Position numbers and translations under genes: made by a program | In this document: piece after piece, positions 1-29,154 of the stretch | Numbering within the stretch: the stretch's first letter is position 1 | Layout: the number at the start of each line of letters is the position of its first letter | Notes under the pieces: model-generated | Told to the model about the DNA's origin: nothing | What the model saw: only the letters and a program-made list of their open reading frames with translations | Database searches by the model: none | Virus record (IMG/VR): IMGVR_UViG_3300032177_000054 | Span: 1 to 29,154 of that record | Reading direction: 5' to 3' (one strand) | DNA from: a virus | DNA: 29,154 nucleotides

Positions 1-141
1 TACATGATTAAACAAATACCAATATCACATTTATTACACAACAACAGAATGCGAAATATTGAAATGTACGCGACATTAAAAGTTTTAAAAAATAATTATT
101 ATAATAAAAAAGTTGTTGACAATTGTATACCAGGCGTGTAA
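1..141 (+). CDS. 3' end of an unidentified gene (5' end outside window)
   Basis: Reading frame 1 is open from the first base to a TAA at 139-141, giving 46 residues, basic and hydrophobic with several Asn and Tyr (tail VVDNCIPGV). An ATG at position 4 could be an internal methionine or the start of a 45-residue protein. The next gene starts 9 bp after its stop, and the promoter at 116-144 lies inside its end. I do not recognise a family. In AT-rich DNA a 141-nt open frame can arise by chance, so this is only a plausible gene end, perhaps of a replication gene given the nuclease genes that follow. Confidence 0.35.
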   Translation, partial: YMIKQIPISHLLHNNRMRNIEMYATLKVLKNNYYNKKVVDNCIPGV

Positions 142-144
142 ATT
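116..144 (+). promoter_or_regulatory. sigma70-type promoter, possibly giving a leaderless mRNA
   Basis: There is a perfect -35 box TTGACA at 116-121, a 17-bp spacer, and TAAATT at 139-144 as a -10 box. Transcription would begin about 7 bp downstream, at the A of the ATG at 151. No ribosome binding site is visible before that ATG (upstream bases are tgtaaattgcaagc), so a leaderless transcript is inferred. The -10 box is imperfect, but the same geometry recurs at 2353. Confidence 0.5.
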
Positions 145-150
145 GCAAGC

Positions 151-687
151 ATGAATAAGCTTAAACTAACATTAACCGCAACCATTGAAAATGGTAAAAT
201 TAAATATAAATCTGACAAGTCGGAAAACAAATTAAGTAAATTTAAAGACGACAATAATTTTAAAGACGTTGATATTAGTTTTGAAATAATAGACCGCCCG
301 CAATACTGGCAGCATAAATATTTCCATGGTTTTGTGTTGCCTCAAATAGCGATGGGAATGGGAGAGTCCAACTTAGATTATTTATGTGAAATGGTGCTTA
401 AGCAGCAATTGTTATTTGTACCGATAGAATCGGAAAGAGATATCTCTAGCCGACACGTCGGAAAGTGTAGAACAGTATCAAAAGTACAGTATTTGGACGG
501 CGAGGAAATAATAATTATAATTGGATATGTGCCAAGCCGTTCGACATTGACCTTTAAAGAGTACAAAGAGTTTATTTTGAAATGTGAAGAGATACGGGAT
601 GGCCTTAGCGACTGGATGATACCTTTAGAGGAATTAGACGAAATGGGAATAATACGTGAGAAGGCGATGAATGAAACGCACTCCTGA
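151..687 (+). CDS. conserved phage protein of unknown function (recombination/nuclease neighbourhood)
   Basis: This is a 178-aa soluble protein with no signal peptide or membrane segment. Its middle has an aromatic block (PQYWQHKYFHGFVLPQIA, about residues 50-68) followed by a helix leading to a basic/acidic segment and a late SRSTLT/KEYKEFI stretch. This layout resembles phage proteins commonly found next to VRR-NUC or Holliday-junction-type nucleases, where they are thought to act in DNA replication or recombination, but I cannot name a family. The first ATG after the promoter is used; it has no ribosome binding site and may be leaderless. Its 3' end overlaps the VRR-NUC gene by 17 nt, implying co-translation. 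Confidence 0.75.
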   Translation: MNKLKLTLTATIENGKIKYKSDKSENKLSKFKDDNNFKDVDISFEIIDRPQYWQHKYFHGFVLPQIAMGMGESNLDYLCEMVLKQQLLFVPIESERDISSRHVGKCRTVSKVQYLDGEEIIIIIGYVPSRSTLTFKEYKEFILKCEEIRDGLSDWMIPLEELDEMGIIREKAMNETHS

Positions 688-985
688 AAATATAGTTAAA
701 GCACACGTAAAACAATACCTTGAAATGCAAGGGTGGTATGTAATGTACCACATTGCCTGTATGGGAAGCATGTCGGGGATGCCGGACAAGACCGCGATTA
801 AAGACGGGAAGACAATTTACATAGAATGCAAGGACCCGAACAGGGGACGACAATCTGAAAATCAAAAAGAATTTCAACGGCACATTGAAGACCATGGCGG
901 CGTATATCTACTTATTGACGATATAGAAAAATTGATGGACTGGTGCGAACAGAACGGACTCGCAGAACAGAGAAGAATTTTATGA
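671..985 (+). CDS. VRR-NUC domain nuclease
   Basis: This 104-aa protein is a stand-alone VRR-NUC (PD-(D/E)XK superfamily) nuclease. The core is visible: an N-terminal helix with E6 and VKAHVKQYLEMQGW, then SGMPDKTAIKDGKTIYIECKD, holding the catalytic G-x-PD aspartate and the E-x-K pair, followed by a conserved Q (SENQKEFQRHIEDHGG) and a C-terminal strand/helix. Family members are about 90-120 aa in phages and are linked to structure-specific cleavage during recombination or replication. It starts inside the preceding gene and its TGA overlaps the next start (ATGA at 982), so it belongs to a tight early operon. Confidence 0.92.
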   Translation: MKRTPENIVKAHVKQYLEMQGWYVMYHIACMGSMSGMPDKTAIKDGKTIYIECKDPNRGRQSENQKEFQRHIEDHGGVYLLIDDIEKLMDWCEQNGLAEQRRIL

Positions 986-1221
986 TAAAAAGCAAAAAAG
1001 ACTTTGATTTAATTAAACTAAAGGTCGCCGACAAAATAAATTGTCACAGGATGAATTATTTTTTGTCTGACGCTCCATGCCCAAGGTTAGAAAAACAAAT
1101 AGAAATTATTGCAATACATGACGGTAATATTATTGTAGTTGAAAAATGGGATAATTCTGATAGCAGATCATATTATAGCTGGAAACCTAATTTTAATGTA
1201 TTTGTTTATGAGTTAGTATGA
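982..1221 (+). CDS. hypothetical protein, paralogous C-terminus with next gene
   Basis: This 79-aa protein has an unknown function. I chose the ATG at 982, which overlaps the preceding stop by 4 nt (ATGA), rather than an in-frame ATG at 943 buried in the nuclease gene. The protein is mixed alpha/beta and ends YSWKPNFNVFVYELV. The motif Y-S-W-x-P-N-F-N-V-F recurs almost exactly at the end of the next protein, so the two genes are partial paralogues. The C-terminal motif might be a binding tail, but that is speculation. Confidence 0.6.
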   Translation: MIKSKKDFDLIKLKVADKINCHRMNYFLSDAPCPRLEKQIEIIAIHDGNIIVVEKWDNSDSRSYYSWKPNFNVFVYELV

Positions 1222-1542
1222 ATAAAAAAATAGATTTTGGCGATTATTGTATCATAAAGCAGAAAAGATGTGACTGTGAGGATGAGGAGTATCTCCATAA
1301 AGTTATCGGCAAATTAAATTCAAATCGTTACGTAGATGTTCCAGTTCAAGTTCCGGCTAGAGAAGTGACGCACGATAAAATTGAGGAAGTCGTTGCGTGT
1401 GTTTGTTGCGGTGCAGATGAAAGAGAAATACTTCGATATCGTGTCGTTGATGTATATACTTATAGCTGGGAACCTAATTTTAATGTTTTTAATTACAAGA
1501 CGATGAGCTTCAAGAGCAAAAAGAGTTTATGAGTTAGTATGA
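1204..1542 (+). repeat. 18-bp direct repeat flanking a duplicated gene end
   Basis: The 18-mer GTTTATGAGTTAGTATGA occurs at 1204-1221 and again at 1525-1542. The first copy encodes the last residues and stop of one gene plus the start of the next. The second copy supplies the TGA of the 1218 gene and the ATG of the 1539 gene. With the shared stretch just upstream (tatagctgg-aacctaattttaatgt, differing at one base) it marks a tandem duplication later interrupted by a 34-nt insertion. Confidence 0.85.
1218..1532 (+). CDS. hypothetical Cys-containing protein, partial paralogue of upstream gene
   Basis: This 104-aa protein begins at an ATGA overlap with the previous gene. It has clustered cysteines (CDCED near residue 18; CVCCGADE near residue 73) that could bind a metal. 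After YSWEPNFNVF, matching the upstream protein, its tail diverges (NYKTMSFKSKKSL). At the DNA level the divergent tail is a 34-nt insertion, after which 18 nt identical to the end of the upstream gene resume in another frame. No family is recognised. Confidence 0.6.
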   Translation: MNKKIDFGDYCIIKQKRCDCEDEEYLHKVIGKLNSNRYVDVPVQVPAREVTHDKIEEVVACVCCGADEREILRYRVVDVYTYSWEPNFNVFNYKTMSFKSKKSL

Positions 1543-1841
1543 TAGCATACTGTAAGCACTACATGGGATCAGTTGTTACCGAATCGGACTGCAATGCATG
1601 TCCGAAACTGGATAAAACAGTTAGCAAGGATTACTTATGCGATTTTTACGTTGAGGAGGGGGATTTTAAAAAAATACGGAGTCAGCTTAATGATGTCGAA
1701 ATGTTAATTTATATTATACATGAAATACAAGCCTTGGCCTGGAATGGATCGCACTACAAAAAATGTATCTCACAAGGAATTTTAGATATGATTAACGTAT
1801 ATCTAGATGAGATTAAGGCTATTAACGGAAGGTCTAAATGA
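1539..1841 (+). CDS. hypothetical protein with N-terminal cysteine cluster
   Basis: This 100-aa protein has an N-terminal segment with Cys/His (MIAYCKHYMG, ESDCNACPK, DYLCDFY) that could form a small metal-binding fold. It is followed by a predominantly helical C-terminus (LNDVEMLIYIIHEIQALAW onward). Function is unknown. Its ATG lies in the second copy of the 18-bp repeat, and the downstream HNH gene overlaps its stop by 4 nt (ATGA), so it is translated as part of the same operon. Confidence 0.6.
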   Translation: MIAYCKHYMGSVVTESDCNACPKLDKTVSKDYLCDFYVEEGDFKKIRSQLNDVEMLIYIIHEIQALAWNGSHYKKCISQGILDMINVYLDEIKAINGRSK

Positions 1842-2080
1842 TAAATCGAATTTGTGAAAAATGCAAACGACAATTAGCTACAGAGCGACATCATAAGTTT
1901 TCACAGACTAAAGCGAATCGTAAAAAATACGGAAAACTTATTGACGATCCAAAAAATATTATGTATCTTTGTTATGGATGTCATCACAATAAACTTAAAG
2001 GAGAAGACAAAATGAACGAAAGAGAATTTTGTGAGATAATTGATATGCCGATTTATTCAAAAAGCGGAGTTATAAAATAA
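1838..2080 (+). CDS. small HNH endonuclease-like protein
   Basis: This 80-aa protein shows the arrangement of compact phage HNH proteins: a CxxC knuckle (C6, C9), the double histidine H18-H19, a conserved Asn in PKNIMYLC (N40), and a second CxxCH (C45, C48, H49). The cysteines would bind structural zinc and H-N-H the catalytic metal. HNH proteins near terminase genes can assist packaging, or act as free-standing nicking enzymes; placement in the early operon here favours neither strongly. The C-terminal 25 residues look like a linker plus helix. Confidence 0.85.
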   Translation: MINRICEKCKRQLATERHHKFSQTKANRKKYGKLIDDPKNIMYLCYGCHHNKLKGEDKMNEREFCEIIDMPIYSKSGVIK

Positions 2081-2081
2081 T

Positions 2082-2255
2082 ATGGGAAGATTACATGTTA
2101 CATTTATATATATTTCAATAATTTACATAAGCACAATAATTTTTAGAAGTATAATGTTAAATTATATAAAAAAAGAACGTGATAAAAAATTAAAAAATAT
2201 AGAAATTGATATAAATAAAATAAAAATAGTAAATGGAATTATTCAAAAAAAATAA
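2082..2255 (+). CDS. small predicted membrane protein (57 aa)
   Basis: An ATG at 2082, immediately after the HNH stop, opens 57 codons ending in TAA at 2253-2255. The product has an N-terminal hydrophobic stretch (VTFIYISIIYISTIIF) followed by a strongly basic, Lys/Ile-rich helix (KKERDKKLKN...), typical of a single-pass inner-membrane peptide with a cytoplasmic coiled tail. No ribosome binding site of its own is obvious; translational coupling is likely. Composition is extremely AT-rich, so chance opening is possible. Confidence 0.45.
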   Translation: MGRLHVTFIYISIIYISTIIFRSIMLNYIKKERDKKLKNIEIDINKIKIVNGIIQKK

Positions 2256-2317
2256 TATGCCCACAAATACTACACGCAATTCAATATATCTGCTACTTTT
2301 ACCAACACTAACCTCTT

Positions 2318-2350
2318 TGCGGGAGCCTGCTTTCCCGCACAAATTTTTTT
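2318..2350 (+). terminator. rho-independent terminator ending the first operon
   Basis: A perfect 7-bp stem, TGCGGGA (2318-2324) pairing with TCCCGCA (2333-2339), encloses an 8-nt loop and is followed by caaa and a run of seven T (2344-2350). It is an unusually GC-rich patch in AT-rich surroundings. It separates the nuclease operon from the promoter that starts three bases later. Confidence 0.85.
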
Positions 2351-2352
2351 AC

Positions 2353-2381
2353 TTGACAAACGACAAATCATTACATACGGT
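2353..2381 (+). promoter_or_regulatory. promoter for the terminase-side operon, possibly leaderless
   Basis: A perfect -35 TTGACA at 2353-2358 is followed after 17 bp by TACGGT (2376-2381), a weak -10. The predicted start of transcription falls on the A of the ATG at 2388, and no ribosome binding site precedes it. The region 2371-2385 contains the inverted repeat TTACA-N5-TGTAA over the -10 box, a possible operator for a repressor, for example the LexA-like protein encoded just downstream. Confidence 0.5.
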
Positions 2382-2387
2382 GTAAAT

Positions 2388-2573
2388 ATGAAATGCCCAC
2401 AATGCAACAGCAATTCAATAATTTTTACAACGACCAGCACCGGCTCGGTGGCCTGCTGCACAAACAGAGAGTGCTTTTACTCTCTGCATACAACCAGAGA
2501 TATTGCTACAGCCCAAAATATACAAGAATTAATTAACGATAAGAAAATAAAAAACTATGGTACAATAAAATAA
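2388..2573 (+). CDS. small zinc-ribbon protein
   Basis: This 61-aa protein carries a clear N-terminal zinc ribbon: C3-x2-C6 (MKCPQCNSN), a beta hairpin rich in Thr/Ser, then CCTNREC (about residues 23-29). A short helix follows. Such ribbons bind nucleic acid or protein in phage transcription and replication factors; the specific role is unknown. It is the first gene after the terminator/promoter pair, has no visible ribosome binding site, and its stop overlaps the next start (TAATG). Confidence 0.7.
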   Translation: MKCPQCNSNSIIFTTTSTGSVACCTNRECFYSLHTTRDIATAQNIQELINDKKIKNYGTIK

Positions 2574-2791
2574 TGCCAATAAAATCAATCACCGACAGCG
2601 AACAAGATGTGCTTATGTTTATTAAACAGTATATCAAAACAAACGGAGTATCACCATCATTTTACGATATCGCAGACAATTTTTATTGGTACGTCGGCTC
2701 AGCTAATTACAGAGTGCAAAGCCTGAAAAAAAAGGGGTACATTGACTATATCCCTGGTAAATACCGCACGATAAGGATTTTAAAGGCTTAA
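2573..2791 (+). CDS. orphan LexA-type winged-helix DNA-binding domain
   Basis: This 72-aa protein matches the N-terminal DNA-binding domain of LexA almost end to end: a first helix (SEQDVLMFIKQYIKTNG), the VSPSFYDIAD turn matching sPTvrEIA, a recognition helix (SANYRVQSLKKKGYI) and a wing (YIPGKYRTIRIL). The S24 peptidase half that lets LexA self-cleave during SOS is absent, so it would be a constitutive binder or a regulator controlled otherwise. It lies between a zinc ribbon gene and the terminase genes and may bind the inverted repeats near the TTGACA promoters. Confidence 0.85.
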   Translation: MPIKSITDSEQDVLMFIKQYIKTNGVSPSFYDIADNFYWYVGSANYRVQSLKKKGYIDYIPGKYRTIRILKA

Positions 2792-2835
2792 CAAAAGCGT
2801 CATAAAAGAGCACTGTAAAACAAAGAGGAAATAAC

Positions 2836-3108
2836 ATGGGATGGAAACCTGGAGAAAGCGGAAACCCAAACGGTAGACCAAAGAAGGGACGAACATATAC
2901 CGACCTGCTAATGGAAAAGCTAGACAAAGAGACTTTTGTAAATAAAGTAATCGAGATGATTAAGTCGGGAAACTCTAGCGTCATTGAACAGACATGGAAT
3001 AGGGTTGAGGGAAAAGTCACGGATACACATAGAATAGTCGATGAAGACGATAACGACATGTCTATAACCTTTAACGTAAATATCGTGGACAAGAAAAAAG
3101 ATGTATAA
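2836..3108 (+). CDS. putative small terminase subunit (GRP-motif, DUF5681-like)
   Basis: This 90-aa protein begins with W-K-P-G-E-S-G-N-P-N-G-R-P-K-K, the basic AT-hook-like signature of DUF5681 proteins, which are repeatedly found directly upstream of phage large terminases. The rest is a helical segment (LLMEKLDKETFVNKVIEMI) and an acidic C-terminal half. By position and motif it probably recognises phage DNA for packaging. It is shorter than classical TerS proteins and oligomerisation cannot be judged. A GAGG site (aaagaggaaataacATG) fixes the start. Confidence 0.7.
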   Translation: MGWKPGESGNPNGRPKKGRTYTDLLMEKLDKETFVNKVIEMIKSGNSSVIEQTWNRVEGKVTDTHRIVDEDDNDMSITFNVNIVDKKKDV

Positions 3109-3298
3109 AGTCACATTCAATTCGTGCTGTGAATCCACAAGTTATATTCTTGTGTCTGGCAAGGAGCTTAACATGGAGGCGGTAAAGGTATTTTTTAACA
3201 AATACAACGAATTAAATATTTGTAACCGTGAGCCTAAAATAGTTATCGACCACGCTACGCCGGGAGAAGAGAAAACATTAAAAAAAATAGTTTTTTAA
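3101..3298 (+). CDS. hypothetical protein between small and large terminase
   Basis: This 65-aa protein has an alternating beta/alpha pattern (YKVTFNSCCESTSYILVSG, then a helix, then PKIVIDHATP). It overlaps the preceding gene by 8 nt and ends directly before the ATG of the large terminase. No family is recognised. Conserved spacing in the packaging operon argues that it is real; a packaging accessory role is possible but not shown. Confidence 0.55.
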   Translation: MYKVTFNSCCESTSYILVSGKELNMEAVKVFFNKYNELNICNREPKIVIDHATPGEEKTLKKIVF

Positions 3299-4531
3299 AT
3301 GGACATACAGATAGACTTATCCTCATGGCAGCATTTTGCACTACAACTAATCCTTAGATTACGATTTTCAGTAATAAGCGCCGGACGACAAAGCGGGAAA
3401 ACCACATTACTAGTTTTTGTTATAGTATACATGGCCTTAAAAAAAGCAAATAGCATTAATTGGTGGGTGGCTCCAACCTATGCCCCAACAAAAATCGCCT
3501 TTAGACGTACGCTTAAATTCCTAATTAAAAACAAAATACCACATACCGTGAATCGATCGGAATTGAGAATTGAGCTACAAAATGGATCGACAATTGAGTT
3601 TAAATCGGGCGATAGAGAAGAAGGCCTAAGGGGTGAGTCTGTAAACTTTTTAGTTATAGACGAAATGGGACTTTTGAAAAGAATGGCTTGGGAAGAGGCT
3701 CTGCGGGGAACGATAACGGCTACCGAGGCAAAGTGTGTGTTTATCGGCACACCAAAAGGTAAAAATCTATTTTACGAATTATTTGCCAAAGGGCAGGATG
3801 TGCAAGAAAAGGAGTGGACTTCGATACAAGTATCTAGTAAAGAGTCTCCATACTTCCCCGATAACGAATGGGAAGAAGTCAAAAAAATGCCTGCCAGGAT
3901 ATTCGATCAGGAATATTGGGCGCATTTCATAGAGGACGGAGGCGAGGTTTTTAGGAGGATAACTGAATGCGTTCAGGGGTCATTGCAAGACTACAATAGT
4001 CATAAACAATATTTCGCAGGAGTAGACCTTGCTAAACATAGCGACTATACAGTTATATGTATTTTGGATAATAACGGTCATCTGGTGTATTTCGATCGGT
4101 TTAACGATATTGCTTGGACCATACAGAAAGCGAGGATAATAGACGCCTGCAATAAATATAATGCATATGCCCTTATAGATAGCACCGGTCTGGGTGATCC
4201 CATCCTTGACGACTTAACCATGCATATGCGGTGTGAGGGCTATAAATTTGATAATACATCTAAACGACATCTAATCGAAACACTATCCATGTCGATTGAG
4301 CGCACAGATATCACATTTCCAGAGATACCAGAGCTAATAAACGAGCTAAACATTTTTACATTTGACCAGTCGCCCTCTGGGCTGATACGCTATAACGCGC
4401 CGGACGGACTTCACGACGACATAGTAATATCACTCTCACTAGCTAATTTTATATACAAGAGACAATCTGGGCATAGCGTAGACGATTTTACAGATATTGG
4501 GAAACGGGTTGTTGAAGATTTTTATGCTTGA
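3299..4531 (+). CDS. terL: terminase large subunit
   Basis: This 410-aa packaging motor protein has a complete N-terminal ATPase: Walker A AGRQSGKTT (28-36), Walker B LVIDE with catalytic Glu (118-122) and the coupling motif GTPKG (150-154). The C-terminal RNase-H-like nuclease has its acidic residues at D243 (FAGVDLAKHSDYT), D294 (LIDSTGLGD) and D373/D374 (GLHDDIVIS). It docks on the portal, translocates DNA into the prohead and cuts concatemers. It belongs to the Terminase_6-type group and is slightly shorter than many members (420-550 aa) but has no missing motif. The TGA stop is embedded in the TTGACA of the next promoter. Confidence 0.95.
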   Translation: MDIQIDLSSWQHFALQLILRLRFSVISAGRQSGKTTLLVFVIVYMALKKANSINWWVAPTYAPTKIAFRRTLKFLIKNKIPHTVNRSELRIELQNGSTIEFKSGDREEGLRGESVNFLVIDEMGLLKRMAWEEALRGTITATEAKCVFIGTPKGKNLFYELFAKGQDVQEKEWTSIQVSSKESPYFPDNEWEEVKKMPARIFDQEYWAHFIEDGGEVFRRITECVQGSLQDYNSHKQYFAGVDLAKHSDYTVICILDNNGHLVYFDRFNDIAWTIQKARIIDACNKYNAYALIDSTGLGDPILDDLTMHMRCEGYKFDNTSKRHLIETLSMSIERTDITFPEIPELINELNIFTFDQSPSGLIRYNAPDGLHDDIVISLSLANFIYKRQSGHSVDDFTDIGKRVVEDFYA

Positions 4532-4556
4532 CAATCTATCATGTTGTAGATACATT
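4528..4556 (+). promoter_or_regulatory. promoter of the accessory glycan cassette
   Basis: TTGACA (4528-4533) overlaps the terminase stop codon; after exactly 17 bp comes TACATT (4551-4556). The transcript would start near 4563 and carry a short leader with AAGGA before the ATG at 4592. The spacer contains the imperfect dyad ATCTA-N8-TAGAT (4534-4551), a possible repressor site. This gives the cassette a promoter independent of the structural operon. Confidence 0.6.
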
Positions 4557-4591
4557 GTTTTAGATGATACTGAATTGATTAAGGATAGATT

Positions 4592-5470
4592 ATGAAATAT
4601 TTGTTATATCGGCTTCAATGGTTTCTCGCACAATACATTCAATTCGACCACCCCATACACGTAGACATAGAGATTAATAATAACTGCAATCAAAAATGTA
4701 TGTCGTGTTGGCACTCTGATGCAAGCAAACGTAAGTTTAAAATTGAAACAATGCCGTACGAAGATGTAATGTGTAACATCGACTATTTTAAAGTCCTAGG
4801 GTGTAAGAGCATTAAATTTAATCTACGTGGCGAGCCTTTTTTAAACGAGCAACTAGAGCAGTATTTAAGATACGCTAAAAAGCTTGGTTATGTCGATGTG
4901 ATGCTAAATACAAACCTTACGTGCAACAAACAAAAGCTAATTAAATGCCTGCCTTACATCGACACGTTGATAGTTAGCCTGGATTCATTCGAGTCTAAGA
5001 CGTACAATAAACTACATGGTACCGACAACGACTACATTAAATTATTATACAACCTTAGAATACTTAGCGAGTTAAGCGACCTAGGAAAGCTCAAAACACG
5101 AATAATACTAAACTACCATGTAAACAAATACAATGCACTTGAAAGTCATCCTAAAACATATATGGGATTTAAAATTATCTATCGATATACACAGAATAGA
5201 GAAGGACAGAATATTTCTATTAAGCTCAATGACAAAAGAAAGAAAAAATGCCCACACATGATGAGACGTGTTACCGTTATGGCAAACGGAAAGATGTATC
5301 CATGTTGTGTGTGCTACAACGAGCCTAATGACATTAGAGTCGATGATATATACTCCGATGGCAAAAACGGAAAATATGAATCCCACTTTCGTAATGCTCT
5401 GATAGATACATATAGCTTTAACATGCAAGAGTCGTGCAAGAACTGCACTTCACAGGATGTATACAAATGA
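4592..5470 (+). CDS. radical SAM/SPASM-like enzyme
   Basis: This 292-aa protein has a radical SAM CxxxCxxC motif at C32, C36 and C39 (NNNCNQKCMSCW), which ligates the 4Fe-4S cluster that cleaves SAM, and a GGE-like motif (LRGEPFLNEQL). The barrel strands LMLNTNLTC-like and DTLIVSLDSF follow. Its C-terminus has the cysteine pattern of a SPASM/twitch auxiliary-cluster domain: C220, then C238/C239/C241, then C282/C285. Related enzymes modify peptides or sugars. Since the next genes handle nucleotide sugars, a sugar epimerase, dehydratase or deoxygenase role is inferred, but peptide modification cannot be excluded. It overlaps the next gene by 4 nt (ATGA). Confidence 0.88.
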   Translation: MKYLLYRLQWFLAQYIQFDHPIHVDIEINNNCNQKCMSCWHSDASKRKFKIETMPYEDVMCNIDYFKVLGCKSIKFNLRGEPFLNEQLEQYLRYAKKLGYVDVMLNTNLTCNKQKLIKCLPYIDTLIVSLDSFESKTYNKLHGTDNDYIKLLYNLRILSELSDLGKLKTRIILNYHVNKYNALESHPKTYMGFKIIYRYTQNREGQNISIKLNDKRKKKCPHMMRRVTVMANGKMYPCCVCYNEPNDIRVDDIYSDGKNGKYESHFRNALIDTYSFNMQESCKNCTSQDVYK

Positions 5471-6780
5471 GAAAAGATGAGAACGTCGGAATTATAGTTA
5501 CTGCTAGAGTGCGGTCGAACAGGATACGGGAAAAGGTACTTCAAAAGATAGGGAATAGATTGGCGATAGAGATATTGCTAGATCACATAGTTAATCCTAA
5601 ATACCCTGTAATTCTGGCCATACCTACTAACGAGGCAGACGACATCCTGGCAGATATAGCAGAAGAAAAAGGCGTACTGTGTTTTAGGGGGAATGACGAT
5701 AGCCCTTTACATAGAATCGTAGATTGTGCGGACGCTTACGACTTTGACCATGTAGTGCGAGTAACAGCGGACGACATTCTCATTGACTTGCAGATAATGC
5801 TTAACCAGATACGCTTTCATCTGGCGGGAACACAAGACTATACGTATTGCAGACGATTGCCAGAGGGGTGTGGCGTAGAAGTAATTAAAACAGATGTTTT
5901 AAGACAGACCGTAAAAGATGTTGGGAATAAGCCCATTGAATTCATAAGCTATTATATCAAAGATAAATACGTAACAAAAGAATACTACCCGCACTTAGAT
6001 TTTCAGCATGCTTATAGATGCACAATGGATTACCCAGAGGACGTAACAATGTTACGCCTTCTATTCGCCTGTATGGATAGCCCTGGAACGCTGGACATTA
6101 TAAACTTCCTCGAGAAACACTCGTATTTTTGCAAAATAAATCAACTGCCAATTGTTACAATTTACACGTGCAACTATAATACATCCAAATACATTGTTGA
6201 CTGTATGAACTCAGTAGTAGCGCAAGCGTTCGACGAATTTGAGTACATTGTGCTTGACGACTGCTCGAGTGACGATAGTATGAACATAATTACGGAATGG
6301 TATACTAATCAGAATCAATCTGTACAAAAAAAAGTGAGGATATTGAGAAATGATACAAACATTGGGCTTTCTGCTTCTTCCAATAAAATGCTTAATGTGG
6401 CTCGCGGTCGCTACATTATTCGTGTTGATAGTGACGATACCGTATTACCTTCTATGCTTAGTCGTATGGTTGAGGAAGTCAAAAATAATGATTGTCAGGC
6501 CATCCTTTCTGGCTTTAATTCTGTGAAAGAAAACGGAGACATTATTTCTTATGAGAGAGAAAACCCCTTCCATCCTGGGTGCTCGCTAATATCAAGATGG
6601 GCTGCAAACGAATTGAAATATAGAGAAGACTTGGAGTTTATGGAAGGACAGGAATTTTTTAAACGATTCAACGAAGCGTACAAAGTGAGATTTATAAAAG
6701 ATGCGTTATGGAATTATCGTAGACGCCCTGGACAGAAGACACAGGACGCAAGGCACCCAAATAATACTGAAAAGGACTAA
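5467..6780 (+). CDS. SpsF-like cytidylyltransferase fused to GT2 glycosyltransferase
   Basis: This is a 437-aa two-domain protein, starting at the ATGA overlap at 5467 rather than at an in-frame ATG further up. Residues 1 to about 220 match SpsF/CMP-sugar synthetase-type nucleotidyltransferases: GIIVTARVRSNRIREKVL (equivalent to IxARxxSxRLPGKVL), PTNEADDILADIAEEKGV, CFRGNDDSPLHR, and RVTADDILID. Residues 229 to about 430 are a GT-A family 2 glycosyltransferase: TIYTCNYNTSKYI, LDDCSSDDS, and RVDSDD with the metal-binding DxD at D321-D323. The fusion suggests one protein both activates a sugar (probably with CMP) and transfers a sugar. The usual PG in LPGK is replaced by RE. Substrates are unknown. 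Confidence 0.88.
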   Translation: MRKDENVGIIVTARVRSNRIREKVLQKIGNRLAIEILLDHIVNPKYPVILAIPTNEADDILADIAEEKGVLCFRGNDDSPLHRIVDCADAYDFDHVVRVTADDILIDLQIMLNQIRFHLAGTQDYTYCRRLPEGCGVEVIKTDVLRQTVKDVGNKPIEFISYYIKDKYVTKEYYPHLDFQHAYRCTMDYPEDVTMLRLLFACMDSPGTLDIINFLEKHSYFCKINQLPIVTIYTCNYNTSKYIVDCMNSVVAQAFDEFEYIVLDDCSSDDSMNIITEWYTNQNQSVQKKVRILRNDTNIGLSASSNKMLNVARGRYIIRVDSDDTVLPSMLSRMVEEVKNNDCQAILSGFNSVKENGDIISYERENPFHPGCSLISRWAANELKYREDLEFMEGQEFFKRFNEAYKVRFIKDALWNYRRRPGQKTQDARHPNNTEKD

Positions 6781-6784
6781 CAAA

Positions 6785-7648
6785 ATGAAAAAGAAATTAC
6801 TGGTTACCGGCGGGAACGGGTTCATTGGTTCGCACTACGTGGACCTAGTAAAAGACAAATATGATGTTACGGTTTATGATCTCCCAGAAAACGACATTTT
6901 AGAATACGAAAAACTATGCCTATACATTAGCCGATGTGATATTGTTGTGCACTTTGCCGCGATTGCCGACCTATACGAAACAGCCAAGGACTACGAAAAA
7001 AACTTTAACGTAAATGTTACCGCAACTACTTGTATCGGCCGACTATGCCAAAGGATGAACAAAAAGCTCGTATATATTTCCACTTGCTGTGCATACGGAA
7101 ATAGCATGGACAAGGTCGAGAAAGAATTTTATACCAATCCCATGACAGACGAGCCATACGCCTGTAGCAAAGTCGCAGCCGAGTACATGCTTAGAGGTAT
7201 ACATGATCTTAAATACGCAATACTCAGGATAGGGACCGCTTATGGACCACGACAAAGGGAGACGCTTTTTACATATCGCGCTATTGACTATATCAAAAAA
7301 GGTAAAACAATCACAGTACATGGTGATGGCAAGCAAGACAGAAACCTTATTTATATTGCTGATCTCGTTGAAGGTATTAAGCTGGCTACTGACAAAATAA
7401 GCAGCATACAAGGCGAGATTATAAATCTATGCGGGAAGGAGCGAATATCGGCACTTGATACGATAGCCCACGCTGAACGGGTAACAGGGATTAAGGCTAA
7501 AGTTAAGCATGGGAAAGACCGTCAAGGCCAGATACGCCACGAAAACATATCAATTAAAAAAGCAAAAGAATTGCTAGGATGGGAGCCTAAAGCATCATTT
7601 AAAAAAGGCATGGACTTATCTCACAAAAATGATGAGAGGTTTAATTGA
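6785..7648 (+). CDS. NAD-dependent epimerase/dehydratase (extended SDR)
   Basis: This 287-aa protein has the Rossmann glycine motif TGGNGFIG (8-15), FAAIADL after the fourth strand, YISTCCAYG with the catalytic Ser/Thr, and the active-site Y-x3-K at Y125/K129 (YACSKVAAEY). The later RIGTAYGPRQ and GDGKQDRNLIYIADL stretches are typical of UDP-glucose 4-epimerase/dTDP-glucose dehydratase relatives. It probably epimerises or oxidises a nucleotide sugar. I chose ATG 6785, 4 nt after the previous stop, because the upstream part of the open frame lies inside the preceding gene. At 287 aa it is slightly shorter than usual (about 310-340). Confidence 0.9.
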   Translation: MKKKLLVTGGNGFIGSHYVDLVKDKYDVTVYDLPENDILEYEKLCLYISRCDIVVHFAAIADLYETAKDYEKNFNVNVTATTCIGRLCQRMNKKLVYISTCCAYGNSMDKVEKEFYTNPMTDEPYACSKVAAEYMLRGIHDLKYAILRIGTAYGPRQRETLFTYRAIDYIKKGKTITVHGDGKQDRNLIYIADLVEGIKLATDKISSIQGEIINLCGKERISALDTIAHAERVTGIKAKVKHGKDRQGQIRHENISIKKAKELLGWEPKASFKKGMDLSHKNDERFN

Positions 7649-7652
7649 TAAT

Positions 7653-7931
7653 ATGAAATATAATATCTTAATAGCGTTTTATCTATCAACATTTATTGCA
7701 CTGTTTGCGTTCGTTGGCTGTGAACTAAGCGAGTACAAAGAAAAGACTGGCGACGCTTATGCAAGCCGATACTATCGCTATGTAATACGCACAGAGATTA
7801 CGGTATATGAGTGCGACAATGTCTACGTGTCATCACAGTCAGAAAATAGTTTGTACTGTGAATGTTATCGCGATGATGGCACAAAAATCATTGTCAAGGG
7901 CAGCCACGCTATAGAGAGATATAACAGATAA
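7653..7931 (+). CDS. putative lipoprotein
   Basis: This 92-aa protein begins MKYNILIAFYLSTFIALFA, a signal sequence ending in a lipobox-like AFVGC, so Cys would be lipidated at about residue 23. The mature part is small, polar, with three further cysteines (YECDN, YCECYRD), beta-rich, and could sit on an envelope surface. I prefer ATG 7653, which follows GAGG at 7634-7637, over an in-frame ATG at 7629 that overlaps the epimerase. Small phage lipoproteins often block superinfection by binding receptors; that is inference here. Confidence 0.6.
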   Translation: MKYNILIAFYLSTFIALFAFVGCELSEYKEKTGDAYASRYYRYVIRTEITVYECDNVYVSSQSENSLYCECYRDDGTKIIVKGSHAIERYNR

Positions 7932-8236
7932 TGCAGACTTTATTTGCTTGCACACAAGAGGATTTTTTAAAACAGATTTATAGGATATCGTCCCAGAATT
8001 TAGTAAAACTGCTATATGAGATATACGAGCTGAAGCACGACAGAGGGCAGTTTTGGGATGAAAGCACAATGATGGATATTGAGCGAAAAGAAACAAAGAT
8101 AAATGCAGAGCTAATTCGCAGAGGGTATCTTGACAAAAAGGGATACGAAGAGTACTTTAGAATGATGAGAAAGCTAGGGAATGGTAAAAAGAAAGTGTTT
8201 ACGCATGGCGTTCCTGTTATAGGTAAAACAGAATGA
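7931..8236 (+). CDS. hypothetical helical protein in glycan cassette
   Basis: This 101-aa charged protein is mainly alpha-helical (DFLKQIYRISSQNLVKLLY, DESTMMDIERKETKINAELI) with a basic C-terminus ending GVPVIGKTE. No signal peptide, membrane segment or known motif was found. It starts at a TAATG overlap with the lipoprotein gene and ends in an ATGA overlap with the aldolase gene, so it is co-translated with them. It may be a small partner of one of these proteins; function unknown. Confidence 0.6.
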   Translation: MQTLFACTQEDFLKQIYRISSQNLVKLLYEIYELKHDRGQFWDESTMMDIERKETKINAELIRRGYLDKKGYEEYFRMMRKLGNGKKKVFTHGVPVIGKTE

Positions 8237-8937
8237 TAATAGCAGGTGACTGTTTATATACTGACTATCTTGATGAAGACAGAATAATACATAACGCCGA
8301 AGAATTAAAAGGCGTTGTTGATTATTTTAGATGCAAGATTTTTGGTGGCGGCACTAGGCCAGATAGATATATTGCAGGAATAGGAATAAATGGGATTGAA
8401 ACGCTATCATATATCGACAAAGAAATTATCCCATGCGGAACAGAGATACAAACATTATCTCAATACAAAATGTGTGATACATTATCTTATCACTGGATAG
8501 GCGCAAGGAATAGTCAAAACTACGGTTTTTTAAATGAGATATCATGCAGTAAAAAAGACGTTATGATTAAGCGTGGAGCCTCAATAACTATAGACGAGAC
8601 CATTGGATTATTTGATATTATGAAGCATATCAACAACAAAGAAGTGTATATTATAGAGCGTGGGATAAATACTTTTGATAGACTTGACGACTCGCGCTGG
8701 TCACCTGACCTTAAGGGAGTTATACGCATTAAGCACGAACGGCCAGATATATTTGATAGACTTATTATAGACTGCTCTCATAGCGTAGGACGCAAAGAAT
8801 ATGTAGCAGATACATACAAAGCGTTCAAGGCTATTGGCATAAAGCATTTTATGTTTGAGTGCACGATAGATGGATTCAGCAAGACTGATTATAGGCACAT
8901 GTTGAGCGCTAAAGAATTAAAGGAGTTACTGAAATGA
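8233..8937 (+). CDS. DAHP-synthase-like PEP aldolase with altered acceptor site
   Basis: This 234-aa protein follows the class I DAHP synthase (AroG/AroF type) barrel: IIAGDC at 2-7, WIGARNSQN (88-96), VMIKRG (110-115), YIIERGINTF (139-148), IIDCSHSVGRK (178-188), FMFECTID (206-213). The metal ligands are present (C7, H183, E209, D219), as are residues that hold PEP in the family (A91-R92, K113, R143, H183). However, the K-P-R-[ST] motif that binds erythrose 4-phosphate is replaced by GGGTRPD (38-44), GPCS is GDCL, and ERGIRTF is ERGINTF. It probably condenses PEP, or a close analogue, with a different aldehyde to make a ulosonic acid. There is no ACT or chorismate-mutase regulatory domain. 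An inactive homologue is the alternative. Confidence 0.8.
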   Translation: MIIAGDCLYTDYLDEDRIIHNAEELKGVVDYFRCKIFGGGTRPDRYIAGIGINGIETLSYIDKEIIPCGTEIQTLSQYKMCDTLSYHWIGARNSQNYGFLNEISCSKKDVMIKRGASITIDETIGLFDIMKHINNKEVYIIERGINTFDRLDDSRWSPDLKGVIRIKHERPDIFDRLIIDCSHSVGRKEYVADTYKAFKAIGIKHFMFECTIDGFSKTDYRHMLSAKELKELLK

Positions 8938-10238
8938 TTAGACTAGAAAATTGCCCGATTTGTGACACTGACGACTGGAAGAAGTTAGACTATCTCAGGG
9001 ACCTTGAAAGGTGGTACGACAATGACTACAGGGAAGAGGGCGAGCAGGTAGGGTTTAAAATATGCAAACATTGCGGTTTTGTAACGTATGACTACGTAGA
9101 AGTAGATAGGCTTCAAAAGTTGTATACGCAACTTAGACCGATGGTTCGGGCTGAAAATGTTGTCACGCAGCGCAGAAAGAATTTATATCACAACGAGATG
9201 ATATTTAACAAACTTGACTCACATTTTATGGATCGCAGAAAAAATAATTTGAGATGCCTCGACGTGGGATGTGCAACGGGAGAATTTCTGGACCTGTTAA
9301 AGTCATATAATATTTTCAACGAATACTATGGTACGGAATGGTCAAAGGGATTTGTCGGATATGCCAAGAACGAATTTGGATTTAAAATTACAGAAGAAAT
9401 AGATACATCTATCAAATACGACTTTATATCATACTATCACGTACTAGAGCATATCCAAAGCCCAGACAAAGAACTAGCGAAGATCAGAAACATTTTGAAT
9501 GACGACGGATTGCTATACATTGCAGTACCAACATGGTTTGTTGATATCGAAGAGCCGTCTGGTATGTCTTGCTTGGACTTTGAAGAGTATTTCCACCTTA
9601 ATCACGTTAATGTATTTAGTGAGATGTCTTTTTTAAATTTAATGCATAAATGCGGATTCGAAATAATCAAAACAGATAAAAAAATGTATGGGTATGCAGT
9701 TCTATGCAAAAAGACCGATGCAACATATAATGTTGTGATTGAATCATACGAAGAGAAAGTGTCGATGCTCGAGATAATCAAAACGGCAATGGACTTTGCC
9801 ATAAAGAATGACTTTGTTAATGCTATAAAAACATTCCCTAAATATCCTGAAGCGTATTGTTATCTAAGCGTTAATAAGGAAAACCAGAAAAGCCTTAAGG
9901 TTCAAGAGCAGTTGCTCGAAGGAGGCCTAAAGCACAGTCCGCTGAACAAAAAATTAAAAATCCAATTGGCTAAACTATATATACAGTGGGACGAAAATAC
10001 CGGAGACAATCGGTTTTATTCCAACAATATTAAAAAATCAGAACGGCTATGGAACGAATTGATGAAAGATTGCATTGCACTAGAGGAGCCACAGTACTAC
10101 CTAGGCATAATAAATGGCAACTATAAGGGCGAATACAAAAAAGCGATTGAGTGTTTTAAAGACGTTATGGAGGCGAATCCATTAAGATATGGCGAGATAT
10201 TAAACTTAATAGGGTACTATTCCAAGTTTTTGTCTTGA
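8934..10238 (+). CDS. zinc-ribbon SAM methyltransferase with TPR-like tail
   Basis: This is a 434-aa protein in three parts. Residues 1-50 form a zinc ribbon (C7-x2-C10, C44-x2-C47) of the kind preceding sugar C-methyltransferases (Methyltransf_13 type). Residues about 100-255 are a class I SAM methyltransferase: motif I LDVGCATGEF (109 onward), YYHVLEH (around H169-H173), and LLYIAVPTWF. The classical C-terminal Methyltransf_14 domain is not evident. Instead, residues about 270-434 are helical and TPR-like (EPQYYLGIINGNYKGEYKKAIECFKDVMEANP), perhaps for protein or glycan-complex binding. It probably methylates a nucleotide sugar or glycan. Its TGA overlaps the next TTGACA promoter. Confidence 0.85.
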   Translation: MIRLENCPICDTDDWKKLDYLRDLERWYDNDYREEGEQVGFKICKHCGFVTYDYVEVDRLQKLYTQLRPMVRAENVVTQRRKNLYHNEMIFNKLDSHFMDRRKNNLRCLDVGCATGEFLDLLKSYNIFNEYYGTEWSKGFVGYAKNEFGFKITEEIDTSIKYDFISYYHVLEHIQSPDKELAKIRNILNDDGLLYIAVPTWFVDIEEPSGMSCLDFEEYFHLNHVNVFSEMSFLNLMHKCGFEIIKTDKKMYGYAVLCKKTDATYNVVIESYEEKVSMLEIIKTAMDFAIKNDFVNAIKTFPKYPEAYCYLSVNKENQKSLKVQEQLLEGGLKHSPLNKKLKIQLAKLYIQWDENTGDNRFYSNNIKKSERLWNELMKDCIALEEPQYYLGIINGNYKGEYKKAIECFKDVMEANPLRYGEILNLIGYYSKFLS

Positions 10239-10263
10239 CAAATAAATCAGTATGTATTATTTT
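10235..10263 (+). promoter_or_regulatory. promoter of the head/tail operon
   Basis: TTGACA (10235-10240) overlaps the TGA stop of the methyltransferase gene, as at 4528. TATTTT at 10258-10263 lies 17 bp away; TATTAT at 10255-10260 is a better box but with a 14-bp spacer. The leader to the TTG at 10314 is AT-rich with no T-run hairpin. This promoter would let the structural genes be expressed separately from the cassette. Confidence 0.5.
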
Positions 10264-10276
10264 AAGTATATACTGA
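10247..10276 (+). promoter_or_regulatory. inverted repeat, possible operator
   Basis: TCAGTAT (10247-10253) and its exact complement ATACTGA (10270-10276) flank a 16-nt AT-rich centre that contains the presumed -10 box. The arms are 7 bp, and the position over a promoter suits a repressor or activator dimer. It has no U-tract, so it is not a terminator. Confidence 0.35.
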
Positions 10277-10313
10277 AATTATTAATAGCTTAAATACTTA
10301 AATGGTTAAATAA

Positions 10314-12632
10314 TTGAGACTAGGAAGTTTAGAACTAAAAAGATACAAAGCTCCTATTGTTGAATCAATGCCCGCTAGGCAAGGGGCTGAAACTTCTTAC
10401 GCTGACTCGACTTATTATGATAAGTATTCGTTAAAACCATATAATCCCGACTCGCTCTATCAAAAAAACTCTGGGTATGCAATACACGACCAGATGAGAG
10501 AGGATGACCAGATATCATCTGTGCTTGGGCTAAAGAAACTTATCACACTTAATGCTGACTATGATATCGAATGCGAGGATGATGATGTACGCAACTTTCT
10601 ATTTGATTGTTTCGATAAATATATTGATGGAACATTTAGGTCAAAGCTATACGAGATACTGTCGTGTATGGATTATGGCTTTAGCATCACAGAAAAAATA
10701 GCGTCAGTAATAGAAACAAAAGACGGGAACAGGATTGTATTTAACAAACTAAAGACACGCGCCCCGCACACGTTCGAAATACACACAGATGACTTTGGCA
10801 ATACTACCGAGATAATGCAGCATACCGGCAAAAAAGGCGACATATCACTAGACCCAAAAAAATTTATACTCTATAGCTATAATTCTGAATTTGATAATCC
10901 TTACGGAAAGACACTTTTTAACAAAGGTGTTTATCGCGCTTGGTGGTCAAAGGATGCTATTATTAAATTCTGGAATATGTACCTTGAACGATTTGGAATG
11001 CCGCTAACGGTAGGCACGATACCTAAGTCAGCCTCCACAGAGGACAAGGATAGATTTAAAACAGCCTTAGGATCAATACAATCGCGTACCGCACTCACTG
11101 TCCCTGAAGGATTTCTAGTAGACCTTAAAAAGGCTAGTGAAACGCCTGGGGAATTCGAAAAAGCAATTGATAAATATAATACGATGATGGCACGCTCAAT
11201 GCTTGTACCTGACCTACTTGGGTTCAGTGGGAGCGAGACTGGCGGCGGGTCGTTTGCTCTAGGTAAAGAGCAGTTTAACATCTTTTATACAGGCATTGAA
11301 TACGATAGACAGAATTTAGCAAATATCATCCAGCGAGAATTAGTTAATCCACTTGTATCGTGGAATTTTGGATCTAAGGTTGAGGCTTACTTTTGTTGGA
11401 AACAGGTTGATAGCGACAAGAAGCTAAACGACATGAAGCTTTGGATTGAAGCCGTTAAGACTGGCAAAGTGCCTGTTAAAGGCGATCACGTAAATTGGTT
11501 CCTGTCTGGAGTGGGCGCACCGGAAATAGATCAAGACGAACTAGACATTATCGACGATCAAAAAGACGCTATGAGAGAAAATCTTTCCGGTGTAGTTGGT
11601 GCAAATAATGCACAGGCTCAACCTGAAGGCGAAGCGCAAGACAAAACACAAGAAACGATAGAAGAAAACAAAGAACAAATACAAGAAAAAGAAGAGCCAG
11701 AGAAATCAGATGATAGCCAAGCCGAAAAGCAAATGTGCGAATGTGGGCATGAACATACCTATCAAGAGATAAACGACATAAGCCTTGACTCGCTTTCTCA
11801 ATACGAAAAGAAAGCTGATTTCTCAAAAATCATAAAAGAAACCGACAATATTGAAGCTAAATACAAAGAGCTTCTAGGAAACATATTTAAGACATCGATA
11901 AATGCCCTAGTTGACGAGATAAGAACCAGAAAAATAATAGAGAAAAAAAGAATCGACTCAATTAATAAGCTCAACCTTAAATATCAACCACAGATAAAAA
12001 AGATAGTTAAGGATATGATGAGCGAGTCCGTTGTGTTGGGCGAGACTACCGCGCCGATACCAAATAAGTACAAAAAGTACGACCTGGTTGATGTTACGTC
12101 ACAGCTTAACGACGATGATATAGCAACGTGGATTGATAACTACGCTTTTTATGTATCTGACATGGAGGCAGGATTTATACTAGGAAAAGTAAAGCCTATA
12201 CTTATGTCGGCGATACAGAAGGGCTTGGGAACGGCCGAAACAGTTAAGCTAATCAACGACGCTCTCATAGGATACGATATTAAAACTACAGAGACCGGCG
12301 GTAGTGCTCGCATAGATATTATAGTTAGGACAAACGTAAACAAGGCCTACAATCAGGCACTCGTAAAAGACTTTGCTCGAATACAAGAATACATACAAGC
12401 TTATCAGATCAGCGCGATAATGGATAAACGGACAAGCGCAACCTGCCAAGCATTAAATCACAAAATAATTAAAGCCAACCAACTTAGTTATTATACTCCG
12501 CCCTTCCACTTTCGATGCCGAACAACGCTAGTGCCAATATTCATAGACGAGGAACCGGTTGACTGGAATAGTCCCGAAGCGCAGCTTCCCGCGACAGATC
12601 AAGCAGAAGGAGGGTTTTTAGAGCTTAAATGA
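10314..12632 (+). CDS. portal protein (DUF935, Mu gp29-like) fused to MuF head-morphogenesis domain
   Basis: This 772-aa fusion has a DUF935 portal at residues 1 to about 420 (MREDDQISSVLGLKKLI early; PDLLGFSGSETGGGSFALGKEQF and LVNPLVSWNFG late). A low-complexity Glu/Gln/Lys linker (about 430-480) follows, with a Cys/His knot CECGHEH at C475-H481. The MuF (gp30/SPP1 gp7-like) domain ends the protein: RTNVNKAYNQAL (672 onward), DKRTSATCQALN (704 onward), FHFRCRTTLVP (731 onward). In Mu these are separate proteins. The portal is the DNA channel at the head vertex, and MuF is a minor head protein. The start is TTG with no clear ribosome site and an in-frame stop just upstream; the first ATG is codon 19. 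Confidence 0.9.
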   Translation: MRLGSLELKRYKAPIVESMPARQGAETSYADSTYYDKYSLKPYNPDSLYQKNSGYAIHDQMREDDQISSVLGLKKLITLNADYDIECEDDDVRNFLFDCFDKYIDGTFRSKLYEILSCMDYGFSITEKIASVIETKDGNRIVFNKLKTRAPHTFEIHTDDFGNTTEIMQHTGKKGDISLDPKKFILYSYNSEFDNPYGKTLFNKGVYRAWWSKDAIIKFWNMYLERFGMPLTVGTIPKSASTEDKDRFKTALGSIQSRTALTVPEGFLVDLKKASETPGEFEKAIDKYNTMMARSMLVPDLLGFSGSETGGGSFALGKEQFNIFYTGIEYDRQNLANIIQRELVNPLVSWNFGSKVEAYFCWKQVDSDKKLNDMKLWIEAVKTGKVPVKGDHVNWFLSGVGAPEIDQDELDIIDDQKDAMRENLSGVVGANNAQAQPEGEAQDKTQETIEENKEQIQEKEEPEKSDDSQAEKQMCECGHEHTYQEINDISLDSLSQYEKKADFSKIIKETDNIEAKYKELLGNIFKTSINALVDEIRTRKIIEKKRIDSINKLNLKYQPQIKKIVKDMMSESVVLGETTAPIPNKYKKYDLVDVTSQLNDDDIATWIDNYAFYVSDMEAGFILGKVKPILMSAIQKGLGTAETVKLINDALIGYDIKTTETGGSARIDIIVRTNVNKAYNQALVKDFARIQEYIQAYQISAIMDKRTSATCQALNHKIIKANQLSYYTPPFHFRCRTTLVPIFIDEEPVDWNSPEAQLPATDQAEGGFLELK

Positions 12633-12811
12633 ACAGCAAAATAAAAATATTTGGGAAGTGCATTGAGTTACCGTTTAAGATAACATTTAAAAGATTTATT
12701 ATTTTATTATTGCTTTTTTTAATGTGTGCACCTCTAGTATTTGTAAAACATTGTTACTGTGATTTTAACAAAAAAATACTAGAATACGAAAAACAAAACC
12801 TAAGAGGTTAA
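12629..12811 (+). CDS. small single-pass membrane protein
   Basis: This 60-aa protein starts at an ATGA overlap with the portal gene. A basic N-terminus precedes a hydrophobic segment (RFIILLLLFLMCAPLVFV, about residues 22-39) and then a short polar tail with two cysteines (KHCYCDFNKK). This is a type II-like anchor or an uncleaved signal sequence. Its position in the head operon is unexpected; it could be a membrane-acting moron or a lysis helper. Function unknown. Confidence 0.55.
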   Translation: MNSKIKIFGKCIELPFKITFKRFIILLLLFLMCAPLVFVKHCYCDFNKKILEYEKQNLRG

Positions 12812-12812
12812 A

Positions 12813-13322
12813 ATGTCTGGAAACGCCAAAGGACCTGCTGATACAATTAATATTCCAATTGAACATTTTAAAGTTCATAATGGACAAATGTTTTATCTTA
12901 GTTATACCTTCGCCGCCGTTGCGGATAGCGCGACCGTAGAAATGATAATGTTTACCGGAGACGAGCCGCCACACGTTGTGATAACCGCTACAAGTCCCGG
13001 AGCTGCAAGGATATCTATATTATCCAACCCAACTAGTACGGCAAACGGTACGACGTTGACATCGTACAACATGTGCCGTACTAGTACAAATGTTGCAGCC
13101 GCCATAATGACTTATGCCCCGACAAATGCAACAAGCACGACGATTATTGTAAACGATTATATTCCTGGCGGGAGCACTGTACAAACAAGAGTAGGCGCGT
13201 CAGCGAGACAAAATACTGAATGGATATTTAAGCCTAATTATAAATATTTAATACGATTTGAAAACCTAGCTAAGGCACAAGCCGATTATATGAACCTGGT
13301 TTTTGAATGGTACGAGGATTAA
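12813..13322 (+). CDS. putative virion surface/decoration protein
   Basis: This 169-aa protein is beta-rich, full of Thr, Ser and Ala, with no signal sequence. It has the N-terminal HNGQMFYLSYTF pattern and the C-terminal NTEWIFKPNYKYLIRFEN...FEWYED pattern seen in small phage proteins encoded in head modules. Those are suspected decoration or head-associated proteins; I cannot name a defined family. The GAGG site (aagaggttaaaATG) supports the start. Position between MuF and the protease supports a head role. Confidence 0.6.
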   Translation: MSGNAKGPADTINIPIEHFKVHNGQMFYLSYTFAAVADSATVEMIMFTGDEPPHVVITATSPGAARISILSNPTSTANGTTLTSYNMCRTSTNVAAAIMTYAPTNATSTTIIVNDYIPGGSTVQTRVGASARQNTEWIFKPNYKYLIRFENLAKAQADYMNLVFEWYED

Positions 13323-13323
13323 T

Positions 13324-14460
13324 ATGCCAATGCCCAAGCCCAAACCAATGGAATCTCAAAAAGACTTTATGTCTCGGTTTATGAGTGACGAGACAATGCT
13401 GGCCGAATACCCAGACGATAAACAAAGGATGGCAATAGCAGAGCAGGCCTGGTCAGATAGTCAAGAGTCGCTAAAAAACAATGAAGAGTTGGCCTACGAA
13501 ACTGTAGATGTTGACGGCGTAGAGATATTTAAATCCGGAACATGGAACGGAGACAAATACACCGACGCCGACTTGGATGAAATGGTTTATGCTCATAATG
13601 AAATAGGCGCAAAGCTAAAGCCTTATGTAAAACTAGGACACGATAACGGCCAAGCATTATTACAAAAAGACGGCTATCCAAGCGCCGGATGGATTAAGAA
13701 GCTATATAGAACAGGCAATACTTTATTTGCAGACCTAGGAAGTGTACCTAAAAAAATTAAATCGCTTATTGATTCCAAAGCCTATGGGCGCATAAGCCCA
13801 GAAATTTATTGGAATGCAGAGATAGGCGGTAAGAAATATAAGCGCGCCGTCAAGGCAATGGCACTGCTTGGTGGAAACACGCCAGCAGTGACCGAACTAA
13901 ATGATTTCATAAACCTATATACTGAAAATAACAATGTAAACGCTGAATTTATAAAACTATGTAGTTCGTATGAAGGAGATACCATAATGGATGAAAAACA
14001 ATATGCAGATAAAATTAGTGAGCTTGAAACACAAGTCAAAGAATATTCTGCAAAGAACACTGACCTTCAACTTCAACTAGAAAAGATTGAAATTGAAAAG
14101 CTCTATTCAGAAGCCAATTCAATTCTTGATGCAGCCGAAAAGGAAGGCAAAATAGTACCTGCTCAACGGTCAGCACTCATGGCACTGGCTACCGATAAAG
14201 GATTAAAAAGTTACTCTAGCGACGGCAAGAGCGTTGAAGGTTCAGGACTTGACTTTGTTAAATCGGTTATTGAAAATTCGCCGAAAGTTGTAGATTTTAG
14301 CGAAGCTTCAAAACAAAACGTACCAGAAAAATCTAAAAATTATTCTGCTATGGACGAGACAGAGAAGGGCGAAGAGCTTGATAAACGCGCCAAGGTTTAT
14401 TCAAAGGAAAACAATGTAACATATAAAGAAGCGCTGAAAATCGTTTCTATGGAGGTTTGA
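13324..14460 (+). CDS. Mu gpI-like head maturation protease with C-terminal scaffold
   Basis: This 378-aa protein starts at ATG 13324, which follows GAGG and the previous stop. The first about 45 residues (Pro-rich start, then DFMSRFMSDETMLAEYPDDKQRMAIAEQAW) form a short motif found at the head of many phage prohead proteases. Residues about 60-210 resemble phage I-like proteases (GTWNGDKYTDADLDEMVYAHN, PYVKLGHD, PSAGWIKKLY, YGRISPEIYWN, ALLGGNTPAV). Residues about 222-378 are a coiled-coil scaffold (KISELETQVKEYSAKNTDLQLQ). In Mu, gpI cuts scaffold and itself during head maturation. The scaffold portion is also made from an internal start. Confidence 0.85.
   Translation: MPMPKPKPMESQKDFMSRFMSDETMLAEYPDDKQRMAIAEQAWSDSQESLKNNEELAYETVDVDGVEIFKSGTWNGDKYTDADLDEMVYAHNEIGAKLKPYVKLGHDNGQALLQKDGYPSAGWIKKLYRTGNTLFADLGSVPKKIKSLIDSKAYGRISPEIYWNAEIGGKKYKRAVKAMALLGGNTPAVTELNDFINLYTENNNVNAEFIKLCSSYEGDTIMDEKQYADKISELETQVKEYSAKNTDLQLQLEKIEIEKLYSEANSILDAAEKEGKIVPAQRSALMALATDKGLKSYSSDGKSVEGSGLDFVKSVIENSPKVVDFSEASKQNVPEKSKNYSAMDETEKGEELDKRAKVYSKENNVTYKEALKIVSMEV
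13987..14460 (+). CDS. nested scaffold protein (Mu gpZ-like) from internal start
   Basis: An in-frame ATG at 13987 lies 8 nt after a strong ribosome binding site, GAAGGAG (13972-13978). It would yield a 157-aa protein identical to the coiled-coil C-terminus of the protease. This is the same arrangement as I/Z in Mu and C/Nu3 in lambda, where the free scaffold is needed in excess over protease. The sequence shows the site directly; production of the shorter protein is inferred. Confidence 0.75.
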   Translation: MDEKQYADKISELETQVKEYSAKNTDLQLQLEKIEIEKLYSEANSILDAAEKEGKIVPAQRSALMALATDKGLKSYSSDGKSVEGSGLDFVKSVIENSPKVVDFSEASKQNVPEKSKNYSAMDETEKGEELDKRAKVYSKENNVTYKEALKIVSMEV

Positions 14461-14462
14461 TT

Positions 14463-14867
14463 ATGGCAATGATAGGAAGCAATAACACAGTAAGAGAAAG
14501 TTTTAAGTGTGGTGCAAGTGTTGCGACTACCACTTCTCAATATAAATCTTGTTATTTAAGCACCGACTTTACGGTATCAATTTGTACCGCGCTCACTGAT
14601 AAAGTGGTCGGGATTATTGATAGCTATCAGACGAGTGACAGTAAGGTTTGTGAGGTAATTACTTTTGGATTTGCAAAAGGCTATATGTTGGCCGGGACTG
14701 TATGTTCAGCGGGCGACATGCTCACGCCAGCAGCGGGCGGGACGGTGACTTTGTTTATCACAAACACCAGCTTGCAATATCTTATAGGAATGGCAATGGA
14801 TACACCAGCCACAGCCGGAGCAGTAACTATTTACGTCAATCCTCAAAAATACGGGATTAAATCTTAA
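14463..14867 (+). CDS. capsid decoration protein (DUF2190/gpD-like)
   Basis: This 134-aa beta-rich, Gly/Ala/Thr-rich protein begins MAMIGSNNTVRESFKC. The start ATG 14463 is 7 nt after GGAGG; an in-frame TTG at 14457 is less likely. The sequence KVVGIIDSYQTSDSKVCEVITFGFAKGYMLAG... reads like DUF2190-type head stabilisation proteins, which describe a pseudo-constant VITFG/GxA and a late LIGMAMDTP segment. It lies directly before the major capsid gene, as decoration genes usually do. It would cap the capsid surface and stabilise it after DNA entry. Confidence 0.7.
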   Translation: MAMIGSNNTVRESFKCGASVATTTSQYKSCYLSTDFTVSICTALTDKVVGIIDSYQTSDSKVCEVITFGFAKGYMLAGTVCSAGDMLTPAAGGTVTLFITNTSLQYLIGMAMDTPATAGAVTIYVNPQKYGIKS

Positions 14868-14880
14868 GGAGGTTTATATT

Positions 14881-15816
14881 ATGGCATACGGTGGAAATTT
14901 ACATATTAATAAAGCTTTGACTAATGTATCAATTCAATACAGGAACAACGAATTTATTGGATCGATGATTATGAAGGACATCCCAGTGGCGAAAGAATCT
15001 GATGTATATTATATATATGCAAAAGATATGCGTATGGCCGAGACACTTAGAGCTAACAAATCGGCATCAAAACAAATTACGTGGGGCGTATCGACAACTT
15101 CTTACAGTCTCGACGAACATGCAATAAGCGATGTTGTTACAGACCGCGATCGAAAAAACGCGGACTCTCCAATTAACATGGACATTGACGCCACGGAATT
15201 TTTGACAGACAAAATTCTCATGCGTCAAGAAAAAGACTTTGCAGACCTGCTGTTTACAACAGGTACATGGTCTAACAATACCACTCTCACAACCGCGACC
15301 GCGTGGAAGTACAACACCACTACCAGCGCACCAATTCAGAATGTTTTGAGCGCTACTGGTCTTGTAATTAAACAATCAGGGAAAAGACCCAATACTCTTA
15401 TTTTGAATTTTGAAGGGTTTGCAGCACTTAAAGAAAATACAAACGTATACTCTCGTATTCAGTACGTAGAAAAAGCGATTATTACAGAACAATTGCTTGC
15501 AAGTATTTTTGATGTTCAGAATGTTTATGTAGGCTTAGGAGTTTATGATGCAGGCATGGAAGGTGGCACAGAGTCTCTCACGTCGATATGGGGCCCTGAT
15601 GCACTGCTTGCATATTTCGATCCAAGCGCAACTGGACTTAAAAAAGTCACCGCTGGCTTTAATCTTAGGATGTCAGACTCTGGAAATCCTTATAAGGTTA
15701 AAAAATGGCGTGAAGAAAAGCTTTCAGGTGATGTAATTGAAGTATCTACAATGTTCAAGCCGGTAGCGGTAGCGACATTGTGCGGTTATTTTTTCAAAAC
15801 TGTAGCATTAGCATAA
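14881..15816 (+). CDS. major capsid protein
   Basis: This 311-aa HK97-fold-like major head protein has a strong ribosome binding site (AAGGAGG, then ATG 14881), consistent with high expression. It has an N-terminal SIQYRNNEFIGSMIMKDIPVAKES segment, a long helix with many charged residues (DATEFLTDKILMRQEKDFADLLF), and a beta-rich C-terminus with GPDALLAYFDPS and TLCGYFFKTVALA. It follows protease, scaffold and decoration genes in the order used by Mu- and lambda-like phages. No cleavable long delta domain is evident, fitting a separate scaffold. Confidence 0.88.
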   Translation: MAYGGNLHINKALTNVSIQYRNNEFIGSMIMKDIPVAKESDVYYIYAKDMRMAETLRANKSASKQITWGVSTTSYSLDEHAISDVVTDRDRKNADSPINMDIDATEFLTDKILMRQEKDFADLLFTTGTWSNNTTLTTATAWKYNTTTSAPIQNVLSATGLVIKQSGKRPNTLILNFEGFAALKENTNVYSRIQYVEKAIITEQLLASIFDVQNVYVGLGVYDAGMEGGTESLTSIWGPDALLAYFDPSATGLKKVTAGFNLRMSDSGNPYKVKKWREEKLSGDVIEVSTMFKPVAVATLCGYFFKTVALA

Positions 15817-15844
15817 TTTAGTATAATACTGATTGAGGTAAAAA

Positions 15845-16039
15845 ATGGATCAAGTTAAAGTTAATTCGAACGAAAATCTCTCGCAAGAAAACGAGAAACA
15901 ATACTCGAAAGATTCTATTGTTTCGCAATCCGAAGAAAAAATATTCATAGGTAAAAAAACTAAGGTTTTTACTGTGACTAAATTTAAAAACGGTGTTGTT
16001 AAACGTAGACTTAAAGAGATTTATAAGGGCAAAAAGTAA
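15845..16039 (+). CDS. small hydrophilic protein of unknown function
   Basis: This 64-aa protein is highly charged and Ser/Asn/Lys-rich at the N-terminus with a more ordered C-terminal half (IFIGKKTKVFTVTKFKNGVVKRRLKEIYKGKK). The GAGG site (attgaggtaaaaaATG) supports it. Short genes with this appearance commonly sit between major capsid and connector genes in phages and are sometimes head-tail joining or Rho-like N-domains; neither is shown here. Confidence 0.55.
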   Translation: MDQVKVNSNENLSQENEKQYSKDSIVSQSEEKIFIGKKTKVFTVTKFKNGVVKRRLKEIYKGKK

Positions 16040-16042
16040 ATT

Positions 16043-16534
16043 ATGGGATACGCCACTATAACGAGCATTCAAACTATCCTTCCGAAATTACCACAAACTA
16101 CGACGGCGACCGGTTACTCGACGGCTGCTGCTGTAATTTCGAAACACATTGATAGAGCGAGTGCTGTTATAAATGGCTATATTTCAAAACGATATAGCTT
16201 GCCGTTTAGTAGCACGATACCGTTGCTTGTAAGTATTTGCGAGGATATTGTAAGTTACTATACGGCAAGGTCGTTTTTTCAACAGGACAATTTCAATAGA
16301 CTAGACTCGCTAGCAGAACTAAAAACCGATGCTATGCTTACCCTCAAGGACATTATGGACGGCAACATTGACTTGATTGATAGCACCGGATCACTGGTGG
16401 ATGGCATTGATCTAGGCGAAGAGTCAAATGTTGATAGTACTACATACGATGAGGCAACATTTTTTGAGGTTGACGACTCCCTGGATTGGGACTTTGACGT
16501 TGTGAGAAAAGACAGGGTGAGTGACAAACGATGA
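16043..16534 (+). CDS. head-tail connector/adaptor (DUF1320, Mu gp36-like)
   Basis: This 163-aa protein shows the DUF1320 pattern: an early helix ITSIQTILPKL, a central ISKHIDRASAVINGYISKRYSLPF signature, then ICEDIVSYYTARSFF and TDAMLTLKDI helices. Such proteins form the ring directly under the portal. The C-terminal 50 residues are an acidic extension (GIDLGEESNVD...DDSLDWDFD) beyond the usual domain. Its stop overlaps the next gene by 4 nt (ATGA). Confidence 0.85.
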   Translation: MGYATITSIQTILPKLPQTTTATGYSTAAAVISKHIDRASAVINGYISKRYSLPFSSTIPLLVSICEDIVSYYTARSFFQQDNFNRLDSLAELKTDAMLTLKDIMDGNIDLIDSTGSLVDGIDLGEESNVDSTTYDEATFFEVDDSLDWDFDVVRKDRVSDKR

Positions 16535-16947
16535 TATCTATCCGCACAGTTGGACTAACACAAGTCCAAGAAGACTTTGAGGCGATGGCGAAACGCTGTC
16601 AAAATCCTACAACAATGTTGGAGGTTATCGCACAGAAAGGACGAAAAAACGTATTGCAGCATTTTGAAAAAGAAATGGGAGACACTGGACCATGGAAGCC
16701 ATTAAGCGCAAGTAGGGCAAAACACAAAAAGGGCGGAAAAGGGAAAATATTACAAGACACTGGAAGATTACGACTATCGATACTCGGACGTACTAAAACA
16801 AATGAAGCCCACGTTTATACTAATGTTGAGTATGCAAAGTTTCACGAATTCGGTATAGGCGTACCAGAGAGAAGATTTATGTGGTTAGACGCAACAACAA
16901 TAAGGAATATTATTTTAATGTTAAAAAACTTTTTGGTGAACGGTTAA
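16531..16947 (+). CDS. virion morphogenesis / tail completion protein (Mu gpG-like)
   Basis: This 138-aa protein has the virion-morphogenesis family features: an N-terminal helix with NPTTMLEVIAQKGRKNVLQHFE, the W-x-PLS motif (GPWKPLSASRAKHKK), a glycine/lysine loop and ILQDTGRLRLSI, then EYAKFHEFG and a RRFMWLD end. Members join heads to tails. It is encoded between the connector and the tail terminator, the normal place. Confidence 0.88.
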   Translation: MISIRTVGLTQVQEDFEAMAKRCQNPTTMLEVIAQKGRKNVLQHFEKEMGDTGPWKPLSASRAKHKKGGKGKILQDTGRLRLSILGRTKTNEAHVYTNVEYAKFHEFGIGVPERRFMWLDATTIRNIILMLKNFLVNG

Positions 16948-16948
16948 C

Positions 16949-17437
16949 ATGGCTATAGATGTATATGCAATACGCGGGTATATAGTTAATCTCTTAACCG
17001 AGAACAATACTACCACATCTAGTTACGATATAAGTAGCGGGCTAACAGAACGTGTAAAAGAAATAATTGGAGACTATGCAAAAAGCCCACAACTTAATAT
17101 CAATTACCCCGCAATATACGTTGAGACTAAAAACAAAAAAGAAGAGCATTTTGTAATGGGCGGCGGCTCCAATAAGCGTAACATCACTATGCAATTTGAC
17201 ATAGTTGCCGTATGCCAGTATGGCTTTGGGCAATTCGATGGCCGGCTACTCAGTGACAAGGAAATGATTACTTTAGCACAAAATATTGAAAGTCTGTTCA
17301 GAAACAAGATTACATTATCAAATACGGTTGACATGTGCCTTGTAACTAATACAGACTATGACGTAGAACAGGTAGGAGAGTCCACATATAATAGTGCTGC
17401 GAGGATTTCTCTGGAAGTTAAAAAATTTAGTAGTTAG
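16949..17437 (+). CDS. putative tail terminator protein
   Basis: This 162-aa protein starts 2 nt after the preceding stop. It has an alpha/beta layout: an N-terminal helix (AIRGYIVNLLTENN), a strand bearing YPAIYVETK, a central ITMQFDIVAVCQY strand, helix EMITLAQNIESLFRNKITL, and a final strand pair ending SLEVKKF. This order is typical of tail terminators that close the tube at its head-proximal end. No sequence motif is absolutely diagnostic, so the call leans on fold pattern and position. Confidence 0.7.
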   Translation: MAIDVYAIRGYIVNLLTENNTTTSSYDISSGLTERVKEIIGDYAKSPQLNINYPAIYVETKNKKEEHFVMGGGSNKRNITMQFDIVAVCQYGFGQFDGRLLSDKEMITLAQNIESLFRNKITLSNTVDMCLVTNTDYDVEQVGESTYNSAARISLEVKKFSS

Positions 17438-17444
17438 AGGTTTT

Positions 17445-18470
17445 ATGCTTACTGAAAAAGAAGTACACGATCAGTCTGTTAGGGCGTTCGAGCATTGGAA
17501 AACGATTTGGGATGAGAATACCAAGGCCAATGGCGAGTTATTAAAAAAGATTAAAACAAGCCAAAAACATTTATTAAACCTAGGCTTTGGCAAAAAACTT
17601 TTATGTGTTGCTTGTGGTGCAAGCCTAGAAACAAAAATTGATATTGTTAAAAAATACAAAACTGACGCGCTTGATATTGCTTGCGTAGATAAAGCACTTC
17701 CAATACTTATCGAACATGGGCTACACCCTAAATATGTATTTCTTGCCGACGCCGGAGTGTCCTACGAAAAGTACTGTGAAAAATATATAGGCCAGACAGA
17801 AGACATGGTTCTCATTTCTAATGTTCAGGCCAACCCTAAATGGTCGCACAACTGGAAGGGTAAAGTTGTTTTTTATGTAAATAAAGATAACATCGGAAGC
17901 GAGGCGATATATTCACCCATGTCTGGATGTGTAGAAATGATACCGGCATCAAGTAACGTCGGGAATAGCGTTATTGTGTTTAGTACACAAATACTAGGAT
18001 ATGACGAGTACCTTATGCTAGGGTATGACTTTGGATTTGGAATAGATACTCATTACTACGCATTCGAGGATAACGATAAAAGATATTGGATGAAACATGC
18101 ACAGCTTATAGATTATAGCGGAAATATTTGTTACTCATCGCAAAACTTAATATTTAGCAGCAAGTGGTTGGATGATTTTAATAGCACGATGGTTAAATCA
18201 AAAGGAATTAAGCTGCATAACTGCTCAGGATGCGGAGTGTCTGGAGTCCATCCGGCTAACCTAGAAAAGAAAATAAAGAATCTTAAATTTAGAAAATTAA
18301 CCGACGATGAAAAACTTAAGATACTAAATTCACGTATAGAAACAATATCTTTGACTGCACAGGATGGCGCTCAGGCCTTACAGCAAGCTCTTGAAAGCCA
18401 TAATGTCATAGGTATTAAATTGGACTACGTACCACATGAGGTTAACACATGGCTAAACTCAGGTATATAG
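17445..18470 (+). CDS. Maf/DUF115-family glycosyltransferase-like protein
   Basis: This 341-aa protein starts at ATG 17445 after AGAGG (17436-17440). It carries the DUF115 (MAF_flag10/MptE-like) core: a nucleotide-binding-type loop VACGASLE (55-62), ALPILIEHGLHPKYVFLADAG, LISNVQANP, and the strongly conserved SSNVGNSVIVFSTQILGYDEYLMLGYDFGF (from about 169). Maf proteins in flagellated bacteria transfer nonulosonic acids such as pseudaminic acid onto flagellin; other relatives are hydroxymethylpterin kinases. Position in the tail operon, between terminator and tube, points to glycosylation of a tail protein. It partners in this reading with the aldolase and cytidylyltransferase of the 4592-10238 cassette. 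Confidence 0.85.
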   Translation: MLTEKEVHDQSVRAFEHWKTIWDENTKANGELLKKIKTSQKHLLNLGFGKKLLCVACGASLETKIDIVKKYKTDALDIACVDKALPILIEHGLHPKYVFLADAGVSYEKYCEKYIGQTEDMVLISNVQANPKWSHNWKGKVVFYVNKDNIGSEAIYSPMSGCVEMIPASSNVGNSVIVFSTQILGYDEYLMLGYDFGFGIDTHYYAFEDNDKRYWMKHAQLIDYSGNICYSSQNLIFSSKWLDDFNSTMVKSKGIKLHNCSGCGVSGVHPANLEKKIKNLKFRKLTDDEKLKILNSRIETISLTAQDGAQALQQALESHNVIGIKLDYVPHEVNTWLNSGI

Positions 18471-18637
18471 ATAAAAGGGTAATATACGTGACAAATCTAA
18501 AAAATTACGCGGGAGTATCATTGCCTAAGGAAAATCCCGATGAGAATATATTGATAGTTACTGAAACAGAGGCAAAACATTTGCTGCGACAAAAAAACGG
18601 TAATAACCCAACATGGGAAATTATAGAGGAGAAATAA
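18449..18637 (+). CDS. small tail-operon protein of unknown function
   Basis: This 62-aa protein overlaps the DUF115 gene by 22 nt, with GAGG (18438-18441) upstream of the ATG. It is a compact alpha/beta sequence (RVIYVTNLKNYAGVSLP, then ILIVTETEAKHLLRQK, then TWEIIEE), reminiscent of short proteins found between the terminator and tube or sheath genes of Mu-like phages. No function is assigned; a structural or assembly role is suggested by place only. Confidence 0.6.
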   Translation: MAKLRYIDKRVIYVTNLKNYAGVSLPKENPDENILIVTETEAKHLLRQKNGNNPTWEIIEEK

Positions 18638-18638
18638 A

Positions 18639-19661
18639 ATGACTATAGGAAACAATACCCCATTTTTTGGATTCGACAGTGCGGTTGGCGTTGCAAAGGA
18701 AACTACTTTCGGTACTTTTGTAACGGCCACGACTTTTATAGAATTTAACAGTGAAGGCTTTAAACAAGAGCGCGATTCTAAAACTCTTGAATCAATCAAT
18801 GCTTCACGCGATCCCAAAAAGCGAGTAACATTTAACGAGAATATTTCAGGATCAATTGAGGCTGAGCTTAATCTTGCAAGTGACGGTATCATCAATATAC
18901 TTAAACAGGGCATGGGCGGGACATGTTCAAGCGTAGTTACAAGCGCGGGAGTTAGCTACACGCATACTCTTTATTCTGGAGACATGGAAAACAATAAGCC
19001 AACTTCAACCGGATCGGACATGAAGTCGCTTAGTTTTCAGGTGCGTAAAGGTAGTACGCATGTATGGTGTTACGCGGGCATGAGGGCTAACACTTTATCT
19101 TTTAAAGCGGAATCCGGCGGTCCTGTAGTTTTTAGTTCTGAATTGATCGGGCAAACATGTAGTATAACAAGCACAATACCAGCGATTAGCGTTACAGATG
19201 TTAACCCATGTACTTTTGTTGGCGTAACCGTACAAACCGGAGCAACCACGACATCACTGGCTACAGAATATTTTAAGAGCTTTGAGCTGACCATCAACAA
19301 TAACCTAGATGGTGAGCAAAGGGTGTTGGGATCGCGAAACGTAGTGTGTTTGCCACCGAAAAGACGTGAAACAAAGCTAAAATTTACACAGATATTTGAT
19401 ACGATAACGGCTTATAATAGATTTCTAGCCGAAACAATTACCGCCATTAAAATATCTATTACGGGGCCGACTATAGCAAGCTCCAGCCTTCCACATCAGC
19501 TTGACATTACACTACCTAGGTGTTATTTTAAATCTAATATGCCGACAGTTGGGGGACCAGATCCAATTATGTTGGAAATGGAATGTGACGTGCTTTATGA
19601 CTCTGCTTTGGGTAGTGCTGTAAAAATGGAAGTAATAAACGGCACCGCTGCATACGCATAA
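18639..19661 (+). CDS. tail tube protein
   Basis: This 340-aa protein is beta-rich with a starting segment typical of phage tube proteins: NTPFFGFDSAVGVAKETTFGTF...FIEFNSEGFKQERDSKTLESINASRDP. Later segments include GSIEAELNLASDGI and FKSFELTINNNLDGEQRVLGSRN. The layout fits a duplicated tube domain (Phage_tube_2 group), which polymerises into a hollow tube guided by the tape measure. The absence of any sheath gene indicates a non-contractile tail. GAGG precedes the ATG. This protein is a candidate target for the upstream Maf-like enzyme. Confidence 0.8.
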   Translation: MTIGNNTPFFGFDSAVGVAKETTFGTFVTATTFIEFNSEGFKQERDSKTLESINASRDPKKRVTFNENISGSIEAELNLASDGIINILKQGMGGTCSSVVTSAGVSYTHTLYSGDMENNKPTSTGSDMKSLSFQVRKGSTHVWCYAGMRANTLSFKAESGGPVVFSSELIGQTCSITSTIPAISVTDVNPCTFVGVTVQTGATTTSLATEYFKSFELTINNNLDGEQRVLGSRNVVCLPPKRRETKLKFTQIFDTITAYNRFLAETITAIKISITGPTIASSSLPHQLDITLPRCYFKSNMPTVGGPDPIMLEMECDVLYDSALGSAVKMEVINGTAAYA

Positions 19662-19683
19662 AATTTAAAGGAGAATATACTGA

Positions 19684-20055
19684 ATGAAATATCTAAACTT
19701 GGAGAAAATCATTGGTGACGACAAGTCGCTAAACCTTGGTGGCAAGAAACTTATTATACCTGGAGAAATCCCAGTAAAAATAATGTTTAGGCTTATTCGG
19801 GCCTCTCAGGATATCGCAGAGGATTATGGAAATATCGACAAAATCAATGTATCGTATGAGGTTATTAGAGACATTCTTGTATTAAAAAATAAGGACGTAA
19901 ATCCTAACTGGGTATACGAACAGCTACAAGATTTGACCACAAAACAATACGCTGCATTGGTTAATTATATACATGGCAACGATGAAAATGCAGACGAAGA
20001 GGAGAAGCCAGAATTAAAAAAGACGCAAGGCGACGTGATCCTCGTCGCCATGTAA
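19684..20055 (+). CDS. tail assembly chaperone (gpG-like, unshifted product)
   Basis: This 123-aa protein comes between tube and tape measure, the defining place for tail chaperones. It has a beta-hairpin N-terminus and helices IMFRLIRASQDIAEDYG, YEVIRDILVLKNK, WVYEQLQDLTTKQYAALVNYI, then an acidic tail ENADEEEKPELKK. AAGGAG lies upstream of the ATG. Its last codons contain a slippery heptamer followed by a hairpin, and a minority of ribosomes should shift into the -1 frame to make a longer protein. Confidence 0.85.
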   Translation: MKYLNLEKIIGDDKSLNLGGKKLIIPGEIPVKIMFRLIRASQDIAEDYGNIDKINVSYEVIRDILVLKNKDVNPNWVYEQLQDLTTKQYAALVNYIHGNDENADEEEKPELKKTQGDVILVAM

Positions 20056-20228
20056 AAATAGTTAGCATAGATGCAATACAGTCAGTGGCAGAATGCTCTA
20101 GGTTTTATAGCATTTCCCCATCGGAGGTATTAAATCTTTCATGGGATTTTTTTATAGGGCTTATTGAGTATAAGAACGAAGTTGTAGAAAAGGAAGAAAA
20201 GGAAAGGGCGAAAGCAAGACGAGGGTAG
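19684..20228 (+). CDS. tail assembly chaperone -1 frameshift product (gpGT-like)
   Basis: After reading residues 1-113, ribosomes slipping -1 on A_AAA_AAG (20016-20022) continue from 20022 to TAG at 20226-20228, adding 68 residues for a 181-aa product. The added part begins DARRRDPRRH, contains IDAIQSVAECSRFYSISPSEVLNLSWDFF-type helices and ends in a Lys/Glu/Arg-rich helix. The extension has no start codon of its own and fills the otherwise empty gap before the tape measure gene. In lambda, the G and GT proteins recruit tube subunits to the tape measure, and their ratio is set by slippage. Confidence 0.85.
20016..20049 (+). promoter_or_regulatory. -1 programmed frameshift site with stimulatory hairpin
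   Basis: The heptamer A-AAA-AAG (20016-20022) is in the right phase with the zero frame (codons TTA AAA AAG). Six nucleotides later a perfect 7-bp GC-rich stem, GGCGACG (20029-20035) with CGTCGCC (20043-20049), encloses a 7-nt loop. This is the heptamer class used by dnaX of E. coli, with the normal spacer for a downstream stimulator. Confidence 0.85.
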
Positions 20229-20231
20229 ACT

Positions 20232-22331
20232 ATGGCAAGCAGTAACGAAGAAATAAAGATTATAATAAAGGCGGCCGCAGACCAAGCCATCAATGACATT
20301 AACAAGCTTAATGCCGGACTGGCTAATACAAGTAAGGGTAGCGAGGATGCGTCCAAAAAAGCTACTGGCCTTGGTAGTGCTTTCGGTGCTATTGCAAAAC
20401 TTGGTATTGCTGCCATGTTTATTGATCTTGCAAAGTCAGCCGCCATGAATGCCGGAGAAATTGAAAAAAATACTGTGGCTTTCACTGTTCTTCTTGGATC
20501 AGCCGAAAAAGCTCAAAAGATGATGAGCGATTTAAAACAGTTCGGACTTGAAACTCCATTCGAGCTTCCTGGTATAGTAGAAGCCTCGAAAAAACTACTG
20601 GGCTTTGGAATATCTGCCGAGAGCATGATCCCAACATTGCGTAGACTTGGTGACGCTGCAATGGGAAATCAAGAAGTATTTGAGCGCATAAGCGACGCTT
20701 ACGGTAAAAGTGCAACTAAGGGAAAGGTAACTTTTGAGGAGCTAAATAGATTCCTAGAGGCTGGTGTGCCAATACTTGGCCAGTTAGCCCAGAACTACGG
20801 CGTAACAACTGGCCAGATGTCCAAGATGATTGAAGACGGGAAAGTGGGATTTTCTGCACTCGACAAAGCCTTAACCAGCCTAACAACTGGAAACGGTCAA
20901 TTTGCTGGCATGATGGAAAAACAAAGTCACACGTTTTTAGGAATTATGAGCAATGCTAAAGATGCGATAGGCGTACTTCTTTCGGCAATGGGTGAGCAAA
21001 TGTTGCCTGGATTAAAGGTCTTAGGCGAGGCTTTTATTGGTGCGTCAAAAGATGGCGGATCGCTTATGAAAATGATGACAAAAATGGGAGAAGGTCTTGG
21101 ATTTCTCGCGTCGGGTTTTGCTGGTTTTTTCGCACTTATAAGCGAAGGCAACAACATGTTGAAATCGCTTATGATGGCCGATCAAGTAAACCAGTCGGCT
21201 GAAGCAACAAACGAAGCCACGAAGCAACTTAAAGATTATGTAACAGCAACAACCGGAGCACAGCAAGGTACCAAACAATTTGCGGATGCAATGAAAGAAT
21301 TAAAAAATAATGGCGACGCAACATTTAAGGAATTGTATGACTCCGCTATGAAAAGCGGAAAAGGGATGCAAGATAATGTTGATAAAATGAATGAATTCGC
21401 TAATCAAACAAAAAAAATACAAGCCGTTTCCGATTCTTTAAAACAATTTGAGGCAGACTATACGACAACAGCAGTACAAGAGTCGCAAGTCCGCACTCAA
21501 GCGAAACTACAAGACGCCACTACCGCAGCTGACGGACAGAAGGCAATAATGCAAGGTTTGAAAGACATACAAAAAGAAGATTATGACGCGGCGGTGGCAA
21601 CTGAAAACAATGCGTATGCACAAAAAATGCAATTTGCATTAACTCACACGGAGTGGCTAAAACAAAATAATATTACTGTAGAAATGATAAAAGCACAGCA
21701 TGAAGAGAAGCTTCTCAAGCTTGCTGATGATAGAAGAAAAAAAGAACAGTCAGCAGAAACCGCACTACAAAAAAACTTGACCACTCTTGTACAGGACAAC
21801 CTAAAAATACGCACTCAGCAGTTTATGGAATGGACCTCTTTCATGCTATCAAATCTTGACCAGAGCAACAAAGAGCAGTTCGCTCTATATAAAGGGTTTG
21901 CCATTGTTATGGCTACAATCGATACATATAAAGCTGCCAATGCGGCATTTAGTTCTCTTGCCGGAATACCTTATGTAGGATACGTTCTAGGTCTCGCGGC
22001 GGCGGCCTCTTGCGTAGCACTTGGTCTCGCAAATGTTTCGAAAATCGCGTCAAGCAGTCCTAGAAAAGCAGCGACTGGTGCTCTTGTAAAAGGCTCTCAA
22101 CAGGGAAGCACTTTGACCGTAGGTGAAAACAATCGATCAGAATTAATAGTACCGTTTGAAAATCCAGAGGTCATGGGAAAAATGACAGGGGGTGGTGGGG
22201 TAAACCTATACATAACAAACCTCTACGCTACAGAAGATCTTCCCAAAAAATTAGTACAGGAAATTGACAAAGAGCTTTATAAATTAAAACAGGACAGAGG
22301 ATCAGTATTCGCATCCTCCATGGGGTTTTAA
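20232..22331 (+). CDS. tail tape measure protein
   Basis: This 699-aa protein has the tape measure start pattern (EIKIIIKAAADQAINDINKLNAGL), a conserved domain with FTVLLGSAEKAQKMMSDLKQFG, TPFELPGIVEASKKLLGFGI and YGKSATKGKVTFEELNRFLE, hydrophobic patches near 290-310, coiled coils (about 360-580) and a C-terminal hydrophobic segment (YVGYVLGLAAAASCVALGLA). By the usual 0.15 nm per residue it predicts a tail near 105 nm. It follows the frameshift chaperone by 3 nt and is the largest tail gene. Confidence 0.95.
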   Translation: MASSNEEIKIIIKAAADQAINDINKLNAGLANTSKGSEDASKKATGLGSAFGAIAKLGIAAMFIDLAKSAAMNAGEIEKNTVAFTVLLGSAEKAQKMMSDLKQFGLETPFELPGIVEASKKLLGFGISAESMIPTLRRLGDAAMGNQEVFERISDAYGKSATKGKVTFEELNRFLEAGVPILGQLAQNYGVTTGQMSKMIEDGKVGFSALDKALTSLTTGNGQFAGMMEKQSHTFLGIMSNAKDAIGVLLSAMGEQMLPGLKVLGEAFIGASKDGGSLMKMMTKMGEGLGFLASGFAGFFALISEGNNMLKSLMMADQVNQSAEATNEATKQLKDYVTATTGAQQGTKQFADAMKELKNNGDATFKELYDSAMKSGKGMQDNVDKMNEFANQTKKIQAVSDSLKQFEADYTTTAVQESQVRTQAKLQDATTAADGQKAIMQGLKDIQKEDYDAAVATENNAYAQKMQFALTHTEWLKQNNITVEMIKAQHEEKLLKLADDRRKKEQSAETALQKNLTTLVQDNLKIRTQQFMEWTSFMLSNLDQSNKEQFALYKGFAIVMATIDTYKAANAAFSSLAGIPYVGYVLGLAAAASCVALGLANVSKIASSSPRKAATGALVKGSQQGSTLTVGENNRSELIVPFENPEVMGKMTGGGGVNLYITNLYATEDLPKKLVQEIDKELYKLKQDRGSVFASSMGF

Positions 22332-23159
22332 ATGGCATTAGATTATTATTATAATAATTTTTCGTTTTATAGCAAAAACATACTAAACACTACGAGCATG
22401 ATATATTTATCATCTGACTCCGCGTCGGCCAAGTATCTTTTTGATAGAAAAAATGATAAATATGTAACATTTACAGAGCCGTCAGGTTCAGCAAGCGAAC
22501 TAGTTATTACATTCGATACCCCGAGACAAGTAAACAACATAATTTTTGGGACTGGGATTTCTGCTGAAATAATGAAGATATATTACAATTCTAATACTGC
22601 TAATTTATTTTCTATTTTTGAAGGTGGGACTACTGTTAGTGACTGGACGTATTTTCAGGACGGAATCCTACAATTTAACGCCACGTCCATCGCCGTAAGC
22701 TCGCTACACATAATGATTACAAAAGGCTATGGCTCTACAAAAAGTATTGGAGAGGTATGGATTTTAGATAAAGTTTATGAGCTTGAGTCGAATCCGTCAG
22801 CCAAAAACTACAAGGCTAAATATGACAGAAAATCTTTTGAACACGTTTGTAGTGACGGCGGGACAGCAATATATTTCCTGCAAGACAACTTTACTGCTGA
22901 CATAAAAATGGAAAATGTCAGCTCCATTGACTGGGGTATTTTAAAATATATGTATGATCTACATGAGCCTTTTGTTTTTATACCTGGCATTACAAGATAC
23001 ATCTATACGGCAGCATCAAGCGATACAAAGTCTTTAACCGTCAATGGCGGAATTTACGAATGCAATTGGATTGGAGACTTTGATTTTTTACAGTACTGGG
23101 ACAACACAATACTCAACGGCTACGAAGGAACAATAAAACTTAGGGAGACTCCGAAGTGA
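22332..23159 (+). CDS. putative distal tail protein (discoidin-like N-terminus)
   Basis: This 275-aa protein starts directly after the tape measure stop, where distal tail proteins are encoded. Residues about 30-150 read like a galactose-binding/F5-8C-type beta-sandwich (ITFDTPRQVNNIIFGTGI, AEIMKIYYNS). The C-terminal half (YKAKYDRKSFEHVCSDGG...) is beta-rich and may be the ring-forming part. It would form part of the tail tip. Carbohydrate binding is a guess from fold pattern only. Confidence 0.6.
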   Translation: MALDYYYNNFSFYSKNILNTTSMIYLSSDSASAKYLFDRKNDKYVTFTEPSGSASELVITFDTPRQVNNIIFGTGISAEIMKIYYNSNTANLFSIFEGGTTVSDWTYFQDGILQFNATSIAVSSLHIMITKGYGSTKSIGEVWILDKVYELESNPSAKNYKAKYDRKSFEHVCSDGGTAIYFLQDNFTADIKMENVSSIDWGILKYMYDLHEPFVFIPGITRYIYTAASSDTKSLTVNGGIYECNWIGDFDFLQYWDNTILNGYEGTIKLRETPK

Positions 23160-24427
23160 GTATAATCTCTGAAATAAAAAAAAATAGCGCAAAGGTTTTT
23201 CGTCGGCTATATATTAAAAGGCGCGAACAGTCGGGAGAGTACGAAACCGACTGGCAGCTTATTGACCCAAAATACATACTAACATATGGGAATATTACTT
23301 TTAGCATTGATGATATTATCCCGTACTATTTTAAATTTAACGGCGTAACATTTACTGTACAAAATTCTGATGGATATTTTGGTGATGAATCAGACGATAA
23401 GTCTTTTTTCTACGGATATTTAACACGATTCAGATCACTGGTAAAAATAGAAGCCGGGTATGAGGCAAGCGATGGAACAGAGTATCCCACGAACACAACC
23501 TTGTATTTAGGACTGCTATCTGAAGATATGGTTTACACACAGGATGCCAAAATATCTTTTGCTACAAAGCACATATCATCAATATTTGAAGAATTTCCCA
23601 GCGACCAGATAACCGGCCTTGGCTCAACAATGACTGCCAGCGACATGGTGTTTAACATTAAAAATCACGTTGACGCTAACTCGGTAGCGATATTTCAAAA
23701 ATATTTTACAACATGGAACATTGACACAACCACAGGATTTTATGACATAGCAACAACCACGGCCTTAAACAATGCGAGTTGCTGGGAGTTAATGAAAAAG
23801 CTCGCAGTACCTGAAAATCGTGTGGTGTATGTTGATCGTGACGGTTCGTTTAATTTCAAAGATAAAGACAATATTTCCAGCACGTCTGTATTCCATTTTG
23901 GCGGCCTAGGAGATTCTGACAAAACATACGGACACAATATTCTAGATCAAATAAAAGTTGATGAAAACATACGAAAGGTTTACAACAGGATAAAAGTAAA
24001 ATTTGCCAGTGAAGACACCCAGACTTCATACTATATTTTAAACGAGAATTGGACTTGGGGCGACTCTAGTTCATCGTTTAAATTTGGAGTACGAGAGTAT
24101 TCATATGAAAATATGTTTCTACAGGACACCGACACCGCACTAACCGTAGCAAACGCAATGTATAACGATTTTAACCAGAGCAAAAAAGAGGTAACGATTA
24201 AAACTAAATTCGTGCCACAGCTTATGGTTATGAACCACGTTACTATGAGCTACATAACACAGATTTATTCCGGCGGGTACCTGTGGAACTATTTCGACTG
24301 GGGGTCTGGTATATTTGGTTCGAGGTCGGGATACAATATTAATATAGACAATCAAGATTTTAGCATAATAGAACTACAACATAATATCGATAATTTCTAT
24401 AGTCAGGTTAAATTGAGGGCGATATGA
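23156..24427 (+). CDS. tail tip/hub protein
   Basis: This 423-aa protein starts with GTG at 23156, overlapping the upstream stop by 4 nt (GTGA) and preceded by AGGGAG. It has an ordered beta-rich N-terminal half (EYETDWQLIDPKYILTYGNITFSIDD, TLYLGLLSEDMVY, ISFATKHISSIFEEFP) resembling baseplate hub or tail-associated proteins in other phages. The C-terminal half continues with NRIKVKFASEDTQT and LRAI. No lytic domain is seen. Position between distal tail protein and fibres supports the hub call. Confidence 0.6.
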   Translation: MSIISEIKKNSAKVFRRLYIKRREQSGEYETDWQLIDPKYILTYGNITFSIDDIIPYYFKFNGVTFTVQNSDGYFGDESDDKSFFYGYLTRFRSLVKIEAGYEASDGTEYPTNTTLYLGLLSEDMVYTQDAKISFATKHISSIFEEFPSDQITGLGSTMTASDMVFNIKNHVDANSVAIFQKYFTTWNIDTTTGFYDIATTTALNNASCWELMKKLAVPENRVVYVDRDGSFNFKDKDNISSTSVFHFGGLGDSDKTYGHNILDQIKVDENIRKVYNRIKVKFASEDTQTSYYILNENWTWGDSSSSFKFGVREYSYENMFLQDTDTALTVANAMYNDFNQSKKEVTIKTKFVPQLMVMNHVTMSYITQIYSGGYLWNYFDWGSGIFGSRSGYNINIDNQDFSIIELQHNIDNFYSQVKLRAI

Positions 24428-25170
24428 CATACCACATTTTACAAAACAGCACTACAGCCGACGCGAGCGATGTTAACGAGAATTTTCAGCATGTTGCAAG
24501 TGGGTCAAGGTTGCCTATGGACACTGAAGCATTGGCTCCAACGACCTCTCTTTACAATCTTGGCTCGGCCACTTATAAGTGGAACAAGTTGTATTGCAAT
24601 ACACTAAATGTATATGGCGGGATACAACTATCTCCATCGTGCACTTCGTTTCAGATGGTGAGCGAAACCGTTCTTACGACAACGGCAAGCAGTATTAAAA
24701 TATCTGGCCTAAACTCTAATACACAAAAAGAATACATGTTGGTGTGTTATTTTAATGGGCCAGCCGACACTGATACTGTGTATTATATGCAGTTAGAGAA
24801 TACGACTCCGACGACAACGATATCTACAAACTATACATATCAATTATGTATATGGAGCAATACCGGAGCGTTTTATACAAGAACCTCAGGCGCAACATAT
24901 ATTCCCCTAGGGTATACGCTTAATGACGATACCACGGCGGCGTGCTGTACATATTCAATCTGTCGAATGAATTTAGCGTATACGGAAAAGATATTTAATA
25001 TTACAAATATAAATTCCATGAATAATGGTTTTGTTAGAAACATTGAGCAAATCGGCGGGTGTAGGAGTGTAGCCGGATCGTATACGATAGGGGCACTAAT
25101 AATATCCGGCATCAACATGCAAGCAGGTACGTTTGTACAGCTTTGGATAAAACAGGGGACGTGGATATAA
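24424..25170 (+). CDS. tail fibre/tip protein, short paralogue
   Basis: This 248-aa protein overlaps the previous gene by 4 nt (ATGA). The N-terminus (NSTTADASDVNENFQHVA) is a common phage fibre attachment pattern. A central PTTSLYNLGSATYKWNKLYCNTLNV motif (the LGS-x5-W box of many fibres) is followed by a beta-sandwich (VSETVLTTTASSIKISGLN ... FVQLWIKQGTW). It is homologous to the C-terminal half of the next protein. It is probably a receptor-contacting tip component. Confidence 0.7.
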   Translation: MTYHILQNSTTADASDVNENFQHVASGSRLPMDTEALAPTTSLYNLGSATYKWNKLYCNTLNVYGGIQLSPSCTSFQMVSETVLTTTASSIKISGLNSNTQKEYMLVCYFNGPADTDTVYYMQLENTTPTTTISTNYTYQLCIWSNTGAFYTRTSGATYIPLGYTLNDDTTAACCTYSICRMNLAYTEKIFNITNINSMNNGFVRNIEQIGGCRSVAGSYTIGALIISGINMQAGTFVQLWIKQGTWI

Positions 25171-26481
25171 ATGTACCCAAGTGTAATAGACGTTGGACTA
25201 TATAGTCGTGCTTTAACAATTGGATGTACAGCCACGGCCATAAATGTTAAGGGGCCGCGCGTAAACACTCCAACTACAACCTTCACATATCCACCATCGT
25301 TCAACATAACGCTACAAAAAAATACTGGCGCACTATTCGTTTCGTCGGATTATACCGGCATTGTGACAATGTATTCAGACACTACAACTACCGGCACATA
25401 CGACGACAGCACCTATGCGCCATTCGCTGTGATTAATTTTGGAATTGGTTTTTACGGATATGGATTATTTGAGCAATGGAGAATATTAGATCAGTACGCG
25501 GAAAACATACCGGTTAAGGTATACTGGGACTCGTATAGCGAATTAGGGTCAAACGGAATAATGTACCGTACTCGCACGGCCACTAAATTGTCTTCAAGTG
25601 CTTTTGACTGGAGCGCGTACTCAGGGTTTAAAAGCGCAATAAATACAAATTGCTGCACCATGGTGGGTAACTACGTAAACATAGAATTTTTATTTTATGC
25701 TAACAAATGGAGTTCGACAGATTATTTAAATATAAATGATACGTTTTATGATTTAAAAACATTTCAGAAAAACACATATATTAAAGCACAAGAATTTAAT
25801 TCATGTTTTTTAAGGACAGGACTATTTAATATGTTGCCACAGGGCACATTAAGCGTTGTGCCAACTACAGGAATATACGACCTTGGCAGCACGTCGGCAC
25901 TATGGGACAGCGTTCATGTTGATAAAGTATATTTTAGTAATATCAATAATTATAAACGCTGGGAGCTGGTGTCGGCGGTAGAAATAACAACCTCAACGTA
26001 TAGCATAGAAGTTGGAGGCCTAGATTTTGAAAATGATAAAACATATTTAATACAAGGCCATTTTAAGGTTAATACTTGTAGCAGTGTAGTTCAATTAAGG
26101 TTTAATACGTATCAAACAAATACTACGCCTAGCTGGCAGTCTCAATCTATTTCAATTAACGATTCAACGACCTCTATAAATAGATATTCAGCTTTCACCG
26201 AAATTGCACTTACAAGCATATTCTCTCAAACCTCTTGCCGCGCCGACTGCATGGTGTCGTTTAATTCCGACAAAACAATTGTGGCGCATTTAAACTCACA
26301 AGAGGGAATGCAAAACGCGACATGGCTTGGCCGAAAAAGAATAGAGGCGTACTCGTCAGAACCGTATCAGTCAAATGTTACACAATTATACTTTTACAAT
26401 TACATACCGACAGGGTCTACATTCGCGGGACGTTTTGTATATGGTACAAGCATACAAATATGGAGGGCTAAAAGTGGCTAA
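25171..26481 (+). CDS. tail fibre protein, long paralogue with extra N-terminal domain
   Basis: This 436-aa protein starts immediately after the TAA of the upstream gene. Residues 1 to about 200 form a Thr/Ser/aromatic-rich beta domain with no recognised family. Residues about 210-436 repeat the upstream protein: FNSCFLRTGLFNMLPQGTLS, then PTTGIYDLGSTSALWDSVHV, then VSAVEITTSTYSIEVGGLD and a terminal GRFVYGTSIQIWRAKSG. The pair therefore arose by duplication. The extra domain could carry receptor specificity or catalysis. Confidence 0.7.
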   Translation: MYPSVIDVGLYSRALTIGCTATAINVKGPRVNTPTTTFTYPPSFNITLQKNTGALFVSSDYTGIVTMYSDTTTTGTYDDSTYAPFAVINFGIGFYGYGLFEQWRILDQYAENIPVKVYWDSYSELGSNGIMYRTRTATKLSSSAFDWSAYSGFKSAINTNCCTMVGNYVNIEFLFYANKWSSTDYLNINDTFYDLKTFQKNTYIKAQEFNSCFLRTGLFNMLPQGTLSVVPTTGIYDLGSTSALWDSVHVDKVYFSNINNYKRWELVSAVEITTSTYSIEVGGLDFENDKTYLIQGHFKVNTCSSVVQLRFNTYQTNTTPSWQSQSISINDSTTSINRYSAFTEIALTSIFSQTSCRADCMVSFNSDKTIVAHLNSQEGMQNATWLGRKRIEAYSSEPYQSNVTQLYFYNYIPTGSTFAGRFVYGTSIQIWRAKSG

Positions 26482-26722
26482 AACAATTATCAACGGAATG
26501 GGAAAATCAAAAGTAACAACAAACGGCGCTGTAACAGTTAGCCTGTTAAAGGAGCCGAACGCTGCATATTTAGAAAAGCTAAGGACGGTTGAATACGTAG
26601 AGTCCGATGAACGCATAATCAATAGATATGTTAATGCCAAAATAAAAAATATGGCAATCAAAGAGCTTATAAAAGACGGTGTTTTAGATGCCGACGGTAA
26701 GCTAAAGAAAGGAGAGGTTTAA
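26474..26722 (+). CDS. small fibre-associated protein of unknown function
   Basis: This 82-aa protein starts at GTG 26474, which is 6 nt after GGAGGG (26462-26467); an in-frame ATG at 26375 lies inside the fibre gene and is less likely. It has a beta N-terminus (KTIINGMGKSKVTTNGAVTV) followed by helices (PNAAYLEKLRTVEYVES, INRYVNAKIKNMAIKELI) and a lysine-rich end. It overlaps the fibre gene by 8 nt. Possibly a fibre chaperone or cap; no family recognised. Confidence 0.55.
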   Translation: MAKTIINGMGKSKVTTNGAVTVSLLKEPNAAYLEKLRTVEYVESDERIINRYVNAKIKNMAIKELIKDGVLDADGKLKKGEV

Positions 26723-26723
26723 C

Positions 26724-27809
26724 ATGTCATTTTCAGATTTACCCACAAGAACCACAAGCGATCCCAATAGTGCTGCTGACGTTAATCAACTTTCCGAAAA
26801 TATCAAAAAAGTTAATAGTGAGGGCGTTTACAGACAAGCAATAATTAACGGGAATTTTGATGTATGGCAAAGAAACACAACATTCAGCACGCCATCTGAC
26901 GACACCTACATAGCCGATAGATGGAACAACCTACAGGAAGCAAATAATGCATGGAATTTTTATAGGTCAACTGACGCGCCTACTGGATCTAGTTATAGCC
27001 TACAATGTGTTAATGTAACGGCTAATAAACGCGGCGGGATCGTACAGATCATAGAAAACATAGATTCAAGCAAGTTAATCGGTGGCTATGTATCTGTTAG
27101 CTATTGGGCAAAAAGTACAACAGGTAAAGCAATATCAAAGCTATATGTGAGTGTCGTTTCGTGGCTAAGCACCGCCGACGCCGTTACAAGCGATGTTATA
27201 GGAACATGGCCAGCAATGGCAGGACTTCCAGCGACATTTGCGGCCAACTGGACTAGTGAGGGAGGACAGGCGCAAGTAATATCGACCGTGTGGACTGAAT
27301 ACACGTTGCTTGCATCAAAAATAACCACGTCAACAAAAACAAACATTGCTCTGGTTTTTTGGACTGACGACACTACGATAACGGCGGGAGACGAATTTTA
27401 TATAACAAGAGTATGCCTGAATGAAGGACAAGTCTTGCTTGGCTTTCCCACAAGAAGCTTTCCTGAAGAACTCATTAAGTGCCAACGATTTTATGAAAAA
27501 AGTTATGCTATAGGAGTATTCCCTGGTGCGGCGGATTACAGCGGGTGCGTTTCTTTTATTGCATACAATGCCTATGTCGGATATGTCAGTCACGTTTCTT
27601 TAAAAGTAACCAAAATATCTAAACCAACGATATATACATATTCTCCAGTTACCGGTACCGTCGGAAAGCTTAGTTATTCTGGCGGAGATGTCAATAGTTT
27701 AAGTGATACAGCTAAAACTGGGGTTGGATCATTTTATGCGTATGGCAATAATTCGCTAACGGCTACGAACGAATATTACTATCAATGGGTGGCAGAAATA
27801 GAATTATAA
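26724..27809 (+). CDS. tail fibre/receptor-binding protein with CBM-like domain
   Basis: This 361-aa protein begins with a fibre attachment-like segment (TSDPNSAADVNQLSENIKKV) and then INGNFDVWQRNTTF...YIADRWN, the start of a carbohydrate-binding-like beta-sandwich frequent in phage fibres. Residues about 230-260 (LNEGQVLLGFPTRSFPEELIKCQRFYEK) match the common fibre pattern where the sandwich ends. The C-terminus is a further beta domain that could be the tip. It probably binds a glycan receptor. GGAGAGG precedes the start. Confidence 0.75.
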   Translation: MSFSDLPTRTTSDPNSAADVNQLSENIKKVNSEGVYRQAIINGNFDVWQRNTTFSTPSDDTYIADRWNNLQEANNAWNFYRSTDAPTGSSYSLQCVNVTANKRGGIVQIIENIDSSKLIGGYVSVSYWAKSTTGKAISKLYVSVVSWLSTADAVTSDVIGTWPAMAGLPATFAANWTSEGGQAQVISTVWTEYTLLASKITTSTKTNIALVFWTDDTTITAGDEFYITRVCLNEGQVLLGFPTRSFPEELIKCQRFYEKSYAIGVFPGAADYSGCVSFIAYNAYVGYVSHVSLKVTKISKPTIYTYSPVTGTVGKLSYSGGDVNSLSDTAKTGVGSFYAYGNNSLTATNEYYYQWVAEIEL

Positions 27810-27823
27810 AAGAGGTGAAAAAT

Positions 27824-28135
27824 GTGGCAGACTCGTCTCAACATATTAATAACACTACAATTATTTTTGCTGTTATCAGTGCTCTCATTAGTACTATTTC
27901 GATTTTATTAGCCTGGATTTTCAAAAAAATTCTGCAAGATGTCGAGAAAAAAATTGATGATCTTGATGAAAAATTTGAAAAACATATTGAGCGTATTGAC
28001 CTTAAGCTTGACAAGCAATGTGAAAAATGCGTAAACTCAATTTTAGTACGCTCAGAATTGGTACATTTAGTAGAGCAAATTAATGATTTAAAAAGCGATA
28101 TACGAGAGGTTAAAGATGGAAAGCATGAACGCTGA
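27824..28135 (+). CDS. membrane-anchored coiled-coil protein, holin- or XhlA-like
   Basis: This 103-aa protein starts at GTG 27824, 6 nt after AGAGGTG (27811-27817); an ATG at 27785 lies inside the fibre gene. A transmembrane segment (NTTIIFAVISALISTISILLAWIF, about residues 9-32) is followed by a coiled coil (DVEKKIDDLDEKFEKHIERIDLK) and a CxxC pair (CEKC). One membrane span with a long coil is seen in XhlA-type haemolysin/holin helpers. It starts the lysis cassette. Confidence 0.6.
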   Translation: MADSSQHINNTTIIFAVISALISTISILLAWIFKKILQDVEKKIDDLDEKFEKHIERIDLKLDKQCEKCVNSILVRSELVHLVEQINDLKSDIREVKDGKHER

Positions 28136-28712
28136 AGACATTAAGGGCATGTACGACGGCTTTGGTGGAGAGTGGCAAGACATTAACATCTTTGGCATAA
28201 GGGTCAATGAAAATCCTAATAGCGATGAATTTAACGATTTTATCGGTGTCGTGTGCGGAGACATATACAAGATTTACAAAGGAACCACTGATCCTGGAAT
28301 ATATTACACAAAGGTTGCGCCTATAACATACGGCGGAGTTAGGGGAGCTGCTCACTTGATTGATGGATTTCACAGAGACGCTTGGCAGGTTGGAGTACAT
28401 TGCCCCGGCACTGGATTTGCCCACGAAGCATTGATCCAAACCGGCGCGCCGGTAACGATATGGAGAGATACTAATCAAGATTTTGAGGAATCTAGCGAGC
28501 CTATTCAAAGCGGGTGGTTCGGCATCAACATACACAGGTCGGCTCCATACGGCGACGCCTCGACAATAGCCAATTACTCTGCCGGATGCGTGGTGTTTAA
28601 AAACGGGAACGACTTCAACGAATTTATGCAAATAGTAAAAACTAGCGAGAGATACAAGAATAATCACGGCTGTAAGTTTAGTTTATTTATAATTAACAAA
28701 TCTTGGTTTTAG
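28116..28712 (+). CDS. putative endolysin (YkuD/L,D-transpeptidase-like signature)
   Basis: This 198-aa protein overlaps the preceding gene by 20 nt. A H140 in WFGINIHRS followed by SAGC (155-158) matches the His...S-x-G-C catalytic signature of the L,D-transpeptidase/YkuD fold, where the Cys attacks peptidoglycan stem peptides. There is no signal peptide, so a holin would release it. Position among holin-like genes supports an endolysin role, but peptidoglycan cleavage rather than transfer is inferred from context only. A muramidase or amidase motif was not found. Confidence 0.55.
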   Translation: MESMNAEDIKGMYDGFGGEWQDINIFGIRVNENPNSDEFNDFIGVVCGDIYKIYKGTTDPGIYYTKVAPITYGGVRGAAHLIDGFHRDAWQVGVHCPGTGFAHEALIQTGAPVTIWRDTNQDFEESSEPIQSGWFGINIHRSAPYGDASTIANYSAGCVVFKNGNDFNEFMQIVKTSERYKNNHGCKFSLFIINKSWF

Positions 28713-28724
28713 GGAGGTACTGAA

Positions 28725-28946
28725 ATGTTCAAGGCAATGTTTAGCAGCTCACAGGACGTATCGATGATGAGAGTGTGTCAATTGTTGTGCACATTAACAG
28801 CGTGCGCTACAATTATTTTGTGCATGGTATTTGACAGGAAAATGGCAGAGTGTGCAGCACTTATAGCAAGTATTCTTACACCTGCTTTTATAGGTAAGGC
28901 CACACAGAGTTTTGCAGAGAGGCCAAATGTTACAGAAATTAAATGA
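28725..28946 (+). CDS. holin-like two-TM protein
   Basis: This 73-aa protein has two hydrophobic segments, VCQLLCTLTACATIILCMVF (about 17-36) and AALIASILTPAFIGKA (about 44-59), separated by a short charged turn, and a polar C-terminus. This is the size and topology of class II holins. GGGAGG precedes the ATG. Its TGA lies within the first part of the next gene (20-nt overlap), a typical lysis cassette arrangement. Confidence 0.7.
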   Translation: MFKAMFSSSQDVSMMRVCQLLCTLTACATIILCMVFDRKMAECAALIASILTPAFIGKATQSFAERPNVTEIK

Positions 28947-29154
28947 GTGGGCCGGAAGGATTGTAGTAATAGTATTGTCTGCGATATGCTTTTATAGTTG
29001 CGGATTCGGGACATACTTTTACATACACAATAAATATCATCCGGTTCGCGTAGAGGAAAAAGTAAAAATCAAAACAGACAAAGAGTATATTACCCAATAT
29101 GTAAAAGTACCCGTAAAAGAAATAGAATTCGTACAGTGCTACTATTCGCCTATC
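28927..29154 (+). CDS. spanin- or Rz-like membrane protein, 5' part
   Basis: An ATG at 28927 inside the holin gene opens a frame that runs to the window end (76 codons, no stop). The product has an N-terminal membrane segment (IVVIVLSAICFYSCGFGTYFYI) followed by a charged, Lys/Glu/Val-rich periplasmic stretch (KVKIKTDKEYITQYVKVPV). This matches an inner-membrane spanin, or a similar tail-anchored protein. Its 3' end is outside the window, so the length is unknown. Confidence 0.55.
   Translation, partial: MLQKLNEWAGRIVVIVLSAICFYSCGFGTYFYIHNKYHPVRVEEKVKIKTDKEYITQYVKVPVKEIEFVQCYYSPI

Follow-up and report, generated by a model that had tools for sequence, protein, structure and literature searches.

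Sialic-acid-like sugar genes and a Maf-like gene beside the tail-tube gene suggest that uncultured tailed phages decorate their own particles

Maf proteins are considered to transfer CMP-nonulosonates onto flagellin (passages of PMC13317340 and PMC4065374), and passages of the former source report a role of the C-terminal TPR domain of Maf-1 in acceptor choice and describe flagellar glycosylation clusters of Clostridium as accompanied by methyltransferases (PMC13317340). In mycobacteriophages, glycans have been reported on capsid and tail-tube subunits (Freeman et al. 2023, as cited in passages of PMC12619734 and PMC12691614). A literature search carried out in open-licence papers has found neither a phage Maf nor a phage ulosonate system. 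SpsE and SpsF are a pair encoded among the spore-coat polysaccharide genes.

The locus described here is contained in a window (the whole stretch of phage DNA analysed) of 29,154 nt. As in the Maf flagellar systems of Aeromonas caviae (Maf1), Campylobacter and Clostridium, genes for a CMP-ulosonate, a Maf-fold transferase and a tube protein are linked, but here they are carried by a phage genome, the transferase covers only the central Maf domain, its gene stands next to that of the tail tube and the synthase of these phages is mostly of the DAHP synthase type (DAHPS-like). The resemblance to mycobacteriophage virion glycosylation lies in particle proteins being the targets, here putative ones, of a phage-encoded system, whereas the phages of this study bring their own genes for sugar-acid synthesis and for a Maf-fold enzyme. 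The pairing of a NeuB-type synthase with an SpsF-type cytidylyltransferase recalls SpsE/SpsF, and the SpsF part and the radical SAM protein of the window match weakly the two halves of the spiro-SPASM proteins (TIGR04321, NCBIfam). In contrast to both, the phage SpsF is fused to a GT2 domain, the radical SAM protein is encoded by a separate gene and the scores are far below the NCBIfam cut-offs. The features considered are the following:

4528-4556, plus strand: promoter-like TTGACA-N17-TACATT 5' of the block, second hexamer 4/6
4592-5470, plus strand: radical SAM/SPASM protein (rSAM), 292 aa, with a CxxxCxxC motif
5467-6780, plus strand: SpsF-like cytidylyltransferase-GT2 glycosyltransferase fusion (SpsF-GT2), 437 aa, with relatives found
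6785-7648, plus strand: SDR nucleotide-sugar epimerase/dehydratase, 287 aa
7653-7931, plus strand: lipoprotein-like small protein, 92 aa, with a single hydrophobic segment
7931-8236, plus strand: small protein of unassigned function, 101 aa
8233-8937, plus strand: PEP aldolase of the DAHPS superfamily, 234 aa, putative synthase of an ulosonic acid
8934-10238, plus strand: class I methyltransferase (MT), 434 aa, CxxC pairs at the N-terminal end, C-terminal region weakly TPR-like
10235-10263, plus strand: promoter-like TTGACA-N17-TATTTT 5' of portal, second hexamer 4/6
17439-18470, plus strand: catalytic domain of a Maf-like (PF01973) glycosyltransferase, 343 aa, putative ulosonyltransferase
18639-19661, plus strand: major tail (tail-tube) protein by fold search, candidate acceptor

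Between terL (3299-4531) and portal (10314-12632), the seven plus-strand ORFs listed in an earlier note on this DNA were all confirmed as placed, and so was their close coupling, with overlaps of 4, 1, 4 and 4 nt and two 4-nt gaps. The domains named there were recovered with Pfam for rSAM (Radical_SAM, 3.8e-08; SPASM, 5.5e-04, slightly below its cut-off), SpsF-GT2 (CTP_transf_3, PF02348, 1e-14, above the cut-off, fused with Glycos_transf_2, 1.8e-25), SDR (Epimerase, 1.5e-38), the aldolase and MT (Methyltransf_23, 6.5e-22). The zinc ribbon attributed to MT is a CxxC...CxxC sequence pattern, as no zinc-ribbon model reached its cut-off. The PF02348 match places the SpsF domain of the window in the CMP-sugar cytidylyltransferase family of the nonulosonic acid pathway; the LegB match of the SDR reached 80 bits against an NCBIfam cut-off of 475, and neither small gene (7653-7931, 7931-8236) had a family match in Pfam. 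The CxxxCxxC motif was present in 19 of the 20 rSAM proteins of SpsF-GT2 records, the exception (L139) being 5'-truncated.

The aldolase of the window belongs to DAHP_synth_1 (PF00793; 1.1e-19, 70.8 bits against a Pfam cut-off of 25.5), is found in place of a NeuB-family (PF03102) synthase and has the canonical DAHPS enzymes as its nearest solved relatives. As in DAHP synthase, residues C7, H183, E209 and D219 are invariant or nearly so across 17 DAHPS-like phage proteins, and the PEP-site K and R are aligned. The difference resides in the KPRTSP motif, which in the canonical enzymes has a role in binding erythrose 4-phosphate and which is replaced in 16 of the 17 proteins by GGT-P or RAGTYP-like sequences (GGGTRPD in the window), with K and R retained in L143, and also in the exchange of the gene for NeuB among relatives. 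Wherever SpsF-GT2 and portal occur together (21 records), a single PEP-dependent synthase is encoded, which is DAHPS-like in 15 cases and NeuB in 6, and no record has both; the NeuB identity (PF03102) was confirmed for five of these six records, and the synthase type switches 4 times on the portal tree. Aldolase matches in named phage or plasmid records were set aside because they look like ordinary DAHPS, the two read as DNA retaining KPRTSP, a motif present in L010 and L011. A search with the GGGTRPD motif pattern was likewise discarded, none of its 8 stretches having a homologue of any window gene.

The linked 343-aa gene at 17439-18470, overlooked in the earlier note, is located 7 kb away from the block and directly upstream of the tail-tube gene. 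Its product matches PF01973 (E 5.3e-16, 59.3 bits against a Pfam cut-off of 34.6) and reaches 35.8 bits with the NCBIfam PseD model, whose cut-off is 670. The best PDB match of its predicted structure (pLDDT 94.5) was the Magnetospirillum Maf 5mu5 (Foldseek 1.9e-12, Z 23.0, 247 residues), followed by an archaeal HPPK (Z 16.9, 204 residues) and, with Z about 10, by the CMP-sialic-acid-using sialyltransferases Cst-I, Cst-II and ST8SiaIII. The protein aligns to residues 238-528 of the 632-residue 5mu5 chain, which is the central domain alone, whereas a complete Maf spans about 600 residues and includes parts N- and C-terminal to this domain; considering both the fold match and the missing outer parts, it has been named Maf-like and not Maf. 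The product of the gene located 3' of it has a tail-tube fold (P74-26, 3.6e-19; SH-Ab15497, 3.8e-19; T5 pb6), and its PHROG label of minor tail protein was overruled by this fold search. Both genes are adjacent in 46 of the 46 loci holding both, a count in which some records appear in duplicate views. The Ser/Thr fraction of the tail tube was 0.215 (n=40) beside a Maf-like gene versus 0.176 (n=6), but that of the capsid protein shifts likewise, 0.175 (n=37) versus 0.138 (n=5), with phylogeny confounding both comparisons, and for this reason the enrichment was rejected as support for the acceptor.

All 33 records with the block or the Maf-like gene sit in one clade of the portal tree, which is a quick tree with support by SH-aLRT only, in which 65 of the 106 rows are hardly informative (too short or without a recognised tube gene) and 8 rows have tube and portal genes and no Maf-like gene. 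Identities track those of portal (Spearman coefficients over 13 records of 0.79 for SpsF-GT2, 0.76 for MT and 0.61 for rSAM), and the G+C content of the block does not deviate (0.381 versus 0.388 in the remaining window). The block had been regarded as accessory, moron-like cargo, a view that these three results do not support: instead of being absent from close relatives, it is inherited within the portal clade, so that in the very comparison with relatives proposed by the earlier note to separate core from cargo it behaves as core. Accessory behaviour is confined to two genes of the block, the SDR (10 of 21 records) and the lipoprotein-like gene (restricted to the window), and 18 of the 21 records encode either the family of the 7931-8236 protein or a second small family. 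No block was seen in the available DNA 5' of portal in L032 and L130, both inside the clade, and in L129, which is closely related to them, it lies downstream of the tail genes. The idea of a self-contained glycan module was borne out, since the core order rSAM, SpsF-GT2, SDR when present, small protein, synthase and MT recurs across relatives and its position relative to terL and portal varies: of 21 records, 18 have it 5' of terL, two have it in the terL-portal interval (the window and L120) and one has it after the tail genes, as read from gene maps with divergent terminases checked in 10 loci. Among these terL calls, the candidate of L178 matches just families of unassigned function, and those of L143 and L103 were made by our own profile only.

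Whole-record searches were carried out on 42 of the 138 distinct contigs, those of about 20 kb or more, excluding L164 (GT2-level match only). The Maf-like gene was found in 22, SpsF-GT2 (E<=1e-30) in 20 and both in 17; any record recovered via the Maf or SpsF scans is necessarily positive, and among the 19 recovered via portal alone, 2 have both genes, 17 neither and none a single one. Five records have the Maf-like gene and no SpsF-GT2: G027 and G029 break off inside the block, G020 and G021 stop short of the region, and G022 carries a different cytidylyltransferase, a SPASM protein and an MT. The three SpsF-only records terminate before the Maf position. A second, podovirus-type lineage (L150-L162) has the same enzyme kinds, with the Maf-like gene in the 4 records extending far enough. 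Relatives were reached only by profile scans, single-protein scans of viral contigs with terL, aldolase and capsid protein having returned nothing; one SpsF-GT2 profile scan of bacterial genomes yielded 4 loci matching at GT2 level, none of which corresponds to the fusion.

The block and the 17439-18470 gene probably constitute, although with considerable room for doubt, a split system for the synthesis of a CMP-ulosonic sugar and its attachment to one of the proteins of the virion. The gene content, linkage, folds, one-synthase rule and clade-wide inheritance described above are established, and upon them we infer each catalytic step, the identity of the sugar and its acceptor. The DAHPS-like aldolase (8233-8937), or NeuB doing the same job in some relatives, would condense PEP with an aldose, giving a 3-deoxy-2-ulosonic (sialic-acid-like) acid; the SpsF domain (N-terminal part of 5467-6780) would couple this sugar acid to CMP; the SDR, rSAM, MT and the GT2 domain may prepare, modify or extend the sugar; and the Maf-like enzyme would move it from CMP onto Ser/Thr residues in the virion, with the tail tube as the likeliest acceptor protein. 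Domain and family searches recognised among the block's genes no aminotransferase, N-acyltransferase or (UDP-)hydrolase of Pse/Leg synthesis, so that the sugar cannot be named and the aldose would have to come from the host. Further points count against this explanation: CMP sugars are not usual substrates of GT2 enzymes, a central Maf domain alone leaves acceptor choice without explanation, the Maf-like gene and the block are 7 kb apart, and L032 and L130 showed no block in the available DNA 5' of portal.

The earlier note had offered two roles for the block, and the Maf-like gene beside the tail-tube gene favours virion glycosylation over a change of the host surface. That the module alters the polysaccharide of the host surface, for seroconversion or superinfection exclusion, and that the Maf-like gene has a separate function, is considered unlikely: surface-glycan clusters often contain genes of the GT2, SDR and SpsF types, PHROG puts most weak GT2 relatives in the moron/host-takeover class and the window, alone among the records, has a lipoprotein-like gene in the block, but domain and family searches of the block recognised no gene for a flippase, GtrA/GtrC or a polymerase, the cassette proteins other than the lipoprotein-like one have no transmembrane-like segment (19-residue hydropathy maxima 0.26-1.36), and the block is tied to the Maf-like gene and inherited alongside virion genes. 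Transfer to the virion by the fused GT2 domain instead of the Maf-like enzyme, with a product that need not be a CMP-ulosonate, is rather improbable. Activation and transfer would then reside on one chain, and mycobacteriophages are cited for phage-encoded glycosylation of capsid and tail tube (passages of PMC12619734 and PMC12691614); against this, all 21 records with the fusion also have a PEP synthase of the NeuB or DAHPS type, and it is the Maf-like protein in which a fold like that of CMP-sialyltransferases was found.

Flagellin is the target of the characterised Maf proteins (passages of PMC4065374), but glycosylation of host flagellin by the Maf-like enzyme, leading to altered motility or exclusion of other phages, is very unlikely, since its gene is fixed beside the tail-tube gene among virion genes and the outer Maf parts are missing, including the C-terminal TPR domain for acceptor choice (passages of PMC13317340). 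A role of the DAHPS-like gene as a helper of aromatic amino-acid synthesis, the block being ordinary auxiliary metabolism, would fit the PF00793 membership and the canonical DAHPS enzymes as closest solved relatives; it is hardly credible given the KPRTSP replacement, the use of NeuB in its stead in 6 of 21 records and the sugar-cassette setting. Equally remote is the identification of the Maf-like protein as a pterin diphosphokinase (MptE), for which the PF01973 match and its Pfam name, the second fold match to HPPK and the MptE-like name of several BFVD look-alikes could be adduced, because Maf is clearly the higher match in both Z and residues aligned and the linked genes are sugar and not folate genes.

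The presence of sialic-acid-like sugar genes together with a Maf relative beside the tail-tube gene thus suggests that uncultured tailed phages make a sugar acid themselves and use it to decorate their virions. If the virion glycosylation proposed here is true, the clade encodes sialic-acid-like sugar synthesis and a flagellin-type glycosyltransferase for its own particles, flagellar glycosylation becomes linked to phage tail assembly because both decorate tube subunits, viral "MptE-like pterin kinases" gain a testable function, a new branch of the DAHPS family is defined and a compact protein-ulosonylation system is on offer. A sugar acid on the tail could affect tail assembly, stability, adsorption or recognition. 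More tentatively, this tailed-phage clade and the separate podovirus-type lineage might each encode their own CMP-ulosonate synthesis and a minimal Maf-type transferase acting on the tail tube or another virion protein, most of them with a repurposed DAHP synthase. The acceptor site of this synthase would have been rebuilt and NeuB could take its place, so a still undescribed sugar may be involved.

The TTGACA borders attributed to the block do overlap both preceding stop codons (4528, 10235). An exact TTGACA site was found within 200 nt upstream of rSAM in 6 of 20 records, the window included, and 5' of portal in 10 of 31 clade records, versus 0/22 before MT, 0/18 before terL and 0/33 before mcp; from this recurrence, the site before portal is probably the promoter of the portal operon rather than a border of the block. 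No terminator-like site was listed in the spacer 3' of MT. Promoter-like sites are at chance level in the region overall (33 found, 32.7 expected), and the sole exceptions that are conspicuous among relatives are the exact TTGACA sites 5' of portal and of rSAM.

The window, a virus record of 29,154 nt with a G+C content of 38.7%, carries between terL and portal seven ORFs on the + strand (4592-10238) joined by 1-4 nt overlaps or 4-nt gaps, and this description by the earlier note was borne out. The features below were assigned with Pfam and NCBIfam, except the tail-tube gene, which was assigned with a structure model (pLDDT 82.9):

Block (4592-10238), + strand: radical SAM/SPASM protein (rSAM)
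Block, + strand: SpsF-type cytidylyltransferase fused to GT2
Block, + strand: SDR
Block, + strand: PF00793 (DAHPS) protein
Block, + strand: class I methyltransferase (MT)
17439-18470, outside the block: PF01973 protein (Maf-like), weakly matching PseD (flagellin modification protein)
18639-19661, following the Maf-like gene: tail-tube gene

The 92-aa and 101-aa block proteins gave no family match in Pfam or NCBIfam. The portal is of Mu type (PF06074) and the capsid belongs to phrog_1005, with tail genes coming next. The 92-aa lipoprotein-like gene (7653-7931), inside the block, was absent from all other records examined, and is possibly a separate gene of the superinfection-exclusion type.

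Relatives were collected by profile scans with portal (80 loci), Maf-like (38) and SpsF-GT2 (31), together 138 distinct contigs (L numbers). The nearest by portal, L016 and L017, both carry rSAM, SpsF-GT2, the small (101-aa) protein, a DAHPS-like protein and MT, the identity to their window counterparts being 41-58%, or 31% in the case of the small protein; in both, the block sits 5' of terS-terL and the terL-portal spacing is 114 nt. Gene maps of the 21 records that have both SpsF-GT2 and portal put the block 5' of terL in 18; the window and L120 have it between terL and portal, and L129 has it past the tail genes. In L139 only the NeuB-like ORF stands between terL and portal. The syntenic block thus occupies several alternative places, of which the interval given by the earlier note is one. 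Of 31 clade records, 10 have an exact TTGACA promoter-like site shortly 5' of portal (window 10235-10263; also L016, L017, L134, L136, L140 and others); at the other places tested it is nearly absent.

A portal tree built from 106 records placed all 22 block carriers in one group of 38 (SH-aLRT 99), together with 5 short fragments and 11 records in which the Maf-like gene but not the block was in view; neither block nor Maf-like gene was seen in the remaining 68. Pairwise identities in 13 complete records correlated with those of portal (Spearman) at 0.79 for SpsF-GT2, 0.78 for Maf-like, 0.76 for MT and 0.61 for rSAM, and portal, capsid and tube correlated among themselves at 0.80-0.88. By these sequence comparisons, the block is an old trait that defines the lineage, bound to it a little less tightly than the structural genes are. 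The clade terminases fall into several families, so the block's change of place may be due to terminase exchange. Terminases of unlike PHROG families adjoin related portals (L025 8437-10029, L148 10436-11848, L176 16606-17934), which suggests repeated terminase exchange within the clade. In phages outside the clade, the iterated rSAM profile picked up candidate ORFs close to portal at 45-203 bits, in some cases two consecutive ones (L033, L038, L064, L066, L077-L079, L082 and L084).

The Maf-like protein, modelled with AlphaFold2 from 38 sequences (pLDDT 94.5, pTM 0.90), best matched the Maf glycosyltransferase 5mu5 (Foldseek E 1.9e-12; Z 23.0, 247 residues, rmsd 3.1), followed by the archaeal pterin kinase HPPK (Z 16.9). 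Other matches were the cell-division protein SteA (Z 11.3), a thiamin pyrophosphokinase (Z 10.1) and, below both, the CMP-sialic acid-using sialyltransferases Cst-I (Z 10.0), ST8SiaIII (9.9) and Cst-II (9.7). The neighbouring tail-tube model matched P74-26 (E 3.6e-19), SH-Ab15497 (3.8e-19) and T5 pb6. The tube gene adjoins the Maf-like gene (gap -116 to +494 nt) in 46 of 52 Maf-like loci, which count some records more than once; of the remaining six, two break off within the Maf-like gene and four are from a podovirus-type lineage. In the Maf scan alone the figure is 36/38, the remaining two being truncated.

Co-occurrence was analysed among 42 records with a length of at least about 20 kb (G numbers), counting SpsF-GT2 at E<=1e-30 and leaving out weak GT2-level matches (G007, G010). 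The Maf-like gene was present in 22 and SpsF-GT2 in 20; 17 records had both, 5 had Maf-like without SpsF, 3 had SpsF without Maf-like and 17 had neither. Among the Maf-like-only records, G027 ends inside the block beside DAHPS-like and MT, G029 begins inside MT, G022 combines MT with a PF02348 cytidylyltransferase and a SPASM protein 5' of terL, G020 begins 231 nt 5' of terL and G021 begins 626 nt 5' of the Maf-like gene. Two SpsF-only records (G036, G037) end in the portal and capsid genes, short of the Maf position, and the third, G040, ends about 4.1 kb past the aldolase, where its kin begin the Maf-like gene. Both genes occurred in 2 and neither in 17 of the 19 records found via portal alone.

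The podovirus-type records (L150-L162) carry DAHPS-like along with SpsF and GT2, which here are separate genes. Several of the records that extend far enough upstream have rSAM and MT there, and each of the four that are long enough has a PF01973 gene about 4.1-4.4 kb downstream. L152 has a phrog_156 portal, and the first clade's tail-tube gene was looked for without success. The presence of the same enzyme kinds together in unlike virions supports a single function that they share.

Exactly one synthase (the PEP-dependent enzyme of the block) was found in each of 21 records, DAHPS-like in 15 and NeuB (sialic-acid synthase) in 6, and the exchange takes four changes on a portal tree restricted to the 21. 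NeuB calls were based on PF03102 for L024, L025, L106/L138 and L112/L175 (three also on TIGR03569/TIGR03586) and for L132, and on our own profile only for L139. The DAHPS motif KPRTSP, present in the canonical proteins L010 and L011, serves to bind the aldehyde acceptor and the phosphate on it. Of the 17 phage DAHPS-like proteins aligned, 16 show GGT-P or RAGTYP-like residues at this position and L143 retains K and R, so the acceptor would be expected to differ from erythrose 4-phosphate; across the 17, C7, H183, E209 and D219 show little or no variation. In L112, NeuB occurs with an SDR and a cytidylyltransferase weakly matching PseF (32.8 bits), apart from SpsF-GT2. This group (L175 468-2016; L174 18590-19471; G026) is also apart from MT, so that the ulosonate genes are split in phage G026. 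In the NeuB-type block of record G024, rSAM and SpsF-GT2 are separated by a second radical SAM protein (L138 8891-9979). The family-less small protein (window 7931-8236; L016 6002-6271; L025 5041-5382) lies between SpsF-GT2/SDR and synthase in 18 of 21 records, occurs there as two sequence types, and may be a partner subunit.

Most likely, the synthase would make a 3-deoxy-2-ulosonic acid, SpsF would activate it with CMP, SDR, radical SAM, MT and GT2 would provide or modify the sugar, and the Maf-like enzyme would move it onto a virion protein, both sugar and acceptor being those that we infer. Cytoplasmic transfer of CMP-nonulosonates to flagellin by bacterial Maf is reported in PMC4065374 and PMC13317340; mycobacteriophage capsid and tail-tube subunits bear glycans, as cited in PMC12619734, and capsid glycosylation is cited in PMC12691614. 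The system would probably be one of virion glycosylation that uses the chemistry of flagellar glycosylation. No phage Maf or ulosonate system was found in the literature searched. Public viral proteins with the Maf-like fold gave 16 BFVD matches at E<=0.001, several named 'MptE-like', so such viral genes are already known, but under a pterin-kinase name.

Follow-up and report, generated by a model that had tools for sequence, protein, structure and literature searches.

A phage operon with a DAHP synthase-family aldolase and a Maf-like tail-region gene suggest a putative route for ulosonic-acid glycosylation of the virion

Bacteria that O-glycosylate flagellin with nonulosonic acids do so with a synthase (NeuB, PseI or LegI), a CMP-nonulosonic acid synthetase and a Maf transferase. 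Bacterial Maf accepts CMP-Kdo as well as CMP-Neu5Ac (PMC11339370), and the work on Clostridium botulinum CbMaf with these two donors shows that a Maf of family PF01973 can place an 8-carbon ulosonic acid on Ser/Thr. Among phages, glycosylation of the virion, including the tail tube, has been reported in mycobacteriophages (PMC12363180, PMC12619734), where phage-encoded transferases of Che8, Corndog and Myrna glycosylate head and tail proteins (Freeman et al. 2023, cited in PMC12363180 and PMC12619734). No report of a phage route that makes, activates and attaches an ulosonic acid was found in the open-access literature searched, subscription papers and preprints being mostly outside its scope.

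The window analysed here is a whole stretch of viral DNA of 29,154 nt, for which an original prediction, made from the sequence alone, had proposed such a route from three parts: a PEP aldolase, a sugar nucleotidyltransferase fused to a glycosyltransferase, and a Maf/DUF115 protein. All three are intact, full-length open reading frames at the predicted starts (8233, 5467 and 17445). The aldolase and the fusion share an operon (4592-10238); the Maf-like gene lies outside it in the tail module. The operon (all features given here are on the plus strand) is bordered upstream by the large terminase subunit TerL (3299-4531; 27-38% identity by tblastn to TerL of Tunturi_4 and of Thermus phages) and downstream by a portal protein fused to a minor head protein (10314-12632; PHROG 113 portal, 212.7 bits). 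Four of its genes had been missed by the prediction. The first gene of the cassette encodes a radical SAM/SPASM protein (4592-5470; Pfam Radical_SAM 34.1 bits, SPASM 20.6 bits, slightly below its cut-off; CxxxCxxC at residues 32-39) that is conserved in other phages too. The nucleotidyltransferase fusion (5467-6780) is followed by an NAD-dependent sugar epimerase/dehydratase (6785-7648; Pfam Epimerase 133 bits), found in many cassettes but not all, and by a small conserved protein of about 100 residues (7931-8236), which has no match in Pfam or PHROG and no assigned function, and whose homologs stand at the equivalent place, immediately before the aldolase slot, in other cassettes. After the aldolase (8233-8937), the last gene, conserved in position, encodes a zinc-ribbon SAM methyltransferase with a TPR-like C-terminal part (8934-10238; Pfam Methyltransf_23 78.4 bits). 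Neighboring genes of the cassette have 4-base overlaps or lie almost end to end, and no membrane protein is predicted among the conserved ones, all of which are predicted to be soluble. The three parts named by the prediction are not a product of chance: each is conserved in independent phages, with the closest copies 42-58% identical.

The aldolase belongs, as predicted, to the DAHPS family rather than the NeuB family: it matches Pfam DAHP_synth_1 (PF00793) with 70.8 bits against a cut-off of 25.5, and no profile match to NeuB (PF03102) occurs anywhere in this phage record. By Pfam, alignments and an AlphaFold2 model (pLDDT 94.6) it is the catalytic core of a type I-beta DAHPS-family enzyme without a regulatory domain, modeled as a beta/alpha barrel with Z 29.5 to the DAHPS fold of 5j6f and 25-28 to KDO8PS. 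Alignments place the metal ligands (C7, H183, E209, D219) and PEP-site residues (R92, K113) as in cellular DAHPS. DAHPS matches from a phage collection served for sequence comparison only, being mostly full bacterial DAHPS genes in unverified assemblies of Listeria, Staphylococcus and Enterococcus phages and probably bacterial contamination. The KPRT motif is tied to the aldose phosphate in DAHPS/KDO8PS structures. The KPR[TS] motif of DAHP synthases that use E4P is absent from the phage aldolase, which has GGGT instead; the other cassette DAHPS proteins carry RAGT, SAGT, LGGT or MGGT at this position, and only one (in record G003) retains KPRS. This loss suggests a different aldose, perhaps unphosphorylated. 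The acid itself remains an inference.

The fusion protein is assigned by profile and motifs to the CMP-sugar nucleotidyltransferase family PF02348 (KdsB, NeuA, SpsF), with CTP_transf_3 at 55.2 bits (cut-off 22.6), and to the GT2 glycosyltransferases, with Glycos_transf_2 at 90.2 bits. In an alignment of 13 sequences, S10, R12, K16, D95, D96 and D100 of the nucleotidyltransferase domain are invariant, the aspartates belonging to a DD..ID motif, and the DxD of the GT2 domain is present; homologs agree better with a start at ATG 5467 than at the upstream GTG 5434. The nucleotide of this SpsF-type enzyme is unproven, and its use of CTP and of an ulosonic acid is inferred. A limited profile search of genome contigs with the fusion alignment as the query gave matches to the GT2 domain only, and therefore neither the host nor a bacterial ancestor was identified.

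About 25 viral contigs from public metagenomes contain the operon, many of them repeating its gene order and sharing head and tail genes; scans of viral contigs with single aldolase, TerL or Maf sequences gave no matches, and alignments were required as queries. A PEP aldolase is present in all 25 cassette records, belonging to the DAHPS family in 17 and to NeuB, the sialic-acid synthase family, in eight. The two families alternate, usually within one and the same slot of the operon, and the tree of fusion proteins requires at least three to five switches between them. In two phages that have no aldolase in the slot (G015, G052), NeuB is displaced to another place; for G052, its occurrence outside the slot was predicted before it was located. 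A differently arranged phage (G040) has Maf, a CTP_transf_3 protein, a Maf-methyltransferase fusion and NeuB in a single cluster. The best support for an ulosonate synthase function of the DAHPS-like enzyme comes from the interchange of the two synthase families in one slot, together with the number of switches, although this activity is inferred.

The Maf-like protein (17445-18470) lies between the tail terminator and a tail gene (18639-19661; PHROG 290, 136 bits). It matches PF01973 (Maf_flag10) with 59.3 bits against a cut-off of 34.6 and, weakly, the NCBIfam PseD model (3.7e-9; 35.8 bits, far below the cut-off of 670). The best PDB match of its AlphaFold2 model (pLDDT 94.1) is Maf 5mu5, with Z 23.0 over 247 residues, followed by the MptE-type HPPK of Methanocaldococcus (8sd5; Z 17.0); CMP-dependent sialyltransferases score Z 9-10. 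The phage protein does not have the full three-domain architecture of Maf and aligns only to residues 238-528 of 5mu5. The model predicts a fold closer to solved Maf than to MptE/HPPK, and transfer to Ser/Thr is an inference. In 64 of 64 contigs the maf gene immediately precedes the tail gene, and it is present in every cassette record whose contig extends to the tail region, the four records without it stopping short of that region. It also occurs where the contig shows no cassette, and may therefore use host donors or have another role. Membership of maf in the cassette was rejected: it is a core gene of the tail region, with the cassette as a swappable donor module. Among records selected by homology of the major capsid protein (MCP) or of Maf, without regard to cassette content, the aldolase occurs in 10 of 18 with Maf and 0 of 11 without it, and the nucleotidyltransferase in 9 of 18 and 0 of 11, respectively (p about 0.002); this association is confounded by phylogeny because the records without Maf have distant head proteins.

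What has been demonstrated is a set of intact, conserved genes, a common operon, exchange of DAHPS-family and NeuB proteins in one slot, and the fixed position of a gene with a Maf fold beside a tail gene. We favor, with moderate confidence, an interpretation in which the phage combines a donor-sugar cassette with a protein-directed transferase that acts on the virion; the sugar, nucleotide and acceptor are all inferred, and no sugar, CMP-sugar or glycoprotein has been observed. The DAHPS-family aldolase would condense PEP with an aldose to a 2-keto-3-deoxy ulosonic acid, which the CTP_transf_3 domain would convert to a CMP-sugar. Changes to this sugar or to a second residue may come from the epimerase, the radical SAM enzyme and the methyltransferase (the roles of the latter two enzymes are unassigned), the fused GT2 domain may extend the glycan, and the Maf-like protein would place the CMP-activated acid on Ser/Thr residues of the virion, the adjoining tail protein being the most likely acceptor. 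That protein contains 22% Ser plus Thr; its candidacy as acceptor is an inference that rests solely on the adjacency of the two genes. The scheme of synthase, activator and transferase in the original prediction is supported by the slot exchange, by the Maf fold and its co-occurrence with the cassette, and by the finding of displaced NeuB; the acceptor is still an inference. A bolder reading, somewhat less likely than not, is that the phage produces and activates a novel kind of ulosonic acid (C7 or C8, with an unphosphorylated aldose as the substrate of its DAHPS-family enzyme) that Maf attaches to the virion tail, the synthase being swapped between DAHPS and NeuB while the transferase and tail gene remain constant.

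Instead of the virion, the target of the cassette might be the surface of the host cell (lipopolysaccharide, capsule or teichoic acid), and one possible benefit would be protection from superinfection. Phage sugar enzymes often act in this way, genes by which phages change the pseudaminic acid of their hosts are known (PMC12053666), and the cassette includes a GT2 domain. We consider this unlikely: the conserved cassette genes, all predicted to be soluble, include no flippase, polymerase, membrane glycosyltransferase or Gtr-type gene, the cassette is placed among late packaging and structural genes, and the partner transferase, which adjoins a tail gene in 64 of 64 contigs, resembles Maf, a type known from protein O-glycosylation. 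Also improbable is that the PF01973 protein is no sugar transferase but an MptE-like relative of pterin diphosphokinase or a structural tail chaperone, with the glycan routed elsewhere through GT2 alone. In its favor are the name of the Pfam family (MptE-like), the rank of the Methanocaldococcus HPPK among the fold matches, and the presence of maf as a core tail-region gene even where no cassette is visible; against it are the higher-ranking match to Maf, the additional matches to sialyltransferases, the identity of the NCBIfam match (PseD/Maf), and the absence of both aldolase and nucleotidyltransferase from the 11 records that lack Maf.

Two further explanations are less probable still. The aldolase could be an ordinary auxiliary metabolic DAHP synthase feeding the shikimate pathway of the host, with coincidental neighbors; it is a DAHPS by Pfam and by fold, retains the catalytic metal ligands, and has counterparts on other phage contigs. 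However, KPRT is missing from all but one of the cassette DAHPS proteins, NeuB substitutes for DAHPS in eight records, and no further shikimate gene was recognized in the window. The cassette sugar could also hypermodify phage DNA rather than protein, as phage glycosyltransferases do with diverse glycans (cited in PMC12619734), and the radical SAM and GT2 genes would fit such a role; but no gene for a base-modifying precursor was recognized in the window, and a PEP aldolase or NeuB together with Maf is better suited to protein O-glycosylation.

If glycosylation of the virion is the correct reading, these phages go beyond borrowing the sugars of the host: they carry a complete route to make, activate and attach acidic sugars, and apply it to the phage particle itself. 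Changes in the synthase slot would shift the chemistry while the attachment machinery stays constant, and could account for variation in surface chemistry among such phages. A testable substrate could then be proposed for the uncharacterized SpsF-type nucleotidyltransferases, and also for those DAHPS and NeuB proteins of phages that consist of the core alone, and virion coats would be a place to seek new ulosonic acids.

The type I-beta DAHP synthases of Thermotoga, Pyrococcus and Listeria share the barrel fold and metal site of the phage aldolase (Z 28-29.5), but the phage enzyme has GGGT in place of KPRT(S), lacks an ACT or chorismate mutase domain, and is set in a glycan operon. A sugar cluster of Kyanoviridae AG-345-L05 is also phage-borne, with an SpsF-like nucleotidyltransferase adjoining an aminotransferase and a NeuB-like gene; it belongs to a large marine virus of another family, its nucleotidyltransferase is not fused to GT2, and the glycan cluster is far bigger. 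For the glycosylated mycobacteriophages, the relevant sections of PMC12363180 and PMC12619734 describe only glycosyltransferases and mention neither a phage ulosonate synthase nor Maf. CbMaf is a cellular enzyme with flagellin as its acceptor, and the Kdo that it attached came from the E. coli expression strain (PMC11339370). The bacterial flagellin route has in common with the phage system a PEP aldolase, a CTP_transf_3 activator and a PF01973 transferase, with NeuB itself in some of the phage's relatives. The phage system differs in having no flagellin and in being encoded by a tailed phage, with a DAHPS-family synthase of altered substrate motif, an activator fused to GT2, and a Maf-like protein that lacks the N-terminal domain and is encoded beside a phage tail gene.

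The three genes of the original prediction, which proposed a ulosonic-acid route from a DAHPS-family aldolase, a CMP-type nucleotidyltransferase (NTase) fused to a glycosyltransferase and a Maf protein, are present and intact by ORF listing and Pfam in the 29,154-base virus record: the PEP aldolase (8233-8937; DAHP_synth_1, 70.8 bits against a cut-off of 25.5), CTP_transf_3 fused to GT2 (5467-6780), and a Maf_flag10/MptE domain protein (17445-18470; PF01973). No NeuB match was obtained anywhere in the record. That prediction missed that the aldolase and the NTase-GT2 fusion belong to a compact operon (4592-10238) with TerL on one side and portal on the other, encoding in order a radical SAM/SPASM protein, the NTase-GT2 fusion, an epimerase, a small unknown protein, the aldolase, and a zinc-ribbon methyltransferase with a TPR-like tail. 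The conserved genes of this cassette meet in 4-base overlaps or nearly abut, and no conserved cassette protein of the window has a strong hydrophobic segment. The roles of the radical SAM protein, epimerase, methyltransferase, GT2 domain and small protein are inferred only. The small protein (7931-8236; about 100 aa), directly upstream of the aldolase slot, is conserved, has no match in Pfam or PHROG, and could possibly be a partner of the aldolase. The cassette also contains a lipoprotein-like ORF of 100 aa (7629-7931), with a hydrophobic N-terminus followed by a cysteine, which is not conserved and is absent from the other cassettes seen.

The operon is conserved among related phages. Profile scanning with DAHPS sequences recovered it whole in one phage record (G001, stretch L005), with main genes 42-58% identical to those of the window, and in a second phage (G002, L006) at 24-43% identity; a scan with the fusion protein added another dozen cassette records, and searches seeded with the major head protein or with Maf, without selection for the cassette, added more (G027, G032, G034, G035, G036, G037, G039, G052, G053, G054). 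In all, 25 records have a fusion or a fusion-length NTase ORF, the fusion being inferred from ORF length in G052 (with a partial profile match) and G054. These are not 25 independent lineages, as near-copies are included (G012/G053, G020/G021). The L005 phage and the window phage have portal, head and tail genes in common (44-55% identity), but their TerL proteins (L005 8341-9567, window 3299-4531) look unrelated, and the cassette, which follows TerL in the window, precedes TerS in L005. These differences are read as modular exchange of the packaging region.

Most cassettes have a PEP aldolase in the slot that follows the small protein and precedes the methyltransferase, but its family, assigned with Pfam or profile support, varies. 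All 25 cassette records have a PEP aldolase, which is the window-type DAHPS variant in nine, another DAHPS-family enzyme in eight and NeuB in eight; the last count includes two NeuB displaced from an empty slot, one between TerL and portal (G015) and one about 10 kb away (G052), the latter having been predicted from the pattern before the search located it. On a 21-row tree of the fusion protein, the DAHPS-family/NeuB label requires five changes, three of them forced by well-supported branches. The PEP aldolases are interchangeable, and because they have repeatedly been replaced within the same operon, the DAHPS-like enzyme is inferred to make a ulosonic acid rather than to serve the shikimate pathway; this replacement is the best available evidence for that role. 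Two NeuB matches may be degenerate genes because they contain an in-frame TAG (G037; L337 6641-7231) or TGA (G039; L338 6768-7436), although sequence errors or recoding were not distinguished. The phage cassette NeuB proteins consist of the core only, with about 240-280 aa (for example L039 12192-12914, L040 6390-7295, L045 3741-4520 and L046 6387-7115, about 240-277 aa), whereas the NCBIfam NeuB models span about 330 positions; the SAF/antifreeze-like domain at the C-terminus of cellular NeuB is apparently missing.

The model of the window aldolase (pLDDT 94.6) consists of a type I-beta DAHPS barrel alone, with neither an ACT nor a chorismate-mutase domain; it matches 5j6f with Z 29.5 and KDO8PS with Z 25-28. 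The metal ligands and the PEP-site Arg/Lys are retained. In DAHPS and KDO8PS structures, the Arg and Thr/Ser of the KPRT motif bind the aldose phosphate; the motif is replaced by GGGT, LGGT or MGGT in window-group enzymes and by RAGT or SAGT in other cassette DAHPS, and KPRS is kept only in the most distant member (G003). Loss of the motif Arg suggests an acceptor other than the usual aldose phosphate, which might carry no phosphate, like that of NeuB. Consistent with this, none of the window cassette genes was recognisable as a sugar phosphatase. The identity of the acid and the use of CMP as the nucleotide remain inferences.

In 64/64 contigs that have both genes, maf immediately precedes one and the same tail gene (PHROG 290), and many of these contigs have no cassette in view; maf therefore belongs to the core of the tail region, and it is the cassette that varies. 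The maf gene is present in every cassette record whose contig reaches the tail region (11 in one set of records and others besides), and the four cassette records without it are on contigs that end before its place. Transfer of the acid to the tail protein is inferred. Among 29 records picked by head-protein or Maf homology and not by cassette, a PEP aldolase occurs in 10/18 with Maf and 0/11 without (one-sided Fisher p 0.002), and CTP_transf_3 in 9/18 and 0/11 (p 0.005); the aldolase is in 9/11 Maf-bearing records of at least 26 kb, and the Maf-lacking records include contigs of 122, 124, 57 and 34 kb. This test is confounded by phylogeny because the head proteins of the Maf-lacking records are distant from the rest.

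There are also independent arrangements. In G025, NeuB and a separate CMP-NTase both lie away from maf; in G040, Maf is clustered with NeuB, CTP_transf_3 and a Maf-methyltransferase fusion in a single cluster that spans the record ends (L339 1-3244 and L340 5757-7570), which have a terminal sequence in common. A large glycan cluster of marine Kyanoviridae AG-345-L05 (L004 9989-13686) has an SpsF-like NTase, an aminotransferase and NeuB-like, HAD-like and sialyltransferase-like genes. Two phage contigs (L014 2311-13836, L026 95-11880) carry DAHPS-like genes near NeuB-like and CMP-NTase-like genes, with a pentose-phosphate-epimerase-like gene in L014 and a PF01973 gene adjoining DAHPS in L026; these are possibly further phage ulosonate clusters.

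As far as comparative genomics and fold go, the predicted route is well supported. The literature searched yielded no account of a ulosonate pathway that a phage encodes and that supplies a phage Maf; glycosylated capsid and tail-tube proteins are known from mycobacteriophages (as cited in PMC12363180, PMC12619734). The model of the phage Maf-like protein (pLDDT 94.1) has the Maf fold: its best solved match is Magnetospirillum Maf (Z 23.0 over 247 residues, Maf 238-528), ranking above Methanocaldococcus HPPK of the MptE type (Z 17.0) and above sialyltransferases whose structures include CMP compounds (Z 9-10). The phage protein lacks the Maf N-terminal domain. The PF01973 domain of bacterial Maf is similar to Cst-II, and bacterial Maf accepts CMP-Kdo besides CMP-Neu5Ac for transfer to Ser/Thr (PMC11339370), so that a donor other than a nonulosonic acid is plausible.

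Follow-up and report, generated by a model that had tools for sequence, protein, structure and literature searches.

A DAHP synthase-like protein with a replaced acceptor motif is a putative ulosonate synthase in a phage gene cassette

Why would a phage carry a DAHP synthase (DAHPS)-like aldolase whose acceptor-binding motif has been replaced, and what might such an enzyme make? The question is raised by a gene at positions 8233-8937 (+ strand, 234 aa) of the window, the whole stretch of 29,154 bases analysed here, which is the entire viral record G000. As it encodes a terminase, a portal, head and tail genes and a tape-measure-like protein, the window belongs to a tailed phage. The earlier note on this DNA had proposed that a conserved PEP side combined with a changed aldehyde side points to a new substrate, and so possibly to an uncommon ulosonic acid; the predicted fold, a clade-fixed motif change, the genomic context and the exchange of the gene for NeuB all support this proposal. 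We consider it likely that the protein, which we term variant A, arose from class I-beta DAHPS and works as a ulosonate synthase that depends on a metal, uses PEP, takes a new aldose acceptor and feeds CMP activation and transfer.

Six linked genes, all on the + strand, fill the interval between the genes of the terminase large subunit (3299-4531, +) and the portal protein (10314-12632, +), the latter assigned by position and conservation and marking the right boundary of the cassette. The cassette opens with a radical SAM protein with a SPASM-like C-terminus (CNQKCMSC; 4592-5470; PF04055, 3.8e-8), relatives of which are present in the other cassettes save where the contig is cut; its assignment as a viperin was rejected on score (51.6 against a cut-off of 180 bits). 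It is followed by an SpsF-like cytidylyltransferase (CTP_transf_3) fused to a GT2 domain (5467-6780; PF02348, 1.1e-14; PF00535, 1.8e-25), with 40-58% identity among core relatives, by an SDR nucleotide-sugar epimerase/dehydratase (6785-7648; PF01370, 1.9e-38), for which SDR sugar epimerases head the PDB profile matches, and by a helical protein of about 100 aa (7931-8236) that is kept in the core cassette. The model of this small protein has a pLDDT of 76, and a structural search of the PDB gave no match for it. Between it and the SDR gene lies an ORF of 100 aa with an N-terminal hydrophobic stretch (7629-7931), for which we found no clear family match and noted no counterpart in the other cassettes. 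The DAHPS-like gene comes next and overlaps both neighbours by ATGA, at its start and at its stop, as expected of a co-translated operon. The cassette closes with a SAM methyltransferase (8934-10238; PF13489, 6.5e-22) with a Cys-rich N-terminus, whose PDB profile matches are to methyltransferases and to the TPRs of OGT. Its TPR-like C-terminus, with O-GlcNAc transferase repeats among the matches, could recognise the protein that receives the modification. Further downstream, a Maf/MptE-like gene (17445-18470, +) lies directly upstream of the gene of the major tail protein (18639-19661, +), also assigned by position and conservation. The cytidylyltransferase, glycosyltransferase, epimerase and Maf that the earlier note had listed as context are all recovered by Pfam, as the SpsF-like-GT2 fusion, the SDR and the Maf-like protein.

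The DAHPS-like protein matches Pfam DAHP_synth_1 (PF00793, 1.1e-19) over nearly its full length, and its AlphaFold model, a TIM barrel, has a pLDDT of 92.2 and a pTM of 0.90. The best matches of this model in Foldseek and VIA are class I-beta DAHPS (Z 28-29.5, TMq 0.85-0.88), followed by KDO8PS (Z about 27.8). Structure prediction, which had been suggested as a check, thus recovers the DAHPS I-beta fold, and the metal and PEP residues are kept by alignment. Placement by HMM, also suggested, puts the protein nearest to DAHPS I-beta yet far below the equivalog cut-offs, with NCBIfam DAHPS models reaching 90.5 and 85.7 bits against cut-offs of 335 and 267.75. The KDO8PS models are far weaker (15.5 and 15.2 bits against 242 and 314), and no PF03102 (NeuB) match was found for the synthase or anywhere in the window record.

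Roles were assigned to the active-site residues by alignment, following their published functions in DAHPS. The alignment confirms C7, H183, E209 and D219 as metal ligands, and the PEP contacts G90-A91-R92, K113, R143 and H183 are present as had been claimed; the beta-2 PEP arginine (LRGG), missing from that list, is also retained, as R33. On the aldehyde side, the reported change of KPR[ST] to GGGTRPD stands as regards the loss of Lys, Pro and Arg, but the Thr is kept (G38-G39-G40-T41) and RPD represents the next three residues. Similarly, the change of ERGIRTF to ERGINTF holds for the lost Arg but not for a conserved Asn: residue 146 is N in five, V in three and S in one of the variant A sequences, so that ERGINTF is just the commonest form.

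Eight further viral contigs carry variant A, at 36-61% identity and with invariant catalytic positions, and the nine sequences form a single clade with a support of 100/100 and a long stem. We compared them with 17 ordinary relatives, comprising DAHPS from viral contigs and from bacteria. K38, P39 and R40 occur in none of the nine and in all of the 17, the motif being xGGT in 9/9, and R146, the Arg of ERGIR, follows the same distribution (0/9 against 17/17). Conversely, a new lysine, K35, is present in 9/9 and in 0/17; located two residues past R33, it is an attractive candidate for a relocated catalytic lysine. C7, R33, K113, R143, H183, E209 and D219 do not vary in either set, and R92 is found in every variant A sequence and in 15 of the 17 ordinary ones. 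W88, W156, P158, R165 and R170 are also fixed in variant A, position 45 is basic throughout (R45 or K45), and one member has AAR in place of GAR. With differences fixed both ways and the metal and PEP residues kept, the pattern looks maintained by selection rather than left by decay; as read from these alignments, variant A is neither a product of chance nor a decaying enzyme.

Scans with an alignment of the window protein and ordinary DAHPS identified L005 (57% identity) and L006 (40%), a pattern of a hydrophobic residue followed by ERGINTF identified L032 and L035, and scans with alignments of the SpsF-GT2 protein and the methyltransferase identified L057, L058, L059 and L070. Scans of viral and genome contigs for close relatives with the single window protein found none, and scanning genome contigs with the variant alignment gave only L031, an ordinary archaeal DAHPS. 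No cellular variant A appeared in one motif-based scan, whose narrow patterns would miss some viral members too. The INPHARED matches to the synthase are unannotated records, and the three inspected carry an ordinary KPRT, not variant A; in the same collection, the methyltransferase and the Maf-like protein had no match, and the matches to the GT2 and cytidylyltransferase parts are partial only. The cassette was not found in any isolated phage of the collection examined, and our literature searches found no description of this system.

All variant A members sit in a cassette of one type, made of the radical SAM protein, SpsF-GT2, usually the SDR (absent in L035, L057 and L059, distant in L058), the protein of about 100 aa, the synthase and the methyltransferase. 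It recurs in 14 viral contigs and in a more distant one, L022, with several gene orders relative to the terminase. Judged by gene content and linkage, a predicted PEP-dependent synthase, a cytidylyltransferase and a transferase are encoded together in the 14 contigs. In L035, the methyltransferase frame (5518-6834, - strand) is broken by an in-frame stop near 5965 beyond which the homology continues, indicating either a damaged gene or recoding. An extra radical SAM gene (L071:4820-5908) lies between the cassette radical SAM and SpsF-GT2 genes of a NeuB-bearing phage.

The synthase slot itself can be filled in other ways. In G008 (L060), G010 (L071) and G011 (L072), the cassette has no PF00793 protein, and each of them has NeuB. 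In G010, NeuB has taken the variant's own position, flanked by the genes of the small protein and the methyltransferase, and in G011 it lies between a weak cytidylyltransferase match (PF02348, 0.0025) and an SDR 50% identical to that of the window. NeuB is absent from every variant A or variant B contig searched. Nine contigs were found through cassette genes other than the synthase, and six of them carry DAHPS and three NeuB, never both or neither; in this small sample, in which several contigs are fragments, such exclusivity has a chance of 1 in 84 if the labels are independent, or 1 in 35 when near-duplicates are left out (n=7). Because NeuB and DAHPS co-occur in the other phages G014 and G018, we claim exclusivity for this cassette alone. 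Taken together, the replacement by NeuB makes the predicted ulosonate-synthase role of variant A well supported.

Variant B (G012/G013), encoded at L076:8153-8920 and in L077 (100% identical over 14.8 kb) in a different phage type, occupies the same cassette slot with KYRS for KPRT, LRGIMGLW for ERGIRTF and GSR for GAR, and the more distant cassette of L022 has an ordinary KPRS/ERGIR enzyme. Since L022 keeps both ordinary motifs and variant B keeps K-Y-R-S, remodelling is not needed for cassette membership. For variants A and B taken together, the data neither establish nor reject a common origin (p-AU 0.116).

Of the 14 cassette contigs, 11 have a PF01973 gene and the remaining three stop short of the tail module; the L022 record has one too, which makes 12/12 among the cassette contigs of sufficient length. 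In 11/11 contigs examined, the major tail protein gene comes next to it. By comparison, 12 unrelated viral contigs have neither PF01973 (0/12) nor NeuB (0/12). In the window, the PF01973 match (6e-16) exceeds the Pfam cut-off, and the NCBIfam flagellin modification model PseD gives 3.7e-9, with 35.8 bits against a cut-off of 670. The phage protein corresponds to a core of about 340 aa, without the outer parts of the flagellin Maf. PF01973 also includes the pterin enzyme MptE, and an MptE-like pterin activity is, from the sequence, a possible alternative to the candidate role as a CMP-ulosonate protein transferase. Maf proteins put nonulosonic acids on Ser/Thr of flagellin, and a clostridial Maf uses CMP-Neu5Ac and CMP-KDO (PMC11339370). 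Because the Maf-like gene adjoins it, the major tail protein is the best acceptor candidate, and from gene position we infer that it may carry the glycan; its Ser plus Thr content (22.4%) is no outlier among the virion proteins. In G011, the small conserved protein is encoded immediately downstream of the major tail protein gene rather than within the cassette (L091:1251-1493), which also points to the tail protein as the target.

For the pathway as a whole, we infer the chemistry, the acceptor sugar, the product, the CMP activation and the target protein as follows. The enzyme would bind PEP and a divalent metal as in DAHPS, and its aldehyde pocket, having lost KPR and the Arg of ERGIR, would accept an aldose other than erythrose 4-phosphate and yield a 3-deoxy-2-ulosonic acid. 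Activation of this ulosonate with CTP would fall to the SpsF-like domain, and transfer of the activated sugar to the fused GT2, the Maf-like protein or both; CMP sugars are not the usual donors of GT2 enzymes, a point against the scheme. The SDR, the radical SAM protein and the methyltransferase may tailor the sugar, and the protein modified would probably be one of the phage's own, the major tail protein being the best candidate. The fullest version of this scheme, in which a phage-only DAHPS-derived clade makes an undescribed ulosonic acid that is CMP-activated and attached by a Maf-like transferase to the tail tube, with a synthase slot exchangeable between variant A, variant B, ordinary DAHPS and NeuB, is a serious but tentative possibility.

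Ordinary KPR[ST] DAHPS on viral contigs also adjoin CMP-sugar genes. A cytidylyltransferase follows the ordinary enzyme in L014 and in L026, where PF01973 precedes it, L017 combines an ordinary DAHPS with GT29 and a cytidylyltransferase, and GT29 comes after the ordinary DAHPS in L010 and L012. In L030, a cytidylyltransferase-HAD phosphatase fusion (5166-6362) lies directly after the ordinary DAHPS, which would fit synthesis of the ulosonate in phosphorylated form. A natural fusion of cytidylyltransferase and ordinary DAHPS is encoded at L027:7227-8723, with PF01973-like (just below the cut-off), SDR, dehydroquinate-synthase-like and HAD/nucleotidyltransferase genes upstream. Ordinary DAHPS genes beside GT29-type sialyltransferase-like genes, among portal and head genes, were observed in L008, L016, L017, L024, L010 and L012; these GT29-adjoining operons suggest that phages employ DAHPS more widely in CMP-ulosonate pathways. 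The chorismate-mutase-fused DAHPS of L015, with its shikimate-like neighbours, looks like host DNA from its sequence.

Does the acceptor aldose of variant A carry a phosphate? One without a terminal phosphate is more likely, since variant A lacks the arginines that bind phosphate and NeuB can take its place. A rival ulosonate synthase that uses a phosphorylated aldose, held by K35, R45/K45, R165 and R170, with dephosphorylation by a host phosphatase, appears rather unlikely. K35, R165 and R170, fixed in 9/9, and the basic residue at position 45 are candidate phosphate binders for it; as the fixed R165 and R170 could bind another anionic group, phosphate binding may not have been lost. It has to accommodate the loss, in all nine sequences, of the Arg that canonically binds the phosphate and of the Arg of ERGIR, and the fact that the replacing enzyme, NeuB, takes an unphosphorylated acceptor, as is the case for bacterial NeuB. 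No PF08282 phosphatase was found in any variant A record, compared with the ordinary phage DAHPS that adjoins the cytidylyltransferase-HAD fusion; this argument carries little weight, as PF08282 is also missing from several cassettes with ordinary phage DAHPS, and host phosphatases could act. The site to which the sugar goes may also differ from the virion. Phage glycosyltransferases often change O-antigen, and the GT2 part matches GtrB-like and other PHROG morons, so that the cassette sugar might modify the host envelope, for receptor masking or superinfection exclusion. We regard this reading as less probable than virion modification although not negligible, given that the cassette lies among virion genes, from terminase to portal, that the Maf-like gene adjoins the tail protein in 11/11 contigs and that we noted neither a flippase nor a membrane glycosyltransferase among the cassette genes.

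Two further readings deny the enzyme a new product. The retained DAHPS fold with its full PEP and metal set, and the listing of phage DAHPS as moron/auxiliary metabolic gene in PHROG 5045, would fit an ordinary DAHP synthase that serves aromatic amino acid synthesis. Such a role is very improbable in view of the loss of KPR and the ERGIR Arg in 9/9, the scores far under the equivalog cut-offs, the lack of any shikimate-pathway protein among the window proteins scanned and the replacement by NeuB in sister cassettes. Scarcely more credible is a homologue that is catalytically dead, or regulatory, and retained as a binding protein: the lysine canonically found near the aldehyde (K38 position) has gone and AAR stands for GAR in one member, but the four metal ligands and R33, R92, K113, R143 and H183 do not vary among the nine sequences, and an intact-looking NeuB as the replacement argues for enzymatic work. 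A ulosonate synthase with a new acceptor is the reading that we retain.

PHROG 5045 classes phage DAHPS with the auxiliary metabolic or moron genes, and the present analysis suggests that many may serve sugar-acid glycosylation. If the proposed function is correct, nature has provided a set of enzymes that share one scaffold but have altered aldehyde specificity, together with a ulosonic acid that is probably new; phages may also have a way of glycosylating their virions that resembles flagellin modification, and the evolution of acceptor choice between DAHPS, KDO8PS and NeuB becomes testable.

Among known systems, class I-beta DAHPS of the AroA(Q)/AroF type (1rzm, 1zco, 5j6f) share with variant A the TIM barrel (Z 28-29.5, 26-30% identity), the Cys/His/Glu/Asp metal site and the PEP Arg/Lys set. 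Variant A differs from them by xGGT in place of KPR[ST], an ERGIR motif without its Arg, the lack of a regulatory domain, longer beta1-alpha1 and post-ERGI loops, a conserved RW[SM]PD..G..RI..(E)R block and its location in a glycan cassette. KDO8P synthase (KdsA) belongs to the same superfamily (Z about 27.8, about 20% identity) and also makes a ulosonate for CMP activation, but KANRSS, its acceptor motif, is absent from the window synthase. NeuB, PseI and LegI (PF03102) have the same presumed job, joining PEP and an aldose into a ulosonate before CMP activation, whereas the window synthase is of a different family and has no AFP/SAF domain. The SpsF spore coat (sps) pathway likewise combines an SpsF-like CTP transferase, an SDR and a glycosyltransferase; in the phage, SpsF is fused to GT2 and the role of SpsE (NeuB) would be taken by the DAHPS derivative. 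Finally, Maf-dependent flagellin glycosylation in Campylobacter, Aeromonas and Clostridium also places a synthase, a cytidylyltransferase and a PF01973 protein beside the gene of an abundant filament protein, with the difference that here the genome is that of a phage, the neighbour is a tail protein gene instead of flagellin and the Maf-like protein is reduced to the core of about 340 aa.

Follow-up and report, generated by a model that had tools for sequence, protein, structure and literature searches.

A Maf-like gene beside the tail tube gene, together with a sugar cassette, suggests that uncultured bacterial viruses glycosylate their own tails

Introduction

Maf genes adjoin the gene for flagellin, a helical filament protein. 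The enzyme from Clostridium botulinum (CbMaf) is described as taking CMP-Neu5Ac and CMP-Kdo and as modifying serine or threonine residues, and the same paper compares Maf's C-terminal domain with flagellin and with the flagellin chaperone (PMC11339370). Among phages, glycosyltransferases modify capsids and tail tubes, according to a paper that cites Freeman 2023 (PMC10877033), and mycobacteriophage capsids are reported to bear glycans (PMC11256854). Searches of the open-access literature turned up no description of a phage enzyme of the DUF115 type. Here we analyse such a gene in a 29,154-nucleotide stretch of viral DNA (IMG/VR record IMGVR_UViG_3300032177_000054; hereafter the window). We propose, with a probability of roughly 0.62, that the gene encodes a compact Maf-like transferase, which takes a CMP-ulosonic acid made by the phage and attaches the sugar to a protein of the virion, the tail tube being the likeliest target.

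Results

A PF01973 gene in the tail module

The gene is an ATG-to-TAG open reading frame with coordinates of exactly 17445-18470, and it lies among the following features.

16949-17437, plus strand: tail terminator, the upstream neighbour (PHROG 20428, E=1.2e-5; in this position in all 57 loci)
17445-18470, plus strand: Maf-like (PF01973/DUF115) putative ulosonic-acid glycosyltransferase, 341 aa (from Pfam, relatives and fold model)
18449-18637, plus strand: small tail gene, 62 aa, overlapping the enzyme gene by 22 nt
18639-19661, plus strand: tail tube protein, 340 aa, first candidate acceptor (Phage_tube_2, E=1.7e-33; 22.4% Ser+Thr)

The longest mechanical reading frame for the enzyme gene opens further upstream, at GTG 17394 (358 aa). 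We set the start at ATG 17445 because the 12 relatives in alignment A2 (see below) start there, with N-termini at this ATG or at most two residues from it. The stop codon of the upstream gene occupies 17435-17437, with the enzyme ATG 7 nt beyond it, and an AGAGG sequence at 17436-17440 lies 4 nt 5' of that ATG. Together with the 22 nt shared by the 3' end of the enzyme gene and the next reading frame, this agrees with the ribosome binding site and overlap claimed in an earlier, sequence-only reading of this DNA. Promoter-like and terminator-like sites in 15800-20300 were no more frequent than in shuffled sequences.

The sole Pfam match of the enzyme was PF01973 (DUF115/MptE-like; Maf_flag10/MptE-like), with E=5.2e-16 and a score of 59.3 bits (cut-off 34.6). 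All 48 diverse members of alignment A3, which are 29-54% identical to the window protein, match PF01973 individually (E<=0.001) and share 18 invariant columns, many of them polar and including D82, K83, D102, D148 and N171, indicating that the family match is not due to chance. The NCBIfam model for the flagellin modification protein PseD gave 35.8 bits, far under its curated cut-off of 670, and aligned to the enzyme over positions 228-469 of its 640 only. A search of PHROGs with the enzyme returned no match below E=0.07. Among relatives the length of the enzyme differs by tens of residues, chiefly toward the C-terminal side.

The enzyme family and its conserved place

Searches of viral and genome collections with single sequences (enzyme, capsid, terminase or tube) gave no match, and relatives of the enzyme were reached through alignments only. 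A tblastn search with the enzyme at E<=0.01 found nothing among 50,697 records of named phages and 72,556 of plasmids; three partial named-phage matches obtained at E<=10 had E values of 0.5 or worse and were taken as chance. An alignment of the portal (window and four named phages) led to the best 80 of 156 IMG/VR relatives; 13 records among the first 50 contain PF01973, and none of the remaining 30 does. The 13-member enzyme alignment A2 then gave 57 viral loci, of which 13 fall on contigs found before, and also matched three contigs from bacterial MAGs. Altogether, searches that set out from three proteins yielded 78 viral contig records with the enzyme family, near-copies being counted separately. 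In an independent assembly, a 47-kb contig of a Gastranaerophilales MAG carries the cassette described below, terminase, head genes, terminator, enzyme, small gene and tube. Other cellular matches to the phage enzyme profile, three in the Gastranaerophilales MAG and one each in three other genomes, lie in frames of 638-697 aa (Maf length) and scored 31.8-62.5 bits compared with 386.5; this search covered 146 genomes of one phylum, with archaea, the home of MptE, outside the sample.

The order terminator-enzyme-tube was found in 56 of the 57 viral loci (near-identical copies included), L152 ending inside the gene; genes were called from local profiles of window genes built on the same loci, and positions were not used. 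With all searches pooled, the terminator lies upstream and the tube downstream in 76 of 78 records, the contig ending too early in the remaining two, confirming across the family the position between tail terminator and tube gene that had been read from the window. In a subset including L155, L161 and L162, a match to the small gene is absent and the genes for enzyme and tube themselves overlap. Of 19 portal-derived records in which terminator and tube are both present, 13 contain the enzyme and six lack it. In the enzyme-less L121, GBK1 and vB_BpsS-36, a gene sized like the 62-aa gene precedes the tube; L121 represents the cleanest empty site, with terminator, a 69-aa gene and tube, and nothing else between. 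The enzyme gene is not stray cargo.

Several other genes were seen in or near this module. In the enzyme-less relative L046, a DUF4915 protein (13511-14275) fills the slot between terminator and tube and is perhaps the product of another tail-modifying gene. L292 and L293 carry a stand-alone cytidylyltransferase with a divergent DUF115 gene, and no terminator or tube match was found in these 3.5-kb loci. Elsewhere in the window, a Mu-type portal (PF06074) and a MuF-like protein (PF04233) are encoded in one 772-aa frame at 10314-12632, a fusion also present in several relatives. The 198-aa protein encoded at 28116-28712 has no Pfam match and contains an H...SAGC stretch that we take to resemble L,D-transpeptidase-type enzymes, making this a possible lysis gene.

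Co-occurrence with a sugar cassette

The window cassette spans 4592-10238 and comprises the following genes.

4592-5470, plus strand: radical SAM/SPASM protein, CX3CX2C present
5434-6780, plus strand: cytidylyltransferase (CTP_transf_3) fused to a GT2 glycosyltransferase, from domain matches
6701-7648, plus strand: NAD-dependent epimerase/dehydratase (SDR), from a family match
7931-8236, plus strand: cassette protein of 101 aa with no assigned function; in L111 a homologue immediately follows the tube gene
8233-8937, plus strand: DAHP-synthase-family ulosonate synthase; KPRTSPY-type stretch altered, NeuB instead in some relatives
8934-10238, plus strand: cassette methyltransferase, from a family match

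The fusion of CTP_transf_3 to GT2 is conserved in distant relatives (25-45% identity); G006, G084 and G123 have split or single versions. Among contigs of at least 25 kb, CTP_transf_3 was present in 15 of 17 that carry the enzyme (window included; 14 of 16 without it) against none of ten enzyme-less portal relatives, with a Fisher p of 7.8e-6 (window included) that derives largely from one clade and is uncorrected for descent. Both misses, G009 and G102, are cut at or near the cassette: in G009, 241 nt separate the end of the contig from the start of the terminase match, and G102 stops just past the synthase. At any length, CTP_transf_3 was found in 16 of 50 enzyme-positive records, the misses being mostly short fragments, and in one of 25 enzyme-less portal relatives (G025). 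This record was set aside as uninformative, its contig ending at the portal.

The reverse search started from A5, an alignment of the fusion, and gave 65 loci, 36 of which were examined (26 new ones with both halves, three CTP-only and seven GT2-only); the 29 left out comprised 17 on contigs already found and 12 single-domain matches. The enzyme family was present in 21 of the 26 new two-half contigs and in 17 of the 18 that are at least 25 kb long, the exception being G298, whose fusion is distant (24% identical). It was also found in two of three CTP-only contigs, both times in divergent form, and in none of the seven GT2-only contigs. The terminator adjoins the enzyme gene in all 21 enzyme-positive fusion contigs and the tube does so in 20 of them, L305 ending first. 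Thus, the enzyme gene is accompanied by a cassette that would supply a CMP-activated ulosonic acid. The sequence-only reading had regarded the enzyme as separate from the glycan cassette, a view that does not hold functionally given co-occurrence in both search directions.

DAHP-synthase-family and NeuB enzymes all make 2-keto-3-deoxy acids. In 18 of 20 records a ulosonate synthase of either kind was found, with PF00793 over cut-off in 14 and NeuB in four, NeuB appearing only where PF00793 was not over cut-off; G084 and G123 had neither. NCBIfam models labelled seven of ten synthases as DAHP-synthase-like and three as NeuB, all below curated cut-offs. The KPRTSPY-type stretch of DAHP synthases binds the aldose phosphate. 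The window synthase retains counterparts of GARN, KRG, ERG and SH, and GGGTRPDR replaces the KPRTSPY-type stretch of solved DAHP synthases. A true shikimate DAHP synthase was considered and rejected on the altered substrate stretch, the NeuB exchange in relatives and the finding of no second shikimate enzyme among the scanned window proteins.

Cassettes vary in further ways. The weak matches of the protein encoded at 4592-5470 include spiro-SPASM (TIGR04321), with a weak match to the cytidylyltransferase domain too. The G124 cassette holds a KduI/IolB-type isomerase (L204 9765-10598) and a second cytidylyltransferase, contents that suggest a different sugar. In G007, genes for a GDSL lipase/acylhydrolase and an Imm5-like protein flank the radical SAM gene (L112 1776-2540 and 4476-5150).

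Predicted structure

An AlphaFold model of the enzyme using alignment A2 reached a pLDDT of 91.9 and a pTM of 0.88. Foldseek against the PDB returned, in this order, Maf 5mu5 (E 8.6e-12), an archaeal HPPK and human ST8SiaIII. In VIA-align, the model matched Maf 5mu5 with Z 23.1 over 247 residues (model 12-297; rmsd 3.1), archaeal HPPK 8sd5 with Z 17.1 over 204 residues (model 2-261), and CstII and ST8SiaIII, of GT42 and GT29, with Z 9-10. Profile searches matched the family to Maf 5mu5 at E=7e-6 and to 8sd5 at E=2e-5, the alignments with 8sd5 ending at chain residue 104. The top BFVD matches to the model were two viral models named 'MptE-like' (28-29% identity).

When aligned with three Maf-length MAG proteins, the phage proteins span the core and the conserved stretch that follows it, and have no N-terminal domain and little of the C-terminal one. 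The 341-aa enzyme thereby departs from the three-domain architecture of Maf (N-terminal Rossmann-like domain, C-terminal helical domain, about 640 aa). Of the Maf/DUF115 identity assigned earlier, the Maf-like fold is retained in the model and 'Maf' as a family name is not, with the N-terminal Maf domain missing and the C-terminal part short. With these domains absent or short, the enzyme most likely works like Maf rather than being a true Maf.

Discussion

The gene, its family, its predicted fold, its fixed place and its co-occurrence with the cassette are what we observed, and from them we infer the enzymatic activity, the donor class and the acceptor class. In our proposal, a compact single-core Maf-like glycosyltransferase with a sialyltransferase-like fold would act during late gene expression, transferring a CMP-activated 3-deoxy-2-ulosonic acid (nonulosonic- or Kdo-like) to serine or threonine residues of a virion protein before assembly. 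The donor would come from the phage cassette, where the synthase (8233-8937) would make the acid and the cytidylyltransferase portion of the fusion (5434-6780) would activate it. The SDR, the methyltransferase, the radical SAM protein and the GT2 domain may tailor or extend the donor sugar. The acceptor would most likely be the tail tube protein encoded beside the enzyme.

The weakest step is the choice of the tube as acceptor over the capsid or some other protein of the tail. An enzyme of the same class using the same donor might act mainly on the major capsid protein or the tail fibres, with tube adjacency being mere operon history. We regard this as unlikely, and it has several observations in its favour: the mirror-tree partial correlation with the enzyme was at least as high for the capsid (0.36) as for the tube (0.33), with gp36 at 0.32 and the terminator at 0.26 (38 loci and the window, after incomplete loci and near-copies were dropped); capsids of enzyme-positive phages are richer in Ser+Thr than those of negative ones (0.170, n=48, versus 0.147, n=36); and glycans are reported on mycobacteriophage capsids (PMC11256854). 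Against it stands the tube gene, which adjoins the enzyme gene in every covered locus and overlaps it in a subset. The mirror-tree result is not specific and hence was not counted as support for the tube. Ser+Thr content is also a weak pointer: the tube of the window, at 22.4%, is accompanied by other tail proteins that are also rich, the tube value of 0.214 in enzyme-positive phages (n=49) compares with 0.166 in just three negatives, and the enrichment extends to capsid and gp36. One more hint towards the tube comes from L111, where a homologue (37% identity) of the 101-aa protein is encoded at 1230-1493, immediately after the tube gene and not in the cassette.

Alternatively, cassette and enzyme could alter the host surface (flagellin, pili or capsule) against superinfection, the late position being incidental. 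Phage enzymes altering capsular pseudaminic acid have been reported in Acinetobacter (PMC12053666), but in two independent searches the present enzyme is permanently inside the tail module, and it lacks the N-terminal Maf domain and is short in the C-terminal part, which in Maf is described as flagellin- and chaperone-like (PMC11339370); we consider a host-surface role quite improbable. That same permanent place, along with a length that varies by tens of residues, mostly on the C-terminal side, would fit a catalytically dead Maf-domain derivative serving as a structural or assembly factor in the tail. The 18 invariant and often polar columns in 48 diverse members, and the linkage to the donor pathway, make this very improbable. 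Least weight goes to a pterin (6-hydroxymethylpterin) pyrophosphokinase, the activity indicated by Pfam and UniProt names. PF01973 does bear the MptE name, and 8sd5 ranks second by fold (Z 17.1) and has a profile match at E=2e-5; however, Maf fits better and over more residues, a Pfam scan of 30 window proteins found no folate or pterin family besides the PF01973 match itself, and CMP-sugar genes co-occur instead, so that we give this activity hardly any credence.

Under the favoured reading of ulosonic-acid transfer to a virion protein, the place beside the tube and the sugar genes suggest that uncultured bacterial viruses glycosylate their own tails. A fuller version, in which a siphovirus-like lineage makes its own CMP-ulosonic acid and a Maf-like enzyme, its gene joined to the tube gene, sugar-coats the tube, falls slightly short of even odds in our estimation. 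If true, phages would possess a second, chemically distinct route of virion glycosylation through CMP-ulosonic acids and Maf-like transfer, and the database label 'MptE-like pterin diphosphokinase' on such phage proteins would need correction. Small Maf-like enzymes with non-flagellin acceptors would also become available for study and glycoengineering. The role of acidic tail sugars (stability, receptor or antibody shielding, passage through slime) could be put to the test, since one small genome encodes the enzyme, the candidate acceptor and the enzymes for the donor.

Comparison with known systems places the enzyme nearest to Maf of Magnetospirillum (5MU5) and C. botulinum. Common to both are the PF01973 core, with the best fold match at Z 23.1, a genetic link with a CMP-ulosonic-acid pathway (here by co-occurrence of gene families), and a gene position beside that of a helical filament protein, in the phage the tail tube. 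By contrast, Maf has about 640 aa and resides in a flagellar locus, whereas the phage enzyme has 341 aa, resides in a tail operon, and has no N-terminal Maf domain and a short C-terminal part. Archaeal MptE, the 6-hydroxymethylpterin pyrophosphokinase (8SD5), shares the PF01973 core as the second fold match (Z 17.1) but the phage enzyme occurs in a CMP-sugar context, in a window without other pterin or folate genes, and its conserved stretch after the core aligns with Maf-length proteins. The GT42/GT29 sialyltransferases CstII and ST8SiaIII share the fold (Z about 9-10) and use CMP-sialic acid; their sequence identity to the phage enzyme is very low and their acceptors differ. In virion glycosylation of mycobacteriophages (Che8 and others), phage-encoded glycosyltransferases are reported to act on capsid and tail tube (Freeman 2023, as cited in PMC11256854 and PMC10877033). 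These belong to other transferase families, and we know of no Maf-like enzyme or ulosonic-acid cassette there. The parallel with flagellin glycosylation drawn in the sequence-only reading is supported by the Maf-like fold and the lasting place beside the tube gene, and we advance tentatively, as part of a reading of self-contained virion glycosylation, that such a coating is its viral counterpart. Phage virion glycosylation and flagellar Maf being already known, the Maf-like ulosonic-acid combination in a phage would be a variation on them.
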